IMG/VR virus record: IMGVR_UViG_3300044547_000229
Span: 1 to 43,889 of that record
Reading direction: 5' to 3' (one strand)
DNA: 43,889 bases
From: a virus
Part shown: one piece after another, positions 1 through 43,889 of the stretch
Layout: every line of letters starts with the position of its first letter
How positions within the stretch are numbered: position 1 is the stretch's first letter
Notes under the pieces: model-generated
Seen by the model: only the letters and a program-made list of their open reading frames with translations
What the model was told of the DNA's origin: nothing
Database searches by the model: none
Program-made: the position numbers and the translations under genes

Positions 1-86
1 GGCTTCGGTGGAGGAGACTGCTTGTAAGGTCCGCTGCCGCTTCCTTTTACAGACGGTGAACCTTTGTACGGTGCGTTATTGCTCAT
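1..86 (-). CDS. Small phage protein, 3' part cut off by window edge
   Basis: ATG at 86-84 overlaps the TGA of the lipoprotein gene (ATGA). The frame stays open to base 1, giving 28 residues that begin MSNNAPYKGSPSVKG and are rich in Gly, Ser, Pro and Lys. The gene sits where the 82-residue basic protein sits in cassette B (38467-38715), which also begins with Met, Asn and a YKG motif. I infer a positional counterpart; too little sequence is present to claim homology. Confidence 0.55.
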   Translation of the reverse strand, partial: MSNNAPYKGSPSVKGSGSGPYKQSPPPK

Positions 87-325
87 TTGTCCTTTGGTAG
101 TGCATACCAGCCTTCGTGGATGATGATGCGGTTATTACTACGTACCGTTTTGCCGGTAGAGTCAACCACCCAAACCTTCGCCTTAACGCTCTCAGCGAGG
201 CGCACAGGCTCACCGTGGGCCACATAAACAACCCTACTTGCGCAGCTCACGCTCATGCTCATCAATGCGAGCAAGCAGACCGCGCTTAAGATCGGTTTGT
301 TTTTTCGCATCTTCGCTTGTGACAT
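83..325 (-). CDS. Small lipoprotein, candidate outer-membrane spanin (cassette A)
   Basis: This 80-residue protein has a basic N-terminus (MRKNK), a hydrophobic stretch ending in LMSMSVSC, and a mature part ending EGWYALPKDK. The Cys-containing end of the signal is lipobox-like, although Ser at -3 is not canonical. It is a paralogue of 38712-38936 in cassette B: both read V-V-x-V, then G-[DE]-P-V, then GWY-LPK. Its 5' part overlaps another short ORF (234-389) in a different frame, the nested arrangement typical of Rz/Rz1 spanin genes. Role in outer-membrane disruption at lysis is inferred from context. Met6 (base 310) is an alternative start. Confidence 0.7.
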   Translation of the reverse strand: MSQAKMRKNKPILSAVCLLALMSMSVSCASRVVYVAHGEPVRLAESVKAKVWVVDSTGKTVRSNNRIIIHEGWYALPKDK

Positions 326-389
326 CTTGCTTCGTCAGCGCGTGAAGCCAGATAACCAGCTTCATCATCAAGTCGGCCAAGAAGTTCAT
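234..389 (-). CDS. 51-residue candidate inner-membrane spanin, nested with lipoprotein gene
   Basis: ATG at 389-387 overlaps the TGA of the upstream holin-like gene, and TAG lies at 236-234. The protein has a hydrophobic N-terminal segment (LADLMMKLVIWLHAL, residues 4-18) followed by a charged, probably helical tail ending DEHERELRK. Its last 92 bases overlap the lipoprotein gene in another frame. A short membrane-anchored helical protein overlapping a lipoprotein fits an Rz-like i-spanin, though it is much shorter than lambda Rz. Cassette B has a gene in the same position (38836-39009). Confidence 0.55.
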   Translation of the reverse strand: MNFLADLMMKLVIWLHALTKQDVTSEDAKKQTDLKRGLLARIDEHERELRK

Positions 390-583
390 TCAGCTTTGGC
401 GACGTCGGGCGCAGCCTTCGCGGCCTTCTTGTTGTTGTAAACAGACCAGCCAACGCCAGCGATGCTTACGACAGCGCCTACGAGTTCAGCGAGTTGATCA
501 GCACTGGCCAACCCTTTGGCGACGAGGAAACCACCGGCAGCGGTCAAGATGTGGCGGAGAAGAGAGGCGAGATTAGGATTCAT
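386..583 (-). CDS. Small membrane protein, holin-like (cassette A)
   Basis: This 65-residue protein has two hydrophobic segments (about residues 9-24 and 33-49) separated by a short polar turn, with a Lys/Ala-rich C-terminus (NNKKAAKAAPD). Size and topology match small phage holins of the Pam3 gp28 kind. It lies between a second small membrane protein and the spanin-like pair, joined by ATGA overlaps. The 63-residue protein at 39006-39197 is its positional and topological counterpart. Family assignment is by topology and context only. Confidence 0.6.
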   Translation of the reverse strand: MNPNLASLLRHILTAAGGFLVAKGLASADQLAELVGAVVSIAGVGWSVYNNKKAAKAAPDVAKAE

Positions 584-774
584 TTTTCTGTTTTTAGTTT
601 GCGATACAGTTCGAGTGCTTTGACGACGCAGGTTAGAAGCGCGGCGAACGCGCCAAGAGCTAACGACGCAGTCTTGAGATGAGGATCTGAAAATACCGCG
701 TTCCCCAGAATACCGATGATCGGACCACCGACGCCGATTGAGATGTCTCTAATAAAAGCGTGGTGGTCCGTCAT
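580..774 (-). CDS. Small two-helix membrane protein, holin or antiholin candidate
   Basis: The 64-residue protein has two likely membrane helices (about residues 11-27 and 36-51) and a basic end (ALELYRKLKTEK). Its stop overlaps the start of the next holin-like gene. Two adjacent small membrane proteins ahead of spanin-like genes suggest a holin and antiholin pair, but which is which cannot be told. The 56-residue protein at 39194-39364 occupies the same slot in cassette B. Confidence 0.55.
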   Translation of the reverse strand: MTDHHAFIRDISIGVGGPIIGILGNAVFSDPHLKTASLALGAFAALLTCVVKALELYRKLKTEK

Positions 775-782
775 CGTGATGG

Positions 783-941
783 TTAGTTAGCGAGCGGAGC
801 CTGCGATTTGGCGGCTTCGAGAATGATTTCGGCCAGAGGTACTCCGACCTTTGCATTCTGGAAACCGCCAGCTTTGATGGCGATATCGATGAGTTGCAGC
901 AGGGTGTTCGCTTGTTCGACGGTCAGTTCAATTTTAATCAT
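783..941 (-). CDS. 52-residue conserved small protein (cassette A)
   Basis: ATG at 941-939 overlaps the TGA of the upstream 136-residue gene; TAA is at 785-783. The protein begins MIKIELTVEQANTLLQLIDI and continues with an IKAGG motif. It is clearly homologous to the 49-residue protein at 39364-39513 (MIKIELTQEQANSLLQLIDI, VKAGG), although the DNA has diverged at many third positions, which supports both as real genes. It looks like a soluble all-helical protein. Function unknown. Confidence 0.7.
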   Translation of the reverse strand: MIKIELTVEQANTLLQLIDIAIKAGGFQNAKVGVPLAEIILEAAKSQAPLAN

Positions 942-1348
942 GCCGCCGGAGCATCGACGACAGTTTCGACAGGTGCAACCAAAACTGGCGCAGCCTGCTC
1001 GATCAACGGAGGAACGACTTCAACCGGAGGCGGCACCGGAACCCACGGCAACGGCAGCGTCACGACGGGCGGATTGATCTGATTCTCGATCTGCAACGAG
1101 ACGTTCGCCTCGATAGCGGTCTTATCGACTCCATTGGCGTAGCACCAGTTCAAGACCTGTTCCTGCGTCAGGTCAGGATATGGCGTGAACTCACCAGACG
1201 GCGGTTGGAACGAGCATGAGCCGTAGCAAGTGCCGCTGTAGGTTTCGTCAGTGCCGTTGCAACGCCAGTCGGCGGTGATTACGACATCGGTGAGTGAGCC
1301 TTCGGTGGGCTTAACGAGAAGGCGTTCGATGATCCAGAGAATAGTCAT
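938..1348 (-). CDS. 136-residue fibre-associated phage protein (cassette A)
   Basis: The protein starts MTILWIIERLLVKPTEGSLT, has a Cys-containing core (RCNG, SGTCYGSCSF), a TPYPDLTQEQVLNWCYANGVDK segment and a Pro/Val-rich tail. The overall pattern is that of small phage proteins often found beside tail genes (DUF7936-like, from memory). It directly follows the fibre gene and overlaps the next gene by ATGA. The 132-residue copy at 39510-39908 is highly similar at both protein and DNA level. A role in fibre function or assembly is only inferred from position. Confidence 0.7.
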   Translation of the reverse strand: MTILWIIERLLVKPTEGSLTDVVITADWRCNGTDETYSGTCYGSCSFQPPSGEFTPYPDLTQEQVLNWCYANGVDKTAIEANVSLQIENQINPPVVTLPLPWVPVPPPVEVVPPLIEQAAPVLVAPVETVVDAPAA

Positions 1349-1351
1349 AAA

Positions 1352-2659
1352 TTAGCGAGCTTCGAGGGTTTGGACGCGAGCGGTAAGTTCTTGGATAGCT
1401 TTCACCAACACAGGAATGAGGTCTTGGCGGACAGACTTGTAAGCAACTTCGCCTTCAGGAGCGGGGTCCTTCCACTCGTCAATGAGGTTAGGGAACACCG
1501 TCTCAAACTCCTGAGCAATGAAACCTCTGTCGCCTTTGATGTCCTTACCTTTGCCAGCCTTCCAATCAAACTTGCGCGGCTTGAGCGCAAGAATCGCACT
1601 CAGACCAACGTCGATGTCTTGGACGTTCTCCTTTAGGCGGGAATCAGAGATAGCCGATATTACGGTGTTAGTGGCGAATACCGTTCCGCCCATTCCAACA
1701 TAGAAACGAAAAGCAGCGGCTCCGGTGGAATAGGTTGTCCACTGAGTTGTGCCATTTACTGATGCAGCCATCGCAGTGGAAGTTTCGCCGGTTGCAGCAG
1801 ATTGGAATCCAACTGTCGTAAGGCTAGAAGCTGTCTTACCCACCAGCAAATTACCACTCGCATCGAGGGTCATTGCTTGAACGAACGCATTTGCTCCACT
1901 GATGGCGTTGCCAGCGGTTCCAGCGGGAGCGGTAAACCATTGGAATCCGGTTCCGATGATGTGCTTGTAAGCTACACCATTGGCAATGTAGATGTCGTTT
2001 GTACCGTCGTTAAAAGCGTTATTAAACGAAGCAAGACCAAGAGAACCACTTCCCTGAATGGAATTTCCTCCGGGGAATTGAATCACGGAACGATTGCTGC
2101 CACCCCACGCACTCGGCGTAACCCCCACGCCCAACCCCGTAGAGTTCAGGGTCATGGCGGTGGTGGCATTGATTCCAAACTCTAGCGCACCACCGTTGGC
2201 GAACAGATATTCAGAATTCGCATTATCCACAGCATTTGAAAAACCAATGAACGAACCACGGCGCATCTGGATGTCACCACTACCTGTAACAGCAGTGTTG
2301 ATGCAGAACTTGTTTGTTGCACTAGTGGTTCCTAGGTGGAGAGCGACAGCGGGGGTAGCGTAATTAATACCCACCCGATTGTTCGTCGAATCAACCTTCA
2401 GCGTCGAGGTGTCCACCGTCAGATCGCCGGTGATGGCGGCGGAGGCGAGTGTAGAAGCTCCCGTCACGCCCAGTGTCGTCCCCACCGTAGCCGCGCCGGT
2501 GATGGTGGCGGAGGCGAGGGTGGCGGTGCCGCCGGAGCCTAGGATCTGGTTGGTGGTGATCTTCTTGGTGACGCCTCCAACATTGACCACAGGCAACACA
2601 TCGGTGGCCGGGGTAAGCGTTGTAATTGCGTCGAGCTGTGAAATCTTAAGGTCTGCCAT
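1352..2659 (-). CDS. Tail fibre or spike with C-terminal S74 chaperone domain (fibre A)
   Basis: This 435-residue protein has a short N-terminal module (MADLKISQLDAITTLTPATD) common in phage fibres, a Thr/Ala/Gly-rich repeat region, a beta-rich core and a C-terminal Peptidase_S74 intramolecular chaperone from about residue 338. The S74 signature SDSRLKENV is present, followed by a KPRKFDW segment, GFIAQE and a terminal helical coil (IQELTARVQTLEAR). In known families this domain drives trimerisation and is released by cleavage before the Ser. DNA 1838-2442 is nearly identical to fibre B at 40076-40680, but both ends of the protein differ, so the gene is a mosaic. Receptor binding is the likely role. 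Confidence 0.88.
   Translation of the reverse strand: MADLKISQLDAITTLTPATDVLPVVNVGGVTKKITTNQILGSGGTATLASATITGAATVGTTLGVTGASTLASAAITGDLTVDTSTLKVDSTNNRVGINYATPAVALHLGTTSATNKFCINTAVTGSGDIQMRRGSFIGFSNAVDNANSEYLFANGGALEFGINATTAMTLNSTGLGVGVTPSAWGGSNRSVIQFPGGNSIQGSGSLGLASFNNAFNDGTNDIYIANGVAYKHIIGTGFQWFTAPAGTAGNAISGANAFVQAMTLDASGNLLVGKTASSLTTVGFQSAATGETSTAMAASVNGTTQWTTYSTGAAAFRFYVGMGGTVFATNTVISAISDSRLKENVQDIDVGLSAILALKPRKFDWKAGKGKDIKGDRGFIAQEFETVFPNLIDEWKDPAPEGEVAYKSVRQDLIPVLVKAIQELTARVQTLEAR
1838..2442. repeat. 605-bp near-identical repeat, copy 1 (inside fibre A)
   Basis: This block matches 40076-40680 in the same orientation. By eye I see about three substitutions (for example at 1853, 1909 and 2436). 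Identity ends abruptly on both sides inside the fibre genes. It encodes the shared fibre core and is a natural substrate for recombination, or a point at which an assembler could join two genomes. Confidence 0.92.
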
Positions 2660-2660
2660 A

Positions 2661-2900
2661 TTAGTAAATTGCTAGGACGAGTTTACCGAGATCCTCCTGC
2701 ACCAAAAACTCACCGCTTTCAGCCAGGAGAGAATCGAATGTTCCGAAAGTGATGACTAGGCGACCGCCGTCTTCTTGCACCAGGTAGTCGCCGTTCTCGC
2801 ACAGGATGTCGCGCCGTTCGATGGGAGGATCAGGCGGAACTCCACCAGCGCCAATGCGCCGGTAGGATCCGAGTCCTAGTCCTAGTCCAAGGCGTGCCAT
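2661..2900 (-). CDS. Small structural-type protein with internal repeat
   Basis: The 79-residue protein begins MARLGLGLGLGSYRR; the LG repeat is encoded by a tandem CCTAGT-like hexamer on the plus strand. It then carries two copies of a short beta motif, ENGDYLVQEDGGRLVI and ESGEFLVQEDLGKLVL. A related motif (EGSDFLITESGDYILETGD) occurs in the 980-residue fibre at 22026-24968. This hairpin-like motif is common in phage virion proteins. It is one base from the fibre gene and follows the 84-residue gene, so a head- or fibre-attachment role is plausible but unproven. Confidence 0.6.
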   Translation of the reverse strand: MARLGLGLGLGSYRRIGAGGVPPDPPIERRDILCENGDYLVQEDGGRLVITFGTFDSLLAESGEFLVQEDLGKLVLAIY

Positions 2901-2902
2901 TA

Positions 2903-3157
2903 TCAGCCGTACTTGCGGTTATATGCCACCACAGAGCCGCTTGAAATTGCGATTGATGTCCACACACCCGGAAGCTCATCGCCAGCCTGTATTGTCACGC
3001 CAGCGGGAAAGTTGGTGATGTTGGACACGGTCGCACCGAGGATGGTGATCTCAAGCGCGTGGATGGACTGGAAGTTACCGGTCACAGTGCCGGATGCGCT
3101 GGAGATGTACTGGCCACCGTATTCGCCGGCGAGCTGACGATTAGATCCAACATTCAT
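2903..3157 (-). CDS. Small predicted virion protein, 84 residues
   Basis: The protein starts MNVGSNRQLAGEYGGQYISS and has a beta-rich pattern with Gly and Thr (TILGATVSNITNFPAGV, a VWTSIAISSGSVVAYN end). It overlaps the upstream gene by ATGA. Composition and position downstream of the capsid gene resemble small head-decoration or completion proteins. I do not recognise the family. Confidence 0.6.
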   Translation of the reverse strand: MNVGSNRQLAGEYGGQYISSASGTVTGNFQSIHALEITILGATVSNITNFPAGVTIQAGDELPGVWTSIAISSGSVVAYNRKYG

Positions 3158-3531
3158 AATGGAAATTTCTGACTGCTTCTTTTGGCTCCTTCAAACCCAA
3201 CTTGCAAGCGTGTACCTCCCGATTTCACACGCACCTCGGGATTGTCGCGCTCGACCTCTCGCAGGAACTGGCCATCCCTCCAGCAATCGTACCCGAGGCG
3301 AGTGCCCCAGGCGTGGTAGAGGGTTGGGTCAATACGCATCCGCAATCGTCCGATGCCATCAATAGACCGTATGTCTCGTTGGGAATCCTTGGCGATGCGC
3401 TTCTGGTCTATTCCAGCCTTCACCCAGTCCTTCTGGATGCCTTTCTGGAACTCTTTGATGACTGCAATGCGGAGTTCTCCGGGCAGATCGTCCAGAGCGT
3501 TTGCGATGACTGAAGATGCGGTTGGTTTCAT
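3154..3531 (-). CDS. Head-tail region protein, 125 residues, unknown family
   Basis: I take the ATG at 3531 (MKPTASSVIANALDDLPGEL). The in-frame ORF runs further upstream, but through the terminator hairpin at 3534-3575, so the longer form is unlikely. The protein is basic, with a helical N-terminus, a segment GTRLGYDCWRDGQFLREVER and a Lys/Arg-rich end. It is the first gene after the major capsid terminator and overlaps the next gene by ATGA. Size and place fit a head-completion or neck protein; this is inference. Confidence 0.6.
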   Translation of the reverse strand: MKPTASSVIANALDDLPGELRIAVIKEFQKGIQKDWVKAGIDQKRIAKDSQRDIRSIDGIGRLRMRIDPTLYHAWGTRLGYDCWRDGQFLREVERDNPEVRVKSGGTRLQVGFEGAKRSSQKFPL

Positions 3532-3533
3532 TC

Positions 3534-3575
3534 TAAAAAAGAAGGGAGGCCCCCGGAAATTTCCAGTAGCCTCCC
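3534..3575 (-). terminator. Rho-independent terminator after major capsid gene
   Basis: Read on the minus strand, GGGAGGC (3575-3569) pairs with GCCTCCC (3550-3544) and is followed by a T-rich run (complement of 3543-3534). It starts 19 bases after the capsid stop codon. Partial termination here would raise capsid mRNA relative to downstream genes. A similar arrangement follows the structural gene at 42838. Confidence 0.8.
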
Positions 3576-3593
3576 CCAATTTGCAATCAAAGA

Positions 3594-4661
3594 TTAGGTT
3601 GTACCGTTGAAGAAACCAAAGCCAGACGGGTTCTTACAAACCAGACCAGCAATGGCCTCAACCAAACGAGCAGGGCCGCCGCCGGCGTCAGGCAACTGCT
3701 TCACCTGAGGCAACTTGGCATAACGCACCTCGACCATGTCCATGGGGATGATGTAGCCCTTGGTGGCTTGAGAAACAAAGTCGGTTCCATCCTTAGCACC
3801 GATAAAAGTGGAAGGATGCAGAATAAGCCGTCCGAAGTCGCCCTCGAAAATATCGATTGAAGACTTGAATGTGTCGCTAGCCAGGTCTTGGTTGAAGGTG
3901 CGGACGGAAGTCTGCGTGTAGGTGTTGGTAGTGCCAGCTCCGTTGATAGAAGAGAGGCCACCAACGGTCAGGTTGGTGAACGCACGCTTAAGCGTGGAAC
4001 CCAAGATACAGTCGTAGTCGCGGAAGGTGCCAGTGTTGCCGTAAATGGCAGTCAGCACGTTCTGGATGACGGTTTCGGTGATCGAAGCCGTAGCAGTGGT
4101 GATAACAGCGCCGGAGGCCGGCTTGAAAGCCGAACCGGAGGCGACCGCACCAATGTTTGCAGAGTTGTCAGCATTAAGCCAGTTACCAAGGGAACCGGTC
4201 AAATAAGCATTTGATCCGTTGTCAGCAACAGCGGCTTGATTGGCACACATGAAAGTCGCCTCCATGTCTCGCTTCAACTCAACGAGCTTCTTGGCAATAC
4301 CGTTGGCCAACTCATCGGTCACACCAGCGACGTCCTGAGTCTCAGCGATAAAGCCGACACGCAGATCTCGACGGAAAGCCTGTGCGTAGTTGTTCAAACG
4401 GGTACGAGAAACCACCGCGTTAGAAGCGTTGGCAACGGTCACATCGGTGCCGTCAACAACACCACCCATTTTCGGGGCTAGGTAATTATCTACGAGCCAA
4501 GAAAATTGCATATTTCCAATGTCTTTTCCTTTCGGAGACATTGAAATAAACGGGGTCGATTTCGCATCGACAATGGCAATGTAGTCCGCCAGATCTTCAC
4601 GAGCAGCGGAGGTGGAAGCGAGCGGAACAGATCCGCCCTGGTTGGGTTGCAGTAGTGGCAT
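3594..4661 (-). CDS. Major capsid protein, SU10-like (DUF5309 type)
   Basis: The 355-residue protein starts MPLLQPNQGGSVPLASTSAA and then has EDLADYIAIVDAKSTPFISM followed by a Trp-containing segment (NMQFSWLVDNYLAPK), the characteristic start of SU10-type major capsid proteins. The middle and C-terminal parts (LILHPSTFIGAKDGTDF, KGYIIPMDMVEVRYAKLPQV) match the capsid P-domain style of this family. Length is normal for an HK97-fold protein. It follows the scaffold gene by 3 bases and is followed by a strong terminator, which fits very high expression in the late operon. Confidence 0.85.
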   Translation of the reverse strand: MPLLQPNQGGSVPLASTSAAREDLADYIAIVDAKSTPFISMSPKGKDIGNMQFSWLVDNYLAPKMGGVVDGTDVTVANASNAVVSRTRLNNYAQAFRRDLRVGFIAETQDVAGVTDELANGIAKKLVELKRDMEATFMCANQAAVADNGSNAYLTGSLGNWLNADNSANIGAVASGSAFKPASGAVITTATASITETVIQNVLTAIYGNTGTFRDYDCILGSTLKRAFTNLTVGGLSSINGAGTTNTYTQTSVRTFNQDLASDTFKSSIDIFEGDFGRLILHPSTFIGAKDGTDFVSQATKGYIIPMDMVEVRYAKLPQVKQLPDAGGGPARLVEAIAGLVCKNPSGFGFFNGTT

Positions 4662-4664
4662 AAA

Positions 4665-5696
4665 TCAGAGCATCCTTTTCAATACTTGAGCCAATTCAGA
4701 CGTACCTCCTGTTTTTTCAAACCGGGACTTAGCAAACTGCAGGTTGGCTTTGGCTGCGTCCTTTTTCACGGGAGCAGCAGTGGGCTTTCCTGGCTGGCTT
4801 GGAGCTTTTACAGGAACACGGACTGGGGTTTTACTTTTCATTTCACGTTCCATTCGCAACCTTCTTCCTTCTAGGAAATCTCCAACAAGCACCTGGTGCT
4901 CCGGTAACGCAGAGAGCTGTGGCAACTGCCGCAACACTGCCTGCGCCTCGGTGTACTGAGCGCTCTTTCGATCCTTCCAGAAAGGATAGATCTGCTCTGC
5001 GATAGGCTGGATCTGCTTGTAGTTGTTCAGGAACCGGGCTCTCGACGGGATGTGCATATCCAGCGCGTCTTCAACGCGCCGCTTGATCTGCTTGATCTCG
5101 CTAGAACTGTATTCCTTGTCACCTATTTCGCAGCCGTCGATGTTGTCCTCGCACCAGCGTTTGAGATCTCGGGCCTTGTTCCACTCTTCATCGAGTTTCT
5201 TCGCGTCCCAGACATCGGCAAACGGATCGGTTTGATTTACCACCGGAACCGGCCTATCTGACTGATTTTGCTCCAGCTTAGTTTTGGTCTCGTTCAGCTC
5301 CCGCTCTAACGCATCGGCTTTTTCTAAAGCCTCCCGCTTTTGACGGGTCAGCTTGTCGATGCGTTTACGGTAGCCAGACGGTTCCTCCTCAGCTTGGTCT
5401 TCGGTCTTATTATCAGAAAGAACATCCTCAGGCGACTCGGCCTGATTATCCTCTTGTTCAGCGGTAGGATCCGCTTCCTCGGCCTGAGACTCCGCATCCG
5501 CGGACTCGGGCTCTGTGTTTTCCTCGATTTGCTGCTTCGGCGTTTCTTCCTCCCCACTGAATCGTGTCTTCAGTAGCTTTGCCAGCGCCCCCTCATCGAA
5601 GTTGATTGGGTTCGGCAATTGGGATCGTACCGTGTTTTCTCCAGGTGTCGCTTCCTGCTTAGTATTGATTGAATCCATGCTGTTTAGACCCTGCAA
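4665..5696 (-). CDS. Capsid scaffolding protein
   Basis: The 343-residue protein has a long, very acidic, low-complexity N-terminal half (repeated Glu, Asp, Gln, Pro and Ala, such as EEDNQAES-like runs at about 45-110), then a basic coiled coil (YRKRIDKLTRQKREALEKAD and following heptads to about residue 150) and a helical C-terminal part with a Lys-rich stretch. Such acidic plus coiled-coil architecture immediately before a major capsid gene is typical of scaffolds, which fill the procapsid and leave before packaging. Met7 (5678) is an alternative start. Confidence 0.75.
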   Translation of the reverse strand: MQGLNSMDSINTKQEATPGENTVRSQLPNPINFDEGALAKLLKTRFSGEEETPKQQIEENTEPESADAESQAEEADPTAEQEDNQAESPEDVLSDNKTEDQAEEEPSGYRKRIDKLTRQKREALEKADALERELNETKTKLEQNQSDRPVPVVNQTDPFADVWDAKKLDEEWNKARDLKRWCEDNIDGCEIGDKEYSSSEIKQIKRRVEDALDMHIPSRARFLNNYKQIQPIAEQIYPFWKDRKSAQYTEAQAVLRQLPQLSALPEHQVLVGDFLEGRRLRMEREMKSKTPVRVPVKAPSQPGKPTAAPVKKDAAKANLQFAKSRFEKTGGTSELAQVLKRML

Positions 5697-5757
5697 GCTG
5701 GGTATTGTGCGCCATGGTTGTTAAGGTCAACCAAGAAACCGTTGTGGTAAAGAGGTA

Positions 5758-6003
5758 CTACTTGGATTGATCCGTCAAACCATTAGCTGCCCTCAAATTG
5801 TCAATGTAGCTCGATAAATCCTTGAGTGAAGAAGCTCTACCACAGTTGTAAGCCCTTCCTGAGTCCGTTAAATCGGACTGCACGCAACTCAACACCTCGG
5901 ACTCAATCATGTCCGACAGCATTTGCAGCAACGCGGCCATTAGCGGTGAATTGTCCCCCGCTGAAACGAAGGCCTCTTGGATTTTAGCGTCTGAAAGTCT
6001 CAT
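5758..6003 (-). CDS. Small protein between portal and scaffold, 81 residues
   Basis: The helical 81-residue protein begins MRLSDAKIQEAFVSAGDNSP and has two Cys residues (SCVQSD, YNCGRAS). Its ATG overlaps the portal stop (ATGA), so it is translationally coupled to the portal gene, and a 61-base gap separates it from the scaffold. Small genes in this slot often encode head accessory proteins. Function unknown. Confidence 0.6.
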   Translation of the reverse strand: MRLSDAKIQEAFVSAGDNSPLMAALLQMLSDMIESEVLSCVQSDLTDSGRAYNCGRASSLKDLSSYIDNLRAANGLTDQSK

Positions 6004-8087
6004 TGTTGAACTCCTAGGCGTCCGGTCACGGCGTTTTGCTGCTGTTGAACCGAGAATTGCAGATTTTCGATGTATTTCTGCAGGTTAGCTTGGAACAACT
6101 GGTCCTGCTGGAGCTGTTGCTGGTACTTCGGATTGCTCTGGAGCACCTGTTGGCTGAATTGCAGCCGCATCGCTGCCGTAGGGTCGTTCTCGCGCAATTG
6201 CGGAGGGTTCCCGAGGCTTATCAGCGCCAACTCATCGTTGGTTTCGTTGAACATTTTCTGGCTTGCAGGCCCCTGTTGCATCACCAGCTCGCTTGCAAGG
6301 TTCGGATCAATGGCCCGGAGCGCCACAGAGATCAACTTAGCGCGGTCAATGACGCCGGCAGTGTCCAGAGGCAGCACCAGGGTGCTGATAGCCTTCAATT
6401 TCTCGGTGACCAAGTCGGTCGAGAGCTCCCGGACATCGAACTTCAGCATCACATCGAAGTCTTGGATGTCTTGAGGCAATGCAGTCTGCGAAGCGGTCAC
6501 GCGCTGGATCTCTTCGGGCCCCACATATTGCAGGGTCAACGTCAGCACCTGGCGGAAGGCCTCGGTCCAACCATGCAGCCAGTTGTTGATGATGCGCTGC
6601 TGCCGCATCTGGGTCACAGCAGGAGCCACCTTCTCGGTGGGCCTGCCGAAGTACCTGTCGGTCTGCGCCATTACAGCCTCAATGAGCTGGAATGCCACTC
6701 CAGGCTCACGGGCAGGCGGTTGTAGGAACCCAATCTCGCCGCGGCGTAGCACCGGGATCTGGATGGCCGGCCCGATCTTCAGGTTACCGCCCCGAGTCTT
6801 GGGCACCTCGATGGGAGGCAATGTGGCCAGGCTAGTGTAATCGAAGATGCTATCGCGCTGGGCCTTCACTTCCTCCTGCCAGGTCATGCACACCTCGGGC
6901 ACACCGCGGCTCTCGCAAATCTGCCGATGGATCATCTCGGAGCGCCAGATCACAAACGGATACTGCCCGTGCCCGTAGTCCAAGGCCTCAAAGTAGCCCC
7001 ACTTGTCGCCTACCTGGGGACTGAACACCGTGTAGAACACTCCCGGAACACCGTCTTCATCAATCGACTTCTGATAGGCGTACACGATCTCGATCAGGTT
7101 CTCACGGTCCATGACCGAGTTGTTAGCCAGGCCGCTGGTGTAGGAATAGTCCGCGTAGTTGCTAAACCGGCCCATCGTGTTGATGGCCTCCTGCGCCCAC
7201 TCCTCATCCCAGTCGTCGGTCTTCACCTTGTTGAGCAACTGGGCCTCGGTCATGTAGTAGCGGCGGAACACCACCCGGGCACTCTGGATGTCGGTGGTCT
7301 CCGGGGGGAACGTCAGCTCATCCCATGGCGCCAGGGCTGCTACCATCGGCTTGTTGGTGACCATGGTGGGCACCGGGAAGTCGCACTCGCCCTGGTCACG
7401 CAACTCACGCACAGCCTTCAGTGCCCGGCGCTTTTTTAAGTTGGGAAAGGCAGCCATGATCAGTTCCGCGGACTGGTCATCGGCCTCGGGGTTGGCAATG
7501 AGGTTGGGGAAGTCAGCCAGAACCGAGCCCTCTGGCGATTGGGCGGCCAGTGCCATCACCTGGTCCATGGTCAGGTACTGCTCCTTCTGCCCCATCTCCT
7601 GCTGCCAGGTGATGTGAACGCCGGCCCAGCCGTAGGTCCACAGGTACTGCGACAGCAACTCAACGTCCCGGGTCAGGTCGTTGTACATCTTCGCATTCAC
7701 AGTCCAGTCCATCAGGTTGTGGGCGGTCACAGCCTGGTCGAGCTGGCTGACGTTGGTGGGGCTGACTCGGAGCATTGAGCGCCAGAAGGCAGTCGAGCAC
7801 AGATCCACCATCCCGTTGATGACCTCATCGGCTAGCGGTATGCGAGTGTCGGACGCACCGTCCCAGGGGAACGCAGGCTTATTACGGCCACTGTCGTTCC
7901 ACTTCTTGCCGTCGTCGGTTTGTCCTGGCCATTGGCAGAACCTCGTATTCTGAACACGTTCAGAGCGGGATGTTTGACCGAAGTCGGTTGCACTACGACG
8001 CAACTCCTCGGTAAGAGCTGACACATTGGGCTCGGGTCCAACCCGGGCCATCACATCCGTTGCCGTCTTGTATGAATCTCCTTGCAT
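6000..8087 (-). CDS. Portal protein
   Basis: The 695-residue protein lies directly downstream of the large terminase and has portal features: an N-terminal region with KKWNDSGRNKPAFPWDGASD and TRIPLADEVINGMVDLC, central segments such as LIEIVYAYQKSIDEDGVPGV and YGHGQYPFVIWRSEMIHRQI, and a C-terminal Gln-rich helical barrel (LQQDQLFQANLQKYIENLQF). It would form the dodecameric ring at the capsid vertex through which DNA enters and leaves. Length is close to other podovirus and SU10-type portals. The gap to the terminase gene is 11 bases. Confidence 0.85.
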   Translation of the reverse strand: MQGDSYKTATDVMARVGPEPNVSALTEELRRSATDFGQTSRSERVQNTRFCQWPGQTDDGKKWNDSGRNKPAFPWDGASDTRIPLADEVINGMVDLCSTAFWRSMLRVSPTNVSQLDQAVTAHNLMDWTVNAKMYNDLTRDVELLSQYLWTYGWAGVHITWQQEMGQKEQYLTMDQVMALAAQSPEGSVLADFPNLIANPEADDQSAELIMAAFPNLKKRRALKAVRELRDQGECDFPVPTMVTNKPMVAALAPWDELTFPPETTDIQSARVVFRRYYMTEAQLLNKVKTDDWDEEWAQEAINTMGRFSNYADYSYTSGLANNSVMDRENLIEIVYAYQKSIDEDGVPGVFYTVFSPQVGDKWGYFEALDYGHGQYPFVIWRSEMIHRQICESRGVPEVCMTWQEEVKAQRDSIFDYTSLATLPPIEVPKTRGGNLKIGPAIQIPVLRRGEIGFLQPPAREPGVAFQLIEAVMAQTDRYFGRPTEKVAPAVTQMRQQRIINNWLHGWTEAFRQVLTLTLQYVGPEEIQRVTASQTALPQDIQDFDVMLKFDVRELSTDLVTEKLKAISTLVLPLDTAGVIDRAKLISVALRAIDPNLASELVMQQGPASQKMFNETNDELALISLGNPPQLRENDPTAAMRLQFSQQVLQSNPKYQQQLQQDQLFQANLQKYIENLQFSVQQQQNAVTGRLGVQQ

Positions 8088-8098
8088 AGTGTCTTTTG

Positions 8099-9805
8099 TT
8101 AGTATCCACCGCCGCCGCGGGAATTGAAGCCCCCATTTCCTACGTAAGCAAGGCCCGAGACCAAAAGCATCCCAATGCAGTCGATAGGATCCTTGCTAGC
8201 CCCTTTCTGACCATCCCTGCCTGTGTGCTCGCTCAGAGCATAGATCAGGTTGCTGCAGTCCTTGACCACATACAGCGCCGGCTCGTTTAGCGGGGTAAGC
8301 GCCTGCGTAGCATCGTAGGACAGCAGGCTGTTAATAGCGCTCGTCCTCTGGTCCACAGGCACGCCAGGAGCCGGGATGAAGGCCATGCCCTCGTCATTGG
8401 GATTGTCGGACTCAGCCAGCAGGTCGATGAGTGTGGTGCCCCCTTGCTCCGATAGTGCTGGGCTACCGCCGGCCTTGGGATCAATCAGTCGCATCACAGG
8501 CTCCCCGTAGCCAAGCTCCGCCTCAATGGTCCTGAACATCGTCCGATACTCGGAGATCGACCGGCCTGCATCCAGTGTCTGAGCCGGGCCTGCCTTGCCG
8601 TCATGCTTCTCGCTCGGGAACGTCCATTCGCCGTAGTTGGCGTAGTCGGGGAACTCACGCACCACGATCCGCCTGCCATCCTCGTAGACCAGCATCCACA
8701 TACAGAACCAGTTCCGAGCGCCGGCAGGGTCGCATACCATGTACAACGTCCCCCCAGGAGGCACTGCCTCGGGCTCGATGCAGTGGATGTCGACTCTGAA
8801 CCTAGCGAAGGCCTTCCCGATATTATCGGAAGCCCATCCATAGGCCCGGGTCAATATCTGCCCCATAGGTGCCGTGATCAACTTCGACTTCATTTCATCA
8901 AACGGGTTGTAGGGGTTATCCTCGCTAAAGAAGAACACCGTCCGCCTATTGGTCTGGGCCTGCACCATTGTCCTGGCTGCCTTGCCCACAGGCCATGTAG
9001 GCAGCGCCTGCTTGCCCTTCAGCAACTCAGCCTCGTCGAACCGAGTGATAGCAGAGCCGGCGGTGTACTCCTTGTAAACCGAGGCAACGCCCTCCAGTGG
9101 CGTCTGGGTAACCAGTAGCTTGCCGCGGCGGGTAATGAGCCGGTAGCGCAGTGTCTCAACCCATGACTGTGGCACCAGCTCGTCGCACCAGATCATGTCC
9201 GCTTCCCGCCCCTCGATAGTGTTCTCCGATTGCGTGTAGTTCAAAAAGTCGCACCGAGATCCATTAGGGAGAATAAAGCTACCATCGGTGAAACCATTCT
9301 TCCGGCTGTAGTTGAGGTAGTGGATCCGGCCTTTCTTAGTGCCTCGTAGTGCTACAGGCAGGTAGTTGTAGATCGCAGGCTGTTGCACCGTCACCGAGGT
9401 GGCATGGCTCGTATGACAGCACAGTACCGCGGCGTTCTCCTTCTCCAGCAGCGTCTGCACCACTCGCCGGGCTGCCCATAGCGTTTTACCAGCCCGGTTG
9501 CCGCCGGATACCAACAGCTCCTGGGTGAGTGCGTACTCGGTGTTGCCGATCTCCCAGTGGTCGGGGATGTAGCCGTACGTATACGGGTCGGCCTTCTCCA
9601 GTGTTACCAACTGGGTTCTCTTGAGGCGCAACTCGACAGCACGAGGGTGCGCGGCGTCGACCCGGGGTATAACAGGGTGCAATGGCTGTTCGTTCCACCA
9701 GGCTGTGTTGCACGCCTCGGTGCAGAAGCGTTTCTGCTTAGGGCCGGTGTGGTGCTTGAGGATAACGAATGGCTTGGAGCAAAGAAGGCAGAGGGGGGTG
9801 GACAT
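8099..9805 (-). CDS. terL: Terminase large subunit (packaging ATPase and nuclease)
   Basis: The 568-residue protein has a Walker A-type P-loop GGNRAGKT at 101-108, a Walker B-like strand MIWCDE at 204-209, a coupling-motif region (LLVTQTPLEG) and a C-terminal RNase H-like nuclease domain that starts with MVCDPAGARNWFCMW and later has RLIDPKAGGSP. It pumps DNA into the prohead through the portal and cuts the concatemer. Unusually, residues 6-32 contain CLLC and FCTEAC spaced as a possible zinc-binding knuckle ahead of the ATPase domain. The ATG is 3 bases from an AT-rich stretch without a clear Shine-Dalgarno sequence. Confidence 0.92.
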   Translation of the reverse strand: MSTPLCLLCSKPFVILKHHTGPKQKRFCTEACNTAWWNEQPLHPVIPRVDAAHPRAVELRLKRTQLVTLEKADPYTYGYIPDHWEIGNTEYALTQELLVSGGNRAGKTLWAARRVVQTLLEKENAAVLCCHTSHATSVTVQQPAIYNYLPVALRGTKKGRIHYLNYSRKNGFTDGSFILPNGSRCDFLNYTQSENTIEGREADMIWCDELVPQSWVETLRYRLITRRGKLLVTQTPLEGVASVYKEYTAGSAITRFDEAELLKGKQALPTWPVGKAARTMVQAQTNRRTVFFFSEDNPYNPFDEMKSKLITAPMGQILTRAYGWASDNIGKAFARFRVDIHCIEPEAVPPGGTLYMVCDPAGARNWFCMWMLVYEDGRRIVVREFPDYANYGEWTFPSEKHDGKAGPAQTLDAGRSISEYRTMFRTIEAELGYGEPVMRLIDPKAGGSPALSEQGGTTLIDLLAESDNPNDEGMAFIPAPGVPVDQRTSAINSLLSYDATQALTPLNEPALYVVKDCSNLIYALSEHTGRDGQKGASKDPIDCIGMLLVSGLAYVGNGGFNSRGGGGY

Positions 9806-9915
9806 TTGTTAATATTTTTCGCTTTGGTTTACCCGTCGCCTTTTGGCGCTGCAGCCGATGGCCTGACCCCCTCCCCCCATCCTGCCTGGGCCTGCTTGTC
9901 GCTGACCTTGGCGGA

Positions 9916-9928
9916 GGGGTAGGACATT
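9916..9928. repeat. 13-bp direct repeat, copy 1
   Basis: GGGGTAGGACATT occurs here and again 164 bases away at 10080-10092, both in the gap upstream of the large terminase gene. On the minus strand each contains ATGTCCTACCCC. Possible protein-binding site; no function shown. Confidence 0.5.
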
Positions 9929-10079
9929 GGCCTTTTGAACGGTGGCAAAAGTGCGTTTGGCCCAATGTTTACGGGCGTTTGCTGCGTGATTTTGTGTCGA
10001 AGTGAATATAACTGCTATTGTGCATCTGACTGCCATAAACAGGCCTAAATGCGTGGTTTCTGCGTGGTCACTTGTGGTA

Positions 10080-10092
10080 GGGGTAGGACATT
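10080..10092. repeat. 13-bp direct repeat, copy 2
   Basis: Second copy of GGGGTAGGACATT, 13 bases downstream (on the minus strand) of the stop codon of the probable small terminase gene. Confidence 0.5.
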
Positions 10093-10104
10093 TCGGGCCA
10101 TTAC

Positions 10105-10737
10105 CTAAACCAGATCGTGGGTCTGCTCGTCGTTAACTGGGGTCACGTCACGGTCCTTTAGGTCTGCCATCAGGTCACGGTGGCTTACTGATGCTGTCAT
10201 AGATAGGTGTATGCTGGTGGGCTGGCCCTTCAGTGTGGATAATTTGTCCAAAGTGATTCCTATTGCTACGGGTAAAGTGCGATCATCAATGAATTCCATT
10301 GAGGATTCAGCAAGACGCTTAGTGCCTTTCCATATAGCAACCTCCATGAATCCGACAACATCTTTGCGCCACTCTTCTTCAGTCTCTGGGTAGTCGTGCG
10401 GAACCTTAACACCTCTAACATACTTGAACACTGTGCTTTCTATGAAACCAGTCTCTTTCGCTATGGTCTCAAGTGTCTTGTTGAGTATTACTCCTTCTAC
10501 AATCTTGTCTGCCTTATCTTGTGTAAGTGTTGATTTGTGATGTTGTGTTGGGTTGTGTGTCTTCTCGTAACCAAGATCACTAGCCGTCTTCAACACCTTG
10601 TCGATCATCTCTTGCTTGAACTTGCCTTTGCCATTCAAGATCTGATTAACACGCACTACATTTACGCCACAGGTCTTTGATATGGTTTCCTGTGATACAC
10701 GTCCTACTGGTATTCTGCCATCCTTCTTACCCGACAT
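10105..10737 (-). CDS. HTH DNA-binding protein, probable terminase small subunit
   Basis: I take the ATG at 10737 (MSGKKDGRIPVGRVSQETIS), giving 210 residues. The longer in-frame ORF would run deep into the upstream gene. Residues about 13-55 look like a LacI-type HTH (VSQETISKTCGVNVVRVNQI then NGKGKFKQEMIDKVLKTASD). A second HTH-like segment follows (TLETIAKETGFIESTVFKYV). The C-terminal part, with WKGTKRLAESSMEF, LPVAIGITLDKLSTLKGQPT, resembles proteins encoded just ahead of large terminases. DNA recognition for packaging is therefore the best guess, but a transcription regulator is possible. It overlaps the glycosyltransferase gene by 11 bases. Confidence 0.6.
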   Translation of the reverse strand: MSGKKDGRIPVGRVSQETISKTCGVNVVRVNQILNGKGKFKQEMIDKVLKTASDLGYEKTHNPTQHHKSTLTQDKADKIVEGVILNKTLETIAKETGFIESTVFKYVRGVKVPHDYPETEEEWRKDVVGFMEVAIWKGTKRLAESSMEFIDDRTLPVAIGITLDKLSTLKGQPTSIHLSMTASVSHRDLMADLKDRDVTPVNDEQTHDLV

Positions 10738-11542
10738 ACGGTTTAAACCCATAGGGATATTCGCCCCAGTGGTTGAGATGTTTCTTCGGCTGCATGGCAT
10801 AATGCTTCACATCGCACAGGCTCAACCTGACCGCGGCAGCATAGTCCTCGCTGAGGTACTCGTGCTGCCCTGGCAGAGTATCCATGGCGAACGGCATCCA
10901 CAGTGTCGGGAACTGGTCAACCCTCACATCCTTGCACCAGTCGATCCGATAGGGGTTTGGCACCTCTGACCCTCCGAGCGTATCAAGTGCGCTCATAAGG
11001 CAACGTCGAGGGATTGCGAGGCATCCCGATGCGAACATTCGGATCGGTACTAGCTCTGTGGCGCACTCGGCATCCGATGTCTGCATCCTTAGAGCTTTGA
11101 CGTGCTCGGTGTCGATACGCAGGGCCGGCCTTAGCGGAAGTGCTCGGCATGGGTACGGGATGCACACGGTCGCCTGGTGCTCATGGGCGAGCTCTGCCAT
11201 GCGGATAATGTCTTTCGGGTCGAACTCGATATCGTGGTCGATCTGGATCCATACGTCCTTGCCTGAGTCGAGGAACCACTTGGTAGCACGGCAACGGCTT
11301 CGGGATATCAGCGCATCCTCGCGAATGGTTCGTAGATCGGTCTGGCGATCTGATGTACTAAAGTTGGCTGTTAGTCCTACCCAGGACATAAGACAGGCTG
11401 CACTTATACCACCGTATGCATACAGGCTGACGTGTATCGAGGGCCTTGTGCCTGATGTAGTCGGCTCCTGCACCACGGCTGTAGCCTGTGGAGCGTGTAT
11501 GAACGGGTCGTTCATGTTGATTGCTGCTGTTGGATTGTTCAT
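10727..11542 (-). CDS. Glycosyltransferase-like protein (GT-A type)
   Basis: The 271-residue protein has a DxD-type metal and nucleotide-sugar motif (WIQIDHDIEF, DHD at 102-104) after a helical region with RSRCRATKWFLDSGKD, and a later acceptor-site-like region (FASGCLAIPRR, then EYLSEDYAAAVR). This pattern is typical of family 2-like glycosyltransferases in phage genomes. Its start overlaps the upstream HTH gene by ATGA, so it belongs to the replication operon. The target may be modified phage DNA, a host surface sugar or a virion protein; nothing here decides among these. Confidence 0.6.
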   Translation of the reverse strand: MNNPTAAINMNDPFIHAPQATAVVQEPTTSGTRPSIHVSLYAYGGISAACLMSWVGLTANFSTSDRQTDLRTIREDALISRSRCRATKWFLDSGKDVWIQIDHDIEFDPKDIIRMAELAHEHQATVCIPYPCRALPLRPALRIDTEHVKALRMQTSDAECATELVPIRMFASGCLAIPRRCLMSALDTLGGSEVPNPYRIDWCKDVRVDQFPTLWMPFAMDTLPGQHEYLSEDYAAAVRLSLCDVKHYAMQPKKHLNHWGEYPYGFKPYVG

Positions 11543-11883
11543 GGCTGTTTCAAATCGTGTTTGATTCTGTCGGATGCGAGTATTGCTTCGTGACCTTTGG
11601 CTAATATGTAGGTGATTGATCCTCTTGATACACCAATTGCTTTGGCGGTGTCGTCCAGTGTTAGGCCTAGCTGCCTGAGTTCGTAGGCACGCTGACAGAA
11701 CTCTGGTGTATACTGCTCCGGGTCGACGTGTATCTCTTCCTCGATGCCCGGGTCAAGCGATCCGTCGTCGTGGTATTTCTGGCTGAGTGGGTAAGACATG
11801 AGGCCCTTGTCGATGGCCCACTTGATCAGCCTAGGCGCTTCGTTCAGCAGTTTGGTGCGGTTGAGATCGTATTTGATGTTCAT
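11539..11883 (-). CDS. HTH protein, 114 residues
   Basis: I choose the ATG at 11883 (MNIKYDLNRTKLLNEAPRL), which overlaps the helicase stop (ATGA). A longer ORF exists but lies inside the helicase gene. The C-terminal half has a resolvase-type HTH: YTPEFCQRAYELRQLGLTLD followed by DTAKAIGVSRGSITYILAKG. The N-terminal half is acidic. A DNA-binding regulator is likely; the target is unknown. Confidence 0.65.
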   Translation of the reverse strand: MNIKYDLNRTKLLNEAPRLIKWAIDKGLMSYPLSQKYHDDGSLDPGIEEEIHVDPEQYTPEFCQRAYELRQLGLTLDDTAKAIGVSRGSITYILAKGHEAILASDRIKHDLKQP

Positions 11884-13178
11884 TGGAAGCTCGGTGATGG
11901 GTCTGTGAAGCGGCAGTATTGGCCTTCGTAATGGAGTTTTACATGACCGCATTCACCGTCTCGTTGTTTGGCAATAATGATGGCAGCCTCTCCTGACGGC
12001 TCGGTTCTGTCACGGTTTAGAAGCATGACCGCGTCGGCATCACGCTCCAGTTGCCCGCTATCCGCCAGGTCACTCAGCTTGGGCTGACGGCCTTTTTCCT
12101 TGTCGGATTCCCGGTTTAACTGTGCCAAGGCTAGCATGGCCACACCTGTCTGGACGGCGATTGCCTTGAGCTTGCCGGATACCTCGGCGACCTCGTAGGT
12201 GCGTTTCTCCGAGCGGTCTGCTGCCTTCACCTTCTGGATGTAGTCGACGATCACCAGGCGCACCTTGTGTTTGCGTACAGCCCTTCGGACATGGGCGGTG
12301 ATGCTAGCGATACTGTGGCTGCTGGGTCCATCGAGGAACCATAGGGGGCTGCTTGCTATCTTGGCTGAGGCAGCGGTCATGGCCCTCATGTCACCGTCGC
12401 TAAGGTCGCCAGACTTTAGGTTCTGCATCGGGATGCTTCCGATGGTGGAAACCATGCGTCGGAAGATGGCTTCTTGGGACATCTCCAGGCTGACGAATAA
12501 GGTGGGCACCTTATCCTGAATGGCTGCCTGGTAAGCAATAGCGATGGCGATGGCTGTCTTTCCGATACTTGGCCTGGCCGCAATGATGGCCATCTCTCGG
12601 AGCTGCAGGCCGTCGGTCTTGTGGTCGAGCCAATGGAAGCCTGTAGCGATACCAGATAATGAGCCCTTACGATTGAACCTGTCCTGCATTTGGTCGATGA
12701 AGTTACCGGCTACCGTCTTTGAGGTTGCGAGCATCTCCTTGGATGCCTCAATGCTAAGGCCTGCTTCGGCATTGGCGACGATTTGATCCGGTTGGAGTGT
12801 GGTTACCGCGGATTCACGTATCAGACGGTCACCGGTGTCTCGCAACTGGCGACGATGGGCCGAGTCGGTGATGCCCTTGAGGTAATACGGGAGGTTGGCC
12901 GGCGATGGGCAAATTTCCATGGCCTGATTCCAGACATCAAAAGGCATGGGCAGTAGGCCATAGGCTTTCTTCCATTCCTTACCGAGCTCGGACAACGAGG
13001 GCTGTTGGTTGGCCTGCACCATGGTGCGGATGACATCGAAGGTCTGACGCAGGTTGTCCTGGTTAATCCATTCGCTCCGTATTTCTGCTAGGGCATCGGA
13101 GCAGGTGTCGATGGTTCCTGTCAGGCAGGCTCCGATCATGCCCAGCTCGTCGTCTTTGGGGTAATAGACGTCGTTCAT
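11880..13178 (-). CDS. dnaB: Replicative DNA helicase, DnaB family
   Basis: The 432-residue protein has the DnaB two-domain layout: an N-terminal helical domain beginning PKDDELGMIGACLTG, then a RecA-like domain with Walker A ARPSIGKT at 201-208, the conserved LFVSLEMSQEAIFRRM segment, Walker B LVIVDYIQ at 308-315, and ALAQLNRESD followed by LSDLADSGQLERDADAVMLL. It would unwind the phage origin and fork as a ring hexamer. It overlaps the DUF1376 gene (ATGA), the usual arrangement of helicase and loader or initiator. No primase domain is fused. Confidence 0.92.
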   Translation of the reverse strand: MNDVYYPKDDELGMIGACLTGTIDTCSDALAEIRSEWINQDNLRQTFDVIRTMVQANQQPSLSELGKEWKKAYGLLPMPFDVWNQAMEICPSPANLPYYLKGITDSAHRRQLRDTGDRLIRESAVTTLQPDQIVANAEAGLSIEASKEMLATSKTVAGNFIDQMQDRFNRKGSLSGIATGFHWLDHKTDGLQLREMAIIAARPSIGKTAIAIAIAYQAAIQDKVPTLFVSLEMSQEAIFRRMVSTIGSIPMQNLKSGDLSDGDMRAMTAASAKIASSPLWFLDGPSSHSIASITAHVRRAVRKHKVRLVIVDYIQKVKAADRSEKRTYEVAEVSGKLKAIAVQTGVAMLALAQLNRESDKEKGRQPKLSDLADSGQLERDADAVMLLNRDRTEPSGEAAIIIAKQRDGECGHVKLHYEGQYCRFTDPSPSFQ

Positions 13179-13981
13179 AGGCTATCCCTCCAATCGAGTT
13201 CCTTCTTGGGGCTGCCTGGTGTCGAGCTGATGGTGATTCCCTGCGACTTGTATAATCCCTTCCAGCCCGAGGCTATTGAGTTCTCAACAACCGAAGGCAG
13301 TTCTGCTGGTGTGAACTCTCGGGACCACTTGGTCAGTGCTGCAGTCAGGCCAGTCTTCTTGTAGGTCTCACGCTTTTCTGCCTTGTACTGCATCCAGAGC
13401 CGGATGGCATCCAGGCAGTTCTTGGTTCGGATAAGTTCGGGCAGTTCTACACCATGGGCAATCTCCCATTCTGACTTGGGAGCCTTGGTATCTTTCTTTA
13501 TAGGAGATGGAGATGGAGAGCTATCTTCCGGCCATGCTCCGGCCATAGGTCCGGCTATGGTCTGGCTATGCTCTGGCCATGGCGCGGCCATTGGGGTCGC
13601 TATAGCAACCCCATTAGGGTCGCCATCATCTGGGCATTTTCCCCACCTTTTTGCCGCTCCACTAGTACCTGCAGCAGCTTGACGGGTCTTAAAGGATTGT
13701 TGCTCCTCTCGGACTTTCTCCAATCTTTCGTTCTTTAGTGTATGGCCATCGCATAGCCGGAACTTAGCCATGACATAGCCAACGGATGGCGACCCTATCA
13801 TTCCGGCTATCCGAGCAACACGCTCTTCGTCGTTCGGGATTCCTCCCTTCGTCCATTGGTGGCAGAGCAGTCTGATGTAGCCACCAACCTCCTCGGCGCT
13901 CATCTCTGAAGTGCCTGCCAGGAAGTCATCTGCATAGAACTGAAAGGCTGGAGCCTTTCTGGTTTTGTTTTCTTCACTCAT
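13175..13981 (-). CDS. DUF1376 (YdaU-like) replication protein, likely helicase loader or initiator
   Basis: The 268-residue protein carries a DUF1376-type domain at about residues 10-115: APAFQFYADDFLAGTSEMSA, GGYIRLLCHQWTKGGIP, then FRLCDGHTLKNERLEKVREE. A low-complexity linker (about 118-165) rich in Met, Ala, Pro, Trp and Glu follows, then a helical C-terminal domain with WMQYKAEKRETYKKTGLTAA. DUF1376 proteins are regularly encoded next to phage helicases and are thought to act in replication initiation. The linker is encoded by 11-bp DNA repeats (13528-13594), which resembles lambda O, whose gene contains the origin iterons. Confidence 0.72.
   Translation of the reverse strand: MSEENKTRKAPAFQFYADDFLAGTSEMSAEEVGGYIRLLCHQWTKGGIPNDEERVARIAGMIGSPSVGYVMAKFRLCDGHTLKNERLEKVREEQQSFKTRQAAAGTSGAAKRWGKCPDDGDPNGVAIATPMAAPWPEHSQTIAGPMAGAWPEDSSPSPSPIKKDTKAPKSEWEIAHGVELPELIRTKNCLDAIRLWMQYKAEKRETYKKTGLTAALTKWSREFTPAELPSVVENSIASGWKGLYKSQGITISSTPGSPKKELDWRDSL
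13528..13594. repeat. Six tandem 11-12 bp iteron-like repeats inside the DUF1376 gene
   Basis: Units on the plus strand are CCGGCCATGCT, CCGGCCATAGGT, CCGGCTATGGT, CTGGCTATGCT, CTGGCCATGGC and GCGGCCATTGG, with a degenerate seventh. Consensus about CYGGCYATGST. The period is 11-12 bases, close to one helical turn and not a multiple of three, so the protein sequence only repeats every third unit. That suggests the DNA pattern itself may be selected. Candidate replication-origin iterons. Confidence 0.6.
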
Positions 13982-14133
13982 AATTCAAACAGAGACCCCG
14001 TCACGCACCGTGGTAGGAACTCGCGGAGAAACGGCGCGACGTTGCACGGTACGGACGGGGAAAAGTTGGTTGAACATGGTTTCTCTTGTGGTGCCTGCGC
14101 TCGCTTCCTACGGCTCACGCTGACGGGCTCTCC
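13982..14133 (-). other. 152-bp gap between methyltransferase and DUF1376 genes
   Basis: No gene that I can support. A 30-codon ORF (13985-14077, MFNQLFPVRTVQRRAVSPRV) ends just ahead of the next start but has no clear ribosome-binding site. It could be a leader peptide or chance. Confidence 0.35.
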
Positions 14134-14815
14134 CTATAGGACAGCCTGTATTGTGTCCAGCTCTTGCATCAGGCTTCTGAAGGCTCGTTCTGCTGTTGCT
14201 GGGACAACACCGTTACCAAGGAGTCGGAGCTCATCCGTTCTATTGTCACAGGTGATGCACAGCTCGGCATAGTCCATCCCACTGGAAGGCCCATCAGGGT
14301 CTCCACCCAGCGGGGGTTGAGTTTGCCGGATGACTCCATTGCTACCTTGGTCGTCAGGAATAGTTGCTTGTTGATCCCCTGTGCCTTCTTTGTATCCGCT
14401 ATCTGCTGCCACTTCACCGGATCCGCATTCGCTCCCGGCCTGCTGTCCCCATCCGCTGATGGTGTCGGCCATGACTGCTTCACCTGCTGGTCCAGCTTGT
14501 CGATCATGCTGCCGTCCTTCTGCCGGTGCGCTCCGGTCGACACGGTGGCTGTCTGCCACGACTCTGGGCGGCTCCCATGCGTATTGCTGCTCGCCGGGAC
14601 GGCTGGGCCATGCACTGCAACCACTCCTGATAACTTGCACTTGGCTGCCACCTTCTTCATGTCCACGTTTTCCCCAGTGTCCTTGTGGTCCCTGGCTGCT
14701 GGCGTTGGCCATGACTTCACAACCACCGTCGTCAGACTCTCCTGACTGCCCTTAATGCCTCGGGAACGGTCCTGAAAGCCCTGGCGTACCTCTGAAGCCA
14801 CTGGCGACGGCCAGG
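14134..14815 (-). pseudogene. Frameshifted C-terminal part of C5 methyltransferase
   Basis: After motif VIII the gene continues in the neighbouring frame: CSSWPSPVASEVRQGFQD, SWPTPAARDHK, SWPTPSADGDS and LNPRWVETLMGLPVGWT are typical of the target-recognition half of phage C5 methyltransferases. Near 14270-14280 the family resemblance moves back to the first frame, which gives ELRLLGNGVVPATAERAF, the conserved motif X. Two compensating shifts, one near 14800-14815 and one near 14275, are therefore needed for a full enzyme. Either the gene is decayed, or sequencing indels, or recoding, are involved. Confidence 0.65.
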
Positions 14816-15315
14816 ATGAACACCCGCTTGCGCTGGTGCGGCGCTCCGCATTCAGACGCTGAGAATATGCCCCACGTCGTTCGATAACCCATTCCTGCCA
14901 GGTCTTCGATGACGTCGGACAGCCCCAGGCTGATATGTCCTTCGACGTTTTCAAAGAAGCAGCACTTGGGTTTGAGAAGTCGAATGCCATCTGCAATAAA
15001 CGGCCAAAGATGCCGCGGGTCTTGCTTGCCTTTACGCTGCCCTGCTGCACTGAAGGGCTGGCATGGGTAGCCCCCAGTGAGGATGTCCACTCGGTCGCGA
15101 AACGCTGCCCAAGGGAAGGTCTTAAGATCCGGCCAGATAGGTGCCGGGTCCATGAGTCCCGCTTCCATTTTGCTGACCAGATTCGCAATTGCGAAGGCTT
15201 CGATCTCACAAAGAGCGATTGTGCGCAGACTTGGGATTGCTCGTTTGAGTCCAAGCTCAATGCCTCCGTATCCAGCGCACAGGCCAATGTGTGTAACTGC
15301 CGGGGTAGAATCCAT
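14752..15315 (-). CDS. C5 cytosine DNA methyltransferase, catalytic N-terminal part
   Basis: The 187-residue ORF holds motif I (HIGLCAGYGGIELGL, 9-23), motif IV with the catalytic Cys85 (GGYPCQPFS, 81-89), motif VI (FFENVEGH, 120-127) and motif VIII (QRKRVFILA, 161-169). It then runs into a frame that stops at 14754-14752. An intact enzyme needs the target-recognition region and motif X, which lie downstream in other frames. The intact family methylates C5 of cytosine in a short site, usually to protect phage DNA from restriction. As read, this product should be inactive alone. Confidence 0.8.
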   Translation of the reverse strand: MDSTPAVTHIGLCAGYGGIELGLKRAIPSLRTIALCEIEAFAIANLVSKMEAGLMDPAPIWPDLKTFPWAAFRDRVDILTGGYPCQPFSAAGQRKGKQDPRHLWPFIADGIRLLKPKCCFFENVEGHISLGLSDVIEDLAGMGYRTTWGIFSASECGAPHQRKRVFILAVASGFRGTPGLSGPFPRH

Positions 15316-15329
15316 GTCATGGTTGCTCC

Positions 15330-15992
15330 TCAGTAAGCCGGCATCAGCACATCAGCCACTTTTTGGGTCAACTCGACATCACGCAGGCAGTAGTTGATCG
15401 CCGCCTCGCGGTCAGTCTTGAACAGCTCGGAGAACATGGCCCCATTGCCTGCCTTCTCGCCGAGCCCCAGATGCCTTGAGATCGCTCCGAGGCTCCCATG
15501 TGCCCTACTGTCGCCCAACTGCCAAACCTCGCGCAGGTCGACCACCAGGTCGCTCCAGTACCTGCCCTGCCGTATCCAGTAGGGTGGGGTGATGCGGTGT
15601 TTCCATGACCGTTTAATCAGGAACGGCAAGTCGAACGGTTTAACATTGAAACCGATCATCGTAGGCTGGCGCTCCATGCTGGTGATGAGCTTCCACCATT
15701 GCTTGAGCATCTCGGCCTCACCATCTGCATCACAGCACAGCACCGATGGTGTCTCGTGCTCGATACGGTAGCCGATGCACAGGATCTGGCCCGACAATGC
15801 ATCCAGGGCAGCGCCGCGGATGTAGTCGGACACGTGCGTCTCTTCTGCACGCTGGATCTTTTCGGCGATCAAGTCCGGGTTCTTGGTGTTGCCGAGCTTT
15901 ACGTCGGAGGCAACGAACGGTGGGATGACCAATTCGCTCAAGGGCATCGGCCCTGTTTCGATGTCGAAGTAGATTTTATGGTTGGCTGGCAT
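15330..15992 (-). CDS. DEDD-type 3'-5' exonuclease, PolB proofreading-like
   Basis: The 220-residue protein has the three exonuclease motifs of DnaQ-like DEDDy enzymes: Exo I YFDIETG (Asp10, Glu12), Exo II IGFNVKPFDLPFL near residue 115, and Exo III YCLRDVELT near residue 205. No polymerase domain is attached. The length fits predicted PolB-like stand-alone exonucleases of phages. A part in DNA repair, recombination or end processing is likely. It is 14 bases from the methyltransferase and overlaps the upstream HTH gene by 17 bases. Confidence 0.8.
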   Translation of the reverse strand: MPANHKIYFDIETGPMPLSELVIPPFVASDVKLGNTKNPDLIAEKIQRAEETHVSDYIRGAALDALSGQILCIGYRIEHETPSVLCCDADGEAEMLKQWWKLITSMERQPTMIGFNVKPFDLPFLIKRSWKHRITPPYWIRQGRYWSDLVVDLREVWQLGDSRAHGSLGAISRHLGLGEKAGNGAMFSELFKTDREAAINYCLRDVELTQKVADVLMPAY

Positions 15993-16284
15993 TTGGTTTA
16001 CGGGGGTTGATTGCGTAATAAGCTGTGTTTAGACCGACATTGAAATGATCGGCTATCTCCCGGTAGGTGTAGCTGAGGTGGGTTTTACGCCATTCAGCGA
16101 TCTCCTGGGCGATGTCCTTTTTGATGGAATACTTGCGATCCGTGTTTTTCTTTTCCTTGGGCCCCTTGTTGACCATGGCCTTGGAGTCCAAGTTTTCCTG
16201 CTTTGGCTTTGCCTGAGGCTTCACGTACCCGGAAGGGGGAGCACAGAGCTCTGCGATACGTGCGGCGGTTAGATTGATATGCAT
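15976..16284 (-). CDS. Small basic HTH protein, 102 residues
   Basis: I take the ATG at 16284 (MHINLTAARIAELCAPPSG); the open frame upstream overlaps a gap and the next gene. A Lys-rich linker (KPKQENLDSKAMVNKG, KEKKNTDRKYSIKKD) leads to a C-terminal HTH: AEWRKTHLSYTYREIADHFN then VGLNTAYYAINPRK. Likely a DNA-binding regulator. The 83-base gap upstream could hold its promoter, but I see no clear one. Confidence 0.6.
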   Translation of the reverse strand: MHINLTAARIAELCAPPSGYVKPQAKPKQENLDSKAMVNKGPKEKKNTDRKYSIKKDIAQEIAEWRKTHLSYTYREIADHFNVGLNTAYYAINPRKPNASQP

Positions 16285-16367
16285 GAAAGTTAATGTGCGT
16301 TTGTCGACCGATGCGCACCCCCGGCATTTACCATGAGTCCCCGATAACAACAGGTTACCGGAAAGTG

Positions 16368-16766
16368 TTAGATGATCTTGCCGCAGTGGGGGCAGGTCTT
16401 GCCCAGTGTTGGCCTGGTCTCCAGAGGGACAACCTCCAGCCATTCGCAAATTTCGATGTAGCTCTTACGTCCGAAAGACCATACGCATCCTGGGAACAGG
16501 TGGCCGCTCTGATACAAATCCAAAGCGTGCTCCTTGCTCTTGATGCCTAGGTTCTCCAGCACCCGGGCGGCCCGTACGCTCAATGGGAAGCCCCAGAGGC
16601 TCAGGATTCCCTCCATCTGCTTGGCAGACTTGACGATCTGATGGATGCGTTGCCGGGTTAGGTTCAGTTCCTTCCCAATCTCGTCCATGGTGCGCCCTTC
16701 GGCTCGCATTTGAACCACGCCTGGCACCAGGTGGGCGACCTTGGCGTATTGCTTGCGTGTTTTCAT
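16368..16766 (-). CDS. Regulator with sigma region 4-like HTH and alpha-CTD-like domain
   Basis: The 132-residue protein has three parts. Residues 23-50 (EGRTMDEIGKELNLTRQRI then HQIVKSAK) read like sigma-70 region 4.2 (consensus T-x-E-E-[IV]-G-x-x-x-x-[VL]-T-R-E-R-[IV]-R-Q-I). Residues 61-111 (PLSVRAARVLENLGI, FGRKSYIEICEWL) follow the RNA polymerase alpha C-terminal domain: Arg65 aligns with E. coli alpha Arg265 and GRKS with GKKS. The end has TCPHCGK (125-128), a possible metal knuckle. Its start shares one base with the stop of the SSB-like gene. I infer control of transcription, perhaps by contacting RNA polymerase or promoters. Similarity was judged by eye. Confidence 0.6.
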   Translation of the reverse strand: MKTRKQYAKVAHLVPGVVQMRAEGRTMDEIGKELNLTRQRIHQIVKSAKQMEGILSLWGFPLSVRAARVLENLGIKSKEHALDLYQSGHLFPGCVWSFGRKSYIEICEWLEVVPLETRPTLGKTCPHCGKII

Positions 16767-17500
16767 CAGAAGGGCACGTCATCGAAGTCCGGTTGATCCT
16801 TGGCATCAATCTCCCGCAGGCGCTGGATGACCGCGGCGATGAGTTGTTTGTCCTCCGGTGTCTTGCCGGCGCTGATTTGAGCCTTAGGCAGCCAGTGCTC
16901 GCCCAGGCCTTTGACCGCAGAGTCGGCCAGCTCGGAGAGCGGTGTGCCCTTGAACTTGCCCACGTGAACCTTGGTGCTGCCCAGGTCAACTGGTCGAGGT
17001 GTCGTACCATCCGGGACCACGGTCTTCACCTGGTCGTCCTTGGCTGGGCGGTCCTGCATCCGTACCCACAGGCCCGAGGGCTGCAACGGTTCGCCATGTT
17101 TGTGCGGCATCATCAACTTGATGTTGGCGTAGGTCTTGGTGCCGTCCTGTGACTGCTCATGGGCGATGATGAGCGTCACTGGCTTACCGATGAGCGACTC
17201 AAGGTCGAGGCCGTTGTTCTCGGCATCGGTCAATTTCCTGCCAAACCAGTCCTTGAGCACCTTGGTCAGGGCTGCCTTCTCATGTAGGCTCGGGACCAGG
17301 GGCTTGCTGAATACCACCCAGGGCTGCACCGGGTCGCGTGATCCGTCAATGAGGTCTAGCTCAAAGGCGAACTTGAACTTCTTCTTAACACCGTACTCGG
17401 TCTCGTACTCCTTCAACGGAGTCACATCTACGCACACTGCTCGTCCCGAGAACTCGGGACATGGCGCGAACTCTTTACCGCCTGCTGCTTTAATGATCAT
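16766..17500 (-). CDS. Single-stranded DNA-binding protein-like
   Basis: The 244-residue protein begins MIIKAAGGKEFAPCPEFSGR and continues with strands typical of an OB-fold (VCVDVTPLKEYETEYG, KFKFAFELDLID, KPVTLIIAHEQSQDGTKTYA). It ends DFDDVPF, nearly the acidic tail of bacterial SSB (DFDDDIPF), which recruits replication partners. A Pro-rich linker and a helical segment (HVGKFKGTPLSELADSA) precede the tail, so it is longer than E. coli SSB. It probably coats single-stranded DNA during helicase-driven replication. An unusual AT-repeat leader precedes the start. Confidence 0.7.
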   Translation of the reverse strand: MIIKAAGGKEFAPCPEFSGRAVCVDVTPLKEYETEYGVKKKFKFAFELDLIDGSRDPVQPWVVFSKPLVPSLHEKAALTKVLKDWFGRKLTDAENNGLDLESLIGKPVTLIIAHEQSQDGTKTYANIKLMMPHKHGEPLQPSGLWVRMQDRPAKDDQVKTVVPDGTTPRPVDLGSTKVHVGKFKGTPLSELADSAVKGLGEHWLPKAQISAGKTPEDKQLIAAVIQRLREIDAKDQPDFDDVPF

Positions 17501-17515
17501 GTCTTACGTTTTGTT

Positions 17516-17544
17516 GTTATTTATTGGTTATTTATTTGTTATTT
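17516..17544 (-). promoter_or_regulatory. AT-rich 11-bp tandem repeat leader of the SSB-like gene
   Basis: On the plus strand GTTATTTATT occurs at 17516-17525 and 17527-17536, with GTTATTT at 17538-17544. As mRNA the leader is made of AAUAAAUAAC units and contains no G until about ten bases before the AUG, so it should be unstructured. Such a site just upstream of a single-stranded nucleic acid-binding protein resembles the unstructured operator through which T4 gp32 represses its own translation. Its 5' end overlaps the stop of the upstream gene. Confidence 0.5.
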
Positions 17545-17733
17545 GGAGGCCTGTTTCTCGACCTCCGAAAGCTGTATTGCCATCCTGTAATAGTTGGCCC
17601 AGTAGTCCGGGAAGGCATCCCGGATCTGCTTAAGGTTGGAAGGATCAGCGGCGAGTGCTGCTGCTCCCAACTTAGAGATGAACGAACCACCGTATTCGAT
17701 CATGCACCTGGCTACATCTCGGTCTGTTATCAC
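17539..17733 (-). CDS. Small phage protein, 64 residues
   Basis: The start is GTG (17733-17731), overlapping the TGA of the 50-residue gene as GTGA. The protein reads MITDRDVARCMIEYGGSFIS, then a helical part with DAFPDYWANYYRMAIQLSEV. It appears to be a soluble helical protein of the early region. I recognise no family. Confidence 0.6.
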   Translation of the reverse strand: MITDRDVARCMIEYGGSFISKLGAAALAADPSNLKQIRDAFPDYWANYYRMAIQLSEVEKQASK

Positions 17734-17882
17734 TTGGTTGCCTTTCCGCGTTTACGGTTCCAGAAGGTGGTGAACTCTGTCTTGATCTTACGAGCTGCAC
17801 GGTAGGCTTCACCGGCCTGTTCCTTGGTTAGCTGATAGGGTCCGCTGCCTTGATTGATGAACTTACAGACGTCTTTGCTCAT
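17730..17882 (-). CDS. 50-residue basic protein
   Basis: ATG at 17882-17880 and TGA at 17732-17730. It begins MSKDVCKFINQGSGPYQLTK and ends FWNRKRGKATK, with a central helix (EQAGEAYRAARKIKTEF). The GTGA overlap with the next gene and its place in a coupled gene string support it as real. It could bind nucleic acid because of its basic end. Function unknown. Confidence 0.55.
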   Translation of the reverse strand: MSKDVCKFINQGSGPYQLTKEQAGEAYRAARKIKTEFTTFWNRKRGKATK

Positions 17883-17893
17883 AGATCCTAATG

Positions 17894-18406
17894 CTATTCC
17901 GATTTCATTGGTGTGGATTGCACGCCATTGTAGGCCACTGTCTTCGGCCTATAGATGCCCACTTGTTCGGTCTCTTCGACCCAGGATGGTCCGCCCCTGA
18001 TGTGGAATATGCAGGAGGACATTCCGTTCCATGACTTGGTGGATGACTTGGCCGAGGTGTACGCAGATCCAAACGTAGCGTTCAAATCGTCGCTCGACAT
18101 AGCCTTGACGTTGGCCCAGTCGATGTCGCCTGCATGCCATAATTTGAATCCTAGCTCCAACGGAGCTACTACCTCTGCAATGCCGGGGAAGTGCCAGACC
18201 CACTCGTCATGGCTGCTGGCATCACCGGACATAACCGCGTAGCACTGGTAGTTTCCAAGCGGTACGGAGCCACTGCCCCAGTCGCAGCTCTCGCCGGGTT
18301 TAAGAACAGCCGAGCGTGTCGGATGGTCGTTGCATTTAGGCTGCTCGAAAAGAGCAACAAGAACGGGGACTTCGGTTTGGTTTTCGATTTTGATGTGGGT
18401 ACTCAT
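17894..18406 (-). CDS. Unrecognised 170-residue protein, probable beta-sandwich
   Basis: I use the ATG at 18406 (MSTHIKIENQTEVPVLVALF); the upstream open frame is basic and Arg/Thr-rich and overlaps the next gene out of frame, so it is unlikely. The protein has alternating hydrophobic strands, a VLKPGESCDWGSGSVPLG segment typical of beta-sandwich turns, several Trp residues and a Cys-containing end region (NGMSSCIFHIRGG). It has no signal peptide. I cannot name the family; it is an accessory gene between replication genes. Confidence 0.55.
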   Translation of the reverse strand: MSTHIKIENQTEVPVLVALFEQPKCNDHPTRSAVLKPGESCDWGSGSVPLGNYQCYAVMSGDASSHDEWVWHFPGIAEVVAPLELGFKLWHAGDIDWANVKAMSSDDLNATFGSAYTSAKSSTKSWNGMSSCIFHIRGGPSWVEETEQVGIYRPKTVAYNGVQSTPMKSE

Positions 18407-18434
18407 AGCTATTCGGAGGTGTAAATGGTGTCGG

Positions 18435-18632
18435 TTATGGGGTTGGTTGCAGGATGAAATCGAAGTTGATCTTCCAGTTGTCGCCAAGGCGGTTGTAGGT
18501 GTCGTTACGGATCTTCCAATTGCGCGGATCGCGGGTCGTCTTGGTGTGACGGCAGCGGATTCTGACGTCGATGTCCTTGAGCGCCACATTTCGCAGCCGG
18601 TCGTCTTCAGGTAGTTCGTGAAGGTGTTTCAT
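18435..18632 (-). CDS. Small basic protein, 65 residues
   Basis: It begins MKHLHELPEDDRLRNVALKD and is rich in Arg, Asn and Asp (RIRCRHTKTTRDPRNWKIRN), ending in a short hydrophobic strand (NFDFILQPTP). Its ATG overlaps the stop of the upstream gene. Unknown function. Confidence 0.5.
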   Translation of the reverse strand: MKHLHELPEDDRLRNVALKDIDVRIRCRHTKTTRDPRNWKIRNDTYNRLGDNWKINFDFILQPTP

Positions 18633-18826
18633 GTAAGAAGGTGTTTGATGATTAGGTTCCGGTCTTTGATTGTCGCTCGGAGGATTTGTTCCAGCACAAC
18701 GTGAGGATTTACTGTGCTAACGTGTTTCCATTCTGGGCTTTGATCGACGTGCTTGGCTGTGTCCAGACTTTCTACGCGAACGATGCCGTTAAATGCGTGG
18801 AGGTAAATAAATGCGCAGTCTCTCAT
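18629..18826 (-). CDS. Small protein, 65 residues, unknown
   Basis: It begins MRDCAFIYLHAFNGIVRVES and contains mixed strand and helix segments with many His residues. It overlaps both neighbours by ATGA, so it is part of the translationally coupled run from 20649 to 18435. No recognisable domain. Confidence 0.5.
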   Translation of the reverse strand: MRDCAFIYLHAFNGIVRVESLDTAKHVDQSPEWKHVSTVNPHVVLEQILRATIKDRNLIIKHLLT

Positions 18827-19137
18827 TTAACCTCCTTCTCGCTCCACAATAATAGATCAGCGCGGAGTGCGTCGTTCTCTTTCTCCAGCCGCTCGATGCG
18901 CTGTCGTAGCTTGTGGTTCTCGTTTGTTTCAATTGATTCGTTGGTCATCGCGAAATCGAGTTCACGTTCGAGTTTCTTCAATCGGTCCGCGTGGTTTCGG
19001 GAACAAATGCTCAAAAATTCCCAGCGCGGGCTTGGATCTAGCGACTGACTTTTAAACCAGTTTGATACCGCCATCGCTGCCGATACAATTGATGGTGGAA
19101 CCTTATCAATGAGACTGGGGTCGTGTTGATGGCTCAC
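18823..19137 (-). CDS. Coiled-coil protein, 104 residues
   Basis: The N-terminal half (PPSIVSAAMAVSNWF) is helical. The C-terminal half is a coiled coil of about 50 residues ending LEKENDALRADLLLW and EKEVK. The last 20 residues nearly match the end of the 67-residue protein at 19325-19528 (LERENDALRADLLLW, QKEIK), so the two share a tail cassette. Coupled to both neighbours by ATGA overlaps. Confidence 0.6.
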   Translation of the reverse strand: MSHQHDPSLIDKVPPSIVSAAMAVSNWFKSQSLDPSPRWEFLSICSRNHADRLKKLERELDFAMTNESIETNENHKLRQRIERLEKENDALRADLLLWSEKEVK

Positions 19138-19328
19138 GGCTTATCCTCCTTGGCTTTGTGCCATCGGTTAATGTTTGCCATGTCGTCATTGTCATACATG
19201 AGTTCATCCCCCGCCTCCTCCAGCCTGCGAATTTGCTCCATGTAGTGCTTCCGCTCACCTTCGAGCTTGTCCCACAAAGCGCGGAGACGGTTTTCGAGTT
19301 CGGTGACGTGTTGTGTCGGTTCGCTCAT
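19134..19328 (-). CDS. Small coiled-coil protein, 64 residues
   Basis: I take Met at 19328 (MSEPTQHVTELENRLRALWD), which overlaps the TGA of the preceding gene. A single coiled coil covers most of it. The end (IRRLEEAGDELMYDNDD, then INRWHKAKEDKP) is related to the end of the 94-residue protein at 19719-20003 (IKRLEEAGDALANNHNP, IDWLKAREDQL). Unknown function. Confidence 0.58.
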   Translation of the reverse strand: MSEPTQHVTELENRLRALWDKLEGERKHYMEQIRRLEEAGDELMYDNDDMANINRWHKAKEDKP

Positions 19329-19528
19329 TTGATTTCCTTTTGTTCCCACAGCAGCAGATCGGCGCGGAGAGCGTCGTTCTCACGCTCTAATTGGGTGATG
19401 CGCATATGCTGCTCCGCTAGTCGCTCCCCTGCTTCAGCGATTGCTGAGTTGGCCACGCCATCGTCGGATTGGATTTCTGTTGCCAATATGTGCATGGCTG
19501 CGATCAGTGTTTCAGTTGAGGTTCTCAC
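19325..19528 (-). CDS. Small coiled-coil protein, 67 residues
   Basis: It begins MRTSTETLIAAMHILATEIQ and is helical throughout, with a C-terminal coiled coil QLERENDALRADLLLWEQKE shared with 18823-19137. ATGA overlaps join it to both neighbours. Function unknown; the shared tail suggests that the proteins may pair with each other or with one common partner. Confidence 0.58.
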   Translation of the reverse strand: MRTSTETLIAAMHILATEIQSDDGVANSAIAEAGERLAEQHMRITQLERENDALRADLLLWEQKEIK

Positions 19529-19722
19529 GGCTTTGCCTCCTTAATAATTAAAAGAATTCCCATATAAATTATCCAAACGGCTCCGATCGGTATCAGCCAA
19601 AACAGCCGAAAGACCATTCCAAAGTCATACTGCCCACTAGAACGGTATGGCCTGACCATGACGCACAACATAATTACTGTAATAAATATTGGTATGATCC
19701 ACGATTTGATTGTGATAGTCAC
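19525..19722 (-). CDS. Small two-helix membrane protein, 65 residues
   Basis: Two hydrophobic segments (WIIPIFITVIMLCVMV at 8-23 and FRLFWLIPIGAVWIIYMGIL at 38-57) flank a polar loop, with a short Lys-containing tail. It lies within the coiled-coil gene array and overlaps both neighbours. It could be a membrane anchor for the array products or another lysis component; neither can be shown. Confidence 0.6.
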   Translation of the reverse strand: MTITIKSWIIPIFITVIMLCVMVRPYRSSGQYDFGMVFRLFWLIPIGAVWIIYMGILLIIKEAKP

Positions 19723-20003
19723 AGCTGGTCCTCCCTCGCTTTGAGCCAGTCAATAAACGTAAACGGGTTGTGATTGTTGGCGAGTGCATCACCAGCCTCC
19801 TCCAGCCGTTTGATGCGCTCTTGTTGATCGCGGATCTTTATAGATTGAGCGTCGTCCATCCATGTTTCTCGCATGATCTGTAACACCTTCGCTGCTGTCT
19901 CCGTAGGTTTCAGATGCTCGGCTACAGTGATGCGTCCATCGGAGTGGATTGTGAGTAACTGTGCGTTGCACTTTTTGCTATCAAGGATGATTGTATCGTT
20001 CAT
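19719..20003 (-). CDS. Small protein with C-terminal coiled coil, 94 residues
   Basis: I take Met at 20003 (MNDTIILDSKKCNAQLLTIH), which overlaps the stop of the preceding gene. A beta-like N-terminus (LTIHSDGRITVAEHLKP) is followed by a coiled coil (DAQSIKIRDQQERIKRLEEA) and an end related to that of 19134-19328. It belongs to the same array of coupled small genes. Confidence 0.58.
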   Translation of the reverse strand: MNDTIILDSKKCNAQLLTIHSDGRITVAEHLKPTETAAKVLQIMRETWMDDAQSIKIRDQQERIKRLEEAGDALANNHNPFTFIDWLKAREDQL

Positions 20004-20197
20004 TTCGCCTCCTTCACTTGTTGCATTTGAACAAAGTCCAATCGGTTCTCCTCGTTGATTGCGATACCCCAGCCGTTGCGACGGCAGGACAGTTCGATTG
20101 CGCTGAAGACTTCGTTCATAACTTTGTCGGGCAGATAGATAGAAAGAAGCCCTTTGAATGTGAGTCGATACTGCTCTTTGTCTTCTTTTTTGCTCAT
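20000..20197 (-). CDS. Small charged protein, 65 residues
   Basis: It begins MSKKEDKEQYRLTFKGLLSI and contains a hydrophobic segment followed by SAIELSCRRNGWGIAINEEN. No membrane helix is convincing. Its start overlaps the resolvase stop and its stop overlaps the next start. Unknown function. Confidence 0.55.
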   Translation of the reverse strand: MSKKEDKEQYRLTFKGLLSIYLPDKVMNEVFSAIELSCRRNGWGIAINEENRLDFVQMQQVKEAK

Positions 20198-20649
20198 TTG
20201 ACTCCCTCCGCAATCAAGGCGTGCTCAAGTATCAACAAAGCATCCGCCGTCTTGAGTGTGATCGATAGGCGAGGATGGCGCTGCTGGGCGATCTGTTTGA
20301 GGTGGCCCTTCCAGCCAGTGCCGTAGGTGGCTTTAACGCCGCATTGGAGCGTTTTTTGCCAGCGTTGGGGTGGTACTTCGATCAGCCTCGTTTTAGTGCT
20401 GGCGATGAGCCCCAACAGGAAGCCCACGTTGCGACCGAAGTTGAACATCGCGCTCCCAGGTGCGCCTTTGCCGCCGGCGTACCCACCCACCTTTTCAAGG
20501 TACACCACATCCGAGATCCCCAGGCGGTCGATAACCAGCGTGCATATGTCCTGATCGGTGGTAGGCATGGAATCCAGGATGATGCCCCCGTGCCCGTGGT
20601 AGGCGATACCGCCGCTCATGCCTGGGTCTATTGCGAGGATGCGCTTCAC
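20194..20649 (-). CDS. RuvC-like Holliday junction resolvase
   Basis: The 151-residue protein shows the RNase H-fold pattern of RuvC and phage relatives: ILAIDPGMSGGIA with Asp8, VVYLEKVGGYAGG with Glu52, and a C-terminal TADALLILEHALI with an acidic Asp136. A middle segment (NFGRNVGFLLGLIAS, IEVPPQRWQKTL) matches phage-type RuvC proteins. It would resolve branched DNA before packaging or during recombination. The gene lies among early genes, coupled to both neighbours. Confidence 0.82.
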   Translation of the reverse strand: MKRILAIDPGMSGGIAYHGHGGIILDSMPTTDQDICTLVIDRLGISDVVYLEKVGGYAGGKGAPGSAMFNFGRNVGFLLGLIASTKTRLIEVPPQRWQKTLQCGVKATYGTGWKGHLKQIAQQRHPRLSITLKTADALLILEHALIAEGVK

Positions 20650-20780
20650 TTGGCGGCCTTCTTTAGCCAGGCCTGAATAGCCTTGTCGGCTACCGCCTGC
20701 ATTTTTAGGCCGGCGGCCAGGCAGTAGGCCCGGAGAGTTTTGTGTGTGTCGGTGGTCACGTTGATGGTCTTTGGTTTCAT
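20646..20780 (-). CDS. Ribbon-helix-helix-like small protein, 44 residues
   Basis: I take the ATG at 20780, which overlaps the TAA of the endolysin gene by one base (TAATG). The product, starting MKPKTINVTTDTHKTLRAYC, has a beta strand followed by two helices (KTLRAYCLAAGLKMQAVADK, IQAWLKK), as in RHH DNA-binding proteins. A longer ORF would lie inside the endolysin gene. Possibly a small repressor. Confidence 0.5.
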   Translation of the reverse strand: MKPKTINVTTDTHKTLRAYCLAAGLKMQAVADKAIQAWLKKAAK

Positions 20781-21112
20781 TACAGATGCTTGCGGACTTT
20801 GTTCCAATAGGCCTCGGTGGCCTGCTTCTTCTCGCCCCTGGGACCGCCTCCGTTCCACTTACGGGCTAACTGCTCGGTAGTGCAGCCATTGCCGTAGTGG
20901 CGGAGGTAGGCCTCGCACACCGCCCTAGCCTGTGCCCGGTTGGTCATCTGCTGCCACTGGTAGTTCGACCCAGTGAATCGGTTCACATCCTGCACCACAC
21001 CGCGGTGGATCTGTAATGGCCCAAGGGCGCGTCCGTTGTCGCCAATGGCAAGATCGTTGCCCGAGGACTCTACGATGATCAGGGCCGAGATTAGGTTGGA
21101 GAGAGTGGTCAT
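20780..21112 (-). CDS. Endolysin, lytic transglycosylase-like
   Basis: The 110-residue protein carries a compact lysozyme or SLT-like core: LISALIIVESSGNDLAIGDN with the probable catalytic Glu15 in ESSGN, then GRALGPLQIHRGVV, and later QARAVCEAYLRHYGNG, LARKWNGGG and a terminal helix. It should cut the glycan strands of peptidoglycan. There is no clear signal peptide, so a holin would be needed for release. It is placed with early genes, far from the holin-like genes in the two cassettes. Confidence 0.78.
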   Translation of the reverse strand: MTTLSNLISALIIVESSGNDLAIGDNGRALGPLQIHRGVVQDVNRFTGSNYQWQQMTNRAQARAVCEAYLRHYGNGCTTEQLARKWNGGGPRGEKKQATEAYWNKVRKHL

Positions 21113-21160
21113 GGTTTGGAGAGTTGTGCGCGTTGACCAGTCGCGCCCCTGGGGGTGGTA

Positions 21161-21180
21161 TTAGCCCCACCCGGGGCTAA
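21161..21180 (-). promoter_or_regulatory. Perfect 8-bp hairpin ahead of the endolysin gene
   Basis: TTAGCCCC and GGGGCTAA form a perfect stem with a four-base loop, one base after the stop of the 87-residue gene. No T-run follows on either strand, so it is not a standard terminator. A role in mRNA processing, attenuation or endolysin dosage is possible. Confidence 0.45.
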
Positions 21181-21181
21181 A

Positions 21182-21445
21182 TCAAAGGGCAGCGTCCCAG
21201 ATGGCCTTGCAGCTTTCCTCAAGCTCCCGGGAACCGGTGTCGCCGATGCAGCCGGCGAAATACTGCTCAAGGTAACCAACGGTCCAGCACGGCGGGTTTT
21301 CACGTAGACCGTCCTGCTGGGCGCACTGGGCAATGTTCAGGACTCCCCATCCGGCGATGACTTCCTTTTGTGAGGCCAAGTAAGGAGCCAGCAGCTCAAA
21401 CTTCTGCTCGTCCTTCTGAAATGTGAAATTTGCTGCTTTGCTCAT
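21182..21445 (-). CDS. 87-residue protein at the start of the early gene run
   Basis: I take the ATG at 21445 (MSKAANFTFQKDEQKFELLA) because GGAAACAAC lies just upstream, a good ribosome-binding site. A longer ORF starting at 21466 is less likely. The protein has several Cys residues (AQCAQQDG, PPCWTVG, GCIGDTG, ESCKAIWD). No family recognised. It is the first gene after the only sizeable gap between the late tail block and the early block, so it may be expressed early and strongly. Confidence 0.6.
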   Translation of the reverse strand: MSKAANFTFQKDEQKFELLAPYLASQKEVIAGWGVLNIAQCAQQDGLRENPPCWTVGYLEQYFAGCIGDTGSRELEESCKAIWDAAL

Positions 21446-21582
21446 GTTGTTTCCTTTTTCCTTCAAACTTGATTGCCCCGACGGAAGTCAAGCTGCCACA
21501 AAGATAGACACGAGTCTACAGCATTCTACTCTTTTCTGTAGATTTGATAGAAAACCCAATGTTTACGCGGGTCAAACAGGGG
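21446..21582 (-). promoter_or_regulatory. Candidate early promoter and operator region
   Basis: This 137-bp gap separates the late tail genes from the early genes. It contains a 7-bp inverted repeat TCTACAG (21515-21521) and CTGTAGA (21536-21542) with a 14-base spacer, a small AGAC-ACGA-GTCT hairpin (21506-21517), and on the minus strand a TAGAAT that resembles a -10 box. A matching -35 is not clear. Probable start of the early operon, with the inverted repeat as a possible repressor site. Confidence 0.4.
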
Positions 21583-21756
21583 TTACTCGGAAACGAACTT
21601 GGCCTCAAACTCGGCCTTCGGGCGCACGTAGACCTTACCGGTGTCGAGCCGGCGGTAGACCACCACCGGCCACTTGATCTCACCCATCCGTAGCTCCGCA
21701 GTATCGGCCAAAATTTCGACCACTATCGACCGGTTGGTGCGGTTGTGGTGATTCAT
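21583..21756 (-). CDS. 57-residue basic protein
   Basis: ATG at 21756-21754 overlaps the TGA of the upstream gene; TAA is at 21585-21583. The product begins MNHHNRTNRSIVVEILADTA and continues with KWPVVVYRRLDTGKVYVRP, a small beta-rich pattern. It is the last gene of the late tail block. Unknown function. Confidence 0.5.
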   Translation of the reverse strand: MNHHNRTNRSIVVEILADTAELRMGEIKWPVVVYRRLDTGKVYVRPKAEFEAKFVSE

Positions 21757-22013
21757 GGCCAGACAGAATAAACCACGGTGCCCTGGCCATTGGAATCGGT
21801 CAGCTCGACTGCATTCACGCCCTTGAGTTTGGCCAGTGAAGACAGGAGCAGAGTGTCGTTGTTAGCCTGGGCAATGCAGGTCGAAACGATGTCGGCATCG
21901 TCGTACGAGGCAGCCAGGAGCTCGGTGGTACGGTCGCGCCAGACTCGGATGACACGGCCATTGGACAAGGGGACGCGCCGCATCGATTCGACGCAGGGGA
22001 AGGTGTGTTTCAT
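21753..22013 (-). CDS. 86-residue protein after the long tail fibre
   Basis: It begins MKHTFPCVESMRRVPLSNGR and has strands VIRVWRDR and a terminal GTVVYSVWP. It is 12 bases from the fibre gene and overlaps the next gene by ATGA. Small genes just after fibre genes often encode fibre-associated or assembly proteins, but I see no diagnostic motif. Confidence 0.55.
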   Translation of the reverse strand: MKHTFPCVESMRRVPLSNGRVIRVWRDRTTELLAASYDDADIVSTCIAQANNDTLLLSSLAKLKGVNAVELTDSNGQGTVVYSVWP

Positions 22014-22025
22014 GGAAACCTAAGG

Positions 22026-24968
22026 TTAGGCCAGCGCCACTGATTTCCAAGCGAATCCGTTGTGAATGTAAAGCACGTTGGTGTTGGTGCTGTTGTTTGT
22101 GTGGAAAAACATTGGCACATTATCAATGCCCGTGTTGGTTGGCGTGTTGCTTGGGGCTGTTGGGCCTGCCGGAATGTAGACAAACCCATCGACCATCGTC
22201 GAATATCCCAACGGCCCTTTGAAGTCTCCGTTGACCTGATTCCAGCCTGCCCCCTTGATCAATTTGCCGGTGATTCCATCGAACAGCACGAAGTTGTTGT
22301 CAGCGGAAGAACCAGGCCCAACCACGTCGCCTGAGCCAGTTCCGGTGGTGTTCAGCACGCCGGCAGTCAGCGACAGGCCTGCGCCCAACGTGAGCTGCTC
22401 CACACTGCCTGTGCCTGCCGTGCTGCGCCCAAGCACCCGGGCGGTTGAGCAGGTGATACCTGTGCTCTGAATGGCTACCGGGAAGGTGCAGTTGGTCAGC
22501 GTCCCTCCAGAAGGCGTGCCGATGTTCGTATTCAACAGGCTGGCAGTTGTCAGGATGGCTGACGTCTCACGCACCAGATTGCCTGTGCCCGTAGTCGCCC
22601 CCACCTTGATGATCTTGCCGGTGGTGCCATTAAAGACAGCAACATCCCCATCGACCGCCACACTAGGCCCGGTGACATCCCCTGAACCACTGGCGGTCGC
22701 ATTCAGCGTGCTGCCTGTCATTGACAGGTTTGTGCCCAGGGTAATCTCTGCCACCGCTGTACCGGATGCAGTGCTGCCCAATAGCTTCGATGAAGCAGTG
22801 ACCGCCTGGATCTTGCCGTAGGTGACTGCGTTCGCCGCAATGGTCGCAGCGAATGACCCGGTGCCAGACCCACCAACATCACCGGTCAACGTAATCGTCT
22901 GGTCGCCAGTGTTGGTGCCCGAGGACGTGCCGCTCAGGTTTGATCCAGTGACCGTGCCCGATGCAGCCACCGAGGTGGGCACGATGGCCCCAAGGACAAT
23001 CGTGATGGCCGGGGTAGTGGTGTCATTGGCCACCGTACCGCTGACTCCGTTTGCAGTGACCACCGAGGTCGTGGTGACCGTGCCGGCGTTGCTGGTGTAC
23101 CCACTGGGGTTGGCCGCGGGATAGGCTCCCAACGAAGTAAGGGCTGCAGCAGCGCTGGTGGCTCCTGTGCCGCCATTGGTGAGCGCCAAAGTGCCGCCGA
23201 GGGTCAGAGTGCCCGAAGTGGTTATCGGGCCGCCTGTGAAGCTCATGCCCGTGGTCGAGCCATCGGCATTGACCGAGGTCACCGTGCCCGTGCCTGGTGC
23301 CGAGGCCGACAGCGTGTTGCCTACCATCGCCAGGTTTGAGCCCAAGATGATTTCCTGAACGCTGTTGCCCGTAGCATCGGAGCCGAGCAAGCGCTTGATA
23401 GCAGAAGTCGACTGGATCTTGTCGTAGGTCACCGCGCCATTGGTGATCGTGGTCGCGAAGGAACCTGTCCCGCTGCCTGTCACCGGCCCGGTCAGCGTGA
23501 TGGTCTGGTCACCGGTGTTTGCTCCCGAGGTGGTCCCGGAGATGTTGGTGCCTGTTACCGTGCCGGTGGAGGCTACCGAGGTGGGCGTGATTGCTCCCAG
23601 GCCTAGCGAGATAGCCGGGGTTGTCGTTGAAGTGCCCACCGAGGCTGTGATGCCGTTGGAAGGAGTCACAGTGACGTCGGTCACCGTCCCCCCGGTGCCT
23701 GTGGCTGAGAGCACAGTGCCGGCAAACGAGATCCCGGTGCCGAGACTGATCTCCTCCACTGCTCCCGCGCTATTGACCCTACCAAGCAGGCGGTTAGCGG
23801 TGACCACCGTGAGGCCCGAGGTCGTGATCGGACCCACTGGGACAGCCCCAAGTGTGGTTCGTTGATCTGCAGCACTAGCGTCGTCCAGGATGGCCCGGCC
23901 TGCCGCGGTGCAGGTGATCTCTTCGATCAGCCCTGGCCCTGCAGATTGACGCCCCAACAGCCTGTCAGTGGCGCTCACATACTGCATCTTGTCGTAGGTG
24001 ACAGCCTGCGGGGTGATCACAGCCGGGATGCGGCCTGTGCCCTGCCCGGTTACGTCACCGGTCTCCAGGATGTAGTCGCCGGACTCGGTGATCAGGAAGT
24101 CGCTGCCCTCGGTCAGCATCCGGTCGCCGCTCAGGATGATCACCTGGTCGCCGGTGTTGACGCCTGAAAGGTTGGAGCCCGTGACCGTAGCACCGGCAGA
24201 TATTGCACCTGATGCAGTCACACTGGTGGGAGTGATTGCTCCCAGGGCTAGAGTGATGGCCGGCGTTGTTGTGGACGTTGCTACGGAGCCCGACACGCCG
24301 TTTGCGGTAACCACAGATACGTCCGTAACCGTTCCGCCTCCAGCCGGTCCCGGGGGTCCAGCAGGGCCTACAGGTCCAGCCGGGCCAGGTGCGCCCTGAA
24401 TGCCCGATCCACCGGAGGGCTTGGTCATTCCAGTGTCTAGCCTGGTGATCTCGCAGATGGCGTAGATTTCATCAATGTTGGCCAGGCTGGTAGGAATACC
24501 GAGGTGATTAGTGCCCGATGATTGGATGTAGTACTCCAGCCTGTAGACGTTGTCCTTGTGGGGCTGTACCCGGAGATTTAGGTCGATGTACGTGTTGGCC
24601 TGGTTGGAGACCTCGCTGGACACGCTGTACCCGATGACCACATCGACCACGGGGGGCTCTGCGCTGGCTGTGACGTCATAGATCCGCATCCTGGTGTGCC
24701 CAGTGTGGCGGAAGGCAGCCATAGCCCGGATCTGGTAGGCACCTGCAGCCAGTTTGAAAGTATTGCTTTCCAACTGAAGGATCAGCCCGTTGGGATCGAC
24801 GGCAATGGTGTTGAGCGTCCGGGTCGACCAGGTAGTCGCCACACCGTTGCCACCACTGGTGCCCGAGGTCTTGCTGTCGGTGAGGACAGCGACCTTAAGA
24901 GTCAGGCTGTCGACGTCCTTCCTGAGCTTGTTGATCAGGGTGGTGCTGGTCTGTGAATCGTAGCTCAT
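22026..24968 (-). CDS. Large repetitive tail fibre with collagen-like segment
   Basis: The 980-residue protein has an N-terminal coiled-coil start (TTLINKLRKDVDSLTLKVAV), a beta domain to about residue 190, a collagen-like Gly-x-y run (GAPGPAGPVGPAGPPGPAG), then several long Thr/Ser/Gly-rich repeats. Each repeat reads roughly VTANGVSGSVATSTTTPAIT, GAITPTSV, TGSNLSG, NTGDQ and an LLG-x-V-x-EI unit. The C-terminus (GFVYIPAGPTAPSNTPTNTG, ending IHNGFAWKSVAL) is a typical fibre tip. It overlaps the stop of the 1994-residue gene. Likely side fibre or receptor-binding fibre, trimeric. Confidence 0.85.
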   Translation of the reverse strand: MSYDSQTSTTLINKLRKDVDSLTLKVAVLTDSKTSGTSGGNGVATTWSTRTLNTIAVDPNGLILQLESNTFKLAAGAYQIRAMAAFRHTGHTRMRIYDVTASAEPPVVDVVIGYSVSSEVSNQANTYIDLNLRVQPHKDNVYRLEYYIQSSGTNHLGIPTSLANIDEIYAICEITRLDTGMTKPSGGSGIQGAPGPAGPVGPAGPPGPAGGGTVTDVSVVTANGVSGSVATSTTTPAITLALGAITPTSVTASGAISAGATVTGSNLSGVNTGDQVIILSGDRMLTEGSDFLITESGDYILETGDVTGQGTGRIPAVITPQAVTYDKMQYVSATDRLLGRQSAGPGLIEEITCTAAGRAILDDASAADQRTTLGAVPVGPITTSGLTVVTANRLLGRVNSAGAVEEISLGTGISFAGTVLSATGTGGTVTDVTVTPSNGITASVGTSTTTPAISLGLGAITPTSVASTGTVTGTNISGTTSGANTGDQTITLTGPVTGSGTGSFATTITNGAVTYDKIQSTSAIKRLLGSDATGNSVQEIILGSNLAMVGNTLSASAPGTGTVTSVNADGSTTGMSFTGGPITTSGTLTLGGTLALTNGGTGATSAAAALTSLGAYPAANPSGYTSNAGTVTTTSVVTANGVSGTVANDTTTPAITIVLGAIVPTSVAASGTVTGSNLSGTSSGTNTGDQTITLTGDVGGSGTGSFAATIAANAVTYGKIQAVTASSKLLGSTASGTAVAEITLGTNLSMTGSTLNATASGSGDVTGPSVAVDGDVAVFNGTTGKIIKVGATTGTGNLVRETSAILTTASLLNTNIGTPSGGTLTNCTFPVAIQSTGITCSTARVLGRSTAGTGSVEQLTLGAGLSLTAGVLNTTGTGSGDVVGPGSSADNNFVLFDGITGKLIKGAGWNQVNGDFKGPLGYSTMVDGFVYIPAGPTAPSNTPTNTGIDNVPMFFHTNNSTNTNVLYIHNGFAWKSVALA

Positions 24969-27900
24969 CGGTTGCCCTTACGTCGGAGTATTCGTTGCGC
25001 CTCGTCAAGGCTGCTGGCGATGCCTATAAGGCTGCCTGCGGGGCCGTAGAGGCGAAGGCTGCCCTTGGCCTTGCCTGGGAGGGCACGGTAGCCACCAGGG
25101 AACGAGTAGGCCCCGGGCATGGCTGAGTCGGGCTGGGGCATATAGCGTATGTCCTCCGAGGTTGCCTTGAACCGCTGCGAGAGGGGGATGACGTTGCCGG
25201 CGTTGTCCTTGGTGATCGCATCAACCAGTTTGACCTGGCTTGAATCTGCGACGTAGTAGATACGCTCGTTGCCGGGTAGTTCGACAATGCCAGCCTTGGT
25301 AGGTTGATTTTCCGCACTGAACCCAGACATCACTTGCCCAAGCGTTTGCGGTGTAGCTTGGAATACGGGAGCACCTTCAGGAATGCGCAGGAAGACCCGC
25401 TTCACTTCGGGCGCGGCCTTTGTCGAGGTCATCACCTTGGCCGCCTCAATGAAGTTGTCGGACAACCTTTTGTTGATAGGCTTCAGGTCTTTAGCGTAAC
25501 CACGCAGCTCCTTAATGAACTCAGGGACGTCGTCAATGGAACCCCAGTCGAACTCGGGCAGCATTCCATCATCGACCGAGGAGTATCCCTTAGAGGTGAA
25601 GTATTCCTGCGCTGCTATATCCTCGTCGAACATACGCATCGCGTCGTTGGCAACGCGCAGGCCGGCGTCTAATCGCACAGCCTCGTCACCAAGGCGCTTG
25701 GAATAGTTTTCAGCAGCCTTCTTGTCAGTGGTAAACGAGAACGCTTGGCGGGACACACCCGAGGTCTCGCCGCGCATCCGCTTGTCGAACACGTTGAACC
25801 CACCCGTAGGTGTCCCGTGGTAAACAGGACCGATGGTGTACCCTGCCGCCTTCGCCGCCTCATCGACCATCCGCTGGGCGGTGGCTGTGTCGCCCTTCTT
25901 CACCGCGGAGAGGTAGTCGGTGTCCGAGGCAGGCATATTCCGAATGCCGATGGCCGCCGCAATCTTCTTGGAGGGCACCGCCCACAGGTTCTCTGGGTCG
26001 TAATTTTCGATCTCGGTGACCTTCTTCAGGCGGATGGGATCCTCCATGCCGTCGTAGGGAGCCCCGTAGATCCGATAGCCCTTCTCAAACAGATCCACAG
26101 CCTCGCCGTAATCCTTGACGCTACGGCCCGAGGCCATGTCCGAGGCAGGCATGAAGCGCTGCTCGCCGCTTACTTCTTGCCGAGGCGCTTGGCCTCCATT
26201 CGCTGCGTCCAGGACATTGCTCCCTCCATCCCCCCCGATTGCACGAACTCGTCCTGTGCCTCCTGCATAGACGTCAGACGGTCTTCCAACCACTGACTGA
26301 TAAAGGGAGGAGGCTGCGGAGGCATAGTCTGACTCTCCTGATTTGCTGCGATAGTTGAGTTTTTCATAGAGTTCCTTTTCAAGATACCACAGCACGGCCT
26401 GCAGGTCAGCGTTCTCCAGCTCAATGCCTTTGGAACGCAAGTCCTTCTGCACTTCTGCGATACGCTCACGAATCCACCGTCGATGAGTCCCGTCAACTGG
26501 AGCCTCGACCAAGGGATTCAAGCCCTTTTTTAGGGCATTGGCAAATTTTCTTGTTTCCTCAAGCGCGGATTGACCGGACTCGGCTGACTGTTTTGCCGTG
26601 TCTCGCAGAGATTTCTTGGCGAACCTGCCGGATATGGTCGTTGCAGAGCCGTCGATAGATGTCCCCTTTAAGTCACCACGCTTGATACCAAGCAATTCAA
26701 ACTCAGACGGGGTAAGTCTAGCGACTGCATCGCGCAAGTTGTTGCGCATTTCACGCACCTTGGATCCGGCTAGTGGCTCCACCTGAGTACCTGTCAGGCG
26801 TCCGATGGTGCGCATAAACCACCGGTCCATGGTCACCGATGAGAAGTCTCCGTACAGGTTGTTGAAAAACGAACCCAGCTTAGGTCCGAGCACCACCGCA
26901 AACGGAACAACCTCGTCGGTCAATTCAGAGGAACCAACACCTTGCGCTTCCTTCTTGGTCCATCCAAAGGTGTCAATTAACGCCTGACGAACCTCTTTGA
27001 CGGTGCCTTTGCGCGTGAAGAAGTCCTTGGTCTTTTCCCACCCAATGGAGTTTACCATCTCATTGAACATCTTTAGGTTGCCCTTAATGTTCTCGATGCG
27101 GTCACCGGATACAAAGTCGCCGGAGATTTTGCCGGTGTTTTTCCAGTTGGAGTACTCCTTCCAACTCTGTTGGAACTGTGGTCCCACCTTGTTGCCATCT
27201 GATGTGGAGGCAAGGATGACCTTGAAGATGAAGTCGTTTTCTGGCTTTGCGAGATCTGGATCCAGATCCCGTATGACGTCCATGGTCAGCTTGATGTTCT
27301 CGTCGTACCATCCCTTGGCCTCGGGGTGCAGCTCAACAGCACGCTGAATCTCTTGCACCAGTGCATTGGATAGCCTGGCGTTGTCCTGAGGGTTGGGTTT
27401 GCGATACTCAATCGCCTTTCCAAAGCGGTCTTGGAATGCGTTGGCAATATCCAAGACCTTTGGCCGTTTAGAAAGGTTGAGCTCCAGCTCGTTGTCCAAG
27501 ACAGCAAGACCCGCACTTTTGCCCTCGGGCATGAACCTTACATCATCCGCTTGTCGTACCGCCCCGCCTTCGCCTTGGCCTTCTTGGCCACGCTCAACGC
27601 GATTGCGACCGCCTGCTTCTGTGGCTTGCCGGCCTTCATCTCCCGCTTGACGTTGCTGCTGACGGACTTCTGGCTGTAGCCTTGTTTGAGTGGCATAATC
27701 TTTTTCTGCTTTGAGTTTGGCTTGTTCCTGAGTGTCGAAGATCCCAACGGTTGATCCATCGGGGCCGTACAGGCGGAACTTTCCGTTCTTCGACAAGATT
27801 CGATAGCCGCCATTCTCATCGGTGCTGACCCTGGTCTCACCAATGGCCTCTGCAGGCATGAAGTTGAGCTGAGTGCGGCGGTAGCTCGACTGCTCGCCCA

Positions 27901-30900
27901 TGTCGCCTGTCCAGGGGATCTTGGCCTTAGTGGAGTCGGCATTCTGGATGCGCTCAAGACGCAGATCCTGATAGACCGATCCTCCCTTACGGTTGGCGAC
28001 GTAGCCGGCAGTCGGGAAGTTGACCATGACGTCCCCCTTCTTGGGAACTGCACCCATGATCTCGTTGAACATATTGCGCTTCTTAGCGCCCTCGATGCCT
28101 CCACCGAGCGCCTCAGCGGAAGGCACAGCACCGGTCTCAGCAATGTTCTTCAGGTACACGTCACGCATCGTGGACATGGCCTGGTCGTAGTTGTTGAAGA
28201 GGCTCTTGTAGGCCGGCTTGCTCAGTGCCTTGTACATCCTGGCCTGCACCTTGCCCCAGTCGACCACCTTGACGTTGACGCCGCCCTTGCTGTTGATCGA
28301 GATGCCGTAGGGCAGGAACAGCTTCTGGGACTCTCCAAACACGCCGGATCGCCCGGTGGATCCGTAGACCTTCCAGTAGCTGCCTTCCATGAGCGTGCCA
28401 TCCCGGATTGCGGTGGCGATGTCGATCAATGTCCTGGAAGAGGATGGCCCGAAGATACCGCTCTTCGATACTGCATCGGCCTCGGCCAGGCTAAGTCTTC
28501 CTTCAATGACCGGGTTTCCGTAGGCATCCATGCCCGAGATGCTGGTGCGTTCAGCCTGAGGAACAGACTCGACGACACGCATCGTGCGGTTGGCTATGTC
28601 AGCAGTCCGGGCTGCAATCTCCGCCTTAGACAACGGCCTGACGATGCTGCCATCCGGGGCAGTCATAAACAGGTCCGAGTAGCCCCGGGCCATGATGACC
28701 GCATTCTGCTGCGCCTGGGTCATCTTGTTGATGTCGACCCGTTGCTCGGTTGGCTCGTAGCCTTCCTTCGGAGTCACCAGGTTCTTGATGGCATCCTCCA
28801 TCCAGTCGAGCTTGATGCGCCGTCCGTTGGCGTCGTAGAAGGTACGGGCAACAGGGTCGAAACCAGCCTGCAATGCACGCCTAGTGAACCGTTCCGAAAC
28901 AGCCTCCTTGGCGTTGTTCAGCGCCATCTCAATGAAGGAAGGAATGCGACCCGGAAGCATCGTCTTCGGGTCTTTGCCTTTGAGCATTTCCTGCGTGTAG
29001 TACGCGGCAAACTCATCGGTGATGCGTTTAAGAGACTCAACCTTTTGAGCCCGTTGTTGAGCAGGATCAAAAGCATCCCGGAGCTCAGTGCGGATGCGGT
29101 CAGCAACCACGCGCCCACCAGCCGATTGTAGTTTGTCGGCGTACTTGTTAGCGAAGTCGGTGAATTGCCTCTGGAAGTTGGGATCAGCAGAGGCAGTGTC
29201 GATGGCTTTAGCCCCAAGCTGACTCACCATGTCCTGCGTGATGCGTGCGTGCAGGATCTCATGCGGGAGTGCTTCGGGGCTGGCCTTGTCGACATTGATC
29301 AGGATCGTCGGCTTTCCGCTCTTGATGTTGTCGGGACCGATTGCAACACCGGCATAATTCACGTTCTGCAGTCCAGCAGGGACCGTGTCTGCATCGGTGT
29401 GGAAGATGACATCGACTCCAGCGCCTTCAGCACCTGCAACCTCGGACAGCGCCTTAGTGAGCTGCTTGTTGTTGAGGCGTCCGTACAGGGTGGCGCGTGC
29501 CTCGGAATCCTTGATGGTCGCAGTCTGCTCGCCGGTACGGTCAATGTAGGTGAACTGCACGTCGGTGGGACGAGTGTTGAGATCATCCACCGCGGTCTGT
29601 CGGACACGCCCACCATTGAAGGCGTTGGCTTGAACAGCCTTAGCGAGCGTGAACCCACCGTCAAAAACGCCAAAGCCAGCACCGCTGCCAATAGCCGCGG
29701 CAACAGCATCCCCTTCTTCTCCGGTCAATGCAGCGAGGGCACCGCCGGCAACGCCAGCACCTGCCATCGGCAAAAGAATTGTTGCAGCTCCCCTTACCGG
29801 AGTCTCAAGGCCGCTCCTGGCGAGAGCGGTGCCTAAGGCCCGAGCCCTAGATGATGCGCCTTCAGCCGCGGCAATACGCTCGCCAGCCCCCAGAAGGCCG
29901 CGCTGGGTCGCCGTAAGGCTTGGACCACCGGATACAGTTCCAGCTTCTCCAACGGTCTCCATGGCCCCTCCTAGGCCCTTGGTTGCAGTGATTGTCTTAG
30001 CAACAGTTCCTAGACCAGGAACATTCATGGTGATCGGAAGGCCAGCAGCTTCACCCAAGGTGATTCCTGTGGTTCCTTTGGCGATACCTTCCTGCACCGC
30101 TTGGCCCATTTGCTCGGACCCGGTGATGCCAGCAGTGATTCTGCCTGCTATGTTTTCGGGGCCGCGGCCTAGATTAGAGATGCGTTCGCCAGCGCGTTGG
30201 AGAATCTGACCTGCCCGAGGGATTAGCGGGATAGCACGCTGCGCCAATGCAGACGCCAGCTTTCCGCCGCCGGCAAAAGCAATGGATGACGGGTCAGCAA
30301 GGAACCCACCGACATCCAAGCCCTCCTGGCTGATTGCTTCCTGGGGGATGCCATAGGCCTGCAAGACATCCTGAGAGGCAGGAACACGCTGGTCTCCTGG
30401 TGCATTGGCACGGGCCAACTGCCGCTTGATCTCGGCAGCAGCAAGGAAGGCCTCGTACTTGTCGTCGTCGTTGCGGAGCTTTCCGGTAATGTCCGACAGC
30501 TTGTTCAGCGCGGTGTCAATCAGTCCGCGGCCCATGTTCTCGGCTTTGAGCCTGGATTGGACTGCGATTTCTGCAGCGGTTCCACCGGCAAGCTGCATCG
30601 GTGTGACGCCTTCAGGAGGGTCCATGTACTGCCCAATGGCCTCACCTAGCTTGTAAGGCATTGAGGCAATGTCCTCCACCGTTTGGACGGCAGCGGTGCC
30701 AATGGTTTCCAGTGGCTTCTCGCCAAGCAGTGGCTTGGTCTTGGAGACCTTCAGGTAGTCGAGAAACTCTTGCTTGCTGGGAGTGTAGTCGGTCTGCGCT
30801 CCTTGAAACTGCAGCACCTTGTTATAAGAGTCCTCGGGCGTTGGATCGACTTCGATTCCTCCCTGCACAAAACCGCCTTGCGCCATCTGAGGCGAGGCCT

Positions 30901-30949
30901 GTTGCTGTGGTTCTTCATCGACAACAATTCCGCCTTCAACGAATGGCAT
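24965..30949 (-). CDS. Giant multidomain ejection or polyvalent virion protein, 1994 residues
   Basis: The N-terminal third is Gly/Ala-rich with amphipathic stretches (residues about 200-450), as in internal virion proteins that cross membranes. A metalloprotease-like motif ALPHEILHARI sits at 560-570 (His563, Glu564, His567). Later parts include a DUF7178-like segment (FIFKVILASTSDGNKVGPQF, FFNNLYGDFSSVTMDRWFMR) and an ADP-ribosyltransferase-like start GPVYHGTPTGGFNVF with His1711. Two short RLYGPDGS or RLYGPAGS modules occur near 1055 and at the end. Modules are set off by [RN]-[FY]-M-P at residues 1029, 1138, 1598 and 1935. It is probably packaged and injected, then acts in the host early in infection. 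Domain roles are by motif only. Confidence 0.75.
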   Translation of the reverse strand: MPFVEGGIVVDEEPQQQASPQMAQGGFVQGGIEVDPTPEDSYNKVLQFQGAQTDYTPSKQEFLDYLKVSKTKPLLGEKPLETIGTAAVQTVEDIASMPYKLGEAIGQYMDPPEGVTPMQLAGGTAAEIAVQSRLKAENMGRGLIDTALNKLSDITGKLRNDDDKYEAFLAAAEIKRQLARANAPGDQRVPASQDVLQAYGIPQEAISQEGLDVGGFLADPSSIAFAGGGKLASALAQRAIPLIPRAGQILQRAGERISNLGRGPENIAGRITAGITGSEQMGQAVQEGIAKGTTGITLGEAAGLPITMNVPGLGTVAKTITATKGLGGAMETVGEAGTVSGGPSLTATQRGLLGAGERIAAAEGASSRARALGTALARSGLETPVRGAATILLPMAGAGVAGGALAALTGEEGDAVAAAIGSGAGFGVFDGGFTLAKAVQANAFNGGRVRQTAVDDLNTRPTDVQFTYIDRTGEQTATIKDSEARATLYGRLNNKQLTKALSEVAGAEGAGVDVIFHTDADTVPAGLQNVNYAGVAIGPDNIKSGKPTILINVDKASPEALPHEILHARITQDMVSQLGAKAIDTASADPNFQRQFTDFANKYADKLQSAGGRVVADRIRTELRDAFDPAQQRAQKVESLKRITDEFAAYYTQEMLKGKDPKTMLPGRIPSFIEMALNNAKEAVSERFTRRALQAGFDPVARTFYDANGRRIKLDWMEDAIKNLVTPKEGYEPTEQRVDINKMTQAQQNAVIMARGYSDLFMTAPDGSIVRPLSKAEIAARTADIANRTMRVVESVPQAERTSISGMDAYGNPVIEGRLSLAEADAVSKSGIFGPSSSRTLIDIATAIRDGTLMEGSYWKVYGSTGRSGVFGESQKLFLPYGISINSKGGVNVKVVDWGKVQARMYKALSKPAYKSLFNNYDQAMSTMRDVYLKNIAETGAVPSAEALGGGIEGAKKRNMFNEIMGAVPKKGDVMVNFPTAGYVANRKGGSVYQDLRLERIQNADSTKAKIPWTGDMGEQSSYRRTQLNFMPAEAIGETRVSTDENGGYRILSKNGKFRLYGPDGSTVGIFDTQEQAKLKAEKDYATQTRLQPEVRQQQRQAGDEGRQATEAGGRNRVERGQEGQGEGGAVRQADDVRFMPEGKSAGLAVLDNELELNLSKRPKVLDIANAFQDRFGKAIEYRKPNPQDNARLSNALVQEIQRAVELHPEAKGWYDENIKLTMDVIRDLDPDLAKPENDFIFKVILASTSDGNKVGPQFQQSWKEYSNWKNTGKISGDFVSGDRIENIKGNLKMFNEMVNSIGWEKTKDFFTRKGTVKEVRQALIDTFGWTKKEAQGVGSSELTDEVVPFAVVLGPKLGSFFNNLYGDFSSVTMDRWFMRTIGRLTGTQVEPLAGSKVREMRNNLRDAVARLTPSEFELLGIKRGDLKGTSIDGSATTISGRFAKKSLRDTAKQSAESGQSALEETRKFANALKKGLNPLVEAPVDGTHRRWIRERIAEVQKDLRSKGIELENADLQAVLWYLEKELYEKLNYRSKSGESDYASAASSLYQSVVGRPSDVYAGGTGRVRAIGGDGGSNVLDAANGGQAPRQEVSGEQRFMPASDMASGRSVKDYGEAVDLFEKGYRIYGAPYDGMEDPIRLKKVTEIENYDPENLWAVPSKKIAAAIGIRNMPASDTDYLSAVKKGDTATAQRMVDEAAKAAGYTIGPVYHGTPTGGFNVFDKRMRGETSGVSRQAFSFTTDKKAAENYSKRLGDEAVRLDAGLRVANDAMRMFDEDIAAQEYFTSKGYSSVDDGMLPEFDWGSIDDVPEFIKELRGYAKDLKPINKRLSDNFIEAAKVMTSTKAAPEVKRVFLRIPEGAPVFQATPQTLGQVMSGFSAENQPTKAGIVELPGNERIYYVADSSQVKLVDAITKDNAGNVIPLSQRFKATSEDIRYMPQPDSAMPGAYSFPGGYRALPGKAKGSLRLYGPAGSLIGIASSLDEAQRILRRKGNR

Positions 30950-30952
30950 AGG

Positions 30953-32353
30953 TCAGTCTTGAAATTCTTGGTATTTTCCGGTGGCAGGATTGAAAACAAG
31001 GCCGCGCTTAATGCCTTGAGCACGCATATCTTCGGGCGATTGGAAACGCTGCATAGATTCCGCAGCGCTTTGAGCAGACATTGACCTCCACGCCTTCAAT
31101 GAGCTCTCAGGAAGGATAAGCATTTCAGGCACTCCACGATATTTCGCCTGACTTACAGTATCACTAATCGTCGACTCAACAGCTTTGAGTGAACCACGCA
31201 CGATTGAATCAGCAGACTTTTTAATATCTCTCCGGATTTCAGGAGTCAGCTTGTTTCCGGTGGTATAGCTGTTGTAGATGTTTTGAATTTGAGTAGGAAG
31301 ACCTCCAGCGTTTCCTACGGTTTGAAATTCGTTGTCACGGACAACGCTAGTGGGATCTAGCGTCTTCATGTACTTGAAGATCAGCGCAATATCATCGGAA
31401 GGGGTTGTTCCCAGTTCCTTTATCTCCATCAGATTCTTGAACTGTTCTCCAACTGCCTTGATTTGCGGGTTCTTATTAATATCGCTAAGTGTATCGTTTG
31501 CCCATTTCTGCTGGGCTTCAGGAAGTTTATCAATTTCGGCCTGAATCTTTGGTTGAGCTTTAATTGGTGCGCCGGCTGCCTTCCCTGAAATCATTGGCTG
31601 AACGTAGTCAGTGCCTGGGACAGGCATAGAGGTGACCGTAGCCGGCAATCCGTATTCCACTTTGGTCCCCTCGGGTCCGATAGTCGCACCGAGCGCAGTC
31701 ATGTTTGCGGGAATAGACTGCCCCATCCTGCGCATCATTGGGATCAACGACTGCATCTGGGTCGGAGTCAGTTTGTCGCCGTACTTTCCAAGCATCTCCT
31801 GCGTCACGTTGGAGTACGGAACGGAAGGAGCCTGACCGGGCTGCATCGACATGACGTCGGAAAGCGCCTGCGTGAAATACGGAGCAGCAGCAGCTTCGCG
31901 TTGAGCAGTGCCCAACTGCAACGCTCCCATAGCCAACTGCTGCTGTGCGGCTGCAGACTGGATGTCCTGCATCTCCCGAGCCTTCGCCTTGTCAGCCCGA
32001 TCTAGGAAGAACTCGGCATTCAGTAGCGTAGCCTTCTTCTGCGGTATGGACATCGACGAGAATTTCTCAATGTCTCCGAGCAGCTTCGACTCGGGGGTGT
32101 TCTTGTCCATGATGTTGCCGCTCTGAGCAACGGTTTGGAGATACGGAGCCAGCGACTCAAGGCGTGACGTGAGGAACTGGTTCTCCTCTTTGTTCTGCCC
32201 ATACCGCTGCAGCGACTCGCCGATGGCACTGCCTATGGCTTGAGCGCCTTGGCCGATATTTCTACCAGCCTGAGCGTATGCCTCGATAAAACCAGAAGGG
32301 ACGGCCTGTGGACCGCCCCCCTGGTAGCCTGCGGAGTATCCGTATTGTGCCAT
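30953..32353 (-). CDS. Internal virion or DNA-ejection protein, 466 residues
   Basis: The N-terminus is Gly/Gln-rich (MAQYGYSAGYQGGGPQAVPS), followed by a long helical Ala/Gln-rich part (DIQSAAAQQQLAMGALQLGT). The C-terminal domain has a pattern often seen in podovirus internal proteins: SDDIALIFKYMKTLDPTSVV, then RDNEFQTVGNAGGLP and a Lys-containing helix. It lies between the giant protein and the small ejection protein. It likely leaves the head with the DNA and helps form the path into the cell. Confidence 0.7.
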   Translation of the reverse strand: MAQYGYSAGYQGGGPQAVPSGFIEAYAQAGRNIGQGAQAIGSAIGESLQRYGQNKEENQFLTSRLESLAPYLQTVAQSGNIMDKNTPESKLLGDIEKFSSMSIPQKKATLLNAEFFLDRADKAKAREMQDIQSAAAQQQLAMGALQLGTAQREAAAAPYFTQALSDVMSMQPGQAPSVPYSNVTQEMLGKYGDKLTPTQMQSLIPMMRRMGQSIPANMTALGATIGPEGTKVEYGLPATVTSMPVPGTDYVQPMISGKAAGAPIKAQPKIQAEIDKLPEAQQKWANDTLSDINKNPQIKAVGEQFKNLMEIKELGTTPSDDIALIFKYMKTLDPTSVVRDNEFQTVGNAGGLPTQIQNIYNSYTTGNKLTPEIRRDIKKSADSIVRGSLKAVESTISDTVSQAKYRGVPEMLILPESSLKAWRSMSAQSAAESMQRFQSPEDMRAQGIKRGLVFNPATGKYQEFQD

Positions 32354-32365
32354 AATTTTAAGAAA

Positions 32366-33196
32366 TTAACCGCCCCCACGACCGCGACCAGCCAAAGCGC
32401 CACCGCCGAGAGATCCGAGGCCGCCCATAATGCCTCCAATGATTCCAGACGTAGCCGATGCACCGGCAGCATTAGCCGCCATCTGGGACTGCTGGTTGCC
32501 GCCGTAGATGTTGCCGGCGTAAGCGCTCTCGGGCTGGAACAACATTCCCGGGTTAAATCCCTGGGCCTGGCCTAGGAAGCCTTGAGATCCGGCAAAGGCC
32601 TGGGACGGGCGTCCAAGCACCTGCTGGAACACGTCACCGTACACACCCTGGCCGGCTTGCAATGCGCCCATAGCCTGCTGCTGGCGCTGCTGTTGAAGGC
32701 CTGCACCTGCCATCTGGGAGCGTAGCGCCTCCTGGAATGCAGCATTGGGACTCTGAGCTATACCACGTGCGGAAGATGCCATACGGGACTGCTGCTGCGC
32801 CATGCGCTGCTGCTCCGGGGTCAACTGGCTGCCGGCCAATAGACCGGAGGTAGCGTTGGCAGCCAGGATGTCAGCAATCCGAGTCTGGTCCGGGGAAAAT
32901 CCTTGAATGGCAGCACGCGCCTGGGGACCGAGGCGGGAGATGTCGGCAATGTCACCGGCACGCGAGGCTGCACGGCTGGCGGCCTCGGTACGGCCCATAG
33001 CGGGGGCAATCTGCTGTTCGTACAGGCGCAGCAGCTCAGGCGTAGCCTGGTTGAGCAGGTCCATCTGCAGCGCCTGATACTTCGGGGCAAATTGAGCCTC
33101 GGCAGCATACCTTTCCGGTGCCAGTTGGAGCTGGGTACGAAGCGTATCCGCGGTCTCTTGGGCGTAGTTGCGTGGTGCTGGTGCGTCGACTGTCAT
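32366..33196 (-). CDS. Internal virion or DNA-transfer protein, 276 residues
   Basis: An Ala/Gln/Arg-rich helical protein (TADTLRTQLQLAPERYAAEA, QQQSRMASSARGIAQS), ending in a Gly/Ala-rich hydrophobic tail (GIIGGIMGGLGSLGGGALAG, then RGRGGG). This layout resembles P22-type ejection proteins such as gp7 and gp20 by composition and position. It overlaps the next gene by ATGA. Specific homology was not tested. Confidence 0.7.
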   Translation of the reverse strand: MTVDAPAPRNYAQETADTLRTQLQLAPERYAAEAQFAPKYQALQMDLLNQATPELLRLYEQQIAPAMGRTEAASRAASRAGDIADISRLGPQARAAIQGFSPDQTRIADILAANATSGLLAGSQLTPEQQRMAQQQSRMASSARGIAQSPNAAFQEALRSQMAGAGLQQQRQQQAMGALQAGQGVYGDVFQQVLGRPSQAFAGSQGFLGQAQGFNPGMLFQPESAYAGNIYGGNQQSQMAANAAGASATSGIIGGIMGGLGSLGGGALAGRGRGGG

Positions 33197-33597
33197 AAAT
33201 GCTTGGATGCTGCCCTATAGATCGGCATCGAGCCTTTCTTGTAGGTGGTTAGTTTGCCGTTGCGATAACCGATAGCCGGGAGAATTGCCGACTCCGGTGC
33301 GTCGTGAAAGAACTTAGCCGCCACTGCCATTGCGAATAGTGCGCAATCGGCGGCGAACTGGTGCCAGTACCAATGGTCGCCATTGGGATCGGACTTCTGC
33401 CAGGTCCACTCTTTAGGCTCCGGCCCCATCTGCCTCCAGCCTACCAGCACAGCGACAACGTGCCCGTCCTGCAGGGCCACCTTGAGCGTGCCCTGCTCGG
33501 CATGGAACATCACATAGTCCTCCACAGCCTCACGGGTCCAGCCTCGAAAGCTGTCCGGGAGCTTGTGCAATAGGTAGTCTGTGACGAGGGGGATCAA
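33193..33597 (-). CDS. GNAT-like or internal virion protein, 134 residues
   Basis: It begins MIPLVTDYLLHKLPDSFRGW and has a segment KVALQDGHVVAVLVGWRQMG followed by a Trp/His-rich stretch (WYWHQFAADCALFAMAVAAK) and an end AIGYRNGKLTTYKKGSMPIY. The strand-helix order and the final segment recall small GNAT-like phage proteins such as T7 internal virion protein A. This is a weak assignment. ATGA overlaps join it to the ejection protein and the fibre gene. Confidence 0.55.
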   Translation of the reverse strand: MIPLVTDYLLHKLPDSFRGWTREAVEDYVMFHAEQGTLKVALQDGHVVAVLVGWRQMGPEPKEWTWQKSDPNGDHWYWHQFAADCALFAMAVAAKFFHDAPESAILPAIGYRNGKLTTYKKGSMPIYRAASKHL

Positions 33598-34523
33598 GGC
33601 AGGATCTCTTGGAGGATTACTTGGGAGGTGGCGCGGGTATAACCAGAGCTATCAGTGTTGTTTGATGTTCTATTTAAATAAAAAACATTTGCAGCACTTC
33701 CGTATACCTTAACCCTGTAAGACACGGATGCTGTTGATGTAGGTGAATCAACGAATATAATAGGGACTATTGACTGAGTTGAGTTTGTATCCCCATCACT
33801 TGGTTGAACCCTGATTCCGTTTATTCTACTTCCGGCTGATGTCGGAATCCCAAGTTCTTGAACTGCAGCTCCAATAACACGCTCAAGAATAAACCCACAT
33901 TGAATAGCAACTTCGCATGATATATTGAATTGAACCAATACCTTTGAGGTGGCTGTTTGAGGAGTAATTGATGTGGTTAACTGCGTTATTTCAAGTGCGC
34001 CATTTCTAGTTGTTGGAAGCGTGTAAGTTACAACATCAGTGTAGTTTGTAAAAGAAACAGCCGGCCTCAACGCATTCAGCGTACTCCCAGTCGTAGTAAG
34101 GTTAGATCCAACGCTTAGGTTGGTCTCAATGTTTCCGACTGCCGTGGTAAATCTTCCCAGTATCTTTGGGGTGCTTCCATCAATTTGCAGCAGCTTGTCG
34201 GCAGTGATCGTGTTAGTGGCTATTTTAGCCGCAGTAACAGCCCCATCCTTAATATTGACGGTCGTTGCCGTCAGCACTAAGTCGGTCGTCGTAAGCGCCA
34301 CTGGGCTGGCACTCGATCCTGCACCATTACCAACTATTGTCTGATCGTTCTGAGCGTATAACGAAGGAAGCGGTACGGACTGAACTCCGAGCGTTATCGA
34401 CCCGCCATCTACCGTACCGGTGACGTCGACACTGGGCGTGCCTAGCAGGTTGAGAGTGGACGCATCCAGCGTGGTGGAGCTGGTGACGGTGGTTCCTGGC
34501 GTGACGGTGACAAAGAGTGGCAT
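33594..34523 (-). CDS. Tail fibre with AT-rich receptor-binding tip, 309 residues
   Basis: The N-terminal half (to about residue 165) is Thr/Ser/Gly-rich and shares the LLG/ILGR-x-EI-x-LGSNL-type repeat found in the 980-residue fibre (PKILGRFTTAVGNIETNLSV against KRLLGSDATGNSVQEIILGS). The C-terminal half is a beta domain with VLVQFNISCEVAIQCGFILE and ends TRATSQVILQEILP. The DNA of this half (about 33600-34040) is clearly more AT-rich than its surroundings, which suggests a tip acquired from another genome. Likely a receptor-binding protein attached to the nozzle. Confidence 0.72.
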   Translation of the reverse strand: MPLFVTVTPGTTVTSSTTLDASTLNLLGTPSVDVTGTVDGGSITLGVQSVPLPSLYAQNDQTIVGNGAGSSASPVALTTTDLVLTATTVNIKDGAVTAAKIATNTITADKLLQIDGSTPKILGRFTTAVGNIETNLSVGSNLTTTGSTLNALRPAVSFTNYTDVVTYTLPTTRNGALEITQLTTSITPQTATSKVLVQFNISCEVAIQCGFILERVIGAAVQELGIPTSAGSRINGIRVQPSDGDTNSTQSIVPIIFVDSPTSTASVSYRVKVYGSAANVFYLNRTSNNTDSSGYTRATSQVILQEILP

Positions 34524-34526
34524 AGG

Positions 34527-37500
34527 TTAGACGTCGGTTTTTCCGTAAAGTCGGAAAGGGATTGCGATGGATTTGACGCTGTAAATGTTCAACGCACCGG
34601 TGGTAGTGGTAACCACAGGCTGCATGGTAATGGAGTGGCGGCGCAAGCGAGCCTTCTGCGAGAACGATTGTACAAGCCCCGCTTGGAATCCGGCAGTGTT
34701 ACATCGAATACCCGGCAATGTAGAGTAATCCTCGCGATATGGGTCGAGGAAGTTGTTCCCGGAGTTGTTGGTGACGTAGGTTCCGCTGCCATAAATGTAG
34801 TAGGCCGTGCGGCTCTTGGTCTCGTTAGTGGCAATCGGGTAGGACTCATTCACACCATCAAAGTTGGCAGTGATGGAATAAGTCGGATTCCATGAGGCAA
34901 ACTCAAACTGCAGGTTGGTCCACTGCTTGTGGTCGACGTTGTTATCACCTGCATGGCCCCGGAAGGAGACCGAGGTGGCAATCTGTTGGATCGTGCCTAC
35001 ACGATTGCGGTCCTGCAGTGCCTGGTAGTCGAAGTTGTGGATGAACCCGCTGTTGTCAGCCCAGCAGAGCGTGTCTGTGCCAGCGACCACCAGACGAGTG
35101 TAATACCGTGGAACAAGCAGCGAGCCTTCCCAGTATCCTTCCCACGCTTGGTTCAGGAAGTTGTAGACCAGGGTGCGTTGGTTTGTCCCGTCGCCACCTT
35201 CCACCGGGACGCTCAGGATGTAGCGGTTGTTGTAGTAGGCCCCACATGACTTTCTCCAGTTAGCTTGGTCGATCTCCTCTATGACATCCTGAATCGGATC
35301 TGACAACGGCAGCACCACCGACTGGCTGATGCCAAACTCGGTCTGCTTGAGACTGATTACACCGCGCTGACTAAGGAAGACGATGTCTGACCCGGTGGAC
35401 GCAATAGACGCCTGGCTGATGCATCCAAACTCCCGGGTAACCTCGGTGAGCCGGGTAGTCGACAGGTCGCCGTAGAGGTTCTCCACAGCAAGAATGCTGC
35501 GTTCCTTGAAGACTATCAGCGTGGTCGTGTTGAACGGGTACAGGGCCACCACAGCGTCATTGGCACCGGTGTTCAATTTGAACTCATTCAGGATCGGGCT
35601 GTAGTGCAACGGATCCAGCACGTCAGACACTGCCAGGTAGTCGGGACCGTAGAGCAGCAGCAGGCGGTTTTGAAAGTATAAGCCTTCACGGCCAGCCGGG
35701 ACGTTTGCACCGGAGGCAGAGGACTTCTTGATCGTGCCAGTAACGGTGTCTGACGTAATTTCTTTCAGCGTCGAAGGATTTGAAGCTGAAACCGTAATTG
35801 CTGTGTAGTTAGCCCCAGGATTTACAATGGTAACAGACGTGACCTTGCCGTCTTCAATCGCTGCTGTGGCGCTTGCATTTGTTCCAGCGCCAGCAGTAAG
35901 CGTAAGTGTCGGTGCGGTAAGATAGCCTGCACCTTGATTGACAATGGTAAGCGCCGTCAGACCGTCTGTAGTCGGAACGATGATCGTGATTGTTGCTAGT
36001 GATGGAGAGTATCCAGTGCCACCATTAACAATGGTATACCCAGTCACCTTTCCGTTTGCAACGGTCAGCGTAATGTTGGCTGCTGATCCACCGCCACCGT
36101 TTGCATTGACCGTAGCCGTGGCGCTGAGATAGCCCGCCCCTGCATTTGTTATGTTTACCGCGGTGATCGTTCCAGATCCATTGATTGTCAGCGTAGCGGT
36201 CGCCGTAGTGCGTCCTATAGTGGCTGTTATGTTTGGGAAAGCCGCCGTGTTGAGAGAATCAAGCTCCTCGGAAGATCCGCTGAACAGCTTCAGCGAGTTC
36301 TTGTCAGTAGGGAAGACGTAGTAGATTCCGTTCGCAACACCTGCAGATACATTGCTGATGGTCACCTGATCACCAGCAACGAAAGGATGGTTCGGGACCG
36401 TGATGGTGTCGTCCGTATTTGATGACGCTACAATAGCATTGACCGATGCAATCCGGTTGAAGCCGTTATCAAGCGCCGATACAGGCACACCAGCATTGTA
36501 GGAGGCCTCCATTATCAACGGTAAGCCATCGTTGTAGAAGTCGCTGACGCCTTGCGTTACGTCGTACCCAGTCGTGTTGTTCGACAGTTCAAAGTAGTAC
36601 CGGTTGGCACTAGTGAGACCGGACGTAAGTTCAACCGGAGATGATCCAGTTTGAGCGGCTCCCTGGGATAAATGTAACGTGCAGACTCCTCCGCCCTTCA
36701 CGTTTACGAACATCGCGAAGCCTTGTCCGGCTGTGGTCGATGTTACAGTCCACAGGTTTGGAGCCACACCAACCTGAACAACCTCAATCCGATCACCGGA
36801 CTCCATGTCTGGCGGGACGTTGAGAGTCACCGTATCGTTGGCAGTATTGACGTCTGCGCCGGTGAAATAGTACCGGGCATTGCCGGGTCGCAGCATGACC
36901 ACCGCATTGGTAGCCTGCATCAGACGCACCGGGCTGTAGATGTCGTGCCCGTTCATCGGTATCTCCAGGTCCGACTGGTTGGGTCGTACCAGATACATCC
37001 GGCCCTGACCGCCATCTTCTGTTGCCAATGTACGGGCCTCGTTGGTGGCCACAACTAGGGCTTGGTAGCCGGTGTCAGGATCGCGGAAAGGCAGCACACC
37101 GAGGATGTCGGTGAAGGCATCTGTGGAGCTGTAGAATTGGACGTTTTTGTTTACCGGCGGCCCAGCAAACGAGATTGCCGCCGTCGACATTGAGACGTTG
37201 GTGTTTGCGTCATCCAAAATGCATCTGGTTCCATTAGGGAACACCAATGAGTTTATGCTTTGATCGGAGCAAACGATGGATCCGGCAGGGATAGTGGTTC
37301 CGCTCACTCCCACCGCTGTTGCAGAGCTTGAGGTGACCGTGACCGTCCTAGTTGCAGTAGTCCATTTACCGCCCCACTTAGGCTGCACAATGCCCCACCT
37401 GTTTGTGATGAGCTGATTCTGGAAGATCCGGTTGATCGCCTGGCTGACGTACTGCGCCGGCACCTGGGCGGGATCTAGGCGGCTGATTACACCTTTGAAC

Positions 37501-37538
37501 CCATCGTCGACCGACATGATCTCGGGTAAGTCGGGCAT
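34527..37538 (-). CDS. Tail nozzle or tubular protein B-like, 1003 residues
   Basis: I take the ATG at 37538 (MPDLPEIMSVDDGFKGVISR), one base after the adaptor stop; the longer frame would need a TTG start inside the adaptor gene. The first 60 residues (QAINRIFQNQLITNRWGIVQ) and the C-terminal half (FQNRLLLLYGPDYLAVSDVL, RGVISLKQTEFGISQSVVLP, YILSVPVEGG) match phage nozzle or stopper proteins. About four insert repeats (for example ITAVNITNAGAGYLSA and LTALTIVNQGAGYLTA) lie in the middle, encoded at about 35760-36220. It would form the distal tail through which DNA leaves. Confidence 0.75.
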   Translation of the reverse strand: MPDLPEIMSVDDGFKGVISRLDPAQVPAQYVSQAINRIFQNQLITNRWGIVQPKWGGKWTTATRTVTVTSSSATAVGVSGTTIPAGSIVCSDQSINSLVFPNGTRCILDDANTNVSMSTAAISFAGPPVNKNVQFYSSTDAFTDILGVLPFRDPDTGYQALVVATNEARTLATEDGGQGRMYLVRPNQSDLEIPMNGHDIYSPVRLMQATNAVVMLRPGNARYYFTGADVNTANDTVTLNVPPDMESGDRIEVVQVGVAPNLWTVTSTTAGQGFAMFVNVKGGGVCTLHLSQGAAQTGSSPVELTSGLTSANRYYFELSNNTTGYDVTQGVSDFYNDGLPLIMEASYNAGVPVSALDNGFNRIASVNAIVASSNTDDTITVPNHPFVAGDQVTISNVSAGVANGIYYVFPTDKNSLKLFSGSSEELDSLNTAAFPNITATIGRTTATATLTINGSGTITAVNITNAGAGYLSATATVNANGGGGSAANITLTVANGKVTGYTIVNGGTGYSPSLATITIIVPTTDGLTALTIVNQGAGYLTAPTLTLTAGAGTNASATAAIEDGKVTSVTIVNPGANYTAITVSASNPSTLKEITSDTVTGTIKKSSASGANVPAGREGLYFQNRLLLLYGPDYLAVSDVLDPLHYSPILNEFKLNTGANDAVVALYPFNTTTLIVFKERSILAVENLYGDLSTTRLTEVTREFGCISQASIASTGSDIVFLSQRGVISLKQTEFGISQSVVLPLSDPIQDVIEEIDQANWRKSCGAYYNNRYILSVPVEGGDGTNQRTLVYNFLNQAWEGYWEGSLLVPRYYTRLVVAGTDTLCWADNSGFIHNFDYQALQDRNRVGTIQQIATSVSFRGHAGDNNVDHKQWTNLQFEFASWNPTYSITANFDGVNESYPIATNETKSRTAYYIYGSGTYVTNNSGNNFLDPYREDYSTLPGIRCNTAGFQAGLVQSFSQKARLRRHSITMQPVVTTTTGALNIYSVKSIAIPFRLYGKTDV

Positions 37539-37539
37539 A

Positions 37540-38463
37540 TTATCGGCCTGGGACAATTATCTGGCGCACATACTTCTCTTGAAGAGCCACCTTGTCGATC
37601 TCCTTGGTCAGCTCAACCTCACCGAGCTCAAGGAAGGTGTTGCCTAGGTCGATCTTGCCATCTACCCGGAGCATTTGGCCGGCAGCCTTCAACGAACACA
37701 CCTCGCAGAAGCGATAGGGGAAAGCATAAGCAGTAGCCTCGCCGGCAGTCGAAAGCAGCGGAGGGCTCTTACGAAACTCAATCCAGACAAACGGGAGCTG
37801 CTCACCAATCAGGATACCGTAATCGGTGAGCGTGTAGGCTGGCTCATGCTGCCTCCAGGTTATCCGGGGGTCAGTAGGCCATACACTGAATGTCTCGCCA
37901 ATCTCGACAGCCCGGGTAGTCCCGCTTGGGTTGAGCTGTTGGTTGATGTAGCGCAGGAACTTGTTCAGTTGTCCCCAGAAGGAAGCGTTGGTGGGAACAG
38001 TTCCGGCGGAAGCAGTCGCAAAGAGCTGGTAGTATTCCTGGTCCTCAGGGTACAGCACGATGTCGCCGATGTTGTAGACGGTCGTCGTATCCCAGGTCGC
38101 AGTGCTGCCGTAGCTCGGCTGTGCCAGCGCCCAGAACTGCGAGTTCAGCGTTCCTCCAGGGCCGTTGAGAGTCGGAGGGTTGTTGGAGTTGATGGCCCCA
38201 ACGTACTGGTAGTACTTCTGCTCGGTGGGGTAGTAGACCACCATGCCACCGGAGTAGACCTGCGCCGCGCTGTAGTTGGCCGCAAAATACTCCTGCTGAT
38301 ACACGGTCTGCTCGGGCCAGTTGAAGCACTCCCAGGCGCTCCGTAATGACATGGAGATGAACGTGCGGAAGAGATTAGACTCCTCGGTCGTTAGCGATGA
38401 GAAAACGCGCCCAGTGAGCTCACAGGCACGCTGCAGTACATAGTCGTAGGTGACGGTTCTCAT
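37540..38463 (-). CDS. Head-tail adaptor (tubular protein A-like) with carbohydrate-binding-like inserts
   Basis: The helical N-terminus (TYDYVLQRACELTGRVFSSL, FRTFISMSLRSAWECFNWPE) and the C-terminal part (YRFCEVCSLKAAGQMLRVDG, then LGNTFLELGEVELTKEIDKV) fit podovirus adaptors. Between them are two repeats, at about 65-112 and 122-165, of the form VY-x-x-G-[DM]-[IV]-V-x-Y, YYQ, a Pro/Thr turn and a final FW. They resemble CBM5/12 chitin-binding-type modules. The protein would join the portal ring to the nozzle; the inserts may decorate the tail collar. Confidence 0.72.
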   Translation of the reverse strand: MRTVTYDYVLQRACELTGRVFSSLTTEESNLFRTFISMSLRSAWECFNWPEQTVYQQEYFAANYSAAQVYSGGMVVYYPTEQKYYQYVGAINSNNPPTLNGPGGTLNSQFWALAQPSYGSTATWDTTTVYNIGDIVLYPEDQEYYQLFATASAGTVPTNASFWGQLNKFLRYINQQLNPSGTTRAVEIGETFSVWPTDPRITWRQHEPAYTLTDYGILIGEQLPFVWIEFRKSPPLLSTAGEATAYAFPYRFCEVCSLKAAGQMLRVDGKIDLGNTFLELGEVELTKEIDKVALQEKYVRQIIVPGR

Positions 38464-38466
38464 TGG

Positions 38467-38715
38467 TTACTTCCAGGATTTGCAGGCCCAGTACTTGGCG
38501 GAGAGTTTAGTGCCGGGGTTGTCGCAGCCGTGACGGGCGTTGAAGCTCTTCTTGTTGTCCGGGATGTGCTTCTTGATGGTCATGCCCGGATCGCCAAAAC
38601 GCACTAGGGCAACCTTATTGCCCTCCTTAGCGAGCACCGCGGACTTCTTGCTTTCGCCAGGGGTGGCCTTGGGCTTGTTATAGCCCGAGAACTTGTTTCC
38701 CTTGTAGTTGATCAT
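38467..38715 (-). CDS. Small basic phage protein, 82 residues
   Basis: I take the ATG at 38715, overlapping the lipoprotein stop (ATGA), giving MINYKGNKFSGYNKPKATPG. It has KSAVLAKEGNKVALVRFGDP and ends FNARHGCDNPG followed by KYWACKSWK. This matches a small conserved protein of podoviruses with NKPK-TPG, IRFG and RH-YW elements (from memory; family function unknown). The gene at 1-86 has the same position in cassette A. Confidence 0.68.
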   Translation of the reverse strand: MINYKGNKFSGYNKPKATPGESKKSAVLAKEGNKVALVRFGDPGMTIKKHIPDNKKSFNARHGCDNPGTKLSAKYWACKSWK

Positions 38716-38936
38716 TGGCTCTTCGGTAAAACGTACCAACCTGCCGGCAGCACCACCTTAGATGGCCCCACCAGCTTCTTATCAGAATCGAATCCGTACA
38801 CGCTGGCCTTCACCGGCTGGGCCAGCATCACAGGATCACCGGAAGGGACCAGGACCACCTTCGTCTGCTGGCAACCCAGGCAGATCGGCAACACGGCCAG
38901 CCAGATCATTCTTGAGATCATCAGGTGCTTTGCCAT
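38712..38936 (-). CDS. Small lipoprotein, candidate outer-membrane spanin (cassette B)
   Basis: I take Met at 38936 (MAKHLMISRMIWLAVLPICL). The hydrophobic signal runs into a Cys-containing end (PICLGCQQTK), which is lipobox-like but not canonical. The mature part (VVLVPSGDPVMLAQPVKASV, ending PAGWYVLPKSQ) is a paralogue of 83-325. A second gene (38836-39009) overlaps its first half in another frame, as in Rz/Rz1 pairs. Likely part of the final step of lysis. Confidence 0.68.
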   Translation of the reverse strand: MAKHLMISRMIWLAVLPICLGCQQTKVVLVPSGDPVMLAQPVKASVYGFDSDKKLVGPSKVVLPAGWYVLPKSQ

Positions 38937-39009
38937 GTTGCACATCGGTGGGTGGTGTTTCGCGGAGGAAATCCAGCAGAGCCTTGAGGATCTGATAGAT
39001 CCAGTTCAC
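38836..39009 (-). CDS. 57-residue candidate inner-membrane spanin, nested with lipoprotein gene
   Basis: The GTG start (39009-39007) overlaps the TGA of the holin-like gene, and TGA lies at 38838-38836. The product begins NWIYQILKALLDFLRETPP after the start residue, an amphipathic or membrane-active N-terminus, then a polar, Pro/Gly-rich tail. It occupies the same slot as 234-389 in cassette A but shows little sequence identity. It overlaps the lipoprotein gene by 101 bases. Conserved position supports it; function is inferred. Confidence 0.5.
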   Translation of the reverse strand: MNWIYQILKALLDFLRETPPTDVQHGKAPDDLKNDLAGRVADLPGLPADEGGPGPFR

Positions 39010-39197
39010 GGCTTAGGAGCTTCGGCTTCCTTGGCATCCTTAGCCATGATAAGGCCGATTCCGGCGGTCACCGCTGCGATGGTCGAAGCGATGTCGATGT
39101 TGGTGCTGGGATCGGCGTCGAAGGTGGCCCGAAGGGCCCCACCAACAGCGACGAGGATAGCACCAACACCAGCGAGAGTTGTTTTCGTGTTTTTCAT
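39006..39197 (-). CDS. Small membrane protein, holin-like (cassette B)
   Basis: The 63-residue protein has hydrophobic segments GVGAILVAVGGALRATF (10-26) and IASTIAAVTAGIGLIMA (36-52) separated by DADPSTN, and a charged end KDAKEAEAPKP. It is the positional match of 386-583. Topology fits a small holin. Coupled by ATGA to the upstream membrane-protein gene and by GTGA to the spanin-like gene. Confidence 0.6.
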   Translation of the reverse strand: MKNTKTTLAGVGAILVAVGGALRATFDADPSTNIDIASTIAAVTAGIGLIMAKDAKEAEAPKP

Positions 39198-39364
39198 TTG
39201 GATTTAAATAAGCGATACGCTCCGTAACAGGCGCAAAGTAAGCCTATCAGCGCGGTGATAAGCCTTACCCAGTCAGTGAGCACTGGAATAAACGAAACAG
39301 CGGTGGCACCTGCCGCTGCTGCTAGGCTTAGTCCAGGGCTGGTGCTGCTGTTCGTTGGTTCCAT
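39194..39364 (-). CDS. 56-residue two-helix membrane protein (cassette B)
   Basis: ATG at 39364-39362 overlaps the TAA of the upstream gene (TAATG); TGA at 39196-39194. Segments SLAAAAGATAVSFIPVL and VRLITALIGLLCACYGAYRL are likely membrane helices, with a basic end (FKSK). It is the positional match of 580-774. Holin or antiholin candidate. Confidence 0.6.
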   Translation of the reverse strand: MEPTNSSTSPGLSLAAAAGATAVSFIPVLTDWVRLITALIGLLCACYGAYRLFKSK

Positions 39365-39513
39365 TACTCGGATTTAGGCTGTGCGGCTGCGACTATGAGG
39401 TCAACAAGCGGAAGGGCTGCACGGGCGTTAGCAACGCCACCAGCCTTAACCGCGATGTCGATGAGTTGGAGGAGGCTATTGGCCTGCTCCTGGGTGAGTT
39501 CGATCTTGATCAT
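39364..39513 (-). CDS. 49-residue conserved small protein (cassette B)
   Basis: ATG at 39513-39511 overlaps the stop of the 132-residue gene. The product (MIKIELTQEQANSLLQLIDI, then VKAGGVANARAALPLVDLI) is homologous to the 52-residue protein at 783-941. DNA identity is clearly lower than protein similarity, a sign of purifying selection. Function unknown. Confidence 0.7.
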   Translation of the reverse strand: MIKIELTQEQANSLLQLIDIAVKAGGVANARAALPLVDLIVAAAQPKSE

Positions 39514-39908
39514 GCGGAGGGAGCGTCAGCGATAACCACAGGCTCCGCAACCTTAACCGGAGGCGGCACCGGAACCCACGGCAGCGGAGGAGCGATGATC
39601 GGAGGATTGATCTGGTCGTTGATCTGCTGCGTGACGTTCGCTTCGATGGCGGTCTTATCGACTCCATTGGCGTAGCACCAGTTCAAGACCTGTTCCTGCG
39701 TCAGGTCAGGATATGGCGTAAAGCTACCAGACGGCGGCTGGAACGAGCATGAGCCGTAGCAGGTGCCGCTGTAGGTCTTTGCGTCGTCGCCGGTGCCGAT
39801 GGTTTCAATGCCGTTGCAGCGCCAATCGGCGGTGATTACAACATCGGTGAGGGAGCCTTCGGTCGGCTTAACGAGAAGGCGTTCGATGATCCAGAGGATG
39901 GTAGGCAT
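39510..39908 (-). CDS. 132-residue fibre-associated phage protein (cassette B)
   Basis: It begins MPTILWIIERLLVKPTEGSL and keeps the Cys-rich core and the YPDLTQEQVLNWCYANGVDK segment of 938-1348, with a short insertion (ETIGTGDDAKT) in the first half and a shortened Pro-rich tail. DNA similarity to copy A is high but less than that of the fibre core. It follows the fibre gene by 11 bases. Function unknown. Confidence 0.7.
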   Translation of the reverse strand: MPTILWIIERLLVKPTEGSLTDVVITADWRCNGIETIGTGDDAKTYSGTCYGSCSFQPPSGSFTPYPDLTQEQVLNWCYANGVDKTAIEANVTQQINDQINPPIIAPPLPWVPVPPPVKVAEPVVIADAPSA

Positions 39909-39919
39909 AGTCTTTTAGA

Positions 39920-40828
39920 TTAGGCGGCTGCGATTGTGGTGATGGTGCCAGAGCTTCCACGGAACTTCAGCGCACCGGATTCAACGTAGAGTTGGCCGCC
40001 AGTGACGTTAGCCGTAGGAGCGGTTCCGTTGGCGATCTGGATCGTTTTTGCAGCGGTGGTTCCGGCTGTGGTAAGACCCACCAGCAAATTCCCACTCGCA
40101 TCGAGGGTCATTGCTTGAACGAACGCATTTGCTCCACTGATGGCGTTACCAGCGGTTCCAGCGGGAGCGGTAAACCATTGGAATCCGGTTCCGATGATGT
40201 GCTTGTAAGCTACACCATTGGCAATGTAGATGTCGTTTGTACCGTCGTTAAAAGCGTTATTAAACGAAGCAAGACCAAGAGAACCACTTCCCTGAATGGA
40301 ATTTCCTCCGGGGAATTGAATCACGGAACGATTGCTGCCACCCCACGCACTCGGCGTAACCCCCACGCCCAACCCCGTAGAGTTCAGGGTCATGGCGGTG
40401 GTGGCATTGATTCCAAACTCTAGCGCACCACCGTTGGCGAACAGATATTCAGAATTCGCATTATCCACAGCATTTGAAAAACCAATGAACGAACCACGGC
40501 GCATCTGGATGTCACCACTACCTGTAACAGCAGTGTTGATGCAGAACTTGTTTGTTGCACTAGTGGTTCCTAGGTGGAGAGCGACAGCGGGGGTAGCGTA
40601 ATTAATACCCACCCGATTGTTCGTCGAATCAACCTTCAGCGTCGAGGTGTCCACCGTCAGATCGCCGGTGATGGTGGCGGAGCCAGGTACGACGATGTTG
40701 TTGCCGCTCGGGCCGACTGCCGTGTACAGCTCCGTGAAGTTCAGATTGCAGTAATCGAACGCTGTACGAAGCGGCGTTCCCGTTCCGTCGTTCGGCGATG
40801 CGCCGATATTGATAGTTTGCTTTGACAT
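39920..40828 (-). CDS. Tail fibre without S74 domain (fibre B)
   Basis: The 302-residue protein has an N-terminal module [39 protein letters not shown], common in phage fibres and different from fibre A. From about residue 50 it shares fibre A's core ([20 protein letters not shown] onward). Its C-terminus is short ([20 protein letters not shown], then TIAAA) and replaces the S74 chaperone. It may be a shorter fibre, one needing a separate chaperone, or the product of recombination that removed the chaperone. Confidence 0.82.
40076..40680. repeat. 605-bp near-identical repeat, copy 2 (inside fibre B)
   Basis: Direct repeat of 1838-2442, offset 38238 bases, with about three substitutions seen by eye. 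Both boundaries lie within fibre coding sequence. Confidence 0.92.
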
Positions 40829-40856
40829 GTTGGGTGTTAAAGGGTTTTACCGTAGA

Positions 40857-41078
40857 TTAAAATTGAGTCTCATCCGCAGTTATCGTCGTTACGTCAGCCG
40901 TAATGGACGTCAAATCCGCCGTAAGCTGAAATGCAGAAGGCGCACCAGTCACGTCGTAAATACGATTCAAAAGCGCCAACTCAAGCATGTCCACCTCCCA
41001 CGGAGAACGACATCCAGTTGCCGAAACCTCGGCGATAAGCTGAGCGGCTTCGGTACAAGTTATGGATGAGTCGGCCAT
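40857..41078 (-). CDS. 73-residue protein sharing its N-terminus with the next gene
   Basis: It begins MADSSITCTEAAQLIAEVSA and has TGCRSPWEVDMLELALLNRI, then a Thr/Asp-rich end (TSITADVTTITADETQF). The first 45 residues match those of the 147-residue protein at 41080-41523. It is one base from that gene. It could be a shortened duplicate that lost the C-terminal beta domain. Virion role inferred from location. Confidence 0.6.
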   Translation of the reverse strand: MADSSITCTEAAQLIAEVSATGCRSPWEVDMLELALLNRIYDVTGAPSAFQLTADLTSITADVTTITADETQF

Positions 41079-41079
41079 A

Positions 41080-41523
41080 TTATTGGTGCGCTACGATGAA
41101 CCAAGCCGTTCCGTTGCTGATAATCTCAACTCTGTGCCACTGTAGCGTCAAAACATGAGTCGCTGCTCCGTCAATCGTTTCGGAACCAAACGGATCGACA
41201 GTGACATTGTTCGCGCCAGCGTTTACGCGCTTCACGAAGAATATCCGCCCATTGGCCGTTGCCGCCGGGGGAAGCGAAACCGTAATCGCTGCCGCTGTTG
41301 AATCGGCGATAATCGCGAAATCACTCGAAACGACTGACGTGGACGCCGTAACCGAGCGAGCCGTTCCGAACGAAGCAGCATTCGCCGCAGCCGTTCCAGA
41401 TCCGTCGGCGATGCGGTTCAAAAGCGCAAGCTTCGCCATATCACGCTCCCACGGCGAGCGGCACCCAAGAGGGCTAACCTCGCTTAGCAGCGTTGCCGTT
41501 TCAGCGCATGTAATGTCAGCCAT
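41080..41523 (-). CDS. Small virion protein with fibre-type beta domain, 147 residues
   Basis: The N-terminal 45 residues (MADITCAETATLLSEVSPLG, CRSPWERDMAKLALLNRI) are shared with 40857-41078. The C-terminal part (IIADSTAAAITVSLPPAATA, GRIFFVKRVN, NNVTVDPFGSETIDGA, ending NGTAWFIVAHQ) is a beta domain often present in phage fibres and head fibres. It probably attaches to the virion through the common N-terminus and exposes the beta domain. Confidence 0.7.
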   Translation of the reverse strand: MADITCAETATLLSEVSPLGCRSPWERDMAKLALLNRIADGSGTAAANAASFGTARSVTASTSVVSSDFAIIADSTAAAITVSLPPAATANGRIFFVKRVNAGANNVTVDPFGSETIDGAATHVLTLQWHRVEIISNGTAWFIVAHQ

Positions 41524-41541
41524 ATCGTTTTAGCGTTTCGG

Positions 41542-41826
41542 TTATCGTGCCATCGGACCAGCGCCGCGCTGCATCACCTCGGCGATAAAACCACCGCCGC
41601 CGGGAGCCGCACCCTCCTCTACCTCCATCTCCTCCTCCTCACCGCGCTCGGCCAGCTTCTTGCCCTTGGATTTCTTCTCGTATCCGGGAATGGCCACACC
41701 ATCAATCTCGATGACCTCCGCTTTGCCATTCTTGCCAAGAACGACAGTCGCCATAGTCTGGAACGCTTCGCCCTCCGCAAGGTTCTCGGGGATTTCTACG
41801 CCTTTTGGAATCGTGAATGACGGCAT
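41542..41826 (-). CDS. 94-residue acidic protein, unknown
   Basis: It begins MPSFTIPKGVEIPENLAEGE and has a short beta-rich part, then a Lys-rich turn (YEKKSKGKKLAERG), a Glu-rich run (EEEEMEVEEG) and a Gly-rich end with MQRGAGPMAR. It comes first after the terminator that follows the HNH gene. Position near a capsid-like gene suggests a head accessory protein. No family recognised. Confidence 0.55.
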   Translation of the reverse strand: MPSFTIPKGVEIPENLAEGEAFQTMATVVLGKNGKAEVIEIDGVAIPGYEKKSKGKKLAERGEEEEMEVEEGAAPGGGGFIAEVMQRGAGPMAR

Positions 41827-41877
41827 ACGGGGAGCATTACGCCACGTAGTGGGATGTCAACGCCTAAGCACCTACGG

Positions 41878-41918
41878 AAAAGAAAAACCCGTCACCAACT
41901 TTTCGGGCCAGTGACGGG
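41878..41918 (-). terminator. Rho-independent terminator after the HNH gene
   Basis: On the minus strand CCCGTCAC (41918-41911) pairs with GTGACGGG (41895-41888) and is followed by TTTTTCTTTT (complement of 41887-41878). It starts 37 bases after the HNH stop. A second small stem (GCCTC at 41921, GAGGC at 41931) lies just before it. Confidence 0.8.
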
Positions 41919-41954
41919 GTGCCTCGTTGTGAGGCGATTTACAAGACATTCAAC

Positions 41955-42746
41955 CTATTGATTCAACCGAGGCAAACCTAGCTCAGAGTTATCGTTGGGC
42001 AACACCAATTTTGATCCTTTGGAAATGTTCTCGAACGCAGTCAGCGGTTGCAGGTTTGTCCAGTGGCTCAATCCCATAACCTCCTCTGGCGAATTTCCAC
42101 TGGCCAATGGAATGCGATGATCAACATGCCAGTACGGACCGTAGTTTTCCCACGTCATTCCATCCCTGAACTGCCTCTCCAAATGACCACGCAGAAAGTC
42201 AGGAGTACAGCCGACAATCTCAAACGTGGCCAACCGTCGTGTCTTCTTGCTGCCAAGATACGCACGAATCGAGTTTCGAATCGCGTCCTTGAGCCGAAGC
42301 GTTGGATCGTTCCGGCGGCGCTCGCGGAGCTTGTCATTTATCTTGGAATGGTTTGCCGTGCTATATCGCTTTTGCCAGCGGCGAGCGCGTTCTCGATTGT
42401 TGGCACGGTACTCGTTGTGCTTCTGTTTTAGGATTTCAGCATTTTTGCGCTGATACTCAGCATTCCGCTTGTTGTTACGCTCACGATTTTTGGCGTGGTT
42501 TTCGTTCGATTTGGCTTTGTAGTATTCTTTGCCCTTCTCGTACTTCTCGGCCTGTTTGAGGCGGATAACCTCCGCGTTTTCAGCAGCGTACTTGACCAGA
42601 CGCTCCTTATCGTTGGCCATCTTCTCCGCAAATCGCTCAGGAGTTAGCCACTGATACCGCTTGTTTCCATCCTTGTCCTTCCAAGTGTATCCCCAGCAAA
42701 CACGCCCATCCTCGCGTACGTCGCCACGTTTTGGTTCGTTGTCCAT
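41955..42746 (-). CDS. HNH endonuclease, probably a homing type
   Basis: I take the ATG at 42746 (MDNEPKRGDVREDGRVCWGY), giving 263 residues. The middle is a very basic, Asn/Arg/Lys/Glu-rich helical stretch (KRNAEYQRKNAEILKQKHNE, NNRERARRWQKRYS). The C-terminal HNH domain has YWHVDHRIPLASGNSPEE, then LSHWTNLQPLTAFENISKGS, with the HVDH, N and K positions of the fold. It may cut a related genome that lacks the gene and so spread by homing. Terminators on both sides suggest it is a self-contained insert beside the structural gene. Confidence 0.78.
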   Translation of the reverse strand: MDNEPKRGDVREDGRVCWGYTWKDKDGNKRYQWLTPERFAEKMANDKERLVKYAAENAEVIRLKQAEKYEKGKEYYKAKSNENHAKNRERNNKRNAEYQRKNAEILKQKHNEYRANNRERARRWQKRYSTANHSKINDKLRERRRNDPTLRLKDAIRNSIRAYLGSKKTRRLATFEIVGCTPDFLRGHLERQFRDGMTWENYGPYWHVDHRIPLASGNSPEEVMGLSHWTNLQPLTAFENISKGSKLVLPNDNSELGLPRLNQ

Positions 42747-42782
42747 GCGGAGTAAAAATAGGACAAAACTGAACGATGGCAA

Positions 42783-42816
42783 CAAAAAATCCGCAAACCC
42801 TTTCGGACCTGCGGAT
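42783..42816 (-). terminator. Rho-independent terminator after the partial structural gene
   Basis: On the minus strand ATCCGCA (42816-42810) pairs with TGCGGAT (42795-42789), followed by a T-run (complement of 42789-42784). It starts 22 bases after the stop of the gene at 42838. This resembles the arrangement behind the major capsid gene at 3594. Confidence 0.8.
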
Positions 42817-42837
42817 TCTTGCGTTTTGCTGAGGAAA

Positions 42838-43889
42838 TCAGCTACAAATGATCTGGGTTAAACTGCCTGTGCAACGTCGGAAGATGATCGTCATTCCTTG
42901 GTTTGTGAATATAGGCTCACTTGCGTGAACGAACTCAGCATAATGCTGACCCTTCTTCTCCAGCGGATCGGCGCAATCCACATCGAGCTTGTAGGCACCC
43001 GTCACCCACTGCCACTCGCCCATGTAGTTGGTCGGCATCCAGCTCAGATCGCCAACCCGATTGACGGGCCGCACGATGTGGCTCTTGAACACATACGGAG
43101 TCACGATGAACGCGGCCTCGTACGGAGCAGTCGTCCAGCTCGAATTGACGCTGAACACAGTACCCTTCGTTCCGCTCGCACTGGTGAACGGCTGCACCAG
43201 CGTGTACTTGCCACCGGCATAAGTGAAGCGGGGCGGAAACAGATTCGGCACATGGCGATAGTTCTTAATCACCCGGTTCGCACCGATCCGCTTGAGCAAC
43301 TCCGCACCAGCGCCACTGCCCTGATCAGCGAAACGCAAGTCATCGCGGAACGCCGGGTTGTTCTGAGCGATGCGCTGCGAAGCCTCCAAGCCGATATATA
43401 GCGGAAATACCGGACCATCGCTGCTGTACGAGATGAAACCGGAGCTATCAGGATTCGTCGCACCGTTGCGGATCAGCGTAGCAGCCGCTACATCCAGCAT
43501 CTCCTGAGTCAACTCAGAGGTGGACTGATTGAGCGCCTGACCAGCCGATCCGGTCTGAATCCACGGGAACTCATTCACGCCAGAGGGAATCGTCTCGACC
43601 TGAGTGAAGGACGAGTCGGCCACTGCCTTGATCGCGAACTTCGCGAACGTATTCTGATAGCGAGTCTCCCATGAACGCTGAGCGCGGATCGAGAGCTTCT
43701 CCAAGTACACACGCAAGAACGCCTCGACGCGGTGGTCGAAGGTCAGATCGTCCTTACACAGGAGCGGACCTTTGAGGGCGAAACGCTCAGGACTCCAAGT
43801 GACGGCATTATAGCCGACCGGAACCTCGCTGTAAGTGACATCGCAAGCGCCACCGTTCTCGCCACTGGCGAGCGTGATGGCCGACCACT
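42838..43889 (-). CDS. Incomplete structural protein, possibly a second capsid-type protein
   Basis: The frame is open to the window edge, so the 5' end is missing; at least 350 residues are present. TTG at 43716 is not a real start because coding continues upstream (ERFALKGPLLCKDDLTFDHR, then VEAFLRVYLEKLSIRAQRSW). Other parts include GFISYSSDGPVFPLYIGLEA, VIKNYRHVPNLFPPRFTYAG and VTPYVFKSHIVRPVNRVGDL. It shows no similarity that I can see to the capsid protein at 3594. Size, composition, strong terminator and following genes suggest a major head protein of another capsid lineage; I cannot confirm this. Confidence 0.45.
   Translation of the reverse strand, partial: WSAITLASGENGGACDVTYSEVPVGYNAVTWSPERFALKGPLLCKDDLTFDHRVEAFLRVYLEKLSIRAQRSWETRYQNTFAKFAIKAVADSSFTQVETIPSGVNEFPWIQTGSAGQALNQSTSELTQEMLDVAAATLIRNGATNPDSSGFISYSSDGPVFPLYIGLEASQRIAQNNPAFRDDLRFADQGSGAGAELLKRIGANRVIKNYRHVPNLFPPRFTYAGGKYTLVQPFTSASGTKGTVFSVNSSWTTAPYEAAFIVTPYVFKSHIVRPVNRVGDLSWMPTNYMGEWQWVTGAYKLDVDCADPLEKKGQHYAEFVHASEPIFTNQGMTIIFRRCTGSLTQIICS

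Follow-up and report, generated by a model that had tools for sequence, protein, structure and literature searches.

Paired, helically phased repeat arrays suggest a replication origin within the coding sequence of phage DUF1376 genes

The DUF1376 gene in the 43,889-bp stretch of viral DNA analyzed here (hereafter the window) probably carries the replication origin of the phage inside its own coding sequence, where it would be bound by the DUF1376 domain of the encoded protein while the C-terminus of the same protein would bring in the helicase. Two arrays of short sites, their spacing and their joint change in relatives were computed from the sequences, as were an unstable stretch beside one array, a neighboring helicase gene and the independent swapping of C-terminal domains. 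From these features we infer binding of DNA by DUF1376, melting, recruitment of the helicase and origin activity. In the scenario that we favor, which is modeled on other initiators with in-gene sites, the N-terminal winged helix of DUF1376 would bind short sites (ATRGC in this phage) that form two arrays with a spacing of one helical turn, and the bound protein would align on one face of the DNA and strain or wrap the region. This would open the unstable DNA beside array A, and an exchangeable C-terminal domain would bring the phage DnaB helicase, which is the product of the next gene, or a loader in other phages. The initial annotation had put forward a candidate origin with DUF1376 as its initiator, and this idea is upheld here by comparative evidence drawn from sequence only. 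The features discussed below are the following, in window coordinates.

13175..13981, minus strand: DUF1376 gene, proposed initiator, 268 aa with an N-terminal DUF1376 domain, a low-complexity linker and a C-terminal domain
13519..13591, minus strand: array A core, seven ATRGC sites in steps of 11, 11, 11, 12, 11 and 11 bp
13592..13637, minus strand: array A degenerate extension (ATAGCG, ATGGGG, ATGGCG, ATGCCC) in 11/12-bp steps, identified by eye
13742..13791, plus strand: array B (ATGGCC, ATAGCC, TTAGCC, ATAGCC, ATGGCG) in steps of exactly 11 bp
13488..13528: least stable 40 bp by nearest-neighbor energies, adjoining array A, proposed unwinding element
13733..13897, minus strand: codons of the predicted winged helix, aa 29-83 (AlphaFold2)
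13769..13783, minus strand: codons of the third helix, aa 67-71, inside array B (AlphaFold2 and chain search)
11880..13178, minus strand: DnaB-like replicative helicase, next gene downstream of DUF1376 (PF03796, E 8.3e-75)
10105-10800: HTH_3-like gene (Pfam)
16368-16766: sigma-70 region 4-like gene (Pfam)

Array A is located in the codons of the linker, with the minus-strand 5' ends of its core ATRGC sites at 13591, 13580, 13569, 13558, 13546, 13535 and 13524, and with weaker sites at 13603, 13614, 13626 and 13637, of which those at 13603 and 13626 were also part of the computed ATRGC chain. Array B coincides with the codons for residues 64-80, which belong to the DUF1376 domain and not to the linker, and its sites start at 13742, 13753, 13764 (TTAGCC), 13775 and 13786. 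The sites of array A are on the minus strand and those of array B on the plus strand, so that array B is inverted relative to array A, at a distance of 150 bp. The exact pattern ATRGCC-N5-ATRGCC occurs five times in the 43,889-bp record, each time inside the DUF1376 gene (four on the minus strand within 13530-13591 and one on the plus strand at 13742). Allowing for up to two mismatches, 25 two-unit matches were found in the window, the exact ones being confined to this gene. Likewise, a search of both strands of the whole window for ATRGC sites stepping 11 or 12 bp, with skips allowed, recovered chains of three or more sites only at arrays A and B across 43.9 kb, and such chains were present in none of 200 first-order resamples of the window.

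The initial annotation had reported an 11-bp repeat within the DUF1376 gene, and both the tandem array identified by TRF at 13527-13581 and the counts of exact units confirm its coordinates. The core array and the 11-bp units are thus real, but the steps of array A mix 11 and 12 bp, and the array is larger than was reported: the degenerate extension to about 13637, the inverted array B and the adjoining unstable stretch had all been overlooked.

The relatives of the window gene offer a view of how the two arrays change over time. We scored the site sequence separately in A and B in 72 dereplicated genes (ORFs under 450 nt removed first), and the two arrays agreed in all 72, of which 24 were of the ATRGC type, 20 of the CAACC type and 28 of the TGCCA type; these types are essentially clades and the counts are of related sequences, so that the 72 agreements represent far fewer than 72 independent events and site type has switched independently only a small number of times. 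In the TGCCA type, A and B run in the same direction, unlike the inverted layout, and ATGCCAACGCATTGCCA is translated in two different frames, as part of GMPTHCQ in B and of DANALPE in A. Furthermore, the leucine codon of the KFxL motif is CTA in all 21 ATRGC-type genes that contain KFxL and TTG in all 11 such genes of the CAACC type, CTA and TTG representing 20% and 22% of the leucine codons in those two sets, respectively. The sixth base of the site covaries between A and B in the ATRGC type (Spearman rho 0.63, n=24). Three different sites, each of them present in both arrays, would be hard to explain without a common reader.

Among these relatives, both the linker residues and the site sequence vary, while the 11/12-bp step and the pairing of A with B persist. 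It had been suggested beforehand that relatives should be compared for a DNA repeat that is kept while the linker changes, and this is what was found for the period. Linker amino acids that are kept while the DNA period is scrambled, which had been named as the pattern that would speak against an origin, were not seen; the relatives show the reverse.

Next to array A, the stretch at 13488-13528 is the weakest 40 bp of the region 12501-14500, narrowly ahead of 13955-13995 at the start of the gene. It contains 6-bp repeats at 13503-13519, and repeats with short periods of 5 to 9 bp peak at its position. The location is shared by other members of the family: measured from the domain start, the weakest 40 bp of the gene begins at 350-450 nt in 31 of the 39 close genes and in 60 of the 79 distant genes, as compared to 3.2 and 22.0 expected from synonymous shuffles. 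Taken together, 91 of 118 DUF1376 genes have such a stretch after array A. A stretch of TCTCCA/TCTCCT, which codes for SPSPSP and corresponds to 13503-13519 in the window, comes after array A in all three site types, and the DNA before it differs between them. This stretch may be part of the unstable element and may also serve as the joint for swaps of N- and C-terminal modules.

The gene directly downstream in the window codes for the DnaB homolog. By a homology test, a DnaB homolog was found directly downstream of the DUF1376 gene in 39/39 close genes and 10/78 distant genes, and the annotation of relatives together with homology indicates that DUF1376 genes often have a helicase or loader gene as neighbor. 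Scoring the following ORF by a crude Walker-A test (23/117) was misleading, as the window DnaB itself reads ARPSIGKT at this motif, and was dropped. The analysis of GC skew that had been recommended by the initial annotation gave no support, as there was no clean switch at the locus. Genes for a C-5 cytosine methylase (14752-15315) and a PolB-type 3'-5' exonuclease (15330-15992) were identified by Pfam in the region that also holds the helicase and DUF1376 genes, and an AT-rich 11-bp tandem repeat, GTTATTTATTG, is present in 2.6 copies at 17516-17544, a short way beyond the 5' end of gene 16766-17500.

We also considered the possibility that the arrays are operator sites, through which DUF1376 or some other regulator would control the transcription of the DUF1376 gene itself and of dnaB, or that they serve in partition or packaging. 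Helically phased inverted arrays would suit an operator or a nucleoprotein switch too, and the HTH_3-like and sigma-70 region 4-like genes are located nearby. However, the arrays sit some 190 to 460 nt into the DUF1376 gene, counted from its start codon, the site type goes with the DUF1376 domain, the unstable stretch adjoins the array and helicase or loader genes are often adjacent, all of which makes a regulatory, partition or packaging role unlikely as the explanation of the arrays.

To distinguish repetition of the DNA from repetition of the peptide, synonymous-codon shuffles of each gene, with the protein kept fixed, were used as the null model, with significance at p<0.05. In a set of 41 dereplicated genes, drawn from 80 loci plus the window, self-similarity exceeded that of the shuffles at lag 11 in 32 genes, as compared to 0 at lag 10, 1 at lag 13, 10 at lag 12 and 16 at lag 23. 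The excess at lag 11 implies a repeat signal at the DNA level that is centered on 11, whereas lag 12 was not used alone as evidence because it is a multiple of three. The initial argument that a period of this kind cannot result from repetition in the protein is sound.

Lag 11 exceeded the shuffles in 53 of 72 genes of the window clade, in 10 of 24 named distant genes (a chosen and not random subset of the 60 listed among 80 matching phage records) and in 6 of 96 control genes (picked randomly from 130 unrelated genes at the same loci). A test for motifs shared between A and B was positive in 67, 7 and 8 genes of these three sets, respectively. In a wider set of 118 representatives, lag 11 was above the shuffles in 76 genes (26 of 39 close and 50 of 79 distant ones, loci L086, L214, L254 and L255 being counted as distant); ORFs under 540 nt had been removed, a limit below which Baldr (390 nt) and ppBeUSDA76-2 (483 nt) fall. 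Among the 79 distant genes, 29 gave no lag-11 signal and 39 no sharing between A and B, and lag 7 was above the shuffles in 21. Locus L086 was added by a scan of genome contigs, and a phylum-wide search that started from its genome identified DUF1376 in 11 of 387 genomes, 7 of them over the cut-off.

These comparisons also bear on the idea that the arrays arose by neutral tandem duplication in a low-complexity linker that tolerates it, the DNA sites having no role. The linker is indeed repetitive and variable in length, and several relatives have protein repeats with 12-nt units, such as DPNGDPNG and ATPMATPMA. Yet lag 11 is out of frame and exceeds the synonymous shuffles, array B is located in the structured domain and not in the linker, and A and B carry the same changing site in different reading frames and, in two of the types, on opposite strands. 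We consider neutral duplication highly unlikely for these reasons.

The in-gene origin hypothesis assigns binding to the N-terminal domain, and here the C-terminal domains are informative. When these were clustered at 90% identity or more, 13 of 15 clusters were found to hold two or three site types, and the C-terminus of the window protein is 100% identical over 108 aa to that of a relative of the CAACC type (L025) from which it differs in both N-terminal type and site. Since C-terminal domains thus cross site types, the sites should be read by the N-terminal domain, with which the binding type goes, and the C-terminus should be a separate module. The O-like family phrog_678 ("replication initiation O-like") is matched by 19 of 73 aligned members, and residues 173-285 of YdaU are common to the replication proteins of Gifsy-1/2 and SPN3UB, among the matches listed. 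The two Rac-type ydaU genes, from Escherichia phage Rac-SA53 (L292) and the Rac prophage of K-12 (L257), have the DUF1376 domain in common and differ in their C-termini, which is a DnaT domain (PF17948) in the Rac-SA53 protein and an O-like domain in K-12 YdaU.

That the C-terminal modules swap freely at the linker might suggest that the repeats are recombination joints for the exchange of N- and C-terminal modules, but joints need common DNA and the arrays differ between the swapped types, the common DNA being instead the TCTCCA/TCTCCT stretch after array A; since array B would also be left unexplained, such a role is extremely unlikely. It is just as improbable that DUF1376 binds the arrays while the working origin is elsewhere, for example at the AT-rich tandem repeat outside gene 16766-17500, which is small and has neither paired arrays nor a helicase gene beside it.

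Residues 13-88 of the window protein match DUF1376 (PF07120, E 2.2e-10, 41.2 bits against a curated cut-off of 30.1), the only Pfam domain found at E up to 1, with no match to Phage_rep_O or PF06970. The protein also matches PHROG families of "primosomal protein," its linker is rich in Pro, Ala and Ser, and its C-terminus (residues 193-250) matches only the unnamed phrog_18589. An AlphaFold2 run on an alignment of 73 sequences (A2) gave block-mean pLDDT values of 88-95 for residues 21-100, with helices at 29-45, 52-59 and 67-71, strands at 75-77 and 81-83 and then a long helix at 85-114; a model from the single sequence was unusable (mean pLDDT 43). The order of the elements predicts a winged helix, and from the usual layout of this fold the third helix, whose codons are inside array B, is a candidate recognition helix.

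Comparisons with known structures support a winged helix of no specific family. A Foldseek search against the PDB gave nothing at E 0.001 or better (best E 0.39), and the predicted DNA binding thus rests on a generic winged helix. VIA-align against the PDB gave Z scores of at most 6.0, for transcription regulators, general transcription factors, ORC and plasmid initiators. The latter (4pql, Z 5.0; 4pt7, 4.8; 4pta, 4.5; 5kbj, 4.4) score like generic transcription regulators, and the absence of Phage_rep_O and other RepA_N structures from this list carries no evidential weight. A sequence search against solved structures returned nothing relevant, with one unrelated match at E 0.22. Hits in BFVD were mostly to DUF1376 or uncharacterized phage proteins, some of which are named replication protein or Lin1244/Lin1753-like.

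Arrays are also found outside the close relatives. The DUF1376 gene of Pseudomonas phage UFJF_PfDIW6 has CGTTGAAC-like sites in both A and B (p 0.004 for lag 11 and 0.01 for A/B sharing), and arrays were recognized by eye and by test in Bordetella phage IFTN2, phage cta1H496 and the Leptolyngbya cyanophage Lbo-JY16. The lag and A/B tests gave no convincing signal in RHph_TM3_3_3, HTVC112P, Octadecabacter DB virus 2 and MT837034. In cta1H496, P19250A, Mcat18 and Vibrio 1.184.A (L278, L283, L284 and L288), the linker contains 7-bp repeats of the AACCATA kind that code for NHKPITTN-like peptides, and in several of these phages the repeats come after the 11-bp sites; they are possibly a melting or helicase-loading element. 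In two Rhizobium phages (L261 and L279), the gene after DUF1376 carries the annotation of a DnaA-like initiator.

In E. coli K-12, ydaU is a DUF1376 gene that adjoins ydaV. It occupies 1421119-1421976 in MG1655, with its candidate sites at 1421512-1421590. Its linker contains GTTCAAAC/GTTTGAAC-like sites at nt 394, 427, 439, 450 and 463 (spanning nt 394-470), and its periodicity is significant at lag 23 (p 0.004) and lag 12 (p 0.032); lag 11 (p 0.092) and A/B sharing (p 0.43) were not significant. A passage in PMC3945230 refers to oriJ as an active origin of Rac, and oriJ also appears in a reference entry of PMC11014345. No source found in the PMC literature places oriJ within ydaU, older work on oriJ having appeared in subscription journals. 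Rac ydaU is a possible laboratory case, oriJ being a known origin of this prophage.

A broader hypothesis is that DUF1376 domains, as a widespread family, bind origins that reside in their own genes. The binding sites would then include the codons for the recognition helix and the wing; specificity and site, tied to a single piece of sequence, would evolve jointly and be transferred as one cassette to any C-terminus that recruits a helicase, and oriJ would be located inside ydaU. We advance this tentatively, with slightly more doubt than confidence. In-gene origins are already known; as far as our searches show, what is new in the PMC literature searched is DUF1376 as an origin-binding domain, the second array in the codons of the domain and the concerted change of both arrays. 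None of the PMC passages found gives a function or an origin for DUF1376. Our findings would provide a function and a mechanism for a so far uncharacterized domain that many phages and prophages encode, and would point to candidate origins in phages that lack a mapped one. A single stretch of DNA is predicted to hold both the code for a protein and two binding arrays, and as otherwise close relatives differ in their sites, with at least three diverged sequences, the co-evolution of initiator and origin is directly testable.

The gene O of lambda is the classic case of an in-gene origin. It has repeated sites for the initiator within its own gene, in units of about 20 bp, an unstable stretch beside them and a helicase-loading function adjacent, and the O protein has an N-terminal binding domain and a separate C-terminus. 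The DUF1376 gene is similar in having repeated sites within the gene, an adjacent unstable stretch, the helicase gene next door and separate N- and C-terminal domains, and some DUF1376 proteins have a C-terminal domain in common with O-like proteins. A passage in PMC6022878 likewise places the lambda ori within gene O. Unlike lambda O, however, the window protein matches only DUF1376 and not Phage_rep_O in Pfam, its C-terminus matches only the unnamed PHROG 18589, the sites are spaced by 11/12 bp instead of about 20 bp, and a second array is contained within the codons of the binding domain.

The plasmid initiators of the RepA_N type provide another comparison. As described in PMC5703833, the pSK41 initiator uses its N-terminal winged helix to bind four Rep boxes in the middle of rep, can do without the linker that the ori encodes and has its C-terminal domain as a module of its own; in pPR9, according to the same source, the N-terminal domain has been swapped together with the origin. 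Array A has a similar central position in the DUF1376 gene, in the codons of the linker, and plasmid initiators (4pql, 4pt7, 4pta and 5kbj) are among the structural alignments, with Z scores of 4.4 to 5.0 that are in the generic winged-helix range. In contrast to the RepA_N genes, the window protein has no match to PF06970 at E up to 1, and DUF1376 genes have the 11/12-bp phasing and the second array in the codons of the domain. In a passage of PMC7145576, 4PT7 and 4PTA are identified as plasmid RepA proteins and the repeats of the V. cholerae PLE are located in a non-coding region, whereas the arrays of DUF1376 are within coding sequence. The closest documented parallel to the putative DUF1376 origin is pSK41, and our best reading is that the DUF1376 system works like the lambda O and RepA_N origins while being, by domain, a member of neither.

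Follow-up and report, generated by a model that had tools for sequence, protein, structure and literature searches.

Sigma region 4 and the alpha-CTD are the upstream-DNA readers of RNA polymerase, and K593 and R596 of sigma70 are used to touch the rest of the enzyme. Residues D259 and E261 of alpha contact sigma70 region 4 (PMC5511352), the sigma70 changes E585Q and R588H relax -35 recognition, at -33 (PMC2613000), and in the sigma appropriation of phage T4 the function of region 4 is replaced by AsiA (PMC6755090). We found two other proteins that hold Sigma70_r4 and RNA_pol_A_CTD together, both domains over the Pfam cut-off and both proteins from Bacteroidota-type mobile elements: a 332-aa ORF on gut phage scaffold MT835636.1, whose ORFs include integrase-like and terminase-like ones as judged by eye, and WP_124785686.1, from a Chryseobacterium plasmid. 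A search of the open-access literature, a scope outside which most subscription journals lie, brought up no description of such a fusion. An earlier note on the DNA studied here knew of no described phage factor with this exact combination; in public sequence, as these two proteins show, the combination is not unique.

The window analysed here is a stretch of 43,889 nucleotides (positions 1 to 43,889 of IMG/VR virus record IMGVR_UViG_3300044547_000229), and it carries a gene for a 132-aa protein in which a sigma region 4-like helix-turn-helix (HTH) precedes an alpha-CTD-like domain and a short C-x-H-C tail (Table 1). The ORF runs from an ATG at 16766 to a stop codon at 16370-16368 and contains every string that the earlier note quoted from it; the strand, which that note did not state, is minus. 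The gene is real, a chance ORF being excluded by its relatives and by its dN/dS ratio: ten close relatives in IMG/VR share 77%–100% identity, a wider family there reaches down to ~55%, at least 244 confirmed IMG/VR loci match, and the ten close members give a dN/dS of 0.117 for the entire protein and of 0.09–0.13 when the HTH, the second domain and the tail are taken separately. A scan of 84,980 bacterial and archaeal genomes, seeded on short conserved peptides and so of a kind that distant relatives would escape, returned no significant relative. Nor was a significant homologue found among named phages and plasmids, and C75C1, the nearest named phage by terminase, has no match to the family HMM. 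The gene is well conserved, in a phage group seen solely through metagenomes. Matches to S-RIM2 and Enterococcus were rejected as chance or HTH-only. A Piscinibacter plasmid protein (L085) has an HTH plus a helix-hairpin-helix (HhH) over the same span and matches the family HMM at E=0.004; it is possibly analogous.

Table 1. Features of the locus and of other contigs (window positions unless a contig is named)
Feature	Position	Strand	Basis or remark
Gene for 132-aa protein (sigma4-like HTH, alpha-CTD-like domain, C-x-H-C tail)	16368..16766	minus	
Sigma region 4.2-like HTH, residues 22-48	16623..16703	minus	Pfam Sigma70_r4, AlphaFold
Predicted alpha-CTD-like domain, residues 59-112	16431..16592	minus	hhalign, Foldseek PDB, HMM ranking, residue table
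C125-x-H127-C128 knuckle, C-terminal hairpin	16383..16394	minus	conserved in 79/79 alignable members
Upstream SSB-like gene, product ending DFDDVPF	16766..17500	minus	directly upstream in 118/118 testable loci (those with enough upstream DNA)
Downstream 3'-5' exonuclease gene	15330..15992	minus	Pfam DNA_pol_B_exo2, PHROG 403; 139/139 testable loci (those with enough downstream DNA)
P1 RNA hairpin just 3' of the stop codon	16340..16361	minus	6/8 stem pairs with compensatory changes
H-type pseudoknot RNA core (GGGGGTGCGCATCGG..ACAAACGCAC)	16295..16325	minus	covariation
Sister phages without gene and P1, keeping ssb, pseudoknot and exonuclease	L223 about 4.2-5.7 kb; L188 1-1100	minus (L223)	
Pseudoknot core lacking P1, located in another phage 3' of a RusA-type-resolvase-like gene (by eye)	L173 9740-9790		

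The first domain is recognized by Pfam as Sigma70_r4 (E=3.3e-6, 27.0 bits against a gathering score of 24.1), and the same model is matched in 32 of 32 diverse family members (E<=1). HTH_28, HTH_23 and MarR stay below their cut-offs in the 132-aa protein, and in both the protein and the family members Sigma70_r4 outscores HTH_23, HTH_28 and HTH_7, so that the region 4.2-like HTH proposed earlier is supported and a transposase-type HTH is not the better description. Nearly all matches of the HTH to PDB sequences are to sigma region 4, the best being region 4 of SigA/RpoS/RpoD. An AlphaFold model of the whole protein (pLDDT 84) places helices at residues 11-22, 27-34 and 38-58, and the recognition helix, T-R-Q-R-I-H-Q-I, aligns with sigma70 T583-I590. 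Across 80 distinct members, the R584 position is R or K, E585 is replaced by Q in all 80, Q589 is kept in all 80, and the R588 position varies among H, N and K (H in the 132-aa protein); the -35 reading set R584/E585/R588 is therefore not retained as a whole. Because E585Q-like and R588H-like changes relax -35 specificity in sigma70, it is unlikely that these proteins read a normal -35 element. Pfam gives no match to Sigma70_r2, the core-binding region 2, and without that region the protein is not a sigma factor.

The assignment of the second domain has to be made at the level of the family. RNA_pol_A_CTD scores just 13.7 bits on the single sequence, under its gathering score of 23.8, which is no proof of an alpha-CTD, and none of the 32 diverse members does better than E=0.033. 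Compared as profiles by hhalign, by contrast, the domain and the alpha-CTD align with a probability of 95.8% and a score of 46.1 (36.5 against cellular alpha-CTDs alone), where 200 column shuffles reach at most 17.5 and a reversed profile 10.2. Full-length Foldseek yielded generic HTH matches only, and the second domain was therefore modelled alone (residues 52-118, pLDDT 84). Its top three Foldseek PDB matches, 7vpd_S, 1coo and 8igr_G, are chains with RNA polymerase alpha-CTD, and the HhH folds of Hel308, PolX and ligase rank below them; the E-values of the alpha-CTD matches are weak (1.0–2.6), so the ranking counts as evidence and the score does not. An hmmsearch against PDB sequences has the Helicobacter pylori alpha-CTD 2max as its best match (E=0.12), with a sole other match at 1.7, and when an alpha-CTD HMM is run over 17,345 ORFs, 110 of the 146 family ORFs outrank the best unrelated ORF. 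Residues R65, G99, S102 and E105 sit at alpha R265, G296, S299 and E302, and these four equivalents are invariant (80/80 distinct members). The N268 position is N in 47 of the 80 and R in the other 33, among them the 132-aa protein; the K298 position holds K in 37 members, the other 43 having V or I; and the domain has a 3-residue insertion relative to the alpha-CTD. The agreement of four family-level tests supports an alpha-CTD-like fold for the second domain, as the earlier note had predicted, and the fold ranking does not prefer an unrelated HhH. Of the DNA contacts which that note had pointed to, Arg65 is universal (80/80), but the GRKS motif does not extend beyond its own clade, its second residue being mostly W and its third K in only 37 of 80. 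Two more residues, C107 and H89, are invariant in the family along with the C-terminal knuckle, and the knuckle may be a metal site.

The gene sits in a fixed order of ssb, 132-aa protein gene and exonuclease gene, followed in most relatives by genes for a primosomal protein and DnaB, and the TGA of the SSB-like gene overlaps its ATG by one base. Contigs L223 and L188 have ssb, exonuclease and dnaB (identities of ~67% for SSB, 70% for the exonuclease and 86% for DnaB); the gene is missing from between their ssb and exonuclease genes and turns up nowhere else on these records, which may be fragments. Two further small HTH-like ORFs lie in the replication module on the minus strand, at 15976-16284 (19/141 relatives) and 11539-11880 (127/141).

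Between the gene and the exonuclease lies a structured RNA element (16295-16361, minus). The 83 nt past the stop codon are conserved even in the most diverged relatives and fold as an 8-bp P1 followed by an H-type pseudoknot (columns 52-55 with 67-70, and 59-63 with 79-83). Across 46 distinct sequences the share of paired cells is 98.0%, as against 90.7 +/- 0.5% in shuffles and 30%–42% in slid versions; nine pairs show changes in both partners, and none of 500 shuffles reaches the covariation score of 0.302 (shuffled, 0.162). Pairing in the pseudoknot helix amounts to 93% over 105 distinct elements, C-G to G-C swaps included, where shuffles give at most 80%. The folding energy of the single sequence is unremarkable (z -0.5); the case for the element rests on covariation. 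Deviations of P1 from Watson-Crick pairing are mainly G-U, which favours RNA; a DNA operator palindrome is disfavoured, its variants not being random mismatches, and an intrinsic terminator is rejected, there being no U run after P1. None of the 4,227 Rfam families matches at gathering, the matches seen being at chance level. A pattern scan finds the pseudoknot core in at least 120 IMG/VR stretches, and in at least 110 of 117 examined occurrences the gene is directly upstream. Of the other seven, four have too little upstream DNA to judge, and three (L188, L223 and L173) keep the core with gene and P1 both absent; L188 and L223 have the same sequence here, making about two independent gene-less cases.

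What the protein does can be approached through the surfaces it has kept. In the hhalign register D259 and E261 correspond to G59 and P61, both invariant in the alignment (P61 in 80/80), and when the sigma alignment is continued K593 and R596 correspond to S47 and Q50. The alignments thus indicate that residues of the DNA face are kept and that these residues of the polymerase face have been lost. The earlier note had proposed that the protein could mimic or displace sigma region 4 and the alpha-CTD and so redirect transcription; as a mimic it would stand in for the two at promoters and dock on the RNA polymerase of the host, whose transcription would be redirected or blocked. Both domains do resemble the polymerase's upstream-DNA readers, and phage T4 offers a precedent in AsiA, which assumes the role of region 4 (PMC6755090). 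A true polymerase mimic is nevertheless improbable because the parts that would touch polymerase are missing; the Q at the E585 position in 80 of 80 members also counts against it, E585Q and R588H being changes that relax -35 reading (PMC2613000), as does the AlphaFold model, in which a single helix connects the domains and there is no flexible linker. With its interface residues absent and its -35 readers changed, the proposed function is not supported. We favour instead, with moderate confidence, a phage protein that binds double-stranded DNA, and most likely one that regulates transcription of the phage's own early/replication module. The gene is constrained, both domains are assigned and its place next to ssb is fixed. 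DNA binding, target site and regulatory direction are what we infer beyond this: the HTH would read a major groove, and the alpha-CTD-like domain, joined to it by one continuous helix, would clamp the minor groove or backbone next to it through the Arg/Gly/Ser/Glu set that the alpha-CTD uses on UP DNA. The two folds may be borrowed from, or may only resemble, the upstream-DNA readers of RNA polymerase, with the docking surfaces apparently gone.

The absence of the gene from one sister lineage that keeps both neighbours is what might be seen for an accessory regulator. It speaks against the main rival, in which the protein is an accessory of replication or recombination, an HTH plus HhH-type duplex binder that partners SSB and the exonuclease, in origin or junction binding for example, since that lineage retains ssb, exo and dnaB. 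The invariant seat between ssb, with its DDxPF tail, and the 3'-5' exonuclease, ahead of the primosomal protein and DnaB, suits replication or repair just as well as regulation, and repair proteins often contain HhH-type folds (Hel308, PolX and ligase ranked under the alpha-CTDs), yet fold and residues fit the alpha-CTD better than a repair HhH; we regard this rival as possible but not likely. The regulator reading has its own counterpoints, in that K298 is lost from about half of the family and no operator-like DNA was identified; the conserved downstream element is poor evidence of a DNA operator because its pairing is GU-tolerant and of RNA type. That P1, an RNA-type structure rich in G-U pairs, and the gene are missing together in L188 and L223, and that the gene-less L173 phage has the pseudoknot without P1, would also fit a protein acting on the hairpin of its own transcript to tune its own or exonuclease expression. 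We consider this very improbable, as the gene-less cases number only about two independent ones, a single deletion could explain the joint loss, and DNA is the usual ligand of HTH and alpha-CTD domains. A bolder extension of the regulator reading, and a rather unlikely one, is that gene and hairpin form a movable control cassette, whose protein would recognize a composite site specific to the phage, with a major groove for the HTH and a UP-like minor groove, and would reprogramme transcription of the replication module, while the new pseudoknot RNA family would act at the same junction.

The family suggests that the two DNA-reading modules found side by side at bacterial promoters can be joined in one protein, lose the faces by which they dock on polymerase and persist as a core gene of an uncultivated phage group, and the 132-aa protein offers a small, expressible test case for the roles of sigma4 and alpha-CTD without polymerase. 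The covarying hairpin-plus-pseudoknot RNA, directly downstream of the gene in at least 110 loci and outside Rfam, is an independent finding and may be the more novel of the two. Elsewhere in the window, positions 8000-24000 hold two sigma70-type promoter matches compared with 8.0 (sd 3.3) in shuffles, a weak signal that would fit non-standard promoters. A 1994-aa polyvalent-type protein (24965-30949, minus) has a weak ART-PolyVal (ADP-ribosyltransferase) match near its C-terminus, below cut-off, and near-identical tail-fibre-like gene pairs near both window ends (1-2659 and 39510-40828) reflect duplication or an assembly effect.

Set against known systems, the family shares with sigma-70 region 4 (PF04545) an HTH with an R-x-R-I-x-Q-I recognition helix, but lacks region 2 and equivalents of K593/R596, has Q for E585 and is variable at R588. 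With the RNA polymerase alpha-CTD (PF03118) it shares the fold ranking and the R265, G296, S299 and E302 contacts; in contrast to alpha, the protein has no alpha-NTD and carries W-G-F-P in place of the D259/E261 segment, and the family has lost K298 in about half of its members and scores under the Pfam cut-off. T4 AsiA/MotA, which stand in for sigma4 function (PMC6755090), are also factors encoded by a phage, but they are other proteins, defined by a docking on sigma4 of which no counterpart is seen here. Several phage proteins have an alpha-CTD over the Pfam cut-off, namely Ruegeria phage V16 gp23, Microbacterium phage Mazun gp26, Bacillus phage Goe8 gp5 and Mycobacterium phage Marley1013 gp51, all without an attached sigma4-like HTH; in V16 gp23 (L149 1423-2289), a 288-aa protein annotated as an HTH protein or pyrophosphatase, the alpha-CTD is N-terminal. 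The MT835636.1 ORF and WP_124785686.1 have the same two Pfam domains in a single protein, and the family HMM finds them weakly (E=0.04–0.11), domain by domain and with no significant similarity over the whole length. Both differ from the 132-aa protein in their size of ~300 aa and in a long spacer between the domains, and the gut-phage protein has an extra N-terminal HTH.
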